Shown: positions 1-64,000 of the stretch, one piece after another
How the letters are laid out: every line of letters begins with the position of its first letter
Numbering within the stretch: position 1 is the stretch's first letter
Assembly: GCA_029582155.1 (NCBI GenBank)
Contig: CM055898.1
Location: forward strand, 26,853,245 to 26,917,244
Origin: Panopea generosa
Taxonomy: Eukaryota > Mollusca > Bivalvia > Adapedonta > Hiatellidae
DNA length: 64,000 bases
Direction: 5' to 3'
Notes under the pieces: model-generated
Told to the model about the DNA's origin: nothing
Databases searched by the model: none
Seen by the model: only the letters and a program-made list of their open reading frames with translations
Made by a program: the position numbers and the translations under genes

Positions 1-60
1 GCTATATGTGGTGTTCCGGCCTTCCGGTCTCGAGCCAACGATGGGTTTTTTTGTACTCTG
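1..60 (+). repeat. Terminal fragment of a pogo/Tigger-like MITE
   Basis: The run GCTATATGTGGTGTTCCGG and CTCGAGCCAACGA followed by a GTACT-type end resembles the ends of the copies at 14665-14813 and 22366-22562. The element is cut by the window edge and diverged. Confidence 0.5.
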
Positions 61-1064
61 GTTTGCTTTATATACAAATCACGTTTCATGAATATATTTG
101 TTATTATTATTGGCTTTACAGATGTCATACTTCCATTGACTATTTAATTATTCAGACATATACCAGGCATAATACATGTGCCTGCACTCTTGTTTCAAAT
201 GGATGTGAATTTTGGGTCTGATAAACTTGGAAGTTATGTGAGAGCTGAAACGTTCATACGATTTTCTTCTCTGCACACTTTATATTTTGTTCGAACAATT
301 GCTTGCTATCAAAACACCCTACCAAAATTACTTACGACAGGAGCACGTTTGAAAACATTCTGAACTTGATCCCGCCATAAATTTAACCGGAGACTTTTGA
401 TTCTTGAAACAAAATCTGACTGGCACAAATCTTTTACCAATAATAAATAATTCATTCCTAGCATGCTATTCTACTTCATAAAGCTTAAATATTTAATATG
501 AGCACTGAATAATTCAAGCAATCTTTTCCGAAACAATTGAAACTGAATATTTATATGGATATCGTATATTTTATGATATGTTCTTTAGTTTTTACTACCT
601 AGAATAGAGAGTGTATAGTAATAATATACTGTTTCCATTACTGGTGTATATGTATCGTGCTAGTAAAGCATCTAATATATGTCATTTCCACACATACACG
701 TTACTTGTCTGTGGGCAGACATACAGACACTGCAAGAGTTGCACTATTTTAATACAATGACATATTTACACGTCTTAAAAAACTTAAATGAATACAGTAG
801 ATTTCACAGTGTTTATATTCCGAAATATTGCAAAGCTGACTTTGAATATAAACGAATTGTTTCCGTTCTTTTTTTAATAACATTATTAATATAAGAACGT
901 TACGTTTCTCGATACCAGTAATTCTTGGGTCTATAGCATTTCGTTTATGTCTCTCGTTGTGTCAAGTAGTTTTCTTTAATAATTGTATATTAAAACTTTT
1001 ATTTGCATGACCTCGTTATCTCATGAGAAGACACTAAAGTTGTCAAACTAACCTCCTAATAATA
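61..1064. other. AT-rich intron sequence, no gene seen
   Basis: Presumed intron upstream of the first exon in the window. No exon, transposon protein or RNA gene was recognised. The few open frames are short and show no family similarity. Confidence 0.6.
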
Positions 1065-1330
1065 CACTCACTCACTTATTCACTCACTCACTCACTCACT
1101 CACTCACTCACTCACTCACTCACTCACTAACTTACTTACTTATTCACTCACTCACTAACGCACACACGCACAAAAGCTCGCACGCACTAAATCACTCACG
1201 CACCCACGCACGCATACACTCATTCACCACTCACTTAACTACTCACTCGCACGTAATCTCTCAGTCATTCACTCACCCTAAATCACTCAGTCATTCACTG
1301 ACACAAAATTACTCACTTACACAATCACTT
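1065..1330. repeat. (CACT)n microsatellite, degenerate 3' half
   Basis: Near-perfect CACT/ACTC repeats to about 1130, then degenerate CACT, CACG and CATT variants to about 1330. It lies 140 bases before exon 1. Confidence 0.9.
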
Positions 1331-1470
1331 ACTCAGTCAACCAATCAATCTCCAACATGTTTGTCTATGTGACTGCTGTTCCTTACTCATACCTTATATG
1401 CCCGATAACGGTATACATAACAAAACATTAAACAATCACTAAACTTCAGTTGATTTTCTTTTTTTTTCAG

Positions 1471-1629
1471 GAGGACTTTTTGGAAGTGACGAAACAGAAA
1501 ATGTTGTAAATGCCTTTAAATACGCCGTATACAGAGTCAGTCACGAGAGAGGTCTTCTTACAAATATAAAGCTACGATATGATATACAACGCCTTCCTGT
1601 TCAAAACAGATTTGATGCTTCAAAAAAAG
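1471..1629 (+). CDS. GRIK2-like: Receptor coding exon 1 in window: start of amino-terminal domain
   Basis: Acceptor is a T-run followed by CAG at 1468-1470; donor is AAAAAAG|GTAACA. The first two bases complete a codon begun in an upstream exon, giving [13 protein letters not shown], the conserved first beta-strand and helix of the kainate receptor ATD. It ends in phase 1 (one base of an Ala codon). No initiator Met or signal peptide is present. I saw no convincing preceding exon in 1-1470, so the 5' end of the gene is outside the window. Confidence 0.9.
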
Positions 1630-4600
1630 GTAACAAAGTTAGTATTATTAGATAATTACTTATGTCATGCAGCGTCTAAACAGTCGACGTTATGTACTGC
1701 AGCGTCTAAACCGTCGACGTTATGTTATGCAGCGTCTAAGCAGTCGACGTTGTGTACTGCAGCGCCTAAACAGTCGACGTTATGTACTGCAGCGTATAAA
1801 CAGTAGATGCTTTGTACTGCAGCGTCTAAACAGTTATGTACTGCAGCGTCTAAACCGTCGATGTTATGTTATGCAGCGTCTAAACAGTCGACGTTATGTA
1901 CTGCAGCGTCTAAACAGTCGATGTTATATACTGCAGCGTCTAAACAGTTGACGTTATGTACAGCAGCGTCTAAACAGTCTACGTTATGTACTGCAGCGTC
2001 TAAACGGTGATGTTATGTAATGCATTGTCTTAACAATTATGTACTGCAGCGTCTAAACAGTCGATGATATGTACTGCAGCGTCTAAACAGTCGACGTTTT
2101 GTAATGCAGCATCTAAACAGTCGACGTTAATAGGCTCAGTCTGGAATGGTTGTAGCATTTTTAAAGTTCTCCCAATAGTTATATGTAGATATAAACATAA
2201 TTTTCATTATCATAGTTTTGGCACTGGCAGTTTAGACAATACGTGCATTAAATTGTTTTACTCTGTACCAGTGATATTGGCAATGTGGTATAATTTATCT
2301 AATAGTCTCTTGCAGTTCTTATAGTGTGACATGGTATATGCGATAGTGTTATGTTAAACTGTAAACGTTATATGTTTATACTACAATTAGACTTTAATAT
2401 ATGTATATATATATACTTTTATATATGTACATACAATGAAAAATATCTGACCATTATTACTGTAGGACGGTGACGATGTTAGAAATACACTTAGATGTCA
2501 TGTAATCTTTCATTTATAAAAATGGAAGTTCTATTATTGAATTATAAGAATGCACAACACTAATTAAAACATCCGGTGTCCTAGGAAAAATACTTTTTAA
2601 TAAAAATTGTACGTTTTTCGAATTAATTTCATATTATTTCTTTTTTGCTTACAAGAAACTTACATAAATGCATTTTTATGTTGACTTAAAGCGACGTATA
2701 GAAGTTTTCATTTCACCTTTCATCTCGGTGGCCGGTAATTCAACAGCGCGATCTCAAGCTTACCGCGGAAATGTGCTGAGAATGGTGTTAAACTCATTAC
2801 GCCATCTTTATTGTATTAGATATGTAAATATATAAACTCCCTCTCAATGATCATTGATTCACAATAAAAAAAATATCCCAGAAAGTAATTTTGTAAAACT
2901 TATCGTCGTGTTGCATTGAAAGTGTTCCTCAGATTTACAAGAATCCAAATGTGCCTTCAATAATCGGTCAACCTTTTGGTCGTCTGCATACTTAATATTC
3001 TCTGAAACTATATATTTATATATACAAGACTCAGTGCGTTTTATTTATTTCTAAATTTGATGACTGTTGTTATTTTTAGGCCGTAAAATTTGTAACGTTA
3101 TGGAGGTGTTGAGTTACTGTGGATTTCATTTCATTTTATCTGCAAAGGCACAAACAGTCAAGAATTTACACTTAATAATATTTTTGTTATAATGAAAATA
3201 TGAAACTTTAAACTTTCAAATTGTCAAAGTGTATCCTGTTCAACAATTATTCGTTCAGCTATTGCAAAACAAATAATTTTTTTTAAATGATTCAACTTTA
3301 AACTCATACGTTTTTATAATTTTAAAGTTTTTTAATGATATTGTCGAAACTAGCGTGACATCCAAAGATTGATGCATTTTATGAATATTAAATTTCAGGT
3401 AATAATACTTGGATATTATTATGGAGTTTTATATCTCCAAATGGTTGAACATTTATAAAACATAAATGTAAATACGATTATTACGGATACACCTGGAACT
3501 GGTCTTTTAAAATGTGCACAACATATAGAATATGCATATTGGTATAAATAATTGTACATGGCAATTAAACCTGAATATAACATATAATAAAAATGTTACT
3601 ATTATTACAAATATGCTCATTTAGTATAAAAACGTTAGTTTTGCAACTGCATTTAATTTAGTGATGGCATACTTTTAGAGCTTTTTATTCTTCATGTACG
3701 CGGTAAAGTGATTTATTGTTTTGATTGTAATTAGAATGGGTATAAAAGAGTATTCTGTAAGGTTTTAAGCAATATTTATCCATACACTATAAATTATCAA
3801 AATATTAAAAACAACGCTATATTTTTATAAATCTGCCGAAATGATATTGTTTTGAAAAATCCTAAACAGTTAAATTGAAGCTTATAATTAGCATTGCCAC
3901 GACAATTAGTATTATATGCATGCATCAGTGTATTTTTTTTTTCTCATTGCTTGTAAAATCAACATTTTCCGGCTAAATTTTAAGGATTGGTATGATGTTG
4001 GGGAAGTAATAACAAAACGCTGTACGGTAACATGTTATTTTTTCTGATATTGCATAAACATACATAAAATTTCATTGGGAAAATAATGAATACAACTATA
4101 GAAATCGTCTTAACATAGAGATTTAATAGCCTTAAGTAAAAGTAAAGTATATTGATGTGAACACAAGACCCTTTATTGCCTTTAGCTTTGTGTTATGCGT
4201 TTTGACTTGACCTACGTAGTGGTAGGCTTAAACGATTAACGGAGACATTTGCGTTCGGAATAGACAAATTATACTACTTTACGAATTCCCCTGTGTTTTG
4301 TGAGTATCAAGACATGTGTGTCTCAATGACAATGCTAAAAGCTTTTTTCTGTCAAAATGGAAAAAGGTGATGACGTTTCGTATACAGGATTGTCTTATAC
4401 AGGCATGCAATGGAGATATTCTAGTAAACACCTTTTTAATACAAACAATGGACGTGCATTTGACTCGTTGTTTCTAATACTGAATTTGTTAAAACTAGTT
4501 CATTATACATCGACTGCAATTCAAGTTCTTACAAAATGTATAGGTCCCGCTCAAAGTCTTCCTATGTAGAACCATTACTAAAATAGGTACACCCACGAGT

Positions 4601-7600
4601 TTTATTACAATAAATACAAACGATTTTGGCCATTAGTTGTACAACCTCAGTAACTGATATATGTGTAAACGATGCTGTTTTATGTCCATAGATATCACTC
4701 GTGCAACGTTCGTACATTGTAACACATAAAGTAATAATTATGTCATGCATATAAACAGCAGTGTACAGTTTTTCATTATAACTGTGTTTTGCACATGTTT
4801 CTAACAAATTTCGAGTTAGTTTTGATAAAACGAGAAAACTTTAAATAAAGTGTTTCAAGTTTGTAATGTAGATAAAAAACGTGTCAACTCTCATACTGTT
4901 TAAATATTTAGTTAGATAAGGTGTACCCAAAAACGGAGATTTTGATTTTGATTTTTCTGGCGAGGTAACCCTCTTTTATTACTTCCGTACAGTTGTATTG
5001 CATTATTATGTTAGAATGGTTGTGTTTGCATTTTTGTGATGTCTTTGTTATTTGAATGATACATCTTTGATATAGTTTTATTACTGCCAAGTGAAATAAA
5101 AAAAGACTTAACAGAGGGATTGCCTCTCAAATAAAGCCATCCTCTCGTGTGTATTAAATAGCGGAGAACACAACAATGTGAGTGTACACGCAAACACACT
5201 TTTGTCAGAATGCGTGCCACTACATTAACGAAACATTTTTTATAAAATTAATCAAGAATCGGATTAATACATTGTAATAAAACGCAAGTTGGAAACTCAC
5301 ATTTCGTTTGAGAGAAAAAAACAATGTCAATAGAAGCAGATGCACATTGGAATGACACCATAGAGTTTTCGTAGCACGAAAAATTACATCAAGAATTTCG
5401 TTTTTAATACGCTATACGACCAGGATAATAATTTAAACGTACATAGGATAAACAACATATTTTTATCGCTCTGTTAGTCTTTTTAAATACACTCTTTTCG
5501 AAATAATATACTGAGATTTTAGACGGAGCACATCTACATTTTATTCATTTCTCATAGAAACAGTCCAGTTAAGAGTTGCCCACGAGTTGTCTATAATACC
5601 CCGACAGGCCACCAGCGGATTAGCTCACTCTGCTGTATTGTGATTGTCATTGCATGACTATAACCGTCTCTTAATTACAATATCTGTGACATAGTGTCAA
5701 ATTAGATTTGTTTTTGTGGTCAGATCTATTATTTATATGTGTGGAACAACTGTTATTTCCTGCACGCCTGGTTCAATATCGCGCCATTGTCTAGTCCTTA
5801 GTGTTAATAATTATAACCATGGTAGGCTGTGTTGATAATTATGCCAATATATAACCAGCGTTGGACAATTTTCATTGCTACATAAATAAATGATAACCAT
5901 ACATTGTGAACAATGGGAACAGACTGGGGCGTTTCTCAGTTCTTAAAACGTGTTTGCATAAGACGTTTTAGACATCTAATACGGAAGATAATTCAGAACT
6001 GTTTTATGGTCCAGTTTAGATGTACAAAAACTTGTATGAATTCGTCTAGTTTGAGATCATATGATGAATATTACAAAGGTCTACAATAATCAAGAATAGG
6101 AAAACTCAAAAGGTGATATGTCTAAGTTGTAAAAATGTTCACAGTCGATTAAAAATAAATAAGTTTGAAAGGAAACAATTCTGGTATATGTTTACTTATG
6201 TTAATTTTTATATTATGAAATCAACTTTAAGCTTGATGGGTCCTATTTACTAATTTCAATGTTAAATTAAAAATATTTTGAACCAAGGTAAACTTAATCA
6301 TGTAAAAGGAAATCCTCATTTATAGGTATACCTATCTATTTTGAAGATGACCCACGGTCCAAATAAAAATACCTTACAGCAGATAAAGTGTTGACCACTC
6401 ACGCTAGAGGTTGTGGGTTCCATTTCCCGCTCGACGCAACGGCCTCTCAAAATTTAACACTCAGCAATAGTTAGCGGACTCAAGAAATGTTCAAGCCCTG
6501 AGCCTATTTCGTAATCGAGCTAAAATTCATTTCAAATTATATTAAAGGAAGTAAAAATTAGTGTGATATGTAAGGTAGATTTCATTAATCGTGATATCAG
6601 CAGCACAACTTGAAGCGTAATTCCAAATGTATATAAAACACAATTTTAAGGTCAATTAAGGATCAAAATATTGCATTCGAATAGCTTTAACCAAACGGTC
6701 ATGTATTACTAATAAAAATGAATTCCTTTCTTCAATTAGGTTAAGCGAGAATATCTTTGTATATAGATTCAATGACTTTACCATAAATGAAAGTACCCGG
6801 CTCATTTTGTTGAGTCTGTTCACAGGTTGCAATGGAGTATTGACGACCTCCTGTAACTGACCGAAGAAGTGTACCGTTACGACGGCGCCGGCGTCGTCTT
6901 CTGTAGACAACCAGGTTAAACTTTTGCGTATAAGTTTACGATATCTATGCAACCACTCATTGGATGTGAATGAAACTTCGCATATGTGTTGACCATCATC
7001 AATGGAACACACAGAGATAAAAACCATAACTTTGGAGTGTTTTTTGGCACAGTCATGGCCTTATTTGGACTTGGACACCCAGAGGCGAGCTTTGTTGTCT
7101 TCTGACAACTCTTGTTAATTATCCACTACATATCTATACACAAAACATCTTAGAAATGTTGACATATCTTATGTTGTTTTTTGTTATTGTACCTTCTTTA
7201 ACGGGTTACCGCATACGCAGGACATTTAATCACAATAAAAAATGAACATGTTGATGCACTTAAAGCATGTCCGATGACACTTGGATTTCTTAAAAACTCA
7301 TAAAATTTCCGAAACGACCAAGTTGTGTTCATAATTTAAGTTCATTTTACTGTATCAGTTCATAGAATACATGTTTATTTCATCTCTAATAAAGTATGCA
7401 AACAAAGATAGAAATAAATGATGCATTACTTTCAATTATTGCGAACGGGCGATTGTTTACATGTATATCAATGGTCTTTCCGATGAACACACACGGCATC
7501 AAACGGGTAACCACGAGTCCGTTCGGAACGGCTACGGTCGATAATTTATGCGCCGTTCGATTTGTGTACTTTCAAACATTGGCTAAGGAACAAGTCGGAA

Positions 7601-10600
7601 AACAACCGAGTCATAACGGAATATTAAAAATGTAAACACTAGTTAAAAGTTTAACCCCAACTTTTAAGAAAAAGATATTATTATTTTTCTCTCTTTTTTA
7701 AAAACATTCACTATTGAGTCTATAGGAATGGCTTTAGCAACACTATAAACAACATGGCGTTGTATATAATGGCTTCAAACGCATTATGCGTGTAAGAAAA
7801 GTACAAATGAATTAAAGGTTGCTTTCAAAAGACATGCACGACATACACCGTCTAGGCGAAAGACGTTAACAGTTACAATTGTCGAAAATGTGAAACTTGT
7901 CACAAAATCAGAACAAAAATGATTACATTTTAAAATTGAATTTAAAAGGTGGGGAAGGTCATAGATTGTGACACATTAGATGCGTGAAAACACGTTTGCA
8001 ACTACCATTGTTGGTCAATGATGTTAAATATGAATAGATTGTTAGATTTTTTACTATGATTCTTTACAAATTTGCACCGGTTTCGTCATGTTATGTCGTC
8101 CGAACTTGAACATTTGGTCATCTATATTTTAACGATATCATATTTGATAATGGTTACGGTATTGCCGTTCAATTGGCTATGTATTCATTTCATTTTTAGT
8201 CAAATGTGATTGTTTTTTTAGCATGTAGAAACTCTGTAATAAATATTGTGATAATTTCTTTTTCTGCGTAAACGCAAAGGAAATAATTCAACAGACTGAT
8301 ATATTTGACTTTTCAATTTCCCTCTTTTTTATTCTATTGAGATTCGTAAACGACGCTATACAAAGTAATGGCACTTGACATTTCATTTTTGTTTGCGAAA
8401 ATGTGAGCATGTTGTAGATAGCAGAATAAATTAAATTCATTGCTCATATATTTTAAAGACATTAATACTAGATTTGATTACATGCTTTTTTGCAATTTAA
8501 GAGAACAAAAAAAAATGGTTCTCTTTCAAAAACCACTCGAACAACTGTTATAAAAATGTGAAAGTGATTTAAATGATATACTAGAAATATGTTTACTGAC
8601 ACGGGCTCCTCCGTTAACGATATAAATAAACCATAAAGGTGCATACAGCAATTAAAATAGAAACAGAATGTACACAAAATTAAAATTTGACCCATAAATA
8701 ATATATATATATACAATATAAATATAGAAAATTAACATTAATTAAAATTAACTTCTGCAATATTTATATACAAATACTTCACTTGTTTAGAAGCTGTTTT
8801 ATAGAAAAAATGTGCTTGTAAAATTATGTTAATAAAACAAAACTATAAAAGAAATAGTAATTATTTGGAAATACATGGACAACAAATACAATCTGCATGC
8901 CCCTGACTTTACCTTTCGTAGCATCCATAATCACTGATAAAGTGTTACGTGTAAATGACGTTGATTTCAGATGACATTGATGGGCATTTACCTTAACCTC
9001 ATTCAAATCAATATTCAAATGTTTCTACTTTATGTATCAACATCGAGGGTTGAATGCGAAAAAGATCTAAGGGCATATAAATAAAAAAGCACTTAGACTT
9101 TTTTCACTTTCATTCCTCGAACTGCACTATTATTAACGAGTGAGATGATTTTTCTATTCCATTTAGTTTAATATCAACTCTAAACTGCAGAAACCAAAGT
9201 TATGGGCGAGAGTGCAGTTTTATTCATCCGATTTTTCTCAAGTTATCACACAATTGTTATAACAATAATAAGTGGTTATTAATCTTACATCTGTGTCAAT
9301 TGTAACAAGCTTTGTATAAAGGTCAGTTTCATAGTTTTAGCTCAAATACTAAACATATTGTTTAAACTTATGTATTTTTCCTCGATTTGGAAACAAGTTA
9401 TTACACAATAGGCACATGTGGTCTTCCTGATTCGAACCAGATAAAGTGTCTTGCCCAATGACACCGCACATGGCCAGGGTAAGAATTGAACCCTCGACCT
9501 CCGATCCTGGCTCCGAAGCGCCATCATTTGATCATGTGTTCCACTATAAATAAATACTTATGTTTCCGATAAAATAAAAAACAAGCATTAACTATTATAC
9601 ACCAGAGGGAATTATAAATCTTCCTTTTTATTAACTTTCCAGCGTGTGAACAGCTTGCAATGAACACGATAGCATCATTTGGTCCTTTGAATCAGGACTT
9701 AGCTGCCTTTGTAGGGTCTGCGTGTTCGAGTCTCCACGTTCCCCATCTAGAGACTAGGATAGACGCCAGCAGCATTCCACTTTCCAAATATTCCATCAAT
9801 ATTCACCCTGATGCTGAACAGCTCTCCAAGGCTTGCCTTGATGTCATCAAACATTTCGGCTGGACCGAGATGCTCATTATATATGGTAATCAATTAGGTA
9901 AGCCAATTTAGTAGCTAACATTCATTGATTTGTTTGATTTATTGTATTTATTAACTTAGTTTACGTGTCTAAAACCAAATTGACACGATCTCAGATTTAC
10001 CAGTTTAAGCACAAAAAATCCGTATTTGTGACGTGTAAGCGGTATTCCCTATCAATAACAATGGTCTCCTTTCGTTATTGTTTGTACTGTATTTTGATAT
10101 TTGACCAGTTTGTTCATAATGTAGCAAAATGACCAAGGGCCGACAACTCACAAGGGTAGAATACGAGCATACTCAAATAAAATTTACAATTTACAATTTT
10201 ATTTTTACATGAATAAAATTACGATTATACAATTATACAATATATGCAAATTAAAGCTAATAACTTGTCAGCAAAAAAATACAGCTGGTTTAAAATGTCT
10301 TAAGATGGAATTAACACTTTCTTAATCACAAGTTTTTTCTCCTACACGTTCCGTATATCTATATCGCGATCCAAACTGCTTACATCATATGAATGTTATA
10401 AATGTTATTAATAAACACAAATATTGTATTCAAGATACTACTACCACGTCCGGATTATCGTAGATTTAGCGTCAATTATTCCTCGTGGCGATGTCTATAT
10501 CAACAGGGTTATCTTCCCCAGAACTCTGTACTGAGTTATCTGGCTTTATGTCGCTTCGTACCGACTATCGTCGACTGTACTCCGACGCCAGGATCGTCAA

Positions 10601-13600
10601 GTCGTCCATATAACGATTATGTGGGTTGCTGTCTTTATGACGTTACTACCACCAGGTGACTTCCTGTCACGTCTATACTTCGGTAACGTAGCGGACACAT
10701 ATCTCGCGTACGTCTTAAAACGGCTACAATATATATATTTATAAACTCAAATTTACATGTTACTTAATACGTAATGACATGGCGTCTATAACTTACAATC
10801 TGTCAATTTCATGGCATTGTTATCAATTTATGATAACAGTGTATTCAATTCTTACCATCTAACAGTTTCATGGTAGATTTATCAATATTTTATAACAGTG
10901 CAATCAATTCTTACCATCTAACAGTTTCATGGTAGATTTATCAGTATATGATAACAGTTCTTACTATTTGCAGTTTCATGGTAGTTTAAACACCATCTCA
11001 TATATGAACTTCCGTCAATCTTAAAGTAGCAATTATATTTCTACATCATTTTTCATTTATACTATAAACAACCACGGACCAATTCTGTATCTATTCACTT
11101 TGTGAATATCAGAATAAGCATTCATAAAAGTTAATTACACATATCAATCAATTGTTACATGAAGAATTTCAATATTTCATCGTAAACACGATATCAACAG
11201 CTCAAAATACGTTCTCAGATTCCTCGGCCTATATTCTAACAAAACAACTCTCAATACCGCGGATGTGAAATTGAATTACAGACATTCTCGTCGGAATGGA
11301 CATGAACAATTTATACAACTTTACTTAGATCTGATCACGTATCTATATCTATCAGACATTTTAATAACTCAAACATATACAACATAATACAAAATTCATA
11401 CTCATCTGCCGTTATGAAATGGAACAGTAACAAGCTTAACCTTCGTCACAACGTTTCTGAAATATGTTTTCTGCTAAACCGGACGGAGTTTCCATAATAC
11501 AGTCAGATATTTATAGTAAAACACTCCACATATCTTGGTGAATTTCATGCAAGTTATGAATTAACCAACTTTCAATATATCGTACGATATGGTACGATGC
11601 GGCGTTTATGCTATTAGACCCAATGTAAATTTAAATAAGTTTTATAAATAATAAACCCGTTTAATTATTCTAACTTTCTGAATACTTAATAGAATTTCAT
11701 GAAATAAACGTCAAAATGAATAATTCTTTAATCAAAAACTGAATATGTTAAAATATCTTAAACACGTTACTCTTATCGATCTATCGATACGTTTTTACAA
11801 ATCCGCGCTACCTGCTCTAAATATAGCCTATATAATTCCAATAGATACGTACTAACTGACACTACTAAATTAGGCCACAACAACCTAACTTTTTCGTGAC
11901 AGTATAGTCATTGTGTTTACAGGATGCTTTCATTTTCGTTTTTCATTAATTGAAATAAGCTGAACACTGCGTTAAACATCCATATTCTGATATGACTATT
12001 CATTGCACATGATTTAGTGTGTTGAACTTGGTTGGGTTTAACGTTATTTTTAACATAGTATTTACTGTTTATATATAGTTCAGTATATTGATAGAGAATA
12101 TAGACTAAATGTTGCAGCATGGTAGACACAAGCGTTTCTTACAGTTACCTGTTATTTATGTTTAATTAATGAAAAAGTCACTGTATGATATATTGTCTCC
12201 ATCTCATGGGGATATTTTTCCTGCAGCTTTATATATAACCCCATTGCAACACAATTACAGTACCATTTTCGAATACGAATACCATGTGCAATACATTGGT
12301 AGATAAATACATTAATATAGGTTTAAAACATTAAAAAAATTTAAGAAATAAAATAAAGTGGTATATTTGCATCAAGATGATAATTATATATTTATAAGAA
12401 TAGAGAAGTTATCAATGTATTTCTTTATTGTTCGTTCTCTCGAATGCAAACTATTTAAGCACACATAAATAGTCTAGCTAAAATTAGTAATGTTCGACTT
12501 AGTGGATTATCTCAGATTATAATGTAAATGACATCCATCAAAAAGCAATACATCACCTGGGGAAGTACTCTTATCAGACAATTGTGGCGATTACACCTCC
12601 CTACTTGCACCCTTGTTGCAGTATGTCAATTCCAAAGTACACCACTTAAGACGTTGTTTATACATATAACGAAGATAAGACAGGCATATGCAATATGTAT
12701 GCAATGAACAATCCATTCAATATAAATATTATATTTATTTTTGACATTTGTTTATCAATGCAGACAACATCAGGTGCAGACGATGAAATTTGCGAGGGCA
12801 ACGTTTATTTGTTAATAGATGAGCTAATGTCATTGTCTTGTAATTTTATATACGTATTATAGGTTGTATGCTATTTACCAAGTCCGTTACTTGGTGCGGT
12901 TTAGGAAAATGAAGCTTGCCTCAATCGAAGCCTTGGAGTACTCTCTTCGCATATCGGCACACTTTATTCAATCAGAAAATGCCTTTTTGTAGTCATCATT
13001 CAGTATACTACTTATACAGTGAAATATCGCTTATCCGACCTCCAGACGGGACTCGAACCGGCGGCTTCCCAGAAACTGATCTTAATGTCATATGTTGCAC
13101 GGTCAGTACTACAGGGAAATACTGACAAAGTTAAAATTCCATTCCTAGACAAATAAACACATACCATCGCAGACTTGTAGACCGGTGAGTTATCGTACAG
13201 TAATTTTATTCCGTGCACTCTGGTACGCGAGCGGGCATTAGCGTAGTGACCACAAGAAGGGCGTTCTGTGTGTAAAACCTTCTAGTTATGATTGTGTGCA
13301 TATGATCAGGTACCAGAATCCGTGTTAATATTCTGACTGCATCGAAAAATAAGGCATACATTCCACGTTTCACAGTTTTAGTTCTACTTGCTTTTTGAGG
13401 CCTATCCCTATTTTCACCAATCCATTTTTTATTATTTTCCAGTTCAAAGCACGATATCAATTACACATCTCGTAAAGATGCCTGGGGTCACAACAATGTA
13501 AAAGTTACTGGGGTATTCTAACCCCACCTTCTTTTGCTCCGAAGTCAAACGATGTGGTATCCCTCTAGCGCAAATCTTCCTAAGATTCAGTTTCTCCTTT

Positions 13601-16600
13601 ATTTTAAAAACAACGCTGACGATTCCAGCATTACTGGAGGTTTTGTCTTAATGTGACTCCAGATATTTCTTTACATTTAGGAGAATCTATCTGTCGGACA
13701 TAGCTTTAATCAGACTAATATGAATGTTGCAATTAAAAAACATACATTTTGAACAAGAGAAGCTAAATACATTACTGAATATAGGCTAATGTAAACATTT
13801 AGATGCACTGATAGCAGAACTAATTGGAGTATGGTGTGACAATTACGATTTGAAAATCTTTGCTACAAAGGAGTGAGAAAAGTGGGAAAAACACTTTCAA
13901 TAATAATACAGTAGACAATATGGAATCCACGACATTTACCAAGTCTCAGTAAAAATTAACAATGGCATTTAAAATCAGAGAATATTAATCCTGAAGTCGT
14001 GCATTACCAGAGATCCAAATGCTCAGGTACCTCCTTCAACAAAGTTTGGAGGTTTATTATTATTTTATGACGTTTAGTAATTGATTGTTTTGAAAAGACA
14101 GCCTGTGCATTTGAACCATTGAATGGTGCATCCCTACTATCCCAACAACGATGCTACAGTCTTAAAAGTCCTTTAAAGTGCATGGTTAATGTAGTTGTCA
14201 TGCAGCTGTACATAATTATTCTGAAAATAATCATCTGTCTGATTCTGAACGATGGACACTTCCTGTCTGTAGTGGTGGAATGAATAAAATATGCTTATGT
14301 CGTCCATTGGTTAAAATGTTCTGGTATTTAGGGGATACCGAATGTATCCATAGGGTTAAAATCTAATATGGTTTATGAAAAAGACTGACAAAAAGCAATG
14401 AGAGGACAACGCATTGCCATATATGTAATACCTAGGGCATTACTGATAGAAAAAGACAGCCAGTACAATCTGATGGGCCTTAGACAAATCCCAAACCGGT
14501 ATTTAGTTTAAACTTATTTGTTTTACTTCAACTGTGAAACAAATTCTTACAACTTAGACAAATCATGCTCGACGTCTTCCTGGATATAGTCATTACTAAG
14601 CATATGTACAAAAGGTGTCTTGCTCAAGGACATCACACGCAGCCGTGGCGGTGGATCAAGCCAACAATCCTCTGAATTAAGAATTGTTCGAGCACCATAC
14701 GATACATGCGCATGTATTCAAATCGAAATTGAAATTAAGCCGGTACCAGATAGGTGGTTCGAGCTATATGCTTCGTTCCAGACATCTGTTTTCGAGCCAA
14801 CGAAGTTGTACTGTATATAAAACAGCATTATAATGTCCCCTTGTAATGAAACCCTTTTCTCTCGTAAATGAGTTTGCAAATTTATAATTTAGAAAAATAA
14901 AGAAATAAATGGTAACGAATTAGAACCATAAATATTGAAAATCATTATATATTTACCATTTACTTGTATACCAAGTAATTATTTATCGTTATTGCTTCCG
15001 CATTTACTTCATCATAATGCAAAGATCTTCATCCTTTTTATTTTAAAGAGCCTGGCGCGATAAGCTAAGTCAGTTACGCGTTTAACTATCACTCAAGCGG
15101 TTTGAATCCCCGTCCGGCAACAGTCTCCGTAATGATTTCTATACGTCTCTCACCGTTGATTGAAGTGGGAAGTTATCAGTTACTTGCGGAGATGGGGTGT
15201 GCTCGATTACTGGTTAGTGGTTAACAATAAGGATCCCAGGAAACAGTGGTTATATGAACTGATCGTCTGTTAGCCCTCGATGGCAAATAAATAACGCTAA
15301 ATACGCAATCAATTTATTTTAAAAAAAGCCATTCCATTTTCCATAAATGATGACTGATTTTATTTGAATGTGTTCAATAAATATAACAAAGTGCATATTG
15401 ATACCCATGTGCATTCATGATATAAGTTATTATAATATACGTATAAACGTGTCCCCATTGACAGATGCAGTTCAGTTTATGTATTGTTTGATTACCTGCA
15501 TTACGTATTAAACCTTTTAGTTTAATGCATGTTGGCAATATGCTGACCGTAACTCTCATTTAATGGGGATATTACTGGTTTTAGTTCTCTTCTAAAGAAA
15601 CATAATCTTAACGATAATAAATGTTGCTTAAGAAGGCGGTAGCATTGTCTGGGGATGCGTCATTTGTTTGTGTTAGATATTTGCCAATATTTTTTGTATC
15701 ATTTTGTTGCAGCTTTATTACAGGTGCAATCTTTATTTCGGACATGTGATGAACGGGGGAGTAATGAAACGGTTTCCATGATAGTTATAGTACGACAGGC
15801 TGATCTTTACCGTTTTTGTTGTAGGGTTCTTAAAGGTGAAATCATTACTTCGGGCAAGTAAAGAAACGGTACCCATGATGGTTATAGTACGACAGGCTGA
15901 TCTTTAACATATTGTTGTAGGATTCTTACAGGTGATATCATTACTTTTGCAAGTTATGAAACGGTACCCATGATGGTTATAGTACGACAGGCTGATCTTT
16001 AACATATTGTTGTAGGGTTCTAAAAGGTGCAATCATTACTTTGGGCAAGTAATAAAACAGTACCCATGACGGTTATAGTACGACAGGCTGATCTTTACCG
16101 TTTTGTGTAAGGTTCTTAAAGGTGCAATTCTTACTTCCGGCAAATTGAAACGGTACCCATGATGGTTATAGTACGACAGGCTGATCTTTACCATATTGTT
16201 GTAGGGTTCTAAAAGATACAATCAATACTTCGGGTATGTAATGAAACGGCACCCATGATGGTTTTGGTACGACAGGCTGATCTTTACCATATTGTTGTAG
16301 GGTTCTAAAAGATGCAATCAATACTTCGGGTATGTAATGAAACGGTACCCATGATGGTTTTAGTACGACAGGCTGATCTTTACCGTTTTGTGAAGTGCTC
16401 CTAAAGGTGCAATTCTTACTTCGGGCAAATTGAAACGGTACCAATGATGGTTATAGTACGATAGGCTAAAATTTACCATATTGTTGTAAGGTTCTTCAAG
16501 GTGCAATCATAACTTTCGGCAAGTAATGAAACGGTACCATTGATGATTATAGTACGACAGGCTGATCTTTACCTGTTTGTGAAGTGGTCTTAAAGGTGCA

Positions 16601-19600
16601 ATTCTTACTTCGGGCAAATTGAAACGGCACCCATTATGGTTATAGTACGACAGGCTGATCTTTACCATACTGTTGTAGGGTTCTAAAAGGTGCAATCATT
16701 ACTTTCGGCAAGTAATGAAACGGTACCCATGATTGTTATAGTACGACAGGCTGATCTTTACCATACTGTTGTAGGGTTCTTAAAGGTGTAATCATTACTT
16801 TGGGTAAGTAATGAAACGGTACCCATGATTGTTATAGTACGACAGGCTGATCTTTACCATACTGTTGTAGGGTTCTTAAAGGTGTAATCATTACTTTGGG
16901 TAAGTAATGAAACGGTACCCATGATAGTTATAGTACGACAGGCTGATCGTTACCATATTGTTGTAGGGTTCTTAAAGGTGCAGTCATTACTTTAGGCAAG
17001 TAATGAAACTGTACCCATGATGGTTTTAATACGACAGGCTGATCTTTACCATATTGTTATAGGGCTCTAAGAGGTGCAATCATTACTTCGGACAAGTAAT
17101 GAAACGGTGTCCATAATTGTTATAGAATGAAAGACTGATCTTTACCATATTGTTGTAGGGTTCTTAAAGGTGGAATCATTACTTTGGTCAATTAATGAAA
17201 CGATACCCATGATGGTAATAGTACGATAGGCTGATCTTTACCATATTGTTGTAAGGTTCTTAAAGGTGCAATCATTACTTTAGGCAAGTAATGAAACTGT
17301 ACCCATGATGGTTATAATACGCAAGCTGATCTTCACCATATTGTTGTAGAGTTCTAAAAGGTGCAATCATTACTTTGTGCAAGTAAAGAAACGGTATCCA
17401 TGATGGTTACAGTACGGCAGGCTGATCTTTACCGTTTTGTGTAGTGTTCTTAAAGGTGCAATTCTTACTTCGGGCAAATTGAAACTGTACCCATGATGGT
17501 TATAGTATGACAGGCTGATCTTAACCGTATTGTTGTAGGGTTCCTAAAGGTGAAATCATTACTTTGGGCAAGTAATGAAACGGTACCCATGATGATTATA
17601 GTACGACAGGCTGATCTTTATCGTTTTGTGTAGTGTTCTTAAAGGTGCAATTCTTACTTCGGGCAAATTGAAACTGTACCCATGATGGTTATAGTACGAC
17701 AAGCTGATCTTCACCATATTGTTGTAGGGTTCTTAAAGGTGCAAACATTACTTAGGGCAAGTAATGAAACGGTACCCATGATGGTAATAGTACGACAGGC
17801 TGATATTTACCATATTGTTGTAGGGTTCTTAAAGGTGCAATTCTTACTTCGGGCAAATAATAAAACTGTACCCATGATGGTTATAGTACGACAGACTGAT
17901 TTTTACCATATTGTTGTAGGTTTCTTAAAGGTGCAATCATTACTTTCGGCAAGTAATTAAACGGTACCCATGATTGTTATAGAACGACAGGCTGATCTTT
18001 ACCATATTGTTGTAAGGTTCTTAAAGGTGCAATCATTACTTTGGGCAAGTAAATTAGCGGTACCCATGATGGTTATAGTACGATAGGCTTATCTTTACCA
18101 TATTGTTTTAGGGTTCTTAAAGGTGCAATCATTACTTCGGGCAAGTAATGAAACGGCATCCATGATGGTTATAGTACGACACGCTGATCTTTACCATATT
18201 GTTGTAGGGTTCTTAAAGGTGCAATCATTATTTCGGGCAAGTAATGAAACGGCATCCATGATGGTTATAGTACGACAGGCTTATCTTTACCATATTGTTG
18301 TAGGGTTCTTAAAGGTGTAATCATTACTTCGGGCAAGTAATGGAATGGAATCTCTGACGTTTATATTACGTTTGGCTGATTTTCACAACTTGTAGGCCGT
18401 TGGTTAGATATTTATAAACATTTTTCTATACATTTCATGTTGCAGGTTTATTAAAGGTGCAATCATTACTTCGGGCAAGTAATGAAACGGCATCCATGAC
18501 GGTTATAGTGCGACAGGCTGATCTTCACAACATGCGGGCCGTGTTGAAGGAAGCCAAGAAAAAACGTTGGCACCACATTGTGGCCGAATTGAACTTAACT
18601 GAGACTGCTCTCCTTCTCAAAATGGTAAATCGTTTGGATTAACATACCTATTTTTAAATCAAATAGCTAGACATGTAGATAAAAAACTATAATTGAAAGT
18701 GTATTTTCTTTTCTGATATACTTATTTGTAACATGACAAAATGATCAAGCAGCTCCATAACCAGCCCTCATAGCATGCACATCTAACTCTGTATTTAAAT
18801 AATTTATCATCAATCTATGTCACTTCCATAGTTAAATGCATTCATTTGAGTTATATAATAGTTTAGTATGGTAGTTGCAAGTATATTATATATAGTTTAT
18901 TATATGTGTATTTACGTGTGTGATTAATGCAATATCAAAATTTTATATAAGTTAATTTATGTGTACTTACGTGTGTGATTAATGCAATATCAAATCATAT
19001 ATAGTTTATTATATTTGTATATTTGTGTTTAATAATGCAATATCAAAATTATATATCAATTTTAATATGTTAATATATGTGTGTGATTAATGCAATATCA
19101 AAATTATATATGTTTTAATATATGTGTATATATGTGTGTGATTAATGCAATATCAAAATTATATATTGTTTATTATATGTGTATATATGTGAGTGATTAA
19201 TGCAATATTAATATTATATATCTTTTATTATATGTGTATATGTGTGTGTGATTAATGCAATTTCAAAATTATATTTAGTTTATTATATGTGTATATATGT
19301 GTGTGATTAATGCAATTTCAGAATTATATTTAGTTTATTATATGTGTATATATGTGTGTGTGATTAATGCAATATCAAAATTATATTTAGTTTATTATAT
19401 GTGTATATATGTGTGTAATTGATGCAATATTAAAATTAAATATATTTTATTATATGTGTATATATGTGTGTGATTAATGCAATATCAAAATTATATTTAG
19501 TTTATTATATATGTATATATGTGTGTGATTATTGCAATATCAAAATTAACAGCCCATTCCAAAAGGAATATAAGTTAACTTCACTCATTAAAAAAAGCAA

Positions 19601-22600
19601 GATGTAGGCTTTATTTGATGTGGACATTAACGTTTTGTTTAATGAGCTGGTTGGACTTGGTAACTATATCAAACCAGTTTAAACACACACTTACACATAT
19701 GATATATTCTGTTGCTATCGTTGTCACGGACTCATAAAAATCGAGTATAATGTAGCATATTTTTACAAAACGTGAGTCAGTTTAAACAGTATGTCTTAGT
19801 CAATATTTAATTTAACTCATAGAGCCTAAATTGATTTTATATTCAATGAACGCTTACCCGTGAATGGATGTTATTATTATAGTTTTAGATAGTGTTACTG
19901 ACCTATCACGACAGATTAGAATTGATATGGTTCCTGTTTATATCTCTTTCTACTGATACTGCAACACTCTCTCATGAGGATTATGTGCACGCATAAAGTG
20001 CAAAATGTCAATTATACGGGCATTTGAATAACTGATTAGCACAGAAATTCAGTGAGATTTATTATAACTTTCCCTGTACACTGGACCGATTGCTTTAAAT
20101 CCCATCGGAAGGATTTGCATGTTTTCACAGCGCCTTGCACTGTGGTTATGCGTTTGAAAACCCTGAAACACCAACAGGAATCGTGCAACGTGCTGACCAC
20201 TTTACCGCCGCAACTGCTGTTTCCACTGACGCACTTCATTTTAACTACAAGAGATGCAAGAACAAAGAATAGGCATGTCTATGACTGCTGCATTTATCTG
20301 CTCAAATATACAGAATACAGCAAATAAGTATTCTGTATAGGGTTCTGGATTTTTGATAAATACTATCTCGTGTTGGTATAGACTGGTGTATTAATAATAT
20401 ATATTATAATATAAGTAATAAGATTCATCTGTTTAACGGTCATGATGTATTTACTTACACGTGCAAAACGCATTTTACATGAACCCACTTCTGGGTTCAC
20501 TTACTTTGCACGTGATTCCTGCAAATTCATGTCAGATTAGCATAAAGGACTTGTAAATAAAGTATACTAAATTGTTATTTGGTCCATTAGTAATGCAAGG
20601 AAAATTCAAGGTTGATATGACTTATTTTTTATATTTTCAGGCACTCCAGGAAGGTATGATTGACTCATATCATCATTTCATCATCAATAACATGGTATGT
20701 ATTTATATATTTTCGGTGCAATAAATCACTGCTAAACTATGATATTTAGAGATGATCATAACAATTATGCAATAAAATTCAATATTCCCTGGATTCGCAA
20801 AGCGGATATCAAACTAACTCCATGTACCAATGAATATTACTATAAGCCAATTACATCGACTCCATGCATAAATCACTTTTATCATATTATATTATACAAT
20901 CAATTATGTAGAATATTTCGATAAAGTCATTCTACCACATTTACAAGCGCACCAAGCTTTAGTAATTATATAAGACATAGCAAAAACAGTTTCTCCGGTC
21001 TATAAATTTTGTGTTTTGTTACTTTTGCATTCAGATTTATAACTAGTCGTTTGCGATTAGCTTTATCTTATTTCAATTTCAAATTCAATACATTATGGCT
21101 GGTACATGAGTGCATTTGACCTAAATTTGTGTAAAGAAAGAAATTCATCTCTTTCATTTTTCTCATATAAATCGTTATTTGATAATACGCTTCTGCTGGT
21201 TTGGAAGTGCACATCGATATATATTTTCATGTGAAAAACAAATTCACATAAATATCAGCCAAGATGATGTCAGTTTAGCTTTGATACGGTTGTTATTTAA
21301 TCTTACTCTAACTATTTTTTGATTTTTTATTGATGTTCCCGTTTCTTTTATCAATATTTATACATTTTTCCGAGAAATCTTTCGAATAGCTAGTTGACCT
21401 GACAAAGGTTGTGAATCAGCAGTGTTTGCTTGTCTGTAGAACGAACCCTGCTCTCCCAGTTTTGTCCGTTAACTAGCAATTATAATGGTTACGAACACGC
21501 TGATTGGTCAGTTGCTTCAGGGAAAATATGAATGACGTCATAGTTTAGTAAGCGTTCAATTGCTATGAATTGTTGGACAGGCATAGCATTCCCTGCTTTT
21601 TCCTTTGGTGGTTGATAGACCTGATTCCGGAGATATCAGGTTCTGGGATATACTTAGTGTTTGTACATTGATTTGCATGTTATGAGGCAACCTTGGTGAC
21701 ACCGCAGCCCTTAGTGTATAAAAATAAATTTTGTTACACTTAGGGTTACGGTTGCGACCCTTAGTGTTACATTAAGCGTATGTTTGGTACATGTATTTGC
21801 ATTTGATTATAAAACGGGTTCTCTTAGTGTAACAATCTGTTTTCTACTAGAAATGTGTTTATCCCTGCTATAAAACGTTACCCATGTTCGTCCGTCTACA
21901 CACTTTGTCTACACAAAACGGTTTTGTTACACTTAGGGTTTTTGTTACACTAAGAATTGCCACAATGCTATTGTAAAACTCGTATTGCACAAGTTATGCA
22001 TGTTAATTCATACTTTTGCGTTGCTAAATCGTAAGCTGCTTATGAAACTGGTTGTAAACTGTTAATAAAAGTCAATCTCAAGTACATCATTTCTAGCCCA
22101 CAACCAAATACAAGGTTAGCAATGGTATTAAACACATGCATGCCTGTCACATGCAAAATAAATACATTATCAGAGGGGTTTATTCTTATGTTCGGCACAC
22201 TTTATTACATGTATATTGTTACTAAATCCATACTGTAATCAAATCAAAACTATTCAAAATAATTATTTTATTTCAATAATAGACATCACACTTGATCATA
22301 GTGTAAACTTAGTTGAAATCCAATATAAATTCACGCTTAAATATCGCACATATGCTCCCGATATACAGTAGAACTTCGAACGCGAATGACTGGACCACCA
22401 CATAGAGTTCGAACCACTTACCTGGCCTCTGGCCGAATTCCTGTTTCGATGTATATACTTGTTCATGTATGGTGTGATGTTGAACAATACTTGGCTCGAA
22501 CAACCCTTAATTCGAACTATTTTGTCCAGTCTCGTCGCGTTCGAGCCATCGAAGTTCTACTGTAAATGAAATACAATGAAAAATATTTCGTCTAAAAATT

Positions 22601-25600
22601 AGAATAACAAGAATTAAATTTATTTTTCATGAATTCATTCATGTGTTAATATTGACGAATTACGGACACCTTTGAATTCATTCGATGTGTGGATGATCGT
22701 TGGAACTTCACAGTGTTAACTGCTGGAAAATATAATGTAATCTTAAAATAGAAAATATTTTTATAATTCACTTTCAATACAACTATCATTTTGTTCCATT
22801 TGTTTACATATACTGAACGGAACAGCTAACCTGATGAAACATTTTATGTACCTGACATTTATGTAATTTCTGAATAAATATATCAAATCAATTTCCTTGA
22901 CAGTTATATTTGAATAAAAAAGATATTTAGGCTATGTAAAATTAATGCATATTGTCTGTTTGTGTCGTATAGACATTTTGATAGCGATGCTCGATAGTTT
23001 GACGAAGATATTTAAAAAACAAAAGGGGCGGGATAGCTGTTCCGTTCAATATTGTTATTATATACTGAAATGGATCCCTTAGAAGCACGGACGCACACAA
23101 GTATTGCAATACTCGGTTTTAATGAATCTGTTTATGGCGAGTGATGAAACATGCAGTTATCCTTACAGAGTTTATATTCTGTATTCCCAGGACATCGAAC
23201 TATTAGATCTAGAAGATTATCGTCACAACTTTGTAAATCTAACTGGCTTTAGATTAGTTAACGTAGAAGACGAATACGTGAGGTCAATTCTTTATGACAT
23301 CGACTTATATAAGGAAAACACTCAACTACATATATTAAAGGGTACCACGTTACCGGTAAGTAAGAACTTTTCAGAGCCTATTCTCTTTAAAACTCCATAT
23401 TGGATATATAATATCTTCTTATTATAAAACGTTTTTGTAATTAAATGCTTTTAAATGTTAACGTATATCCATTATAATGCTTGTTCTTAAAAAGAATAAC
23501 AAAATATGATCTTAATTCAATAGCTATGAAAATGTATTATAGTAGATATACAACAATATACGAGTGCATGAGGCAAATGAAATAAATTATTAAAGCAGGT
23601 ATGTAACAATATACAAGTACGAGTATATGAGGGAAATTTAATAATGTATTATAGCAGTTATATAACAATATACGAGTATATCATGAAATCCAATAATGTA
23701 TTATAGCAGGTATGTAACAATATATGAGTATATGAAGAAATGCAATAATGTATTGCAGCAGGAATGTAACAATATACGAGTATATGATGAAATGCAATAA
23801 TGTATTGCAGCAGGTATGTAACAATATACGAGTATATAATGAAATGCTATAATGTATTGCAACAGGTCTGTAACAATATACTAGAATATGATGAAATGAA
23901 ATAATGTATTATAGCACTTATGTAATAATATACGAGTTTATGATGAAATGCAATAATGTATTGCAACAGATATGTTACAATATACGAGTATTTGATGAAA
24001 TACATTTATGTATTGCAGCAGGTATGTAACAATATACGAGTATATAGGGAAAAGCAATAATGTTTTGTAGCAGGTATGTAACAATATTTGATTATATGAT
24101 AAAATGCAATAATGTATTACAGCAGGTTTGTAACACTATACGAGTGTATGATGAAATGCAATAATATATTGCAGCAGATATGTAACAATATACGAGTATA
24201 TGATGAAATGCAATAATAAGTTATAGCAGTTATGTAACAATATACGAGTATATGATGAAATGCAATAATATATTGCAGCAGGCATGTAACACAATACGAG
24301 CATATAAGGGCAAGTCAATAATGTATTAAAGCAGGTATTTAACAATATACGAGTATATGATGGAAATGCAATAATGTATTATAGCAGTTATGTAACAATA
24401 TATGAGTATATGAAGAAATGCAAAAATGTATTGCAACAGAAAAGTAACAATATACGAGTATATAATGAAATGCAATAATGTATTGCAACAGATATGTAAC
24501 AATATACGAGTAGTTGATGAAATGCAATTATGTATTGCAGAAGGTATGTAACAATATACAAGTATATGATGAAAATGCAAAAATGCATTGTAGTAGGTAT
24601 GTAACAATATACGAGTATATGTGGGCAATTCAATAATGTATTAAAGCTGGTATGTAACAATATACGAGTATATGGTGGTAATGCAATTATGTATTGTAGC
24701 AAGTATGTAACAATATACGAGTATATGAGGGAAAGCAATAATGTATTGTAGCAGATAAGTAACAATATTTGAGTATATGATGAAATACAATTATGTATTG
24801 CAGCAGGTTTGTAAAAATAAACGAGTGTATGATGAAATGCAATAATGTATTGCAGCAGGTATGTAACAATATACGAGTATATGATGAAATGCAATAATAA
24901 ATTTAAGAAGTTATGTAACAATATACGAGTATAATTATGATGAAATACAATAATATATTGCAGCAAGTATGTAACAATATACGATTTATAAAGGAAAGTC
25001 AATAATGTATTGCATCAGGTATGTAACGGTATACGAATATATGATGGAAATGCAATAATGTATTATAGCAGTTATATAACAATATATGAGTATATGATGA
25101 AATGCAATAATGTATGGCAGCAGGTATGTAACAATGCACGAATATATGAGAAAAATTCAATAATGTATTAAATCAAGTATGTAACAATATACTAGTAAAT
25201 GATGAAGATGCAAGAATGTATTGTAGCAGGTATGTAACAATATACGAGTATATGTTGAAATGCAATAATGTATTGCAGCAGATATGTATCAATATACGAG
25301 TATATAATGAAATGCAAATATGAATTATAACAGTTATGTCACAATATACGAATATATGATGAAATGCAATAATGAATTGCAGCAGGTATGTAACAATAAA
25401 CGAGTACATGATGATATGCAATAATGTATTGCAGCAGGCATATAACAATATACGAATATATGAAGAAATGCAATAATCTATTGTAGCAGGTATGTTACAA
25501 TATACGAATATATGAGAAAAGTTAAATAATGTATTGCATCAGGTATGTAACTATATACGAGCATATGATGAAATGCAATAATGTATTGCAGCAGGTATGT

Positions 25601-28600
25601 AACAATATACGAGTATATGATGAAATGCAATAATGCATTGCAGCAGGTATGTAACGATATACGAATATATGCGGAACATTTTATCATGTATTAAAGCAGG
25701 TATGTAACAATATACAAGTATATGATGGGAATGCAGTAATGTATTGTAGCAGGTGTGTTACAATATACGAGTATATAAGGGGAAAGTTTTATACAAATAT
25801 ATACATATATATGATTACATATATGTGGGAATATACGAATATATGTGGGAATTTCTATCATGTATTAAAGCAGGTATGTAACAATATACGAGTATATTGT
25901 GGGAATGCAATAATGTATTGTAGCAGGTGTGTTACAATATACGAGAATATGAGGGAAAGTTTTATACAAATATATACATGTATATGATGACATATCAATT
26001 ACACGTATCTGGATTAAGTTCGCATTCAGTTACGTTTATATGTATGTGTTATGTCAATTTTTTTACAAGCGTCTTCTCTATTCGCTCATGGTATTGTGAT
26101 TTATTTTTCTAATATCAAATACGTATGTAAAGCTCCATCAGATGGCTAGTTTCATTTTGACATCTGGGATAGTCAGAGATAAACATGTGATATGTTGTAG
26201 AACATTTATATATGTATTAGTTGATGTTATTGCTTTCACCAAGGACTAATATAAGGTAGGAAAAGCAACTGATTGAGATGTTATGAACGCTCGTGTATGC
26301 ACGCAAAGTCTCGCCAAATCTCATTTTCAAATAACCTAACTTCGATTCATCTCAGAAATACAAATTAAAGTTATTTCATCTGAACAATGTAGTTCTTTAC
26401 GAAACGAGAGTTTTCCCCAATCAAATTGTGTTTTGAATTGTTGAAGTGCTTATGATTACAATATTTGGAAAATGCAACTTAAAATATAGGGAAGGTATTT
26501 AAAACTTTACTTCAAACTGCAATATTTTAAATACATGTTTTTGGGTTTTTTTAAAACTAGAAAAAAAAACATCTTTAGTTATATAACCTTACATTTTATG
26601 CAAAAGAAATCAGTTTACTGTGAAATTTACATGATTACTTTGCCAAATTGTAAATATTTCGCATGCTATATTATAAACATTTAGTAAAGCGATGCAAGTT
26701 TCCTATCCTTCTATATAAGTCCTTGCTTTCACTGGCTACTACATTTCATAACAAACATGAATATATTATATTTGTTGAATTAAAAAAAATAACTTACCTA
26801 CCATAATATACTAAAACCAATATGAGATAAATACTATAAAACACAAAACGTAGTTACTTAAAGAAACCACGAGTTATATTTTCCAAATCAGTTTAATAAA
26901 CATGTTAATTATAGTCCTTTGCCTTAAAGGTAGTGTATCTAAGTGCCTTATCATATATAAAACTGTTTTTTATATGAATAAAGGACATTTTATTATTATG
27001 AATACATAAACTCCCAACTCCAGTTTGGTATATCAAGTCCATCAAAACATGATACGTTTATAAATAATGGACAAAATAATAATCATCTCATTAATACTTT
27101 TCTTGCCAAATACATTTTATACCATTATAATGTTACCTGCCATTTACCCTTCAATCTAAAGGTCACCCCTTTGTCATGACAACTGCCAAATAAACTTTTT
27201 CATGACCTTCATCGCATTTTTATATCTGAGTAATGAAATTTAGTTATAAAGGTTATTCCTTTATCATGTTACATGCCAAATAAACTTTTTATCATTTGCC
27301 AAATAAACTGTATTATAACGGAGGAGCCTCCGTGGCCGAGAGGTCTAAGGCGCCGTCTCAAGATCACTTACCTCTCACAGCCAAGGTCGTAGTGTCGAGT
27401 CCTGCTCGCTCCAAAAACTTTATGTGAGGAAGTTTGCCAGTTACTTGCGGAAGGACGTAGGTTCTACTCAGTCTGAGGTTTACCTTCACCAGTAAAACTG
27501 GATATGCCATATATAACCTGAACTGTGTTGAAAATCATAACGGTTATCCCATTAATATACCTGACTAATACACTTTGATTATAAAGGTAATTCCTTTATC
27601 ATGCATGTCACCTGCTAAATAAACTTTGACCACAAACGTCCTCACGTATATACTTTGTAATGAGTCATATTTTTGAAATGTTACTTGCCACATAAACTTT
27701 AGCTACAAACGTTATCACTTATATAATTTGTCAGAAGAATCATATTTTTGTAATGTTACCTGCCCAATAAACGTTTGTCACAAAATTTATCTCTTTACTG
27801 TGTCTCCTGTCAAATTATTATCTTACTTGCCTAATAAACTTTAGTTATAAAGACACTACCTTTATGATGGTACTTGCATGAACTTAAAACACAAAAAGCA
27901 TCCTTTTGTCATGTTTACATTAGTGTTGTTGTGGTGACCATTGAGGTAACATGTCTACGAGCATTGCACAAATAAAATCACTTTTATCATAAAAATTGTG
28001 ATTGATGCATTAATGGGACCACGGCAATTATTTTCCAGTATCAGTGTGCCCTCATATTTGACGCCGTGTACCTTTTCACCAAGGCGCTGATGGATTTGAA
28101 TCGCAGTAACTTGTTTATTACTCCAAATAACACGTGTGAAGACGCCATCCCTTGGGCAGGAGGAAAGTTATTGTATGATTATATAAATGGGGTAAGTAAC
28201 AATTTTAAAGAAAAAGTCTAATTTGAATTGCAATAAAAATGTGAAATATTAAAATAAAAAAAAACTACTTTCATTGAGCGGTTTTCTATTAAAAATTAAC
28301 TCTTTTGAAACTGTTTTAGTGTTTAACCTCATTTGACAACCGATTTAATTGCTTCAATTGTCACTCTTATTTGTTTAAACAGCCTACAAAATAACTTTTA
28401 AGTTCGTTCTTAATCATTAAGAAGTTTGGCATCACTGCACATGCGTGATGAGCACTGCACAAACTCCGCTCTTGATATTCAAGTCTGAACGAGGCATGTA
28501 CAATCTACGCGCGAGCTATGCTTAGAAACGGCTTCAGCAAACATCAACTTTAAAAATTCACTCACCTCAGCTTTCATCGTAGCTTCCGCCCTGAGTCTAT

Positions 28601-31600
28601 CAAACGACGTCAAACTGTCAGTCAAATGATGTTTAACACTTAGCCAGTTAGTGTTCATTTATAAACAATTTAACAGTTAAGAAACCCTGGTCGCTCCCTG
28701 TTCCCTTTGAGTTTCTAAATTGCTATTTTTTTATTTAAATGAACACCAACTATTACTTAAAGTGTTGTATTTGCTTAAAGCAGCTATAATTTCAAATATT
28801 AACCGGCTTCCAACGATAACCAGCAGTCTGAAAAATCCACATCGAACACGTGGTCTCGTATTAGAGCATTGGATAAAATATCGGAGTATCGCGGGTTCCA
28901 TCACCTATTACGGTCATATGTTTAAAAGCAACACACCTTGTCTGTCCACACTTGCTTAGTACTGGTTCTATAACACGACAAAACTTAAAACGCAATTTGT
29001 CTGAGTTGCGATAACTCGTTTTGCAATCGATGTAAAATAAATAAGTTTAAACTTCAAGAACCATTGATTTTAAGACTCACGAGAAGCATTCCACTATTAT
29101 CTTGACAAAGTACTACCAGAAATAGCTGAATCCTATAGTTTCACTTTATTCTTTATTACAAATTTGTGAAATTCGTTTATCTCAATTTCTCAAAGTGAAG
29201 CCTGAAGATGTATCGATCTTTATCATAAATATAGGCGCAAATAGTGCAAATATCTGTATTTGAGGCAATGGCGAATGTATATGTCATTTCAATTCGGATC
29301 TTTGCCCCCAGTGTGTCGATTAATGATTAGTTCTGCTACCATACAATCGATCGAACATGTTCTGTAGCAATCCAATAACTTGTAATAATAACAAAAACAT
29401 ACATTCCTTTTCAGAAAAGAGTATATCATATGAATGTACTCTTATATGCGTACATTGCTTCAAGCATTTTTATGTGTGAATGATCCGAGAAAAAAATAAC
29501 GTGCCTCATTACAATATTTTTCGAAACATCAAAGTAGTTAAAAGTTATGATAGCCTGGATTTAATTAACATTCATACGCCTTCCTGACTTGATTGAGATT
29601 AGTGTAGCGTTTGGTTTATTTTATGCAACATATTTTTTGAAAATGGCATAATATAATGTTTGCAATATACTTTCATTGTTTAATTTGTTTCTGATTGCTT
29701 ATATTAATAACATGAAAAAAAAGAAATACGAGGAGAGAGGGTGGGGGGGGGGGGGGTGGGGGGGTGGGGGGGGGGAGTATTACCTGTCGCGTATGATCAT
29801 TTTGGCGGTGATCAATACTGCAAAACTTGATAACGACCGCATAGGCAGGGCTATGCCTTTGGCATAAAACACGGCTAAAATAATAGCTTACTTTGAAAGA
29901 AGCTACGTCTAGTATCAATGTTTACATATATATGGTTTATTGTATTTCTCACTTTTTACTTTCACTAGTTTATTAGTTTGTGTTCACCAAGGATCACATA
30001 TTGTGTTCAACCAAGTCTATGACGTTCAATAGTTAATTTCTTTCAAACAAAAACTTGGCTTTGAAATAACTGACCTTTTAGATTCATATTTATATTTTTA
30101 TTTTTTTTATTTTTCAATCCAAAGTTAAGAGTAATCGCCCGTATGTTTGTGATCGTGTAAATATATATGATCTCACATCTGTGCTTATCTATTATACGAG
30201 TTTGATTAATTGATAATAGATAAGCGCGAATATAAAATTTTATGTATCAAATAAACTCTGAAAAAATGTATATTTTTAAATCCTTCTAAAAAAAAGCGGA
30301 TATTACACAGCGCTGCTCTCGTGTATGATAGCAGCATCTTTAACGCAATTAAGGTGTTTGGTCAAGGTGGAAAGTAGCTTTATGACTGTTTCCGTAATAG
30401 AGCCGAATTATGTGGAAATCGCTGAGATGAGTGATAACGTCATTTAATGATGTCCGCTTTTTAAATATAAAATAAATAGTAAAAGGATATGATTAGGTTC
30501 CATGCACATTAAATGCGATAAATACGTATAAATATCGAATATTAGTGATAAATATGTATAAATATACATAAATTTTATGTTACAAGCTACATTTGTTGTG
30601 ATAAATATGTATAAATATATACATATATTTTACATTACATGCTACATTTGATGTGATAAATATGTATAAATATATACATATATTTTACATTACATGCTAC
30701 ATTTGATGTGATAAATATGTATAAATATATACATATATTTTACATTACATGCTACATTTGATGTGATAAATATGTATAAATATATACATATATTTTACAT
30801 TACAAGCTACATTTGTTGTGATAAATATGTATAAACATACCTATATTTTACATTACATGCTACATTTGATGTGATAAATATGTATAAATATATACATATA
30901 TTTTACATTACATGCTACATTTGATGTGATAAATATGTATAAATATACATATATTTTACATTACATGCTACATTTGATGTGATAAATATGTATAAATATA
31001 TACATATATTTTACGTAACATGCTACATTTGATATAAATATACATTTGTTAATTTATTTTACGTAACATTTGATGTAATAAATACGTATAAATATGTATA
31101 AATATACATATATTTTAGGTTCAAATAGATGGTTTAACTGGACGATTAAAGTTAAATTATGGACGACGGTTGGATTTCAAACTTGACATTATGGAACTTA
31201 GAGAGGAAGGACTCCAGCGGGTAAGGTATAAGGCTTCACTCTAGATGTGGTTGGACTTTGTTTGGTCTTTAGAAGGAATACACACATCTTGCAAATTTCT
31301 GGTCTTTCTAGGCTTGGATGTAGGATTTGATTTTAAGTAAAATTTGTATTAGTTTAGAGCTGAAAAAATTGCCACATCTTGCAGTAAGATGTAAACTTTC
31401 ACCCTAGGTATGGTAGGTCGTTGTAATTGCATTGCAAGAACAGCTACATTTTGCAAATATATATTGGATTGGTCCTCCTGTATGCTTTCACATCTTGCGA
31501 ATTTTTTGTCGTCTCAGGTCTCGTAGTGTTCTTTGAATGTCAAGGCTCTTATGAAATCTAGAATACATATTATATCCACAGAAAAAAACGTTGTCCTGCC

Positions 31601-34600
31601 ATCTAAATGAGGTTAATGGAAACTTATAAAATATATTTTATCTATAAACAACGTAAATGTAAAAGCTGATGTTTGCATACATATCTCTATGTTTAGGAGA
31701 TTGTTAGATATTAGAATACTTGAGACATCTTTTCTCCCGAGGGTTAAACGTAATACTTGAATATATCATATCTTTGGTTTAAGCCAGGGATTTTAGATAT
31801 CTCAGAAATCAAAATTAGACATAAATGTGCACAAATACGAAACTGTGGAAGTATGCGAACCGTTCGTAAAGACTCGAGACATATGTTTTCAAACTAGGAT
31901 ATATTTATAGTCTGCTTTATCGTACAATACAAATATTTGATTTCAAATTTGTTCTATTGAGCCGTCATAGCACACGCAGTGCCCAGTAACATTCTAGTTC
32001 AACGAAACTACAGTAATTATATTATTGACATAACGTTTGAAAGATAATAATATATACTACAGTTTATCACTTTAATTTATATATATCAATGCATAGCCAT
32101 GTGTCAATTTCATTGTGTTTGAAGTAATTTTATTCTTCACCTTTCGAAAGCGACATATAACAGCGATTGCGTGGGAATGTTTGTGTGTTCGTCCCGTCGA
32201 TCGTTCGTCCGTTGATTTTATACGCAATTCCTCCTACAAGTTTTCTTCCGAACGTTTTAAGAGTCTACGCAAAGTTTACTTGCGTCCTACCTTTTTCGTC
32301 TCAAAGTTATACTTCTCTTTCCTGTGCTGAACGAAACGCAGTTTTATAAGCTCAAATTCTTTTTAATTTTATCCGAATTCCATAGGAAATAATGCAGTTT
32401 GTTTCTTGCGTGTTCGTCTCAAAGACATACCGTTCGTTCATTTTCCATTCGTAACATAATTTTAAAATATGAAATTCTCCAACATTTTCAAACGGATACG
32501 TCATGATGGATATATGCACCACACATTGTATTTGCATACTGGTCGAAGTTCAAGGGTAGTCATGCTCAAAAGCTGTTCCGATCCCAACTCCTTCTTGCAA
32601 AGCTTTGTGGACAGTTTCTGCATCAGATAGACATTACATGTTCAGACCGTTTACGGCACAAGTTGACATCCTTGTGTATGTTAAATCGTTGTTGTAAATG
32701 CTTGGCATATCTTTTTATTGTTTTGTATAAAACAAAATTAAGTGTGTTCATGCGGTATATATAAACATGCATTAGCAAACACAGCAGCAGTTATGACAAA
32801 TTGCATATATAGGGAGATTTATACGTATAACAGAACACCTTTCAATAGCAACGGATCCGCGAAGAATACATAAATGATAGAAATACGGTCAAACCTGTTT
32901 TAAGAAGCCATTCAAAGGAAGGAGCAAAAGTGACCTTTTAAGACAGGTTATTGCTTAATACAGTTAATTTATCCTGAAAGCATAGGAATGGGAAATAGGA
33001 AATGTGGCTGCTTAAGACAAGTGGCTGCTTAAAAGAGATGACCGCTTACACAGGTTTGACTGTAGTAAATACAGTAGAAATAAATACAATAATCTTATAA
33101 CGAAATATCTTTATCTAGCTTCGAATTTACGCATTCATTAGAGGACGGAAAAATAACAACACAGCGTGCACTGTAAAATGGTATTTCTCTCTACTGTATA
33201 TGTTCAAATAAAGAGACTGCGGGCACAACAAATAACATTTAAAAATGGTGCTAATTTACACTTCCCATTAACAACACACATTTAACTCTACAACAATATT
33301 TACTATGCAGAACCGATGAATGGATTGTCGAATTAATGTGTTAAATATTTACAGGTTTACCTTTTATGCATTCGTAGTCAACTTAATCAAATGGACAAGG
33401 AGCATTGGTTTGAAACGTACACCAAGCCTTACGACAGAGCAAGCGCTTGGCACATGTTATCATATTCCATAGACACATCAAACATTTAACGGCGGATGAT
33501 ACTGATCTAAGATAGCGTTAACAAGTATATAACACATGGACATTAATGCACATGATATACCTTTGACATCACTGAATCTGTCACTCAGACTAATGATAGA
33601 AAGAACTATTTTAGTCACGATTTCAATAGAGTCTGGAATTTTCTCCTATAACACTTTCTCTTATTTTGAATAGGATTACTTTCTTTAAATAAAGTTATAT
33701 TAACTAGATTTTATTATATTCTATTATTTTCCATTAAATTATACTATTTTTTATTCTATTGTCTTTTAGTTTAGTTTAGTCTAGTCTAGTGTTATCTAGT
33801 CTAGTCTTTTTTATTTAAGTCTAGTCTATCTATTGTATTTAATGACACCAAGTTATCAAACTCTGATCTGAGAAAGCTTTACTCGTGTAATGAATTTTAG
33901 ATGACAATGATTTAATTAAGAGCAATAACGATTTTTACAAATGTAGAGCATGAATAACATGAGTTATTGAATATGTTTGATGTGTTATTTGGGGGTGAAG
34001 TTACGTTCTGTTGCATCAATCCCGTTTATAATGATTTAATCAGATTAATATGCATTATTGTACAAAACGTATATTTATACTGTTTCAATCATTCAATCTA
34101 CCGGTCTGTAATTACGTTGAAATATAATTGAAATGACATATGCTACAAGTAAACTATAATAAGTATGTAATGTGTATAATATGCTATGTATATATAAAGC
34201 ATATAAAATGTAATTGTTTAAAATCAGTATACTAATTCCAATTATAACTATACAGTTTATGATCGAAGATGGTAACATAAAAGAAAATTGCACATTTAAA
34301 TAAGTGTCCATACCTACTGTTGCGCCAGTTTCTCATGAAGATAGCACAGTGATAAAGTACCAGTATTGCGTAATCTAACGATTGTGGTTCAAAATAATTT
34401 GATCACAAACAAGTTGTATATTGTGTAAAAGAAATAAAATTTCCTTTACATAATTGATAAGGTTTGTGTTGCAAAGTATGACATACACTTAGCATTCGAT
34501 CAAATGTATTATGTCAGCCATTTAATAATGAAAACGTGCGCAAAGCTTAAGTCAAAAATAGACCAGAACAGAACACAATTTCAATCACTAATATAAAACA

Positions 34601-37600
34601 ATAGTTCATCCAACACATATTTATTACATACAAATGATATTGTACATGATATGTTTAAATAGTTTAAAAGTTTAATAAATATAAAATGGATAAACAAATG
34701 TTCAGCTTTCAATTTGATATATAGAAAATTCAATCAACGGTCATTTTAAGTTAACCCAGACAAAATTTCTAAACTGATTTTTTATTTATATATATATTGC
34801 TGCAAAACAAATTTCATCAAAAGTTCATCGTAACTGAACAATAGGAAATTTATTTTTATACCACATAATTAAAAAAAGTTTTGACACTAAGTGTATATAA
34901 TACCTCTCGTACTAAACCAGCAACACATTTTGAAAACCAAATGTATTGGAGAATGAATGTCGTGAACAATCTTTGATAACCATACCACTTGTCTGGTAAG
35001 ACACTTTATTTAAACCACATATCAGACCTTTGTGAATTTGATATATTTGTTGTTGTTTTTTTCAGACTGGAATCTGGAAGGTAGGGTCGGGTGCAAACAT
35101 AACTGTTCAACGATTCATGGGTTCGGGTGTGTTTGGAAACAAAACACTGATAGTGTCCACAAATTTGGTACGTATCTGACCTACAAAACATTTTCATTCA
35201 CAATATGCATTAAACAGGTACGTAAGAGTAACGTTCATATAAGTAAACTGTTTTATAGATTTGTTAAGATAGGTCACGTGAGTGTTTGTGTTTATTTTGT
35301 CATATATTTGTAACGGTGAAAAACTGTAATAGTTTAGGTCAAACCAATATATCTACCCAACTATAAAATGTGTTAATATTATTTATAGGAGCTACGTAAT
35401 CAAATGAAATGTTTGTCATACTTTAATATAACTAGTATCATTTTAAAGGGATGAAAAAGCAAATGCAGCAAAGATTCGGATTTTATAAACGATGTTGAGA
35501 TTGATACAGATTGTATAAACATATAGGAGATAAAAAAATAATTTATAAACGATACGGAGATAGGTACTTATTTTATAAACAAATGGGAGATAGATACAGA
35601 TTTTATAAACGATTGACAGATAGACACATATTTTTGAAACGATTGGGAGATAGATACATATTTTATAAACGAATGAATGAAGTACATATCTGACATGATT
35701 CAAGTGTATAAGCCTAGTAGAAAATTAAGATCTCAAAATTCACTTACTTTAGTCAATCCAAGGTCTCACACTATGTATGGACAAAGAAGCTTCATATGTG
35801 CCGTGCCTACCCTATGGAATGCTTTACCCAGCAGCATTCGGGAAACTACGACATTGTCTTCTTTTAAGAAACATTTAAAAACATTTTTTTTCGTTCAGAA
35901 TTATACCGACTAAATTTTACTGAATTTCAATGTTTCTTTAAATAACGCACAGCTATATCTATATTTAAACATGAACAGTATTATTTTATCTGTGTTAATA
36001 GGTAACAAAATGTCGAGCCGAGTTTACAGCATGCATTACTCTTATTTGCCATTTTTTTATACTAATGCCTGTATTTGTTTATTCAGCTTGTCTTTTAAGA
36101 TTGTTATGTTTTTTATTTAATATTTTGTATGTATGCTATTTGTTAATGTAAAGCATTTTTAAACGCATTTATTTATGATAAGAATGCTATATAAATGTGG
36201 TATATAATAATAATAATATCCGTCATGTAAGTGTCGTGTCCAAATGGACACCATAGAACAAATGCACATGTAGACTAATGTAAACAGCCAAATACAATAT
36301 TGTGCATGTGTAAAAACGTGGTGCTTTCTGTCGTTTCCTTCCCATACAAAACTTAGGACTGTTCGACATGTGTAAGAAAGTTCTTTATGAATGCTTCATT
36401 TTATCGGTAATTTTATTTCTTAGCAATATTTATCATTTTCCTAAATGTTAAACATATATTGTAAGATAACATATGTTCCAAATAGCCGTACTTTTATAGG
36501 CAGAGCATAATTGTTTAATATACTAATACATTTTATTTCCACTTTTTATTAGGAACCACCATACGCTATGCTAAAGGATGAAATCAAAGGACATCCGTTG
36601 AAAGGAAACGACCGTTATCAAGGATTTTGTATAGACTTGTTAAGTGAACTTGCACGAATAGTTGGTTTTGAATACACGATAGCTCCAGTACCGGATAAAA
36701 GGTATGGGGAGCTTAACAAGGACGGTCATTGGGACGGAGTTGTCAGGCAGTTGATCGATAGAGTACGTATAACATTGTTTGATAGGATTTATTTTTGTGT
36801 CATGTAATATAGTTTATTCCGTAAGACCTGTGCATATATATATAGTTATGTATATATTTGAAACTGTTATACTAAGCCATGTGACAACATTTTATAATGT
36901 TTTTTTTCATATAATGGAAATATACTAATATATATCTATGTTCTATTAAATGTATGTATTGTATGATGATGTATTCATGTGAAAATCAATAAAAAATATG
37001 TTCTGTGTTACCATTTACGTTTGAATCGCATTTCATCATCGACATATGCTTTGTTCACGATTTGAGTGCAAAAATAAACATAACACTAGAAAACTGCAAC
37101 GTTTTAATATCATATGCCGGCTGTAATGACTCATTAAAACGGTATAAAAGCCAAATAAGCAAAGATAATAGATATGTGCTTGTTTATTTACACTTATAGT
37201 GTTTACAATCTAAAAAAATCAGACTAAATATTATTAAATTAATTCACATAAATTCTGTAAGCAAATATAAATCTCATCGTTTAAAGAAATATCTTTTTTT
37301 TAAATTTTAAGCACACCATACTACATCAAATAATATACAAAATGTAGGTCTATTATTTCGCAATATTTTCTTCTATTCTACTGAACATTTTGTGTTGACG
37401 TCAGCGAGGGTCTTTAAATTTTTTACTCGGTATATTTATTCGATAAAGTTTTTTTATATAATTTGCCACACATGATTTCAAGACATATTTCATGTTAACG
37501 AGTTTCGTGCATTTATTTCGTAAATCTATGCTTCAAAGATTTCCCATAAACTGGAATTTGTCTGAACGTTGGTTTTATGTTCTTTCGTTTTACCAGTCAT

Positions 37601-40600
37601 TTCTTAAATTATGTTTTGTGGGCTTGCAATATATTACGAACTTTTATAGGTTTATTAATAACGATTCCCTGAAATCATTTGTCAACGTTTCAAGGCGACA
37701 TTACATTTCATAAAGAGCAATCATTTGAAAGTTAGAACAATTCCGAAATCAAACACCATCAGCAAGCCTGGAAACAGAACATGATTCGAAAATCGCCCAC
37801 CCCAATTTTGGAATAAGTATTGGTCGTTTTTTTGCAGAAGATTATTTGTCGTTTTTGTGCACAATTTTAGAAGCATCCACGAATACCACAAGTTCTTATA
37901 CACAACCAAAAGTTTAAATCTGTCCAATTTTGTGTGACAAACAGCGAAAAAAAAGGAAAATGTGTTAACAAAATATGCTATTCGATCTGCAAAGAGAATT
38001 TTAAAACCTGTTGGTGACTTCAATGATGTTTTCAAACTAATTCTTATTCTGTATATAAAGCCAAGTTCGTTGGATTTTTTGGATTTATCATGTCAACTTT
38101 TTTGAGTAGTTTAAGTAGTTTAAGATGTATCCCCGCCTGCTGATAAACAATTAAACCGGTTTTTACTTATACGTATCATGGGTGGTATAATATTTGTTTT
38201 ACATTACTGAAGTTTGGCAGCAGCATAAAAAGAGCATAAAGCTTTCAAACTGAAGGAGACACAAGTGTTATTTGACAAAACTGATGTTAATGAACAATAT
38301 AAGTTACATGCAATTAAAGATGATATGCTTCAGGTGTGAAAATAATCATAACACATAAAAATTGAAACATCTGATTAGGCTAGTAAATATAATTGTTTTG
38401 CGTGTTACGAGAAGAGGAGTGTTCAGTAAATAGCGCAATGGGTTTGTTCCTAGAATGCTATAATCTGTTTTGATCATTTTTTGTGTGATTTTCTTCAATT
38501 TACTCCGTTTAACTGAAACACACATATGTGTTCGTATTCTTAAACAGATATAGCCTTAAAACATGGGTAAATATAGATCTTAGAGCATTTCGCGATTTAT
38601 ATATTTGTCCAGGCGAGTGTTTTGTAGTCTTCGGAAGAGAAAATAATCACAGGGCACCAGTCTGGAAAATATGGGATGTGTGGGAGAACGGTGACATTCT
38701 CTAACTGCAAAACGTCAGTCACAACACGGGTTTTGTAGGCTGACGCGTTGTCATGTAAAAGATTAATAAAATTTAAACCTATTATAGGGCAACGCTGTTC
38801 GTAGTAGTTATTCTATTGTTTCAACATGACGTTTTTTATAAAACAAAAAAAAACACGTCCTGTAGCAATTCCTCCATTTAATTTTTTAATCTTTTTTTCA
38901 ATAAGGCGACAAGTCTCTCATCCAAGCTAAGCCTCTTACTGTGTATCGAGCATGAATCTATAGTCAGCTGTTATGATTTTAGTTTGTCGTTTGTCGTAAC
39001 AACCGTATGTGGTTACGGATATTTCGATGTTTCTTTGGTTGTTGACATAACATGACGACCGGGGCTAGCAGCATCTTTCAACTGCTGTTGCCCGGAGTAC
39101 AATATGATATTTGACCTTCACAGTAAATGCTATACACCTCTTAGTAAGTGTCTTTCGATGTAAACCCAAGTCATAACCTACTTTCAATGAAGGCCCTAAT
39201 TTCAAGCATACGTTCAGCTCGTTTGCCAGTAATTGTGCATACAGTGTAATGAATACGTTAAAAAGCCATGTGCATGGCACCAAGATCAGTTAATGCTTAA
39301 CGCAGATTTTTACATGCTACACGCACCACTTATCAAAAAAGTGATATCACATTGTTTCATTACTATATTACAGCAGATTTTGTAAGAAATATACAGTAAG
39401 CTCATTTTTAACGGAACACCACTCGTAATTTTATTCTTCACAAACCTGAAACTTTAAACCATAAATATATTAAACGGACACAATTTGAAATCAAATTGAC
39501 TAATGATTAGCATTAATTCAACATTTACGTTCACTACAAATGTATAGTTGTATACATACATTATACTTACACTACAAACGTATATCTGTTTATAATCATT
39601 GTACGTATACTACAAACGGATAACTATATACACACATTGTACATACACTGAAAATGTATAGCTGTTTATAAACATTGTACATACACTACAAACGTATAGC
39701 TATATACAAACATTGTACGTACACTACAAATGTATAGCTGTATACAAACACTGTACGTGCACTACAAACGTATAGCTGTATATAAACAGTGTACGTACAC
39801 TGCAAACGTATATATGTATACTCACATTGTACATACACTACAAACATATAGCTGTATACAAACATTGTACGAACACTACAAACGTATTACTGTACATAAA
39901 CATTGTACATACACTATAAAACATATAGCTGTATATATAGTTTAGTTAAGTTTAGTTTGAACATATTTTATTACTGTATATAAACATTTTACGTACACTA
40001 CAAACGTATAGATGTGTACAAACAGTGTACGTACACTACAAACGTATAGCTGTATACACATATTGTACGTACGCTACAAACGTGTAAACCTCGTTTGCTT
40101 ACCGAATAACGGTATCTGTATTTTTCAGGGGTTAATTTTTTCCTTTCTCAACCTAGCGCCGAGATTAAATTCCTGTGACGGTAGAAACATCTATGAAGTG
40201 ACGTAAATTATATAACTTGGCGTCTTAAACACGATCGAGATAAACAATACAACGATCGATTAAATCAATATAATAATACAACGTCTTTGGGATGTAATAC
40301 ATATATCTTTAACAATCGCTTATTAGGTTTGGATAGAAACGTTGTCCCTTAAGATAACTGGTAGCCAGTTCACGCCAAAAAGTTTTCCCTCGGGATGGAT
40401 TGTTTTTATCCTAGCCTGAAACACATGGAAATTTTCTTATACAATATGTAGAAGTGTATATTTACAATCTACAAAGAGTTGTTTTGGTTTGTTGCGTTAG
40501 CAACTCATCAGTGTTGTAAATGTTATAAATTTCAGAACTAATGTCGACTTAAAATGAATGCTTAAATCAAAGTTTTACTGTCAATTTCAGAAAGCTGATC

Positions 40601-43600
40601 TGGCGGTTGCCGCTCTCACAATAAGCTATGAAAGGGAACAATATATAGACTTCACAAAACCATTCCTAAATCTGGGCATAAGCATTCTCTTCAAAGTGCC
40701 AAGACGAGAAAAACCTGGATTATTTTCTTTTATGAATCCTCTGGCAATTGAAATATGGATATACGTTGTGGCTGCCTATTTCATTGTGAGTTTAACAATA
40801 TTCATATTAGCGCGTTTTAGTCCTTACGAGTGGTATAACCCCCATCCGTGTAACCCGGAAACAGACACTGTGGAGAACTCGTTCACATTGTCCAATAGTT
40901 TTTGGTTTTGTGTTGGAACGTTAATGCAACAAGGTTCAGATATAAACCCAAGGGCTGTGTCAACAAGAATTGTGGGAAGTACGTGGTGGTTGTTCACACT
41001 CATTATCATATCATCATACACAGCCAACTTGGCAGCTTTTTTGACTGTAGAGCGAATGGTGTCGCCAATTGAAAGTGCAGAGGATCTCGCAAAGCAAACA
41101 GACATATCATACGGAACCCTTGAGGGTGGTTCTACAATGTCATTTTTTCGCGTAAGTATAGCATTACAGAATTATAGAACTTCCGACATGTTTGAATGAT
41201 ACTATTTTAAAGATTTGATTATATTTTAGAAATTGATAATATGGTCGCTGATTCTGATGCTTTGTTTTCCGGTAATGACAAATGCGATAATAGTCACTGT
41301 CAGAAATCGATCCTGCAAATGGGAAGTGGTGGTGCAACGGTACTGAGTAAGTGACCGCCCACTACGTGACAGCACTGATGTCTCGGCATTAATCAGAAAT
41401 TCAGTAAAACAATTGACTTTCGTACAATGACATGAACACCTTTGAAATAGGACAAAATATTGATTTATTGTCAAGCATCCGTGAAATGGACATCCTACCC
41501 AGAAATGAGCTGTTTTATTATGTACTTAATCATTGAACTTGAATACGTATTATGATAGGTGTTCATACAACAATAAACGTCTCTCAAACTTCCATAATAT
41601 ATATAACTGTAAAATAGTTTTCAGACAGTTTGATGACAAATGTATTAAAATGAAGAGCTAAATATAATTTCCATTATAAAAGTGTGATTGTTTGTTATTT
41701 TCGTTTTCATACCAGGATTCAAGTATAGAAACGTATCAAAGAATGTGGAATTTTATGGAAAGCAAAGACCCCAGTCCGTTCACAAAGGACGCGCAAGAAG
41801 GGGTTGCTCGCGTCGTGGCGGGAGATTATGCATACTTGATGGAATCCACTTCCTTGGAATACATTACACAAAGAAATTGTAAACTAATGCAGATTGGTGG
41901 CCTTCTAGATTCTAAAGGATATGGTATAGCCACGCCGATGGGTACGTTTCTTAAAAATGTTCTGTCCAATTGTTATGCTATTTGTAGGATTTGTCTAGAC
42001 TGATATAATGAATATATGAAATTTAAATAGATAGCAGATTGCTTGACATAGATTTTATAGTGCAAACCCCATCGTGGCAAAGGGAAAGTACCATTTCAAT
42101 AGGAATTCAACTTGTTTATAAAAATTAGTCACTTCGATTCGCTTCGAGCATACGTATAAACAAGACAAATATATGATTTATAAAAATGCATAATACAATC
42201 TAAGAGTTTAAATCAAAATATACGTAAATATATATTTTCGAACGAGCAAACGAAGAACAGACGGACAAGCATGAACGAGCAAATAAAATTTTAATAAATG
42301 AAATGATAAAATGAAATGTTGAATACAAGAATGATTGACTGAATGAATGAATGAATGAATGAATGAATGAATGAATGAATGAATGAATGAATGAATGAAT
42401 GAATGAATGAATGAATATGAATTTTGAATCTTTTCTGATAATAGTGTACGTATGTAACTAACTGCTTTTTTTTCAAAATAAACACATATGGGTCATAATC
42501 AAGGCTCATAATCAAAAAATAAATTAATCTCATTAAAATCAGATCAACTTTAACTTCAATACTCAACGCACAGTAGATCTGACGGCCAAGCAAGGTCACC
42601 TCAGATTGACCTTTCCGCCAACCAATCAGAGACTTGTTTTAAAGATTTTGAAAGTGATTATTTATACAACATATGACGATCACTATCGCCGAATTCAGTT
42701 GTTCCGGTTTAATACTGGTTTTAAAATTACCCAAAGCATCTATCAACGCAATACACATCTCAAAAAATCAAAATCTCATACACATACATGTATTATTGAT
42801 GTTGTTGTTGTCAGAGTTTATCAAATAGTACTAAATTAAGAGTATTAATTTTTTTCAAAATATTCTGGAATATGGGATATTTTGTAAATATGAGAGCGCC
42901 AACCAAATAGTATCGAATTGGGCGAAATGGGTTGTGCTTTCTTCTTATTTCTGGTTATTTCTTGTTATTTATTTTGACGGCTTTATTATAAAACTGTTTT
43001 TTTTTTTCATTTATTAAACAGATTCGCCGTTAAAAGACAAATTATCCATGGCTGTCTTAAATTTGCAAGAAGATGGGAAAATCCAAATGTTATATAACAA
43101 ATGGTGGAAAAGTTCATCACAATGTGTGAAAGACGAAAAATCTGATTCCAAAGCAAACGCCTTGGGTGTGGAAAATGTTGGGGGTATTTTTGTAGTGCTT
43201 CTTGGAGGACTTACTGTGGCGATTCTAGTTGCACTGCTCGAGTTTGTCTGGAATTCCAAGACAAATGCAACGACGGACAAGGTGTGTTTCCATATATCGA
43301 TTTTTTATAAAATCTGTTAGTAATTTTTATTTAAGGATTAAAAGCTGAGTTTTGAATATTCATCATCAGGTAATGTAAAACATAAGACCAGTTTATTGTT
43401 CGTGAAGCCTGAAGGGCTTCTCGGCAACACCAAACTTGCCTTTTGTTTTTAACTACCCGATGGAAATTTTAAATTTGGCTTTTAATTCTTATATTAACAG
43501 TACATTTTCCAACTATTTTAGATAAAACTATTACGGTATTTTTGCCGTTTTGATATTTAAAAAGCAAATTAAATGCATTAAACCGCAATGCCAATGTCAT

Positions 43601-46600
43601 GAATGTAACGTCGACGTTGTCAACATATTTAATACGTACGCGCATTCTTCATGTGAACATAACGGCACCAAGACGTCTTACCAGCAAAACAAAATCGTGC
43701 ATCCAATGAAAATGCAAACTGGTCCTTTTTAGTTTCACCTAGCTGCAAAAGTCTTTCATTGGGAAATGGACTGCAGTTGGTCTATATAATTCATTTAGGC
43801 CAACATGCAGTACAAATGTAAATATTGATCATAATGATATAATGAAACTATTGCGAAATGTATTATTCTTAAGGTGTGTTGTCGTACACGATAAGTTAAA
43901 ATGTTAACTAAATTAAATTGCCTAGTTTGTATATCAAACCAATAAATAGAAAATATATGTCCAAAAAACGCTGTTATATTTGAATAACACAGCCAACCGC
44001 AACAGCATCAATGTTATCAATATATATAATTCAAAGCAATACCTATGTACTTAAGCAAGACACTTTATCCATATATACTTAGTACTGGTTTACTCAAGAA
44101 GACTTCGAGCGTGATTTGTCTAAGTTATAACAATCGAAGTAAAATGAATACTAAGCAATTGCGCATGTTAACCCATACGTATGATGACATTTGTTCTTAC
44201 CTGAGTTAGCTTAACACGGGAGCGTTCAAATATGATACTTCAGATAATACATAGCGAATTTCATTGAGATTTTATTCCCTCAAAATATTCACCCCAACTG
44301 AATCTCCTAAACGTTAAATACCTTTTCACATTCTGTCCTATGTATAATGTGCAGACACTGGAATATTGAAGATCCAAGATGTTTCTGTTGCACAAATTTT
44401 GGTCCAGATAGTTACTTTTTAAGTCCAAATAACACAATGAATGCACAAGGAGCAAGGTCAGGAATACGATGTATACGTTTTTATGAAAGGTGGGGGAGTT
44501 CAACAGTATTTCCTGTTTTAAATAGTTCATGAAAACTTTGGCTCTGTGAAATGTTTTTCATAAAGCAAACGCACATTGCGAAGATCTGTGACAGGATGAC
44601 GTTTAATGATTTTTTTTTTCATTTTGTTAGTTACCGTCGTTTGTAGAACAACTACGCATTAACATCTTTGAACATAGGTTCTACAACTCGGTTTATAAAG
44701 AATGTGACATACGTGACCTTTCCGCACAGATGTTTCGTTTTGCAATACAATGTCATTTGTCATTACGTTTCATCCATATATCGCTGTCTCGAAATGTCAA
44801 CCTGTGTTACTTCCCCAGTTACAATATTTGCAAAAAGTCGTGTGTCATATTTGGGGAACTGTTGCAAAGTAATACATGTAGGTACATATGCGTGGATTTC
44901 CACCTGAACCCAATGCATATTAAGACAGAGGAGCGCCCAGTTACATTTATACTTGAACGCCCCTAGTAGTAAGACATCTTAATTCAAAGTTTAAGTATGT
45001 ATACTAAATCGGCAACCTTTAACCATTTTGAGGGTCATTGTATTCAAAATTATCCAAAATGTGTTAAAGATCGTCATTCGAATAGAGTTTGTTTTTATTA
45101 GTAACTTATTAGAAAAATTATTTACATGAAAACAAAAATATATTACTTAATAGTAATTTTAATAACTATGAGTTATTGTTCATGTTCAATGTTTTAAAAA
45201 TAGACATGTCAACTTGTTGCTATTAGTTACGACACCACAGCGTGGTTTAGTTGTAGAGCGTCCGCCTCGCATGCGGAAGGTCGTGGGCGGGTTTTACCAA
45301 AAACACTTAAAATGGTGCTAGAAGCTTCCTTGCTTGATGATCAGCATAAAGAGTATAGTACTAGGTCTGGTTTACACGAGATCAGTATAATGTGACTTGG
45401 TTGGGCATCACATTATAGGTGTCTACGGCATGATTCTCCAGTGTGACAGCGTTCAGGATACTGTCACAAGTAGATAACGTTGAGTTAGGAATCAAACATT
45501 GATGAATGCGACGCTAAACCCCCTACAGCAAATACATCAATATATTATTTTTATATTAGTCTTTAAAGTTTGCAGAAACGTTAACTGACCAATCAAGCAA
45601 CTTCGTTTAGCCAGAATAATCAGCATAATTTAGATAAAATGGTTTCGAAAATATGGAATGGAGCAGTGGTGTACTAATTTCGAGCGGCAAGAAAAACTTG
45701 AGCAGAGCCTAAATTTCAGTGTCGTATCTTCTATGTGGCAATGGCTCAAAAGAATTCGAACGTGCAATACTATGTGTAAAACTATGGCAGTAAAAACTAT
45801 TCTAATTCCAAAATCGTTTTCAAACCAAACGAACATTTTACTAGGCATAAAACAGCACTTGCGTGTTTACAGCAAATAAAACATTCACAATGAAATGGTA
45901 CTACGGTGATAGAAATACATTTAAAGTTATAGCTTTACACACTGTCTCACTGTATTCGAGTACTGTTGTTTTTAAAGCATTGCTTTGGCAATCGCCAATG
46001 AGTATAAATAATCATTTTAAGTCTATAACGTTACCATTTGAAACACTCTAAACTATGGGGAATAGAGAATATATAATTTAAAAAGTGTTAAAATAAAAAA
46101 GACTTAGCATGAAATCAAGCTATATCAGTATTTTCTTTGACGTAACAACATATATTGACTGCTAAATTATGTTTGGCATTTTTCGTAAGAATTCTTATCC
46201 AAAACGACCTATCAAAACACGTTTATCAAGAAATAAAATATATCTATTAATCTACCAGTGTTCAAAAATTAAAGTATTTTTATGTCCTACTTACGTGTGT
46301 ACTTATTAACGTGTTTAGTATTTAAGCATTACGAAATGAAAAAAATATATTAAATTATTCTTCCTTCCTTAATTCCATTGTTGTTGTTACTAAACATAGT
46401 GCCTTTCTGTCGAGTTTTTCTCTAAAATATTTCTTGTAATTGCTGCATTTTTGGTCTCATTGTTTAATCGAAAGTTGTGTTTTTTACGATAGCTGCTGAC
46501 AAAATATGTTCGTAATTTTTACGATACACTGCTATTTACAGATGCATGATTGCAATTTGATTTGAAATGAAAATGCATCGTAGAACGTTCGTAATATATA

Positions 46601-48090
46601 CTGTTCTGTATGCTGTATAACTACATTTAATCATTAAATCTCGTACAGCAATAAACTGAATTGTTTCCTCTAAATGTAGTAATTTCTATTTCGTTTATCA
46701 TCACTTATAGTGTGTCTGAATACATTTAAATGATTTTTAGCAGATAGAAAGACACATTTTTAATTGCACTGGTGCAATGTCTAATACACTGTTCCGATGT
46801 TATTCCTTTTAATGGCAATACTTAATTTTAAATGTTCCGAATGATTCCACCACTCCCACTTAATTAACAACAATGCCAACTGCCATGACATTTATTATCA
46901 TATCCTCGTTCTGCATTAGTTGTAAGTCAACCGCTTTAAAATCATTCGTTTTATATCATCCTATCACATTTCGTCCATTATTATTCCCATATGCGACGTT
47001 GTATCTATCGCCAGGTCAGCTGTTTCCAATCATATCATGATTATATGCTCTTGTTGCAAAAATATTTTTTTTGTCATTAGCTTGCATAACAATAATAGTT
47101 TTGATAGCTGTTGTCGTTGCCATATTAGTTTTGTCACCTACTGTAATTAAAATTGTAATTTTGTCATCTCCTCTCAATATAAGCATAGTTTTGCCGTCTG
47201 CTGTCATGGCAAGTATAGTTTTGTCATATGTTGTCATTGCAATTATAATTTTTGAATCTGCTCTCTTTGCAACTGTTATTTCGTCAACTGCTCATTGCAA
47301 GCATAGTTTTCTTAACTGCTGCCATTGCAATCATAGTTTTGCCATCTGTTCTTGTTGCAACCAAAATTTGGCATCTGCTCTCATGGCAAGCATAGTTTTG
47401 TCATCTACTGACATTGCAATTATAATTTAGGCATCTGTTCTCATAGCAAACATAGTGTTGTCATCCGCTCTCATTGCAAGCATATTTTTGTCATCTGATC
47501 TTGATGCAACCATAATTTTACCGGCTGCTTTCATTGCAATCAGGTGCTCACTTTTCATATTGCATTATGATATCAACTACTACCCCAATGCTGTGTAAAT
47601 GTATACACATATGCGACTTATGCATATCCAAGTATATAAACTCTTTTCATTTAAATAGCTCATGTGATAATTGCATTAATTTATATAATTTATTCAACTC
47701 TTGCACGTGTCAAAGTCACATTCCATAATTTAAATGCGTTCTGTTTTATAGAAATGTATTTTTCATTGATTGTGTTTGTAATTTCAGCAATCACTATGTT
47801 CCGAGATGGCAGAAGAGCTACGTTTCGCAGTTCGTTGCCATGGCTCCTCACAGAGACCAAAATTTAAAAGACGGGTGTGCCTCAAATGTAAATCAGTGCA
47901 ATCGCATTCTAACGATTGTCCTTTGAACTGTAACAGACGAGAATCTGTAAATGGTGTTGTACAAATGAAGGAATCTCGTAATAACTTGAACTGCAGACGA
48001 GATTTTGAAATGGATTATTTGCATGATAAATGCAATGAATTTGGTGCCGGCGGTTATCTTCATGTAGAATACAGTGATACGGAAACTTGA
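1471..48090 (+). CDS. GRIK2-like: Kainate-type ionotropic glutamate receptor subunit, 13 exons, 5'-partial
   Basis: Joined CDS: 1471-1629, 9643-9897, 18446-18624, 20641-20694, 23191-23355, 28039-28191, 31119-31220, 35066-35167, 36553-36762, 40591-41151, 41716-41941, 43022-43281, 47788-48090. All introns are GT-AG and the frame is continuous (909 residues plus stop). Seen: an ANF-receptor-like amino-terminal domain (about residues 1-330), S1 (about 340-500), M1 (about 514-535), pore loop with MQQG (about 563-575), M3 with SYTANLAAF (602-610), S2 (about 620-770), M4 (about 777-797), cytoplasmic tail. The run [16 protein letters not shown] and the juxtamembrane CSEMAEELR match the GluK1-3 group rather than GluK4/5 or AMPA subunits. 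By family knowledge it forms tetrameric glutamate-gated cation channels at the plasma membrane. Vertebrate GluK2 is about 908 residues, so only the signal peptide and first few dozen residues should be missing. The exact paralogue cannot be resolved without a tree. Confidence 0.95.
1655..2130 (+). repeat. 30-bp minisatellite, about 16 copies, after exon 1
   Basis: Unit of the form GTACTGCAGCGTCTAAACAG plus TCGACGTTAT, about 16 copies, beginning roughly 25 bases after the exon 1 donor. Most units hold two palindromes, CTGCAG and GTCGAC. Because 30 is a multiple of three, several frames stay open across it (10-residue repeats). These are not genes. Confidence 0.93.
2131..6342. other. Intron 1, AT-rich, nothing recognised
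   Basis: Long runs of A/T with scattered short open frames. No exon-like block with family similarity, no transposase and no RNA gene were seen on either strand. Confidence 0.55.
6343..6530 (+). repeat. tRNA-derived SINE, family A, copy 1
   Basis: The region GATAAAGTGTTGACC through GTGGGTTCCATTTCCCGCTC resembles tRNA A- and B-box promoter elements. A second copy at 61104-61316 shares the head (TTGGCCACTCACGG), the middle and the 3' end AATCGAGCTAAAA. Confidence 0.7.
6843..7118 (-). repeat. Interspersed repeat, family B, copy 1
   Basis: Shares about 220 bp with 48904-49195 in the same orientation, including CTATGCAACCACTC, ACACAGAGATAA and CACCCAGAGGCGAGCTTTGT. Both copies end at CAACTCTTGTTA. 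On the minus strand it reads AACAAGAGTTGTCAGAAGAC at the start and carries GAC/GTC-rich triplets near the end. Minus-strand open frames of 123 and 62 residues in the two copies are products of the shared sequence. Confidence 0.85.
7119..9329. other. Intron 1, 3' part, nothing recognised
   Basis: AT-rich. The open frames present (up to about 82 codons) show no recognisable domain and no exon signals joined to the receptor. Confidence 0.5.
9330..9540 (-). repeat. tRNA-like SINE, family C, copy 1
   Basis: On the minus strand the head contains GTCGAGGGTTCAATTCTTAC (B-box-like), followed by GTGTCATTGGGCAAGACAC, a motif common in invertebrate SINEs. Related partial copies lie at 14525-14660 (minus) and 44050-44145 (plus). 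Confidence 0.7.
9643..9897 (+). CDS. GRIK2-like: Receptor coding exon 2: ATD
   Basis: Acceptor TTTCCAG at 9636-9642, donor TTAG|GTAAGC. It encodes [15 protein letters not shown] through [14 protein letters not shown], matching the family pattern in which a C-x3-(L/M) helix is followed by a lobe-2 strand 'W-T-x-x-x-x-I-Y'. A second GT (ATATATG|GTAATC) lies 12 bases upstream in the same phase. The downstream GT is preferred because it keeps the spacing between the Tyr and the following Gly-Leu-Leu seen in relatives. Phase 1 to phase 1 junction with exon 3. Confidence 0.9.
10115..11906 (+). mobile_element. 1.8-kb TIR element, copy A, no transposase seen
   Basis: Collinear in inverted orientation with 59448-61095 over nearly its whole length (for example CCAAGGGCCGACAACT, TAAAACGGCTACAATATATA, TTAGGCCACAACAA). 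Inside are 3-4 tandem units of about 66 bp (TCATGGTAGATTTATCA). Its own ends are degenerate versions of the terminal repeat that is clear in copy B. The CG content is higher than the flanks. No long ORF, so it is non-autonomous or decayed. Confidence 0.8.
11907..13017. other. Intron 2 stretch, nothing recognised
   Basis: AT-rich; no exon, transposon protein or RNA gene recognised. Confidence 0.5.
13018..13202. mobile_element. Possible pogo/Tigger-like MITE
   Basis: Left end CAGTGAAATATCGCTTATCC resembles the Tigger/pogo terminal consensus and is flanked by TA. The right end ...GAGTTATCGTACAG is also flanked by TA, but the inverted match is imperfect. The TTCGAGTCCC (minus strand) inside looks like a B box but has no A box. 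Confidence 0.45.
13203..14524. other. Intron 2 stretch, nothing recognised
   Basis: No coding or RNA signal recognised on either strand. Confidence 0.5.
14525..14660 (-). repeat. SINE family C, partial copy 2
   Basis: On the minus strand GTGTCCTTGAGCAAGACAC, CTTAGTAATGACTA and GCATGATTTGTCTAAGTTG align with the copy at 44050-44145. The tRNA-like head is missing or replaced. Confidence 0.6.
14665..14813 (+). mobile_element. Pogo/Tigger-like MITE, 5'-truncated copy
   Basis: Shares GAATTAAG..TTGTTCGAGC, AGGTGGTTCGAGCTATATG and CGAACGAAGTT-like end TTCGAGCCAACGAAG with the minus strand of 22366-22562. The right end (...GTACTG|TA) matches that element's terminal repeat. The left terminus is not recognisable. 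Confidence 0.6.
15046..15300 (+). repeat. tRNA-derived SINE, family D, copy 1
   Basis: tRNA-like head with GATAAGCTAAGTCAGTTACG and a B-box-like GGTTTGAATCCCCG. It is followed by GGAAGTTATCAGTTACTTGC, the core also present in the SINE at 27327-27540. This head-plus-core build is known from bivalve genomes. Confidence 0.75.
15690..18440 (+). repeat. Tandem array of ~28 copies of the exon 3 acceptor and 5' half
   Basis: Each unit, about 96 bp, reads as intron end (...CATATTGTTGTAG) then an exon-3-like stretch: TTCTTAAAGGTGCAATCATT, ACTTCGGGCAAGTAATGAAA, CGGTACCCATGATGGTTATA, GTACGACAGGCTGATC. The real exon 3 at 18446 has the same order: TTATTAAAGGTGCAATCATT, CTTCGGGCAAGTAATGAAAC, GGTTATAGTGCGACAGGCTG. 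I count 28 copies of the 'CAGGCTGATC' landmark between about 15798 and 18367, then the exon itself. The first copy retains TTGCAG; most others have TTGTAG. The last copy (18340-18440) extends further into exon-like sequence. The array is in the sense orientation and often in frame. Confidence 0.93.
18446..18624 (+). CDS. GRIK2-like: Receptor coding exon 3: ATD, parent of the upstream tandem array
   Basis: Acceptor CATGTTGCAG at 18436-18445, donor AAAATG|GTAAAT. Encodes (G)[17 protein letters not shown], then [19 protein letters not shown], then [17 protein letters not shown]. This aligns with the 'GLxRLQxLL...IRQL...LLKEMKK' segment of kainate receptors. N-glycosylation sequons NET and NLT are present. 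The acceptor and the first roughly 90 bases of this exon are the source, or a sibling, of about 28 degenerate copies lying just upstream. Confidence 0.92.
18860..19550 (+). repeat. About 55-bp minisatellite, ~12 copies, after exon 3
   Basis: Units contain GTGTGATTAATGCAATATCA, AAATTATATTTAGTTTATTA and TATGTGTATATAT. About 12 landmarks 'ATTAATGCAATATC' from 18923 to 19528. Strongly AT-rich with alternating purine-pyrimidine TATGTG runs. Confidence 0.9.
19551..20640. other. Intron 3, 3' part, with a hairpin
   Basis: No exon or gene recognised. It contains the inverted repeat at 20458-20514, listed separately. Confidence 0.5.
20458..20514. repeat. 57-bp inverted repeat (hairpin)
   Basis: Outer arms CACGTGCAAA (20458-20467) and TTTGCACGTG (20505-20514); inner arms TGAACCCA (20480-20487) and TGGGTTCA (20492-20499) with a 4-base loop. 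The spacing between outer and inner arms is not symmetric. The function is unknown. Confidence 0.75.
20641..20694 (+). CDS. GRIK2-like: Receptor coding exon 4: ATD micro-exon (18 codons)
   Basis: A 54-base exon with acceptor TATTTTCAG and donor AACATG|GTATGT, phase 0 on both sides. It encodes [18 protein letters not shown], equivalent to the kainate segment 'MGMMTEYYHYFFTTLDL'. Because it is a multiple of three, skipping it would keep the frame but delete a lobe-2 helix. Confidence 0.9.
20695..21439. other. Intron 4, 5' part, nothing recognised
   Basis: AT-rich, no coding or RNA signal recognised. Confidence 0.5.
21440..21665 (+). repeat. Interspersed repeat, family E, copy 1
   Basis: Matches 52505-52735 in the same orientation: GATTGGTCAGTTGCTTCA, TTTAGTAAGCGTTCAATTGC, ATAGACCTGATTC and TCAGGTTCTG. 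Both copies carry a full TGACGTCA palindrome (21533-21540 here). Confidence 0.8.
21708..21955. repeat. Cluster of inverted CCCTTAGTGTAAC motifs
   Basis: CCCTTAGTGTA (21708-21718) and TACACTTAGGG (21735-21745) form a hairpin. Further copies of the motif follow at about 21758, 21819, 21923 and 21943 in both orientations. It looks like nested or duplicated termini of a small inverted-repeat element. Confidence 0.6.
22366..22562. mobile_element. 197-bp MITE with pogo/Tigger-like ends
   Basis: Left end CAGTAGAACTTCGAACGCGA; right end, read inward, CAGTAGAACTTCGATGGCTC. Both are flanked by TA, as expected for pogo/Tc1-mariner insertion. Internal sequence is shared with 14665-14813 and 1-60. Confidence 0.8.
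22809..23053. mobile_element. 245-bp MITE, family F, copy 1
   Basis: Starts TATACTGAACGGAACAGCTA and ends GCTGTTCCGTTCAATATT, an inverted pair. The internal TTATGTACCTGACATTTATG, read on the minus strand, matches 48540-48632 and 58755-58842. The element ends about 140 bases before exon 5. Confidence 0.75.
23191..23355 (+). CDS. GRIK2-like: Receptor coding exon 5: ATD
   Basis: Acceptor TGTATTCCCAG, donor TTACCG|GTAAGT, phase 0 both sides, 55 codons. Encodes [20 protein letters not shown] and the following lobe-2 segment up to [10 protein letters not shown]. 'D-x-x-x-L-D-L-E-x-Y-R...N-x-T-G-F' is a hallmark of kainate receptor ATDs. Contains the sequon NLT. The open frame continues upstream past the acceptor but that extension has no family similarity. 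Confidence 0.93.
23505..25990 (+). repeat. 52-bp minisatellite, >40 copies, after exon 5
   Basis: Unit of the form GCAATAATGTATTGCAGCAG, GTATGTAACAATATACGAGT, ATATGATGAAAT. About 46 units by length. It starts about 150 bases after the exon 5 donor. Many units contain CAG|GTATGT, which resembles a 5' splice site. On the minus strand, stop-poor frames of up to 204 codons repeat '[15 protein letters not shown]'; these are satellite translations, not a gene. Confidence 0.93.
25991..26924. other. Intron 5, middle, nothing recognised
   Basis: AT-rich, no coding or RNA signal recognised. Confidence 0.5.
26925..27900 (+). repeat. Degenerate tandem repeat with AATAAA in units
   Basis: About 10 diverged units of 50-80 bp with the theme TGTTACCTGCCAAATAAACT and TTAGTTATAAAGGT then CCTTTATCATG. 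The array is split by the SINE at 27327-27540. Many units contain AATAAA. Confidence 0.7.
27327..27540 (+). repeat. tRNA-derived SINE, family D, copy 2
   Basis: Head GAGCCTCCGTGGCCGAGAGG with a Leu/Ser-type A box, and GTGTCGAGTCC as B box. Then GTGAGGAAGTTTGCCAGTTA and CTTGCGGAAGG, the core shared with 15046-15300. The tail is GCCATATATAACC. The acceptor arms do not pair into a functional tRNA, so this is a SINE head and not a tRNA gene. Confidence 0.82.
28039..28191 (+). CDS. GRIK2-like: Receptor coding exon 6: end of ATD
   Basis: Acceptor ATTTTCCAG, donor AATGGG|GTAAGT, phase 0, 51 codons. Encodes [13 protein letters not shown] through [19 protein letters not shown], matching the 'AALxYDAVxxx' helix and the 'C...W..G..L..Y.....' segment of the family. 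Sequons NRS and NNT occur. A second AG six bases downstream (TATCAG) offers an in-frame alternative acceptor that would drop Tyr-Gln. Confidence 0.92.
28192..30539. other. Intron 6, first part, with a G tract
   Basis: No exon or gene recognised. A region around 28780-28960 has an open frame without domain similarity. The G-run at 29739-29776 is listed separately. Confidence 0.5.
29739..29776 (+). repeat. Poly-G tract
   Basis: About 38 bases almost entirely G, broken by three T, preceded by a purine-rich stretch (AGGAGAGAGG). On the RNA-like strand it could form G-quadruplexes. Homopolymer length may be affected by sequencing error. Confidence 0.85.
30540..31110 (+). repeat. About 55-bp minisatellite, ~10 copies, running into the exon 7 acceptor
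   Basis: Unit: ACATTTGATGTGATAAATAT, GTATAAATATATACATATAT, TTTACATTACATGCT. The last 20 bases before exon 7 (AATATACATATATTTTAG) are themselves a repeat unit in which TTTTACATTA is replaced by TTTTAG|GTTC, so the splice acceptor is embedded in repeat sequence. Confidence 0.9.
31119..31220 (+). CDS. GRIK2-like: Receptor coding exon 7: ATD to S1 linker
   Basis: Acceptor ATATATTTTAG, donor CAGCGG|GTAAGG, phase 0, 34 codons. Encodes [20 protein letters not shown] followed by [14 protein letters not shown], a close match to the conserved 'GLTGxIxFD..GxRxxFxLDI.EL...G' block that closes the ATD. The polypyrimidine tract is replaced by an A/T-only tract belonging to the adjacent tandem array. Confidence 0.93.
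31221..32883. other. Intron 7, 5' part, nothing recognised
   Basis: No coding or RNA signal recognised; open frames of about 60-70 codons near 32115-32349 have no domain similarity. Confidence 0.5.
32884..33064. mobile_element. 181-bp MITE with TA-flanked inverted ends
   Basis: Left TACGGTCAAACCTGTTTTAA; right, read inward, TACAGTCAAACCTGTGTAAG. Internal AAGACAGGTTATTGCTTAAT and GGCTGCTTAAGACAAGTGGC are typical of Tc1-mariner/pogo-derived MITEs. Confidence 0.85.
33065..35065. other. Intron 7, 3' part, with a (TCTAG)-type repeat
   Basis: AT-rich. About 33765-33835 is a simple repeat of TTTAG/TCTAG. Nothing else recognised. Confidence 0.5.
35066..35167 (+). CDS. GRIK2-like: Receptor coding exon 8: start of ligand-binding S1
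   Basis: Acceptor TTTTTTTCAG, donor AATTTG|GTACGT, phase 0, 34 codons. Encodes [15 protein letters not shown], then [19 protein letters not shown], the strand leading into the glutamate site. Sequon NIT and NKT are visible. It joins directly to EPPYAML of exon 9, the expected family junction. Confidence 0.9.
35455..35690 (+). repeat. 30-bp minisatellite, ~7-8 copies, after exon 8
   Basis: Unit: TTTTATAAACGATTGGGAGA plus TAGATACATA. Open on both strands because the unit is ten codons. It directly abuts the LINE 3' end at 35690. Confidence 0.88.
35690..36216 (+). mobile_element. CR1/L2-type LINE, 5'-truncated 3' end
   Basis: The reading frame up to the stop at 35911-35913 encodes [20 protein letters not shown], then [20 protein letters not shown], then [11 protein letters not shown]. 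This is the characteristic reverse-transcriptase C-terminus of CR1/L2-like non-LTR retrotransposons. The 3' UTR ends with GCTATATAAATGTGGTATAT and a short (AAT)n tail at about 36203-36216, also typical of this group. Only the last 70 or so codons remain. Confidence 0.88.
36553..36762 (+). CDS. GRIK2-like: Receptor coding exon 9: ligand-binding S1
   Basis: Acceptor TTTTTATTAG, donor GATAGA|GTACGT, phase 0, 70 codons. Encodes [26 protein letters not shown] and [13 protein letters not shown]. The Tyr of EPPY corresponds to the agonist-capping Tyr of AMPA/kainate receptors. 'G-N-D-R-x-x-G-x-C-I-D-L-L' is diagnostic of the kainate branch. Confidence 0.95.
36763..38589. other. Intron 9, 5' part, nothing recognised
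   Basis: A 104-codon minus-strand frame (37721-38035) is open but has no recognisable domain and AT-rich composition. It may be chance or part of an unrecognised decayed element. Confidence 0.45.
38590..39010 (-). pseudogene. Mariner-family transposase remnant
   Basis: On the minus strand, [10 protein letters not shown] near 38970 resembles the first catalytic Asp region (ITADE). [20 protein letters not shown] then [11 protein letters not shown] then [16 protein letters not shown] (about 38640-38800) matches the mariner 'LLHDNA...LPHPPYSPDLAP' block with the second Asp. Stops and frameshifts lie between them, so it is inactive. No terminal repeats were identified. Confidence 0.8.
39530..40090 (+). 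repeat. About 38-bp minisatellite, ~14 copies, upstream of exon 10
   Basis: Unit: CACTACAAACGTATAGCTGT plus ATACAAACATTGTACGTA. It is interrupted at about 39925-39980 by a TTAGTTTAG-rich stretch. Confidence 0.9.
40091..40590. other. Intron 9, 3' end, nothing recognised
   Basis: Unique-looking AT-rich sequence leading to the exon 10 acceptor. Confidence 0.5.
40591..41151 (+). CDS. GRIK2-like: Receptor coding exon 10: S1 end, M1, pore, M3, S2 start
   Basis: Largest exon (187 codons); acceptor TCAATTTCAG, donor TTTCGC|GTAAGT. In order: [16 protein letters not shown] (agonist Arg in YERE), M1 from [24 protein letters not shown], the pore loop [13 protein letters not shown]3 with [15 protein letters not shown], then [13 protein letters not shown] of S2 with the Ser-Thr pair that contacts the agonist gamma-carboxylate. 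The Q/R position is genomically Gln (CAA at 40927-40929), predicting the Ca-permeable form unless edited. Odd: the usual Pro of the 'A-P-L-(A/T)' agonist motif is Ala (GCT at 40612-40614). Confidence 0.97.
41152..41715. other. Intron 10, short, nothing recognised
   Basis: A 564-base intron without recognised repeats. It is one of the few repeat-poor introns in the gene. Confidence 0.6.
41716..41941 (+). CDS. GRIK2-like: Receptor coding exon 11: ligand-binding S2
   Basis: Acceptor TTCATACCAG, donor CCGATGG|GTACGT, ends in phase 1. Encodes [37 protein letters not shown] and [20 protein letters not shown]. The Glu in YLMEST (GAA at 41842-41844) is the conserved residue that holds the agonist amino group. 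The Cys of QRNC should pair with the Cys before M4 in exon 12. Confidence 0.95.
42341..42416 (+). repeat. (GAAT)19 microsatellite
   Basis: Perfect GAAT repeat of about 76 bases in intron 11 (41942-43021). The rest of the intron shows nothing else recognisable. Confidence 0.97.
43022..43281 (+). CDS. GRIK2-like: Receptor coding exon 12: S2 end and M4
   Basis: Acceptor TTATTAAACAG, donor GACAAG|GTGTGT, phase 1 to 0. Encodes [41 protein letters not shown] and M4 ([20 protein letters not shown]). The KWW motif, the pre-M4 'ALGV-N-GGIF' and the Cys that pairs with exon 11 are all family hallmarks. Confidence 0.95.
43282..44049. other. Intron 12, 5' part, nothing recognised
   Basis: AT-rich, no coding or RNA signal recognised. 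Confidence 0.5.
44050..44145 (+). repeat. SINE family C, partial copy 3
   Basis: AAGCAAGACACTTTATCC, ACTTAGTACTGG and GCGTGATTTGTCTAAGTT align with the minus strand of 14525-14620. Confidence 0.6.
45232..45530 (+). repeat. tRNA-derived SINE, family G
   Basis: Head GTGGTTTAGTTGTAGAGCGT and CCGCCTCGCATGCGGAAGGT resembles tRNA-Ala-type SINE heads. The body has CAGTATAATGTGACTTGG and TAGGTGTCTACGGCATGATT, a core I recognise from common bivalve SINEs. It ends near CGACGCTAAACCCC. Confidence 0.85.
45531..47049. other. Intron 12, 3' part, nothing recognised
   Basis: AT-rich, no coding or RNA signal recognised. Confidence 0.5.
47050..47545 (+). repeat. About 33-bp degenerate minisatellite before exon 13
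   Basis: Theme CATTGCAATCATAGTTTTGT then CATCTGCTCT, about 14 diverged units. Eleven-codon periodicity gives a hydrophobic 119-codon open frame at 47071-47430 that is a repeat translation. Confidence 0.8.
47788..48090 (+). CDS. GRIK2-like: Receptor coding exon 13: cytoplasmic tail and stop
   Basis: Acceptor TGTAATTTCAG, 100 codons, TGA at 48088-48090. It begins [19 protein letters not shown], matching the juxtamembrane 'FCSAMVEELR..L.C' of GluK1-3, so the exon assignment is secure. The rest is lineage-specific: a basic RPKFKRRVC patch, then cysteines spaced CxxC-x9-CxxxC, further Arg/Asn-rich sequence, and an acidic end ...EYSDTET. The C-terminus is not a canonical class I PDZ ligand because the last residue is Thr, not hydrophobic. 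Confidence 0.93.
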   Translation, partial: QSLCSEMAEELRFAVRCHGSSQRPKFKRRVCLKCKSVQSHSNDCPLNCNRRESVNGVVQMKESRNNLNCRRDFEMDYLHDKCNEFGAGGYLHVEYSDTET

Positions 48091-48130
48091 TATTCATTTC
48101 GATATGAGAACAGTTAATTTTGATTGGAAT

Positions 48131-48136
48131 ATTAAA
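48131..48136 (+). terminator. Candidate polyadenylation signal ATTAAA
   Basis: ATTAAA 41 bases after the stop codon, with a GT-rich stretch (TTTGTAATGTGTGATT) about 60 bases further on. Alternative AATAAA signals lie at 48881-48886 and 49713-49718. Which one is used cannot be told from sequence alone. Confidence 0.4.
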
Positions 48137-48399
48137 CATGTATATAAATTTAGTGAAAAACAAATATTATCATATTAACTCATTGCAGAAACGAATTTGT
48201 AATGTGTGATTCAAAAACATATTTGTGAAATTCCAAAATCGTATATTTATCTCAATGTTTTCTGAAATTATATTAGAAGCAAGTACACTTTTGATATAAT
48301 ACCAAAAACTACATTATTTTGTTTCAAATGTCATGTGAAAATTTTAATTGAAATGCCATGTACTACTGACGTTATTGTACATTTATATTCGTTAACATT

Positions 48400-48632
48400 T
48401 ATACTGAAAGGAACAGCTACTCCAACACTTTTTTTATTTCCAATACCTCAGTCAAAATATGGAATAGCGCTACAAACATTTATATATGACATTATTAGAC
48501 AGTTATCTATTTTTTTTTAGCCTAAATCATCTAACTTTTTCAGGGAAATTGCTTTGATACTTTTTGAGAAAATACATAAAATGTCAGGTATATAAGAGGT
48601 CAGATGTTTGGTTAGCTGTTTCGTACAGTATA
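48400..48632. mobile_element. 233-bp MITE, family F, copy 2
   Basis: Left TATACTGAAAGGAACAGCTA and right GCTGTTTCGTACAGTATA form the inverted ends. Internal GGAAATTGCTTTGATAC and ACATAAAATGTCAGG are shared with 22809-23053 and 58755-58842. The right end is duplicated again at about 48633-48678 (GGTTAGCTGTTCCGTACAGT). It may lie within the receptor 3' UTR. Confidence 0.78.
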
Positions 48633-48903
48633 TTCCGGTAGATGCCTGGTTAGCTGTTCCGTACAGTATATTCCGGTAGGTGCATGTGACACTTTCTTTA
48701 AAATCAAATTTTCTATTGATACAATAACTGTACTTCTGACCAAGTCAATCAATGTTGGTAACCTCACGTGTTCATTTGAATTCATAATTGATGCTAACAA
48801 TAGTTTACAAAAATACAAAAAGGAAAAACAAGTATAGTTGGAATCATTATAATAAGTTCTGTTTAACAAAATAGCAAAGGAATAAATACAAATATTTATG
48901 TGA

Positions 48904-49195
48904 TTTTAAGCTCACCGGAACGAAGTCCAAGGAGAGCTATTGTCATGACCCCTGCGTCGTCGGCGTCGTCGTCGTCTGTAGACACCCAGGTTAAACTTTT
49001 GCGTACAAGTTTCAGATATCTATGCAACCACTCTTTGGATATGAATGAAACGTTGCATGTGTGTTTACCATTATCATAGAACACACAGAGATAAGAACCA
49101 TAACTCTGGATTGCATTTTACCACAGTTATTGGCCCTGTTTGGACTTAGACACCCAGAGGCGAGCTTTGTTGGTCTTCTGACAACTCTTGTTATC
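48904..49195 (-). repeat. Interspersed repeat, family B, copy 2
   Basis: See the copy at 6843-7118. Here a clearer GTCGTC/GACGAC-rich stretch and GGAGAGCTATTGTCATGACC are kept; the latter (minus strand) resembles the 'ATAGCTCTCC' end of a repeat frequent in bivalve genomes. Confidence 0.85.
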
Positions 49196-51239
49196 TTACA
49201 GCTATTATACAGTTCAGCGGCAAGACAATAACACTAACATACTCGTACATAACATATTGCTGTAAATATCCAGTCAAATGCCATACAATCAGTACTGGTA
49301 GAAATATACATTGAATATTAATAAAGACGTACCACTCTAGATATATTAGGTTTTCAATGTAGGATATGTTACACCGGTACATTTTGTGTTGAGCGCACGG
49401 TTACGTGAACGTCATTTTTAGAATGAATTGGTCATGGTTCCGTAATTCAGTAATATCATTCACCAGAATGTGCTTGGTAGTGCTTCTACACAGAAATATG
49501 CCGAATCAACTGTACACATTTCAAATTCCTGCGGCCCGTTTCACTTACGTTCGTAAAACTTAAATATCCAAATGTAAGAATGAATAATATTTGCTTATGT
49601 TTACGTCTTATGATGATGAAAGCGGAACTGTATGAATCTGTGACATGTGTGTGTAACTTCAGTCTGCAACCGCAGATGTTGGTTTGTAAATGGGCAAAAA
49701 CTGCGTTAAATGAATAAACTGATTTCCTTTATTACATAGATATTTTTATCGTGTATTTATATTTGTGAAAAATGGTTTAAAAACGATGAACGTGTATTCA
49801 TAACTATAGACTAATATAAAACACATTTATGCTGCATAACGGTTTATGAAAGCATTCATCAATTTAACTCATTAAAACATAATTAATAACAATTATCTCG
49901 ATTTTGCAGATGCAACAGGATTGGTTCAAAATTTTGTGAAGATAGGAATTTACGGAAGTGAATTTTGGGGGTATTAAATAGTATTTTTCAATTATCTCAC
50001 CTCTTGTACCAAACCACACAGCTTTTAAGGCGAATAACAACGTCTGGGGGTCATGCATTATTAAATTTTAATTATAGCAAATAACTAATTGACACATCCG
50101 CAGACCACAAGAATTTGATCTATGTTAATTTCTTTCGTGACTATACATTATATATAAAATTAGTGCATTGTGAACTAATTTGTTGAGTTCTCTTTTTCAA
50201 AATACACATTAGACACATTTTTTTGCATTGTGTTCACTATTTGGATTAATGATTCTGCTTGCTATTATTGTAACGCAAATAAAAAAATATCATGTTCATA
50301 TACAAGAGACACAAGTTAGGAAAACAAATTTATTTTAATTAAGACAAGTTTGGGTCGTATATTATCCGCTAGCCTGACCCTCGATTGATGTTTGATATGT
50401 TAGGTATTTCTTGATAAGACACTTTTTATCATTGTTTTCGTCGACTGCCATCTTATGTTATCACATATGTATACTTATGTTCTTGTATTTTTTCTATGAT
50501 ATTCATAATTGACATTTATTGAAAATGATATTATGGATAAAATGAGTTACTACTATAAAAGAACATGGCATATCCAGTTTTCATTGACGGTGGAAGACAA
50601 CATTGTAACAAGGAACAGATAATAACACAGATGATGAAATACATTTACCTTAAGGTATTATAAATTTTGATAGGCAATATACATGTATATTAACATATGT
50701 TTAACTGTGGAGCTTCGTTATTTTAGGTACACATTAGTTATTAAATATATATTATTCGATGTTATTAAATACATGTTTTGCCTCATTATTTATTATAATA
50801 CATGTATGTTATTATTATTATTTTTTTGGAGGGTCAAATCTTAATTTTGCGTGGTTCATTTTTAGTTTTTTGTAAAAGGAACCAATAAGATACGTTTAAT
50901 TGTTCTATACCTTTAAGTGTATAGCCAATCAGCTTTCCAAGGTGTTGCTATATGACTGTACACTATGTAGAAGTTTATTTGATCCAATAACTTTTATTTT
51001 TTGCAGTTCAAAATTCAAGATGGCGTCTTAAAAAAAAGGAAATAAATTTAGTAGAAATGTCAACGATAAAAACAAACAACCGTCAAAATGTTCCGCATGA
51101 CGATGACGTTGAGAAAATTCTAATATCTGTCACTGCAACTTCCTTCGTCTGCCACTTTGAACTCACGGTCTATTAACTTGATTTTTCTTTACTCTTTTAA
51201 TAAGTTTTCTATCAGATTGAAGTATAGAATAAAAAGATC
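49196..51239. other. Intergenic, nothing recognised
   Basis: AT-rich sequence downstream of the receptor gene; no coding or RNA signal recognised. Confidence 0.5.
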
Positions 51240-51383
51240 ATTTTACATTGTTTTGTACAATACTTGTACGTAGTGTGGTGAAAACCATATTGGACTCAGC
51301 GTCTACTGCGTCTCGTCCAATATGGTTTCTACAACAATACGTACTCATACAATTTTCCCATATTGTACATAACACTGTAAAAT
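51240..51383. repeat. 144-bp foldback element
   Basis: Nearly the whole segment is two inverted arms. ATTTTACATTG pairs with CACTGTAAAAT at the ends. GTACGTAGTGTGGTGAAAAC with CATATTGGAC (51266-51295) pairs with GTCCAATATGG through ACAATACGTAC (51315-51344). The loop is about 19 bases. Confidence 0.8.
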
Positions 51384-52504
51384 AACCTTAAAACTTATTC
51401 CAATCCACCAGTGGCTTCAAAGCGCAACTTTCAATCGTTAAAACACTTCATGCCTCATTTCTTACGCTTACGGATGACGTATGTGACAGAACTGTTCCAC
51501 AATATGTCAATTTATTAACCATTTATGGATAGAAGTGAGTGCTATATTAACAAATAAATGCATTTGTGCAGAATATACAGAACCGAAAGTTGAAAGCATT
51601 AAATATATTTTAATAATTTACCATTGACTTGTAGAAAATAATTTCTTTATTTCCCAAGTGAAGTGATGGTAATAGTCCAGTCAGTCTAAAGTATTTAGAA
51701 CGTATCTTGAAATCGATGATTACTGTGTAAATTTCACTCGGTGACTACTCCATTATTGAAGGCATATCTACAGGTCTAGACCGACTTGTTTTGTAGGGGA
51801 TTTATTTTGTATGTTTTGTTTCCATCCTTAGTGTTTCCTTCAAAAATATATCGCACGATCTTAAACGCCGGTCAATATAATCTGAAAAAGTTCTTGCATT
51901 TGACTAATCGTTTTCAAAATAGTTGTCAAATGAGTCAAATGACGTTTTAAAGCTCATTGAGCTATGCATATGTCATTCTTTGGAACCACATTAAATAAGT
52001 CGAAATTGAGCATGATTTAAAATGGTTAAATAAAATGTATTTGGAATGAAATTCATTTGTTCAACGTTCATGAAATATGAGCTGACATGCTCACTGTGCA
52101 AAGTATAAGCATTATTGTGTGTTATAACAAAAAAGCATAGATAATTGATTATTATAATTGAGTAATGCAATGACTCTCAGTCATTGTAAGCAGTCCTGAA
52201 ATAAAAATGTACAGTTTAAGTTCATTTCTATATTCATATTGCCGTTGCCATGTTTCGGTTTTTTTTCATTTATTTGGCACCGATACAGGATTTTTTAGGA
52301 CTGCATTCATAAGTTAAAGTTCATTAATAGACAGAAAGAGTGACGCCTCATGTACACTTCATGTTGCTTCATGACGTCATAAACGTTTAGTATTATTACA
52401 TATCAATCATATTATTTTATCCTAGAGTGTGCCCAAAGCTTAAATTGACCGTTCGTAGATGAAATGCGTTCATGGAAAATGAATGTCAAACTGATTTATT
52501 CAAT
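51384..52504. other. Intergenic, nothing recognised
   Basis: No coding or RNA signal recognised. Confidence 0.5.
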
Positions 52505-52735
52505 GAAGCCGTTATAGCCTCCCGTCTGGGTCCGTTAGATAGCAATGATAGGAAAGCCAAATTTGAACATGTTGATTGGTCAGTTGCTTCAACTGAAATT
52601 TTAAATGACGTCAGAGTTTAGTAAGCGTTCAATTGCTATGAATTATGGGACAGGCACAAAATCCCCTTATTTTTATTGAGGGTTAATAGACCTGATTCGG
52701 GAGATTTCAGGTTCTGTGATAGACTAAAGCCATTA
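52505..52735 (+). repeat. Interspersed repeat, family E, copy 2
   Basis: Matches 21440-21665. It carries TGACGTCA at 52606-52613 and the shared TTTAGTAAGCGTTCAATTGC. Confidence 0.8.
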
Positions 52736-55700
52736 GGTCGTGAATGTTAATATAGCGGAATATATGATTTTCTTTACAGGTATATCAAGGCTAATAATAG
52801 CACTTACAAAAAACTAATCTACGTTTAAAAGATAAAATGACGCCTCATATATACAGTTGTTCTTGCTATGATGCTTAAGTTTATTCTCATTTCATTTTGC
52901 TCGAGCTCACAGCTTGTATGAACCACTCTCGAGTAGAACCAGTTTTGTAATATGAAAAAGCGAACGTATTAATAAAAATAGAAAATTATAAAGGTGTGAT
53001 ATTTGGTCTCTTCTGGTAAACTAACAAACTGATAGTGCAAGTATATTCTAGTATACATCTAGATGAAAGTGACAAACTTAATTGAATTTACAAATAGTGC
53101 AAAAGCTTCTGGAAGATAATGTGGCAATGATAAACATTATAAAGACCTACAGGCGACGTAATACATAAATGACGCAGTATTCACAATAGAAGATTCACAA
53201 CTAATACGAGTAAATAGACTGCTCACAATACATACTCCTTGGAACGATTACAGCAAGACTTCTACCGGAAGATAAAATCTGACCTCGCTCATTCCTCCTC
53301 GTCGCCACCAAACCTGCAGTTTCAGGTTATATCTCAAGAACATAGTGACACGACTTAACCGGTTTTTAACTAAATAGTGAAGATACCTTCAGGTATATCT
53401 TTGTTAATGAAATACATTTGTTACAGTTTTTGTGTTTTCAAAAATAGCATATGATGTGAAATGCAAATAAAAGTTGTATTAGCACGCAGAAAAACTGAAT
53501 GACGTGGTTTTGACTGGCCTATTATAGTAAAAAAAATATATTTGTTTACTGATTTGTTCACATTTAATGCGACGGATTAGCTAAAAATTCTGGTCATATA
53601 TTGTTTAGACAATATTGACAGGGGATATATAAAACTAATGGATCTAATCCATTTCATTTCCAACATGACAAAATGACTATCGAAAATCACCATTGATTAC
53701 ACGTTTTTATCGTATTTTTCTATTAAGTTCCTTATTTAAATATATTTTTACTCTTTACTCTTAGCACTTATTTTCTCACCACGTTGAAATAGAACATATC
53801 ATGTTATGTGCTGCAACCAATATGTAAGAATCCGGTGCTAAATATTCCGTCGCATTACTATGAACAAATCACTTCTTGTGACATATTATACACTCCGTAT
53901 TTATTTTAGAAAAACAACAACATGTATTTTATACATTGACGTATTGATAAGGCCTTTATATGTTCTTCATTGTTTAAATTTAGTGCCGTCAGCTGACAAA
54001 ACCTATGATGGTATAGGTTGCATACAATACAACAGGTTGTGTTAAGTGGTCGTGTTCATACAGCTTGTGAACTATGTTCAATGCCGATTTTCATCATTAA
54101 AACCCAATAACAACATTACCATGCCTTTATATAAAAGGAATCAAATCATCATATTAAGATATGTAATATTGAGAATATCAATAATGATCAATCATCAATC
54201 AATTTCGTACAATATTATATTATTGTGTTATTTCTAATAAGCTCAGTTTATGGTCCAATTGGTATAATGATATGATAATGGTCAAGCTTCGTAGTCCAAT
54301 AAACCTAATTGATAACAACTGTTATAAAATAAAAGCATGCTAATCATGATATTTATTTATTGTTTTCACAACAAATGGATAATGAAAGATTTGTTTAATA
54401 TACGATGCATTAATTATATATATTATTTCTCTTAAGCGTGGCTTATAAAAGTAGTTTGATAATAATTGTACTAATGTTAAAGTGTTTAATTGTACAGTTT
54501 ATATGCTAAAGTTGTTTGTATTCAAAACATGTTTACAGTTTTTAAAAGTGCTTTAATAAAATTTTCTTATCAGTTTTTCAGTGGGCATCGAATGTGTTTA
54601 TATAGTTTATATATAGTTTACAAATTGCCTATATGTTTATCTTAATTTACTTAAGAAAGTAATTGGTACATATTAGATAAAACTTGTAAAAGACTCTATT
54701 GCATTGTGAATATATACATTCGACAATGGAATTGATGATATCAGAACTTCAAAACTTTATAAATACTTAGACAAATATTCTAACTTTCGCAGAAAATAAA
54801 CAGTATAATCTTGTTATAATTTCATTGACTATTACCAATTCCCCGTCACATTCTTAAATCGTATACTGTCGTTTTCCTGGCTCCAGGGATATTTTAGTTC
54901 TAATATATCAAATCATTTTAACATGTTATTAAATATGTGACATATACATATCATATAACACTACAGTGAATCTTTTGATTTCAGACAAACATGTCCGCTG
55001 AACAAGACGTCGTTTATATTTTCCTAGTTCCGATAAACATTTACAGTTCCTATTAACTTTTTCTTTTAACTTTTATTAAATTTCGTTTCATTAGAGCAAT
55101 AAGATACCAAATATTTTTAAAATAAGAAGGCACTTGGTGCCTTTTCGCACTAATAGGACGTAAAATTTCTTATTGATTATTTAAAGTCAACCATGTTTGT
55201 ACACATAAAGAGCATAACATGACAATTATGTTTTATGTAAAGTTAGTAATTACTAATAAACATTAACGAATAGTTTCAACTGAAATACAAAATGTCTCAC
55301 TCTATTACAATGAAAGGGACAATACTCTGTTTTGAGGGGAGTAAAATATCTATTACTGGGCCGCGTTCAACAAAATGTATTAAAATAAAAGTCATTGTGA
55401 CTATTTCTTTTTTTTTTTTTTGGTTAATATTTTGATCGGCGTTTAAAACGATTGCATTTCCAGAATATATTTTATTTTCTATATGATTTGAATCAAATTT
55501 CGGTTATTTTGGTTGAGTAATAAAACAATTATTTATAATCGTTGGTTTGCGTTTACGACGATTTTTATTGTGAGTAATGTTTTGTGAAACGCACCCTAGG
55601 AATGTTAAAGACCTTCTAAGAGAAACATAATCGAATAGTTCACAGAGCTCTGTAGTGCATTTTTGTCAAACTACGGAAAAGCTTAAGTTGTTTTTTTAAA

Positions 55701-58700
55701 TTACAGACAATAATATTCGTCCTATATGGTGTAATGGTTTCTTTCATTGTTGTATTTAATACGAATAACTGCTTATATTTAGAATAAAAAGCTGAAGTGG
55801 AAGCAATATTTAAATTTCATAAAGGACCGACTTGTTTAATGCAAGCGCCAAAACAATTCTTTAAACATAAAATTAATCGAAACTTGAAAATTCTTCGAAA
55901 CGGGGAAATGCCAGTATCAATATCTCTTGCAAAAATCTCATAGCAAAGACGGAGTTATTTCGTAAACGTGTTAAACAATGTCGGCAAAATTAAATTGGCT
56001 AGACTAATTGGTAACATTGAGCAAACAGTGTTAGCCAAAACTTGATTTTATGGTATTAATTTGGATTGCATTCCGCTGGTGGCAGTATTTCTTGTCATGT
56101 TTTCACATAAGCTGAATCCATAAATCCTAATATTAATTTCTTTTTTTTCGTTGATGCTGACGATTGGATGTAAATAAAGCGTGTATATACGTCTTAGATG
56201 ATTCTATTGCTTACATCGTAATTGCGTTTTTGTGTATAATAAATTTGTCAAACTTAATAATTTAGTATTCAAATGCTGTTCAGCACGAACATAATTAAGG
56301 TTAGATTATCGCAAATATAAAACGTATGTACTGGGATTAAACATACCAACGTTGTACCGTACACATTAGCCCCTTCGGATTTGGTAAAACGTCTTCTGAT
56401 GAAATCAATACGTTGGATTTATCAAGGACTTGTATAGAAAGATAGGAAACTTGCATCTCTCTACTAAATGTTGATAAAATAGCATGCGAAGAATTATTGT
56501 TTTGACGAGTTATTCATTCACATTTCACAGGCAACTGATTTCTTTTACATAAAATGTAAGGTGTGTGTAACCATAGATGTTCTATAATGTTTAAAACACG
56601 CATTATAATCTTGAATTGAAAATATTTCAGTTTGAAGCAAAATTTCAAGTACTTTTCTTGTTTTTTTTAATTGCAGTATACATATTTTGAAATCGTAAGT
56701 ACTTCAAGAATTTTGAATACACGTGGCTTATAATGGTTTCGTTATGTGAAGAACTACCTTGTGAAAAGAAAAAAATCTGATTTACATTTCTATGATGAAT
56801 GGCAATTGGGATATTTGAAAACGAGATTTTGCGAGATTTTGAGTGAATACAACAGCATTTTCTTTTCTATATAAGTCCTTGCTTTAAACAATATTAAAAA
56901 TGAGCATAGTTTGTTATCCAGTTTAGATCATGAAGCATAACAAAATCAAGGGAAAAAAAATATTTCTTTTAGAATAAAATTAAATGCTTTATGCAATAAA
57001 TGATATCTAATGATCTATCCATTAAAAATGATAATAAATGAAGCATAACAATAATAGGGAGAATGCATTATATTGAAAACAAAAACATGTAAACGTATCA
57101 AATAGTTACATATCTCTGAACGTAAACCATGTCCATTTAAAAAATCCCGGTAAAATTTGTATTTCCGATTAGGTAAACAAAGGCCATGTTAATTTCAGTT
57201 TTTTTTTATATACTAGTCTTTATAAGTTTACGATAGTATAATGTGGTAACAAAAATATTTTATGTGTACATATATATGACAACATGATATTTAACCGAAT
57301 ATGTGTATCAACGATAAAGAATATACTTTAAATTGCAAACTAATTGTATAGCTTGCATTGTACGTATTGTGATGTATTTTTTTAACTTATTTTTTAATTA
57401 ATTTTTTATTTAACTATTGTCGTTATCTATTAAAATTATATTATTAATTTATGTTTTGTTTGATTTTGTAATAACATGATCATGAATTAAAAATACTTTA
57501 TACCACATGTGTTTTCGTTTTCCATTTATGTACCAAATTATACACCCAGTATACATTTTTATCACATACTTTACGATACAGGAGTGTATTAAACCCATTG
57601 CTTTTTTATATTAACCTGATGGAATACCACTCCTGAATCCTCATTCGGCGTTTTCCGTATAACTTGGCTCCAGTACGGAAACAACCGAAGTACTTTCTGA
57701 TTTGCCCGAATATATAAATGACGTTGATTTGTCTTGATAAAATGACGTCATCTTAAGACATTGCGTAATACGATAATTGACGGAAACTAATGTCCGATTT
57801 ATTTTCTTTCCTTATAGAGGTTATCTGCTTAATAAAAGGTAAAATTACCATTTTCTCACACTTCTGCTCATAGAATATACGTGTTTTCCCCAAAGAAAGA
57901 AAACTCAATATTCCATGTCATGTGACAGATTTCTCACATGACCTGACAAAATTCTGGAACTTGATAAAAAATTAATCTATTTCCTTATTCACAGATCAAA
58001 ATCATACATATTTGTATTTTTGGGGGTTAATCACGTATTTACAAATATAATTTTAAGTGAAGACGGCACTAAACGAAGGTCTATCATCTTGCAGAGCCTC
58101 GTCCCTGCATGTAATTTTGACTCTTTGGGTGGGATTTTTTACCCCACATGGCTACTCATGATGGATTCTTACATTCCAGAGTTATGTGATTACAAGAATC
58201 TTACGTTAATTGAATTTATTAAATTCGTTGAAAAATAGTATATAAGGCTCGGCAGATCCACGCTTTATATATTTTGCAAACTCAACTCAATAATAAATGA
58301 GCACTCATGTAAGATTCTCTTTATAATTTTTCTCTTCTCGGTTTATCGATTCGGCCATGTTTTAATGTCATGTTTATAGATCCACATTTAATTATTGACT
58401 GTGTTATATCAATATCTGACTGTGTTGTAGCAACAATGTACTGTGTTATTGCAATAATTGACTGTGTTTAAGATGTTACAATTAAAGATAACTTCTATAA
58501 AAGTATTTTTTGCTTATAATGTTAATCCATTTTGATTGAAAACCCAATTCAACATATTTCAGTTTCATCAGAATTACCTGAAGATCTCGAAGTAAATTTG
58601 AACATTTTATATAATAAACAACTAACCGACAACATTTTTATGTTTAATATCGTCTTTAAAATATTGAGTAGCGATATCACAATCTGTATACAACATAAAC

Positions 58701-58754
58701 TGACAATAATATACTGGTTTTACATGGCAATGTTCTTTCTGATTCAAATCCAAA
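52736..58754. other. Long intergenic stretch, no convincing gene
   Basis: AT-rich. A 72-codon frame at 58020-58238 (+) is open and not repeat-derived as far as I can see, but it has no recognisable domain, promoter or splice context. Frames near 53860-54237 are also unsupported. Confidence 0.5.
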
Positions 58755-58842
58755 TTTCAAGGAAATTGCTTTAATAATTTTAGAAAAAAATACATAAATT
58801 GTCAGGCGGCGTATTAGCTGTTACATTCAGTATTTAACACTG
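58755..58842 (+). mobile_element. MITE family F, 3' fragment
   Basis: AAGGAAATTGCTTTAATAAT, ATACATAAATTGTCAGG and TTAGCTGTTACATTCAGTAT match the right half of 48400-48632. The left terminus was not identified. Confidence 0.65.
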
Positions 58843-59447
58843 GATCTATAGGTCTCACTACACAGTTGAATTTATTACTTTGTTCTCTATAAAATAAGGT
58901 CTAGGATTTCAATTGTAAAAAATAAATTCCAAACAGAATTTTTTTTTCATAGCAGGAATATATTCCATCATAAAAATGCATAATAACTGGTAGGTTGACC
59001 AGGTTGTTTTAAAGAGGGTCTGTTTTTAAAATAGAAGAAATAAATAATGCATTAATTCATACATATGTTAAAATCCTATGAAAGTCACATTTTAAAACCA
59101 GTGATGTCTTTTTGCAGTATATGCTATGCCAACCTTTTTTTTCTACTCATCTGCAGCAAAAAGTCACATTCACTATGAACCATTTTGAAAATATTTCAAA
59201 ATCATATTACATAGGGCTTTTTTTAAGCGTAAGTATCATGTTACCGAGGGAAAAAGCGGTGTAACTGTGTAATGAAACGTTTAATGTATATTGGTTATAA
59301 TTATTTTTGTTCAAACCTCTCAATTTACACAGAATGTGAATCAATCAAGTTCTTACAGTTTATACAAATGACGCTGTAAGTCTTACTGGGTAAGTCAGTA
59401 GTAACCTAAGCAAATAAATTGTGTTGCTCGAAGACTTCACGTAATGA
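58843..59447. other. Intergenic, nothing recognised
   Basis: No coding or RNA signal recognised. Confidence 0.5.
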
Positions 59448-61095
59448 CAGTGTGTAACAAAATAGTCAGATTGTTGTGGCCTAAGTTAGTAGTATCAGCT
59501 AGTACGTGTCCATTGTAATGGTATAGAATATATTAAGGTAGTGTGGATTTGTTAAAACGTATTGATAACTCGATAAGTGTAACAGTTTTAATATCTTTTT
59601 TAGTTTTCATTCTTAGATTAAAGAAAAAAACATTTTGAAGTTTATTTCATCAAATTCCATTAAGTATTAAGAAAATTAGAATAATTAAACGGTTTTATTT
59701 GTCATAAAACTAATTAAAGTTTACATTGGCCTAAAAGCGTAAAATACGCATCGTACGATGTTTGTGGGTTTGTTGTTTCATGATTTACACGAAATTCACT
59801 AAGGTATGTGGACTGTTTTGCTATATATGCTGACTGTGTTATGGAAACAATGTCCAGTTAGCAGAATCATCTTTGGTTGTAGTTGTAACGAGAAAGATTG
59901 AGCATGTTACTATTCCAGTACATAACGGCATATGGGTATGTGAATTTTATATTATGTTATATTTAGTTGTCTGGTATATATATTTTGACATAATCAGATC
60001 TAAGTAAAGTTATATAAATTGTTCATATCCATTCAGACGCTAAAGTCTATAATTTAACACATCCACGATATTGAGAAGCGTTTGGTTAGAATATAGGCCG
60101 AGGATTTCGAGCTGTTGATATTGTGTTTACGATGAAGTATTTGAGATTCAGCATGTAAGAATTGATTGATATGTATAATTTAATTTTGTTGATGCCTATT
60201 CTGATATCCACAAAGTGAATAGATACAGAATTGGTCTGTAATTGTTCATATTATAAATGAGAAGTTATGTAAAGAAATAATTGCTATGTTCAGATTGGCG
60301 GGTGTCGTATATGAGATGTTATTTAAACTGCCATAAAACTGCAAATAGTAAAAATTGTATGAACTGTTATAATATGTTCATAAATCTACCATGAAACTAT
60401 TAGATGGTAAGAAATGAATGCACAATTATCATATATTGATAAAAAAATACCATGAAATTGATAGATGGTAAGTAATAGACGCCATGTCATTACATATTTG
60501 AGTAACTAGTAAATCTGAGTTTATATATATATATTGTAGCCGTTTTAAGACGTAAGCAAGGAATGTGTCCGCTACGTTAACGACGTGACATGAAGTCAGC
60601 TGGTGGTAGTACAGACAAACCCACATACTCGTCATATGGACGATTTGACGTTCTTGACGTCAGAATACGGTCGACAGTCGGTACGAGGTGACGTAAAGCC
60701 ATACTTAGTATAGAGTTCTAAGGCAGATAACCGAGTTTATATTGCCACCGCCGCAAGGGACGAGTGATGCTAAACCTACGATTATCCGGACGCGGGTAGT
60801 ATATAGTGCATTTTTAAAAACAGTTTTACATTCAAATGACATAAGCAGTTTGGATCGCGATGTAGATTACGTACGTGCAGGAGATAGATCTGTGTGAAAA
60901 AGGTGTTAATACCACCATAGGACTTTTTTTAAACTAGTGTGTTTTTTTTGTGTAAAGTAATTATCTTTAATTTGTACATATTGTATAATTGTATATCCGT
61001 AATTTTATAACTTTGTAAAAATAAAATTGTACTCTGTGTATGATTGTTTTCTACCCTTGTTAGTTGTCGGCCCTTGGTCTTTTTGCTACACAGTG
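59448..61095 (-). mobile_element. 1.65-kb TIR element, copy B, no transposase seen
   Basis: Inverted counterpart of 10115-11906. The two ends, read inward, are CAGTGTGTAACAAAATAG and CACTGTGTAGCAAAAAGA, matching at 13 of the first 15 bases, so this is a terminal-inverted-repeat element. The flanking eight bases do not match (CGTAATGA versus ATAGGGGT), so no target-site duplication is evident. No transposase frame found. Confidence 0.8.
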
Positions 61096-61103
61096 ATAGG
61101 GGT

Positions 61104-61316
61104 GGGGGTCGAACTATACCACCAAATGAGACGGTGGTTTTATGGAAAGAGTGTTGGCCACTCACGGCAAAGGTTTCGGATTCAATCCCCCGCTCGACCC
61201 GATGCCTATCGTTAGACAACATTCAGTACTGGTTCTAACCAGGAAGCGTTGTCGAGAGTGTTTCATACATAAGCTCTGAATTTTCATCGCAATCGAGCTA
61301 AAACAAATAGTATAAC
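61104..61316 (+). repeat. tRNA-derived SINE, family A, copy 2
   Basis: Head GTGTTGGCCACTCACGG and B-box-like GGATTCAATCCCCCGCTCG; 3' end AATCGAGCTAAAA as in the copy at 6343-6530. It begins within ten bases of the end of the TIR element. Confidence 0.72.
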
Positions 61317-62684
61317 TAACTATACCACAAAACCATGCGTTCCACGCGTATTTTATCCTCACTGTACTGTGAATATTAAAGTCGAATGTACTTCATTAAC
61401 AAATGGCTAATATAAAAGAATACTATATAAACATGCACAATGTGATGAAAGAATGCCCGCTGGTTTAAATATCCTAAGTGTTTTATTTCCTGAATGTAAA
61501 GTATAATAATTACAATTTGTTGTTGTACCTCTTTAATTTTCTTTGTCACATTCAAAAATGTCTTGCCTTGTGGCGAGGAAACAATGTTAAGCGTTAATTA
61601 TCTCCACGAGTCCTCTTTATGATAATGCTCAACCATCTCAATTGTAATATTCTTTTTAGAAACTTACTATTAGAAAATAAAAAATAGATGTAAAAGCACA
61701 GAGAGCATTTTCTGTTTCAACTTTCAACTTCAATTTGTTTTATTATGAAGCGACCTTTTTCACTTTTTGCACACTATATGCACGATGATTTTGGTCAATG
61801 TACATGTATAGTGAAATATATTGCAATAACTAACGTATCATAGTGTATTTATTATTTTTATTTATTTTATCATTTATGTTTGAATATTTTCATAGCAGGT
61901 GTATAAGCAATTAAAATGTTGAGTGAAATCGGTCCTAGTGTTGGTACTTTAAGCAATGCACTGTTAGGGATGCTCCTAAGCCTCTGATGAATGTGGTCGT
62001 TGTTTCGTGCTCGGTTTGAAAAGACACAGTACTTCTCTCTGGATATATCTTCCATACTCAATAAAACAGATAGAATATTTAACCTGTTTTAGTTGTTTAA
62101 ATCAAAGGGAAATCTGACACTAAGTTTAGTTTCATATCATAATCTTTGCAGTTATAAGTAGTTTGATATGTTGTTATATGATGCAAATGTTCAAATCCAT
62201 TAACAAAGAAACCGTCGCATTAATGCAATGATAAGAATATATCTGGAATCGATGTAATTCATAATGTACCCCTGTAGATTAATATTCCATTTGCGAAATA
62301 CTGTACTCAGAAGAAAACGCAACGCAGGCAGAGGCATGAAAACCTAACATACTTAGCACGAGCATTGCCTGTTGGTGTTATTGGTTGTTTACTTGAGATG
62401 TCACTGAATAATTTGGTACATCCTGCATTGATGTCACACTTTCATTTCCATGTGAGACCCTTTTAAACCCTGTGTTGCGATTTTTATACCCTTTGAGTGT
62501 ATCTCACAGTCGCGCATCATAATTAACATCAATTCCATGCATGTGTAAAGTGCAGTTACATGTGATTTGCGCATTCACGTTATGACTTTAGATTTTAAGG
62601 TTATCTTATTGTAACTGTTATGGCACAATGGAATTACGTCTGATTGCTGTCGTTGTTTTGTTTTTTACATAAAAATGATCATTA
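61317..62684. other. Intergenic, nothing recognised
   Basis: No coding or RNA signal recognised. Confidence 0.5.
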
Positions 62685-63012
62685 AACATTATGTATAATT
62701 TTCTGTGAAATATGTCAATAATTGACAGAGATAATAACAACAACAAAAATAATGGATTAGGAAAGATATAAAGTATATAAAGCTTATTGCATTTGTTTTT
62801 CATTTTGAAGCACGAATATACATCTGCATAAATCATATAGCGTTTTTAACTATGTATAATTTTCAGTGAACTATGTCAATAACTGACAGAGATAACAATA
62901 ACAAAAACAAGTGACGGATTAGAAAAGTTGCAAGGTATATATAGCATATGACCTTGTGATGGACCAGTATATGTATAACTACATTCATTATATAGCGATT
63001 TTAACTATGATG
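62685..63012 (+). repeat. Tandem duplication, about 165-bp unit, two copies
   Basis: ATGTATAATTTTC then TATGTCAATAATTGACAGAG and GGATTAGGAAAG at 62690 recur about 160 bases later as ATGTATAATTTTCAGTGAAC, CAATAACTGACAGAG and GGATTAGAAAAG. Both units end in a CATATAGCG/TATATAGCG motif followed by TTTTTAACTATG or TTTTAACTATG. Confidence 0.8.
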
Positions 63013-64000
63013 TATTAATTATTTGGAAGGTACACATATAAATAACACATACATTTTATTCATGTCATTTATTTCAAATTTACAATATGACTGGTGATGA
63101 TATCAAAAACGTAAATGAATGTTTAATAATGTACATGTTAAAATATAAATCAATTCATTAATGTTGGTTGTTTGTTTGGCTGCATATGTTTCATTGACAT
63201 TTTTACATTCACTCATATACCATGTCAAGGTGACATTATCGCTCAATCATTTAGCTATCCCATGAACTATTAGGCTATAATTTATAAGCGAGGTCTACTT
63301 AAGATTGATGCAGTATAATTGTATACATTTAATTGTTATGTATAAAGTTTTGAATATATTTTAATATTTTTTGACAAACTAGTTCAATAAAGCGATGTGT
63401 TTATGATTATTCCATTAGCAATGAATAATATAGCAACTAAAAAACTACGTAACATATAATTTCGACTGGCATAGAATCATGTCAATGTAACTGAAATAAC
63501 TGACCTAACGCGAGAATGACTAACGCTCCGCCCACTGGCCACATGTCATTGTTTGTCCAAGTAAATACAATGCAATGCTTACTTAGACAGAGCAAGTTAA
63601 AATGACGGCGTAGCAACCATTATCGATCGCTGATTAGATTTTTCTTTTTGATTGACGGCCCTCGTTAGGTCAATTTATTTTCTATACCTCAAAGCATTTT
63701 ACACTAAGTATTTTAAAATATAAGATTGAATCTCTCTTCTCCTATCCATCCGTTGCTTAAACCATATAAAATAAAACATATATAGTTTGTACATTCGAGT
63801 TATTACAACTATACAACTGCGTTGACACACAGATTGGTCTTATTTCTCTATTCATATATTTTTTAAAAAAAAATATTAGTAAATCATACCAATTTTATAA
63901 TGAACATGTAATTATTGCATATGATACAAAATAATTTTAGTTCTTATTTGATGTATTTAATCATTTAGTAGCAAGATGCAGCTTTTACATGTTAACCCGT
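63013..64000. other. Intergenic, nothing recognised
   Basis: AT-rich sequence to the window end without recognised features. Confidence 0.5.

What the first reader, a model, noticed from the sequence alone, without database searches (positions are those of the whole stretch)
15690..18445. Half-exon satellite: ~28 tandem copies of a glutamate-receptor exon's acceptor and 5' half, upstream of the real exon
Seen: a 96-bp unit containing a TTG(T/C)AG acceptor and about 80 bases of exon-3-like coding sequence recurs about 28 times in the sense direction, ending at the functional exon 3. Copies lack the exon 3' half and its donor. Inference: the exon boundary itself was amplified into a minisatellite, creating a ladder of decoy 3' splice sites inside intron 2. 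They could titrate spliceosome components, slow splicing, or yield isoforms with a lengthened amino-terminal domain. I know of no described case in a kainate receptor gene.
Basis: partly seen in the sequence, partly recalled or inferred. Interest (0 to 1): 0.85.

Follow-up and report, generated by a model that had tools for sequence, protein, structure and literature searches.

The report
Half-exon copies repeated before an exon
In a glutamate-receptor gene of an unnamed animal, the start of one exon and its splice signal are copied about 28 times in a row just upstream; this looks like a long case of a little-known kind of repeat described in lancelets, probably harmless, but it makes splicing accuracy easy to test.

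Summary
Window 15713-18398 carries 28 head-to-tail copies (mostly 94-96 bp) of the acceptor and first 80 nt of a 179-nt kainate-receptor exon (E3, 18446-18624); 24 of 28 keep the AG. Both ends keep traces of an inferred first duplication of about 143 bp (intron tail plus exon nt 1 to about 100); the 96-bp unit came later. The assembly holds a second version of the gene about 1.08 Mb away, inside a long tandem duplication that is either two haplotypes joined head to tail or a real duplication. Its array has 21 units in the same order, lacking a block. E3 is identical in both (179 of 179), while 18 matched unit pairs differ by 2.6%. The units show no coding constraint, and extending E3 to any unit acceptor leaves no open frame (0 of 28, 0 of 21). 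Best reading: a non-coding intron/exon-boundary minisatellite of the 'mirage' kind known from lancelet genes, where authors report undisturbed splicing. It is a new member of a known kind, with more units than the counts I saw in print (6 and 3; a triplication), and probably not in a lancelet. Whether the decoy acceptors are ever used needs RNA, which was not available.

The parts
9643..9897 (+). E2, exon upstream of the array-bearing intron; ends with a codon split as G|GT
   Evidence: splice-site context; protein matches kainate receptor amino-terminal domain
15668..15712 (+). Left flank: likely relic of the intron tail of E3, ending TTGTTGCAG, aligning with 18399-18445
   Evidence: local alignment score 39, 0 of 1000 shuffles reach it; with the last 15-17 nt cut off the score is 27 and 1 of 1000 shuffles reaches it
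15713..15824 (+). First copy: CAG acceptor and exon-like first codons, with an internal 16-nt gain
15825..18303 (+). 26 core units of 94-96 bp (80 nt exon-like, about 16 nt intron-like with acceptor), mean pairwise identity 85.8%
18304..18398 (+). Last copy: its 3' part keeps exon homology to about exon nt 97, the other end of the inferred first duplication
18399..18445 (+). Present intron tail and working acceptor of E3 (CATTTCATGTTGCAG)
18446..18624 (+). E3, functional exon of the kainate-type receptor amino-terminal domain, 179 nt, donor GTAAAT; source of the units
   Evidence: identical in the second locus
16234..16239 (+). Donor-like GTATGT inside a unit (also at 16330)
16804..16809 (+). 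Donor-like GTAAGT inside a unit (also at 16900); with the unit acceptor it frames a 29-nt out-of-frame exon
20641..20694 (+). E3b, next exon downstream (54 nt)
   Evidence: found with a motif pattern recalled from GluK2, bounded; in frame and identical in the second locus

Best explanation
This is a minisatellite grown from an intron/exon boundary. Step 1 (inferred from both array ends): a tandem duplication of about 143 bp copied the last 43 or so nt of the intron plus the first 100 or so nt of E3. Step 2 (inferred): a shorter 96-bp unit (80 nt exon-like plus a 16-nt acceptor piece) arose inside it and multiplied by slippage or unequal exchange. Step 3 (a length difference between two versions is shown; the mechanism is inferred): the array changes by blocks of units, 28 against 21. 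The copies are intronic, drift without coding constraint, and sit upstream of an intact E3. Splicing most likely passes over them to the true acceptor, with at most low-level cryptic use (inferred).
For: Unit-exon match. End copies keep older states on their outer sides: CAG plus exon-like first codons on the left, exon homology to about nt 97 on the right; flank alignment reached by 0 of 1000 shuffles. GTGTT at both inferred breakpoints, 15670-15674 and 18541-18545. No coding constraint in 26 core units: distinct variants for 13 of 55 possible synonymous, 53 of 168 non-synonymous and 6 of 11 stop-making changes; changed cells 69, 47 and 40 at codon positions 1, 2 and 3. Second locus: 21 units in the same order, window rows 13-18 plus one more absent; 45 of 1712 sites differ in 18 matched pairs, exonic and intronic parts alike (2.7% and 2.5%), against 0 of 179 in E3 and 8 of 2523 in the exons used (6 synonymous, 2 not). 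Acceptor A and G columns changed 0 and 4 times against a column mean of 2.1. Tandem repeats cover about 18% of the gene span. Published lancelet mirages: same anatomy, splicing reported undisturbed.
Against: 24 of 28 unit acceptors look usable: under a matrix from this gene's other 10 acceptors, 13 to 24 of 24 score at least as high as E3's own (four settings); under a generic recalled matrix only 2 of 24 do. Four units carry strong donor-like sites. Without RNA, undisturbed splicing is inferred. The two-step origin has no outgroup; the flank homology weakens when the acceptor end is cut off (1 of 1000 shuffles); a 5-nt GTGTT match can be chance, and the present junction reads GTTGGTT, not GTGTT. 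Units near the exon are not more exon-like overall (Spearman 0.12, p 0.56).
Confidence: 0.85

Rival explanations
1. The array is a working decoy or poison-exon ladder: some pre-mRNAs splice into a unit acceptor, gain a premature stop and decay, so array length sets receptor output.
For: 24 of 28 acceptors intact; unit acceptors score like real ones under this gene's own matrix; all 28 read-through products meet a stop (repeated with the mended gene model); strong donors in 4 units; length differs between versions. Precedent for length-dependent splicing by a boundary VNTR: ABCA7 (PMC5954066, passages).
Against: No selective retention seen at the AG columns; matched units diverge at least as fast as four intron pieces (2.6% against 0.8-2.0%); a generic matrix ranks most unit acceptors below E3's; lancelet mirages are reported not to disturb splicing.
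Confidence: 0.08
2. The units encode extra protein repeats giving receptors with a longer amino-terminal domain.
For: 96 bp is 32 codons, the codon split at the junction is kept (G|GG), and several single units are open. With weak donors a few cassettes are open: GCAAGT 1 of 119, loose GT set 10 of 180.
Against: Stops or frameshifts in many units; 0 of 28 and 0 of 21 read-through forms open; 0 of 29 and 0 of 19 cassettes with GTAAGT or GTATGT open; no sign of constraint at codon positions 1 and 2.
Confidence: 0.02
3. Assembly artefact: the array or its length is produced by misassembly.
For: The gene sits in a tandem duplication of about 1.1 Mb that may be two haplotypes joined head to tail, so parts of this assembly may be doubled.
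Against: The 26 core units average 85.8% identity and the closest pair is 93 of 96, so collapse or false expansion is unlikely; a second version shows the same units in the same order.
Confidence: 0.03

Closest known systems
[quoted passage not shown] its two haplotypes differ in unit number; many units keep splice signals (PMC3087553 section 16 read; PMC3902484 one passage).
   Different: 28 and 21 units of about 96 bp here, against 6 and 3 units of 150-160 bp in BflGb6 and a 3 x 108 bp triplication in PGBD5; the Adh3 and TnC unit numbers were not seen. The gene is a kainate receptor. A 1.47-Gb genome and a window near 32% GC do not fit lancelets as I recall them (about 0.5 Gb, 41% GC).
ABCA7 intron 18 VNTR (human)
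   Same: Tandem array that includes a splice site of a neighbouring exon (PMC5954066, passages).
   Different: 25-bp unit with a donor, not an acceptor plus half an exon; an effect of length on exon 19 skipping was measured there.
Interferon-induced 6-16 / G1P3 minisatellite
   Same: A minisatellite that supplies multiple splice sites (only the title of Cuin and Porter 1995 seen, in a reference list; the paper is not held).
   Different: Donor sites, not acceptors.
Internal tandem repeats at exon-intron boundaries of human duplicated genes
   Same: Repeats of minisatellite size at an exon-intron boundary, discussed as a source of new introns (PMC2812944, passages).
   Different: Average unit 30 bp repeated 4 times in recent human paralogues; many retained in exons.

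Membership tests
Mirage (intron/exon-boundary minisatellite) | Tandem units span an intron/exon boundary of the neighbouring functional exon | tested here: met
Mirage (intron/exon-boundary minisatellite) | Many but not all units keep splice signals | tested here: met
   24 of 28 keep AG here, 17 of 21 in the second locus
Mirage (intron/exon-boundary minisatellite) | Length instability | tested here: met
   28 against 21 units in two versions of the gene; whether alleles or paralogues is open
Mirage (intron/exon-boundary minisatellite) | Homogenised inner units, cluster ends left out | tested here: inconclusive
   end copies keep older outer parts and linked variants recur in inner units, but the first copy's match to the consensus (85 of 96) lies within the core range and identity does not fall with distance
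Mirage (intron/exon-boundary minisatellite) | Normal mRNA splicing is not disturbed | not testable with these tools
   no RNA held
Mirage (intron/exon-boundary minisatellite) | Host is a lancelet (all cases under this name that I saw) | tested here: inconclusive
Kainate-type ionotropic glutamate receptor gene | ANF_receptor, Lig_chan-Glu_bd and Lig_chan domains, best match among solved structures to GluK | tested here: met
   GluK2 best for the channel part, E 2e-182; a chain labelled Glutamate receptor (7ysv, 9e-42) and GluK1 (1e-41) best for the amino-terminal part
Tandem or mutually exclusive exon duplication | Copies are complete exons with acceptor and donor | tested here: not met
   units stop at about exon nt 83 and lack the exon's donor

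The most novel reading that the evidence does not exclude
The ladder of 24 intact acceptors, most scoring no lower than the true one under this gene's own matrix, is a length-tuned decoy: unit number sets how often E2 is spliced into a stop-containing unit and so how much kainate receptor is made, and the 28- and 21-unit versions differ in output.
Probability: 0.07. Interest if true: 0.75.

Novelty: new member of a known kind. Interest (0 to 1): 0.4.

Why it matters
Two natural versions (28 and 21 units) in front of an identical exon make a ready experiment on how a spliceosome finds the true acceptor among many near-copies. Such arrays are also a proposed source of new introns (PMC3087553).

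Tried and rejected
Coding reading of the units: rejected. First E4 start at 23083: rejected, because the second copy has a stop there and all five changes in that stretch alter the residue; E4 set to 23191 and E3b found, and the splicing tests repeated. A first cassette run placed GC donors two bases early and was redone. Acceptor strength gives opposite answers with two kinds of model (own-gene matrices against the generic part), so it is left open; the matrices still held the wrong E4 acceptor, which the generic model does not use. Identity of units to the exon shows no trend along the array (Spearman 0.12, p 0.56), although the last two core units are the most exon-like (0.94, 0.93). Exact search of the viral collection with a unit piece: 0 hits. 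Comparing the sampled pieces L023-L032 with each other gave no match over 500 bases. Paper searches with 0 hits; searches of which I saw only the listing: (6 papers; 8 papers), and apart from the two papers opened. Exons between E5 and E8 and before E1 were not located.

For the 18 matched unit pairs I left out, of the 21 second-locus units, the first copy, the last copy and unit 14 (which seems fused), and the window units with no partner. The tandem-repeat coverage uses TRF rows that I merged by hand.
Full report
WHAT WAS CLAIMED.

THE GENE. Exons on the + strand join in frame into a kainate-type receptor: E1 1471-1629, E2 9643-9897, E3 18446-18624, E3b 20641-20694, E4 23191-23355, E5 28039-28191, and a second group labelled E8 to E12 from 36553 to 48090; exons between the two groups were not located. 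Pfam finds ANF_receptor in the first part and Lig_chan and Lig_chan-Glu_bd in the second. Among solved structures the second part matches GluK2 best (E 2.1e-182); the first part matches a chain labelled only Glutamate receptor (7ysv, 9e-42) and GluK1 (1.1e-41) best. For the first part, searches used an earlier gene model with 36 extra residues at the start of E4 and without E3b; the extra stretch was dropped because the second gene copy has a stop there.

THE ARRAY. TRF gives 15760-18342, period 96, 27.1 copies. Wraparound alignment gives 28 unit starts, 15713 to 18304; 26 are core units of 94-96 bp with mean pairwise identity 85.8%. The first 80 nt of the consensus match E3 at 74 positions. 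Units end at about exon nt 80-83 and then carry a short acceptor piece, usually ending TTGTTGTAG. Of 28 acceptors, 24 keep AG.

ORIGIN. Both outer ends show older states. On the left, 15668-15712 aligns with the intron tail of E3 (score 39; 0 of 1000 shuffles reach it; with the acceptor end cut off, score 27 and 1 of 1000) and the first copy has CAG and exon-like first codons. On the right, the last copy keeps exon homology to about nt 97. GTGTT occurs at both inferred breakpoints, 15670-15674 and 18541-18545, but so short a match can be chance and the present junction reads GTTGGTT. I infer a first tandem duplication of about 143 bp, then a 96-bp unit that multiplied inside it. Linked variants that cross unit borders recur (an altered tail followed by a TC head, table rows 5-6, 8-9, 10-11, 19-20, 21-22), as expected from exchange of multi-unit blocks. 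Identity between units does not fall with distance, and there is no overall trend of exon likeness along the array.

A SECOND VERSION. The window lies at C5:26853245-26917244 of a 1.47-Gb assembly in 39 contigs, and the same gene and array recur about 1.08 Mb downstream on the same strand. Sampled points at 26.600, 27.050 and 27.500 Mb also have same-strand partners 1.08 to 1.12 Mb away, at 98%, 95% and 100% identity; the last also has an inverted partial copy at 95%. So the gene lies in a long tandem duplication: two haplotypes assembled head to tail, or a real segmental duplication. I could not decide; the requests for two more points did not complete. A search with the E3 protein found two full matches, these two genes, and six matches to units, among 36 candidates scored. 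In the second version E3 is identical over 179 nt, the 11 exons used differ at 8 of 2523 nt (6 synonymous, 2 not), and the array has 21 units in the same order, lacking window rows 13-18 (16775-17349) and one more. In 18 matched unit pairs 45 of 1712 sites differ (2.6%), alike in exon-derived and intron-derived parts and without a marked excess at codon position 3 (12 of 467, 10 of 481, 16 of 481 at positions 1, 2, 3); four intron pieces differ by 0.8% to 2.0%, the one next to the array by 2.0%. The exon is held while its copies drift.

CODING AND SPLICING CONSEQUENCES. In the 26 core units, distinct variants are seen for 13 of 55 possible synonymous, 53 of 168 non-synonymous and 6 of 11 stop-making changes. 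Splicing E2 to any unit and reading through into E3 gives an open frame in 0 of 28 cases here and 0 of 21 in the second locus. Cassette exons of 20-1000 nt from an intact unit acceptor are open in 0 of 29 and 0 of 19 cases with GTAAGT or GTATGT donors, in 1 of 119 and 0 of 77 with GCAAGT, and in 10 of 180 and 8 of 121 with a loose set of GT donors. Most unit use would therefore end in a premature stop. Acceptor strength is unresolved: with a matrix from this gene's other 10 acceptors, 13 to 24 of 24 intact unit acceptors score at least as high as E3 (four settings); with a generic recalled matrix 2 of 24 do. The A and G columns of the unit acceptor changed 0 and 4 times against a mean of 2.1 per column, which shows no selective retention.

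COMPARISON WITH THE KNOWN. [quoted passage not shown] the authors say that the Adh3 data and their RT-PCR suggest no interference with regular splicing (PMC3087553: passages and section 16). PGBD5, Adh and TnC of lancelets are further cases (PMC3902484, one passage). The ABCA7 intron 18 VNTR includes a donor site and its length correlates with exon 19 skipping (PMC5954066, passages). Tandem repeats at exon-intron boundaries of human paralogues are discussed as a source of introns (PMC2812944, passages).

VERDICT. Longer receptors by extension of E3 are excluded by sequence. The decoy effect is possible but unsupported. The kind of structure is known; this case has more units than the counts I saw in print, sits in a kainate receptor gene, and comes as two natural length versions. 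One text search found no paper joining minisatellite, kainate receptor and intron; that is one library of open-licence papers only.

Noticed in passing
23531-25776: A 52-bp minisatellite (42.8 copies) follows E4; 17 AGGTATGT motifs lie in it against 2 in the rest of the window, a pattern like repeated recursive-splice sites.
   Followed up: partly
1660-2129: A 30-bp minisatellite starts about 30 nt after the E1 donor; the BLASTN hits of E1 to it involve only the intron flank, not the exon.
   Followed up: partly
C5:26.378-28.150 Mb (mostly outside the window): A tandem duplication of about 1.1 Mb contains the gene; two pairs of receptor-like hits about 0.87 Mb apart on C15 hint at further doubled stretches in this assembly.
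   Followed up: partly
C5:26927-26932 kb, about 10-15 kb beyond the window end: Further glutamate-receptor-like matches on the opposite strand, also present in the second copy.
   Followed up: no
window 1471-48090: Tandem repeats cover about 18% of the gene span (15 merged TRF arrays).
   Followed up: no
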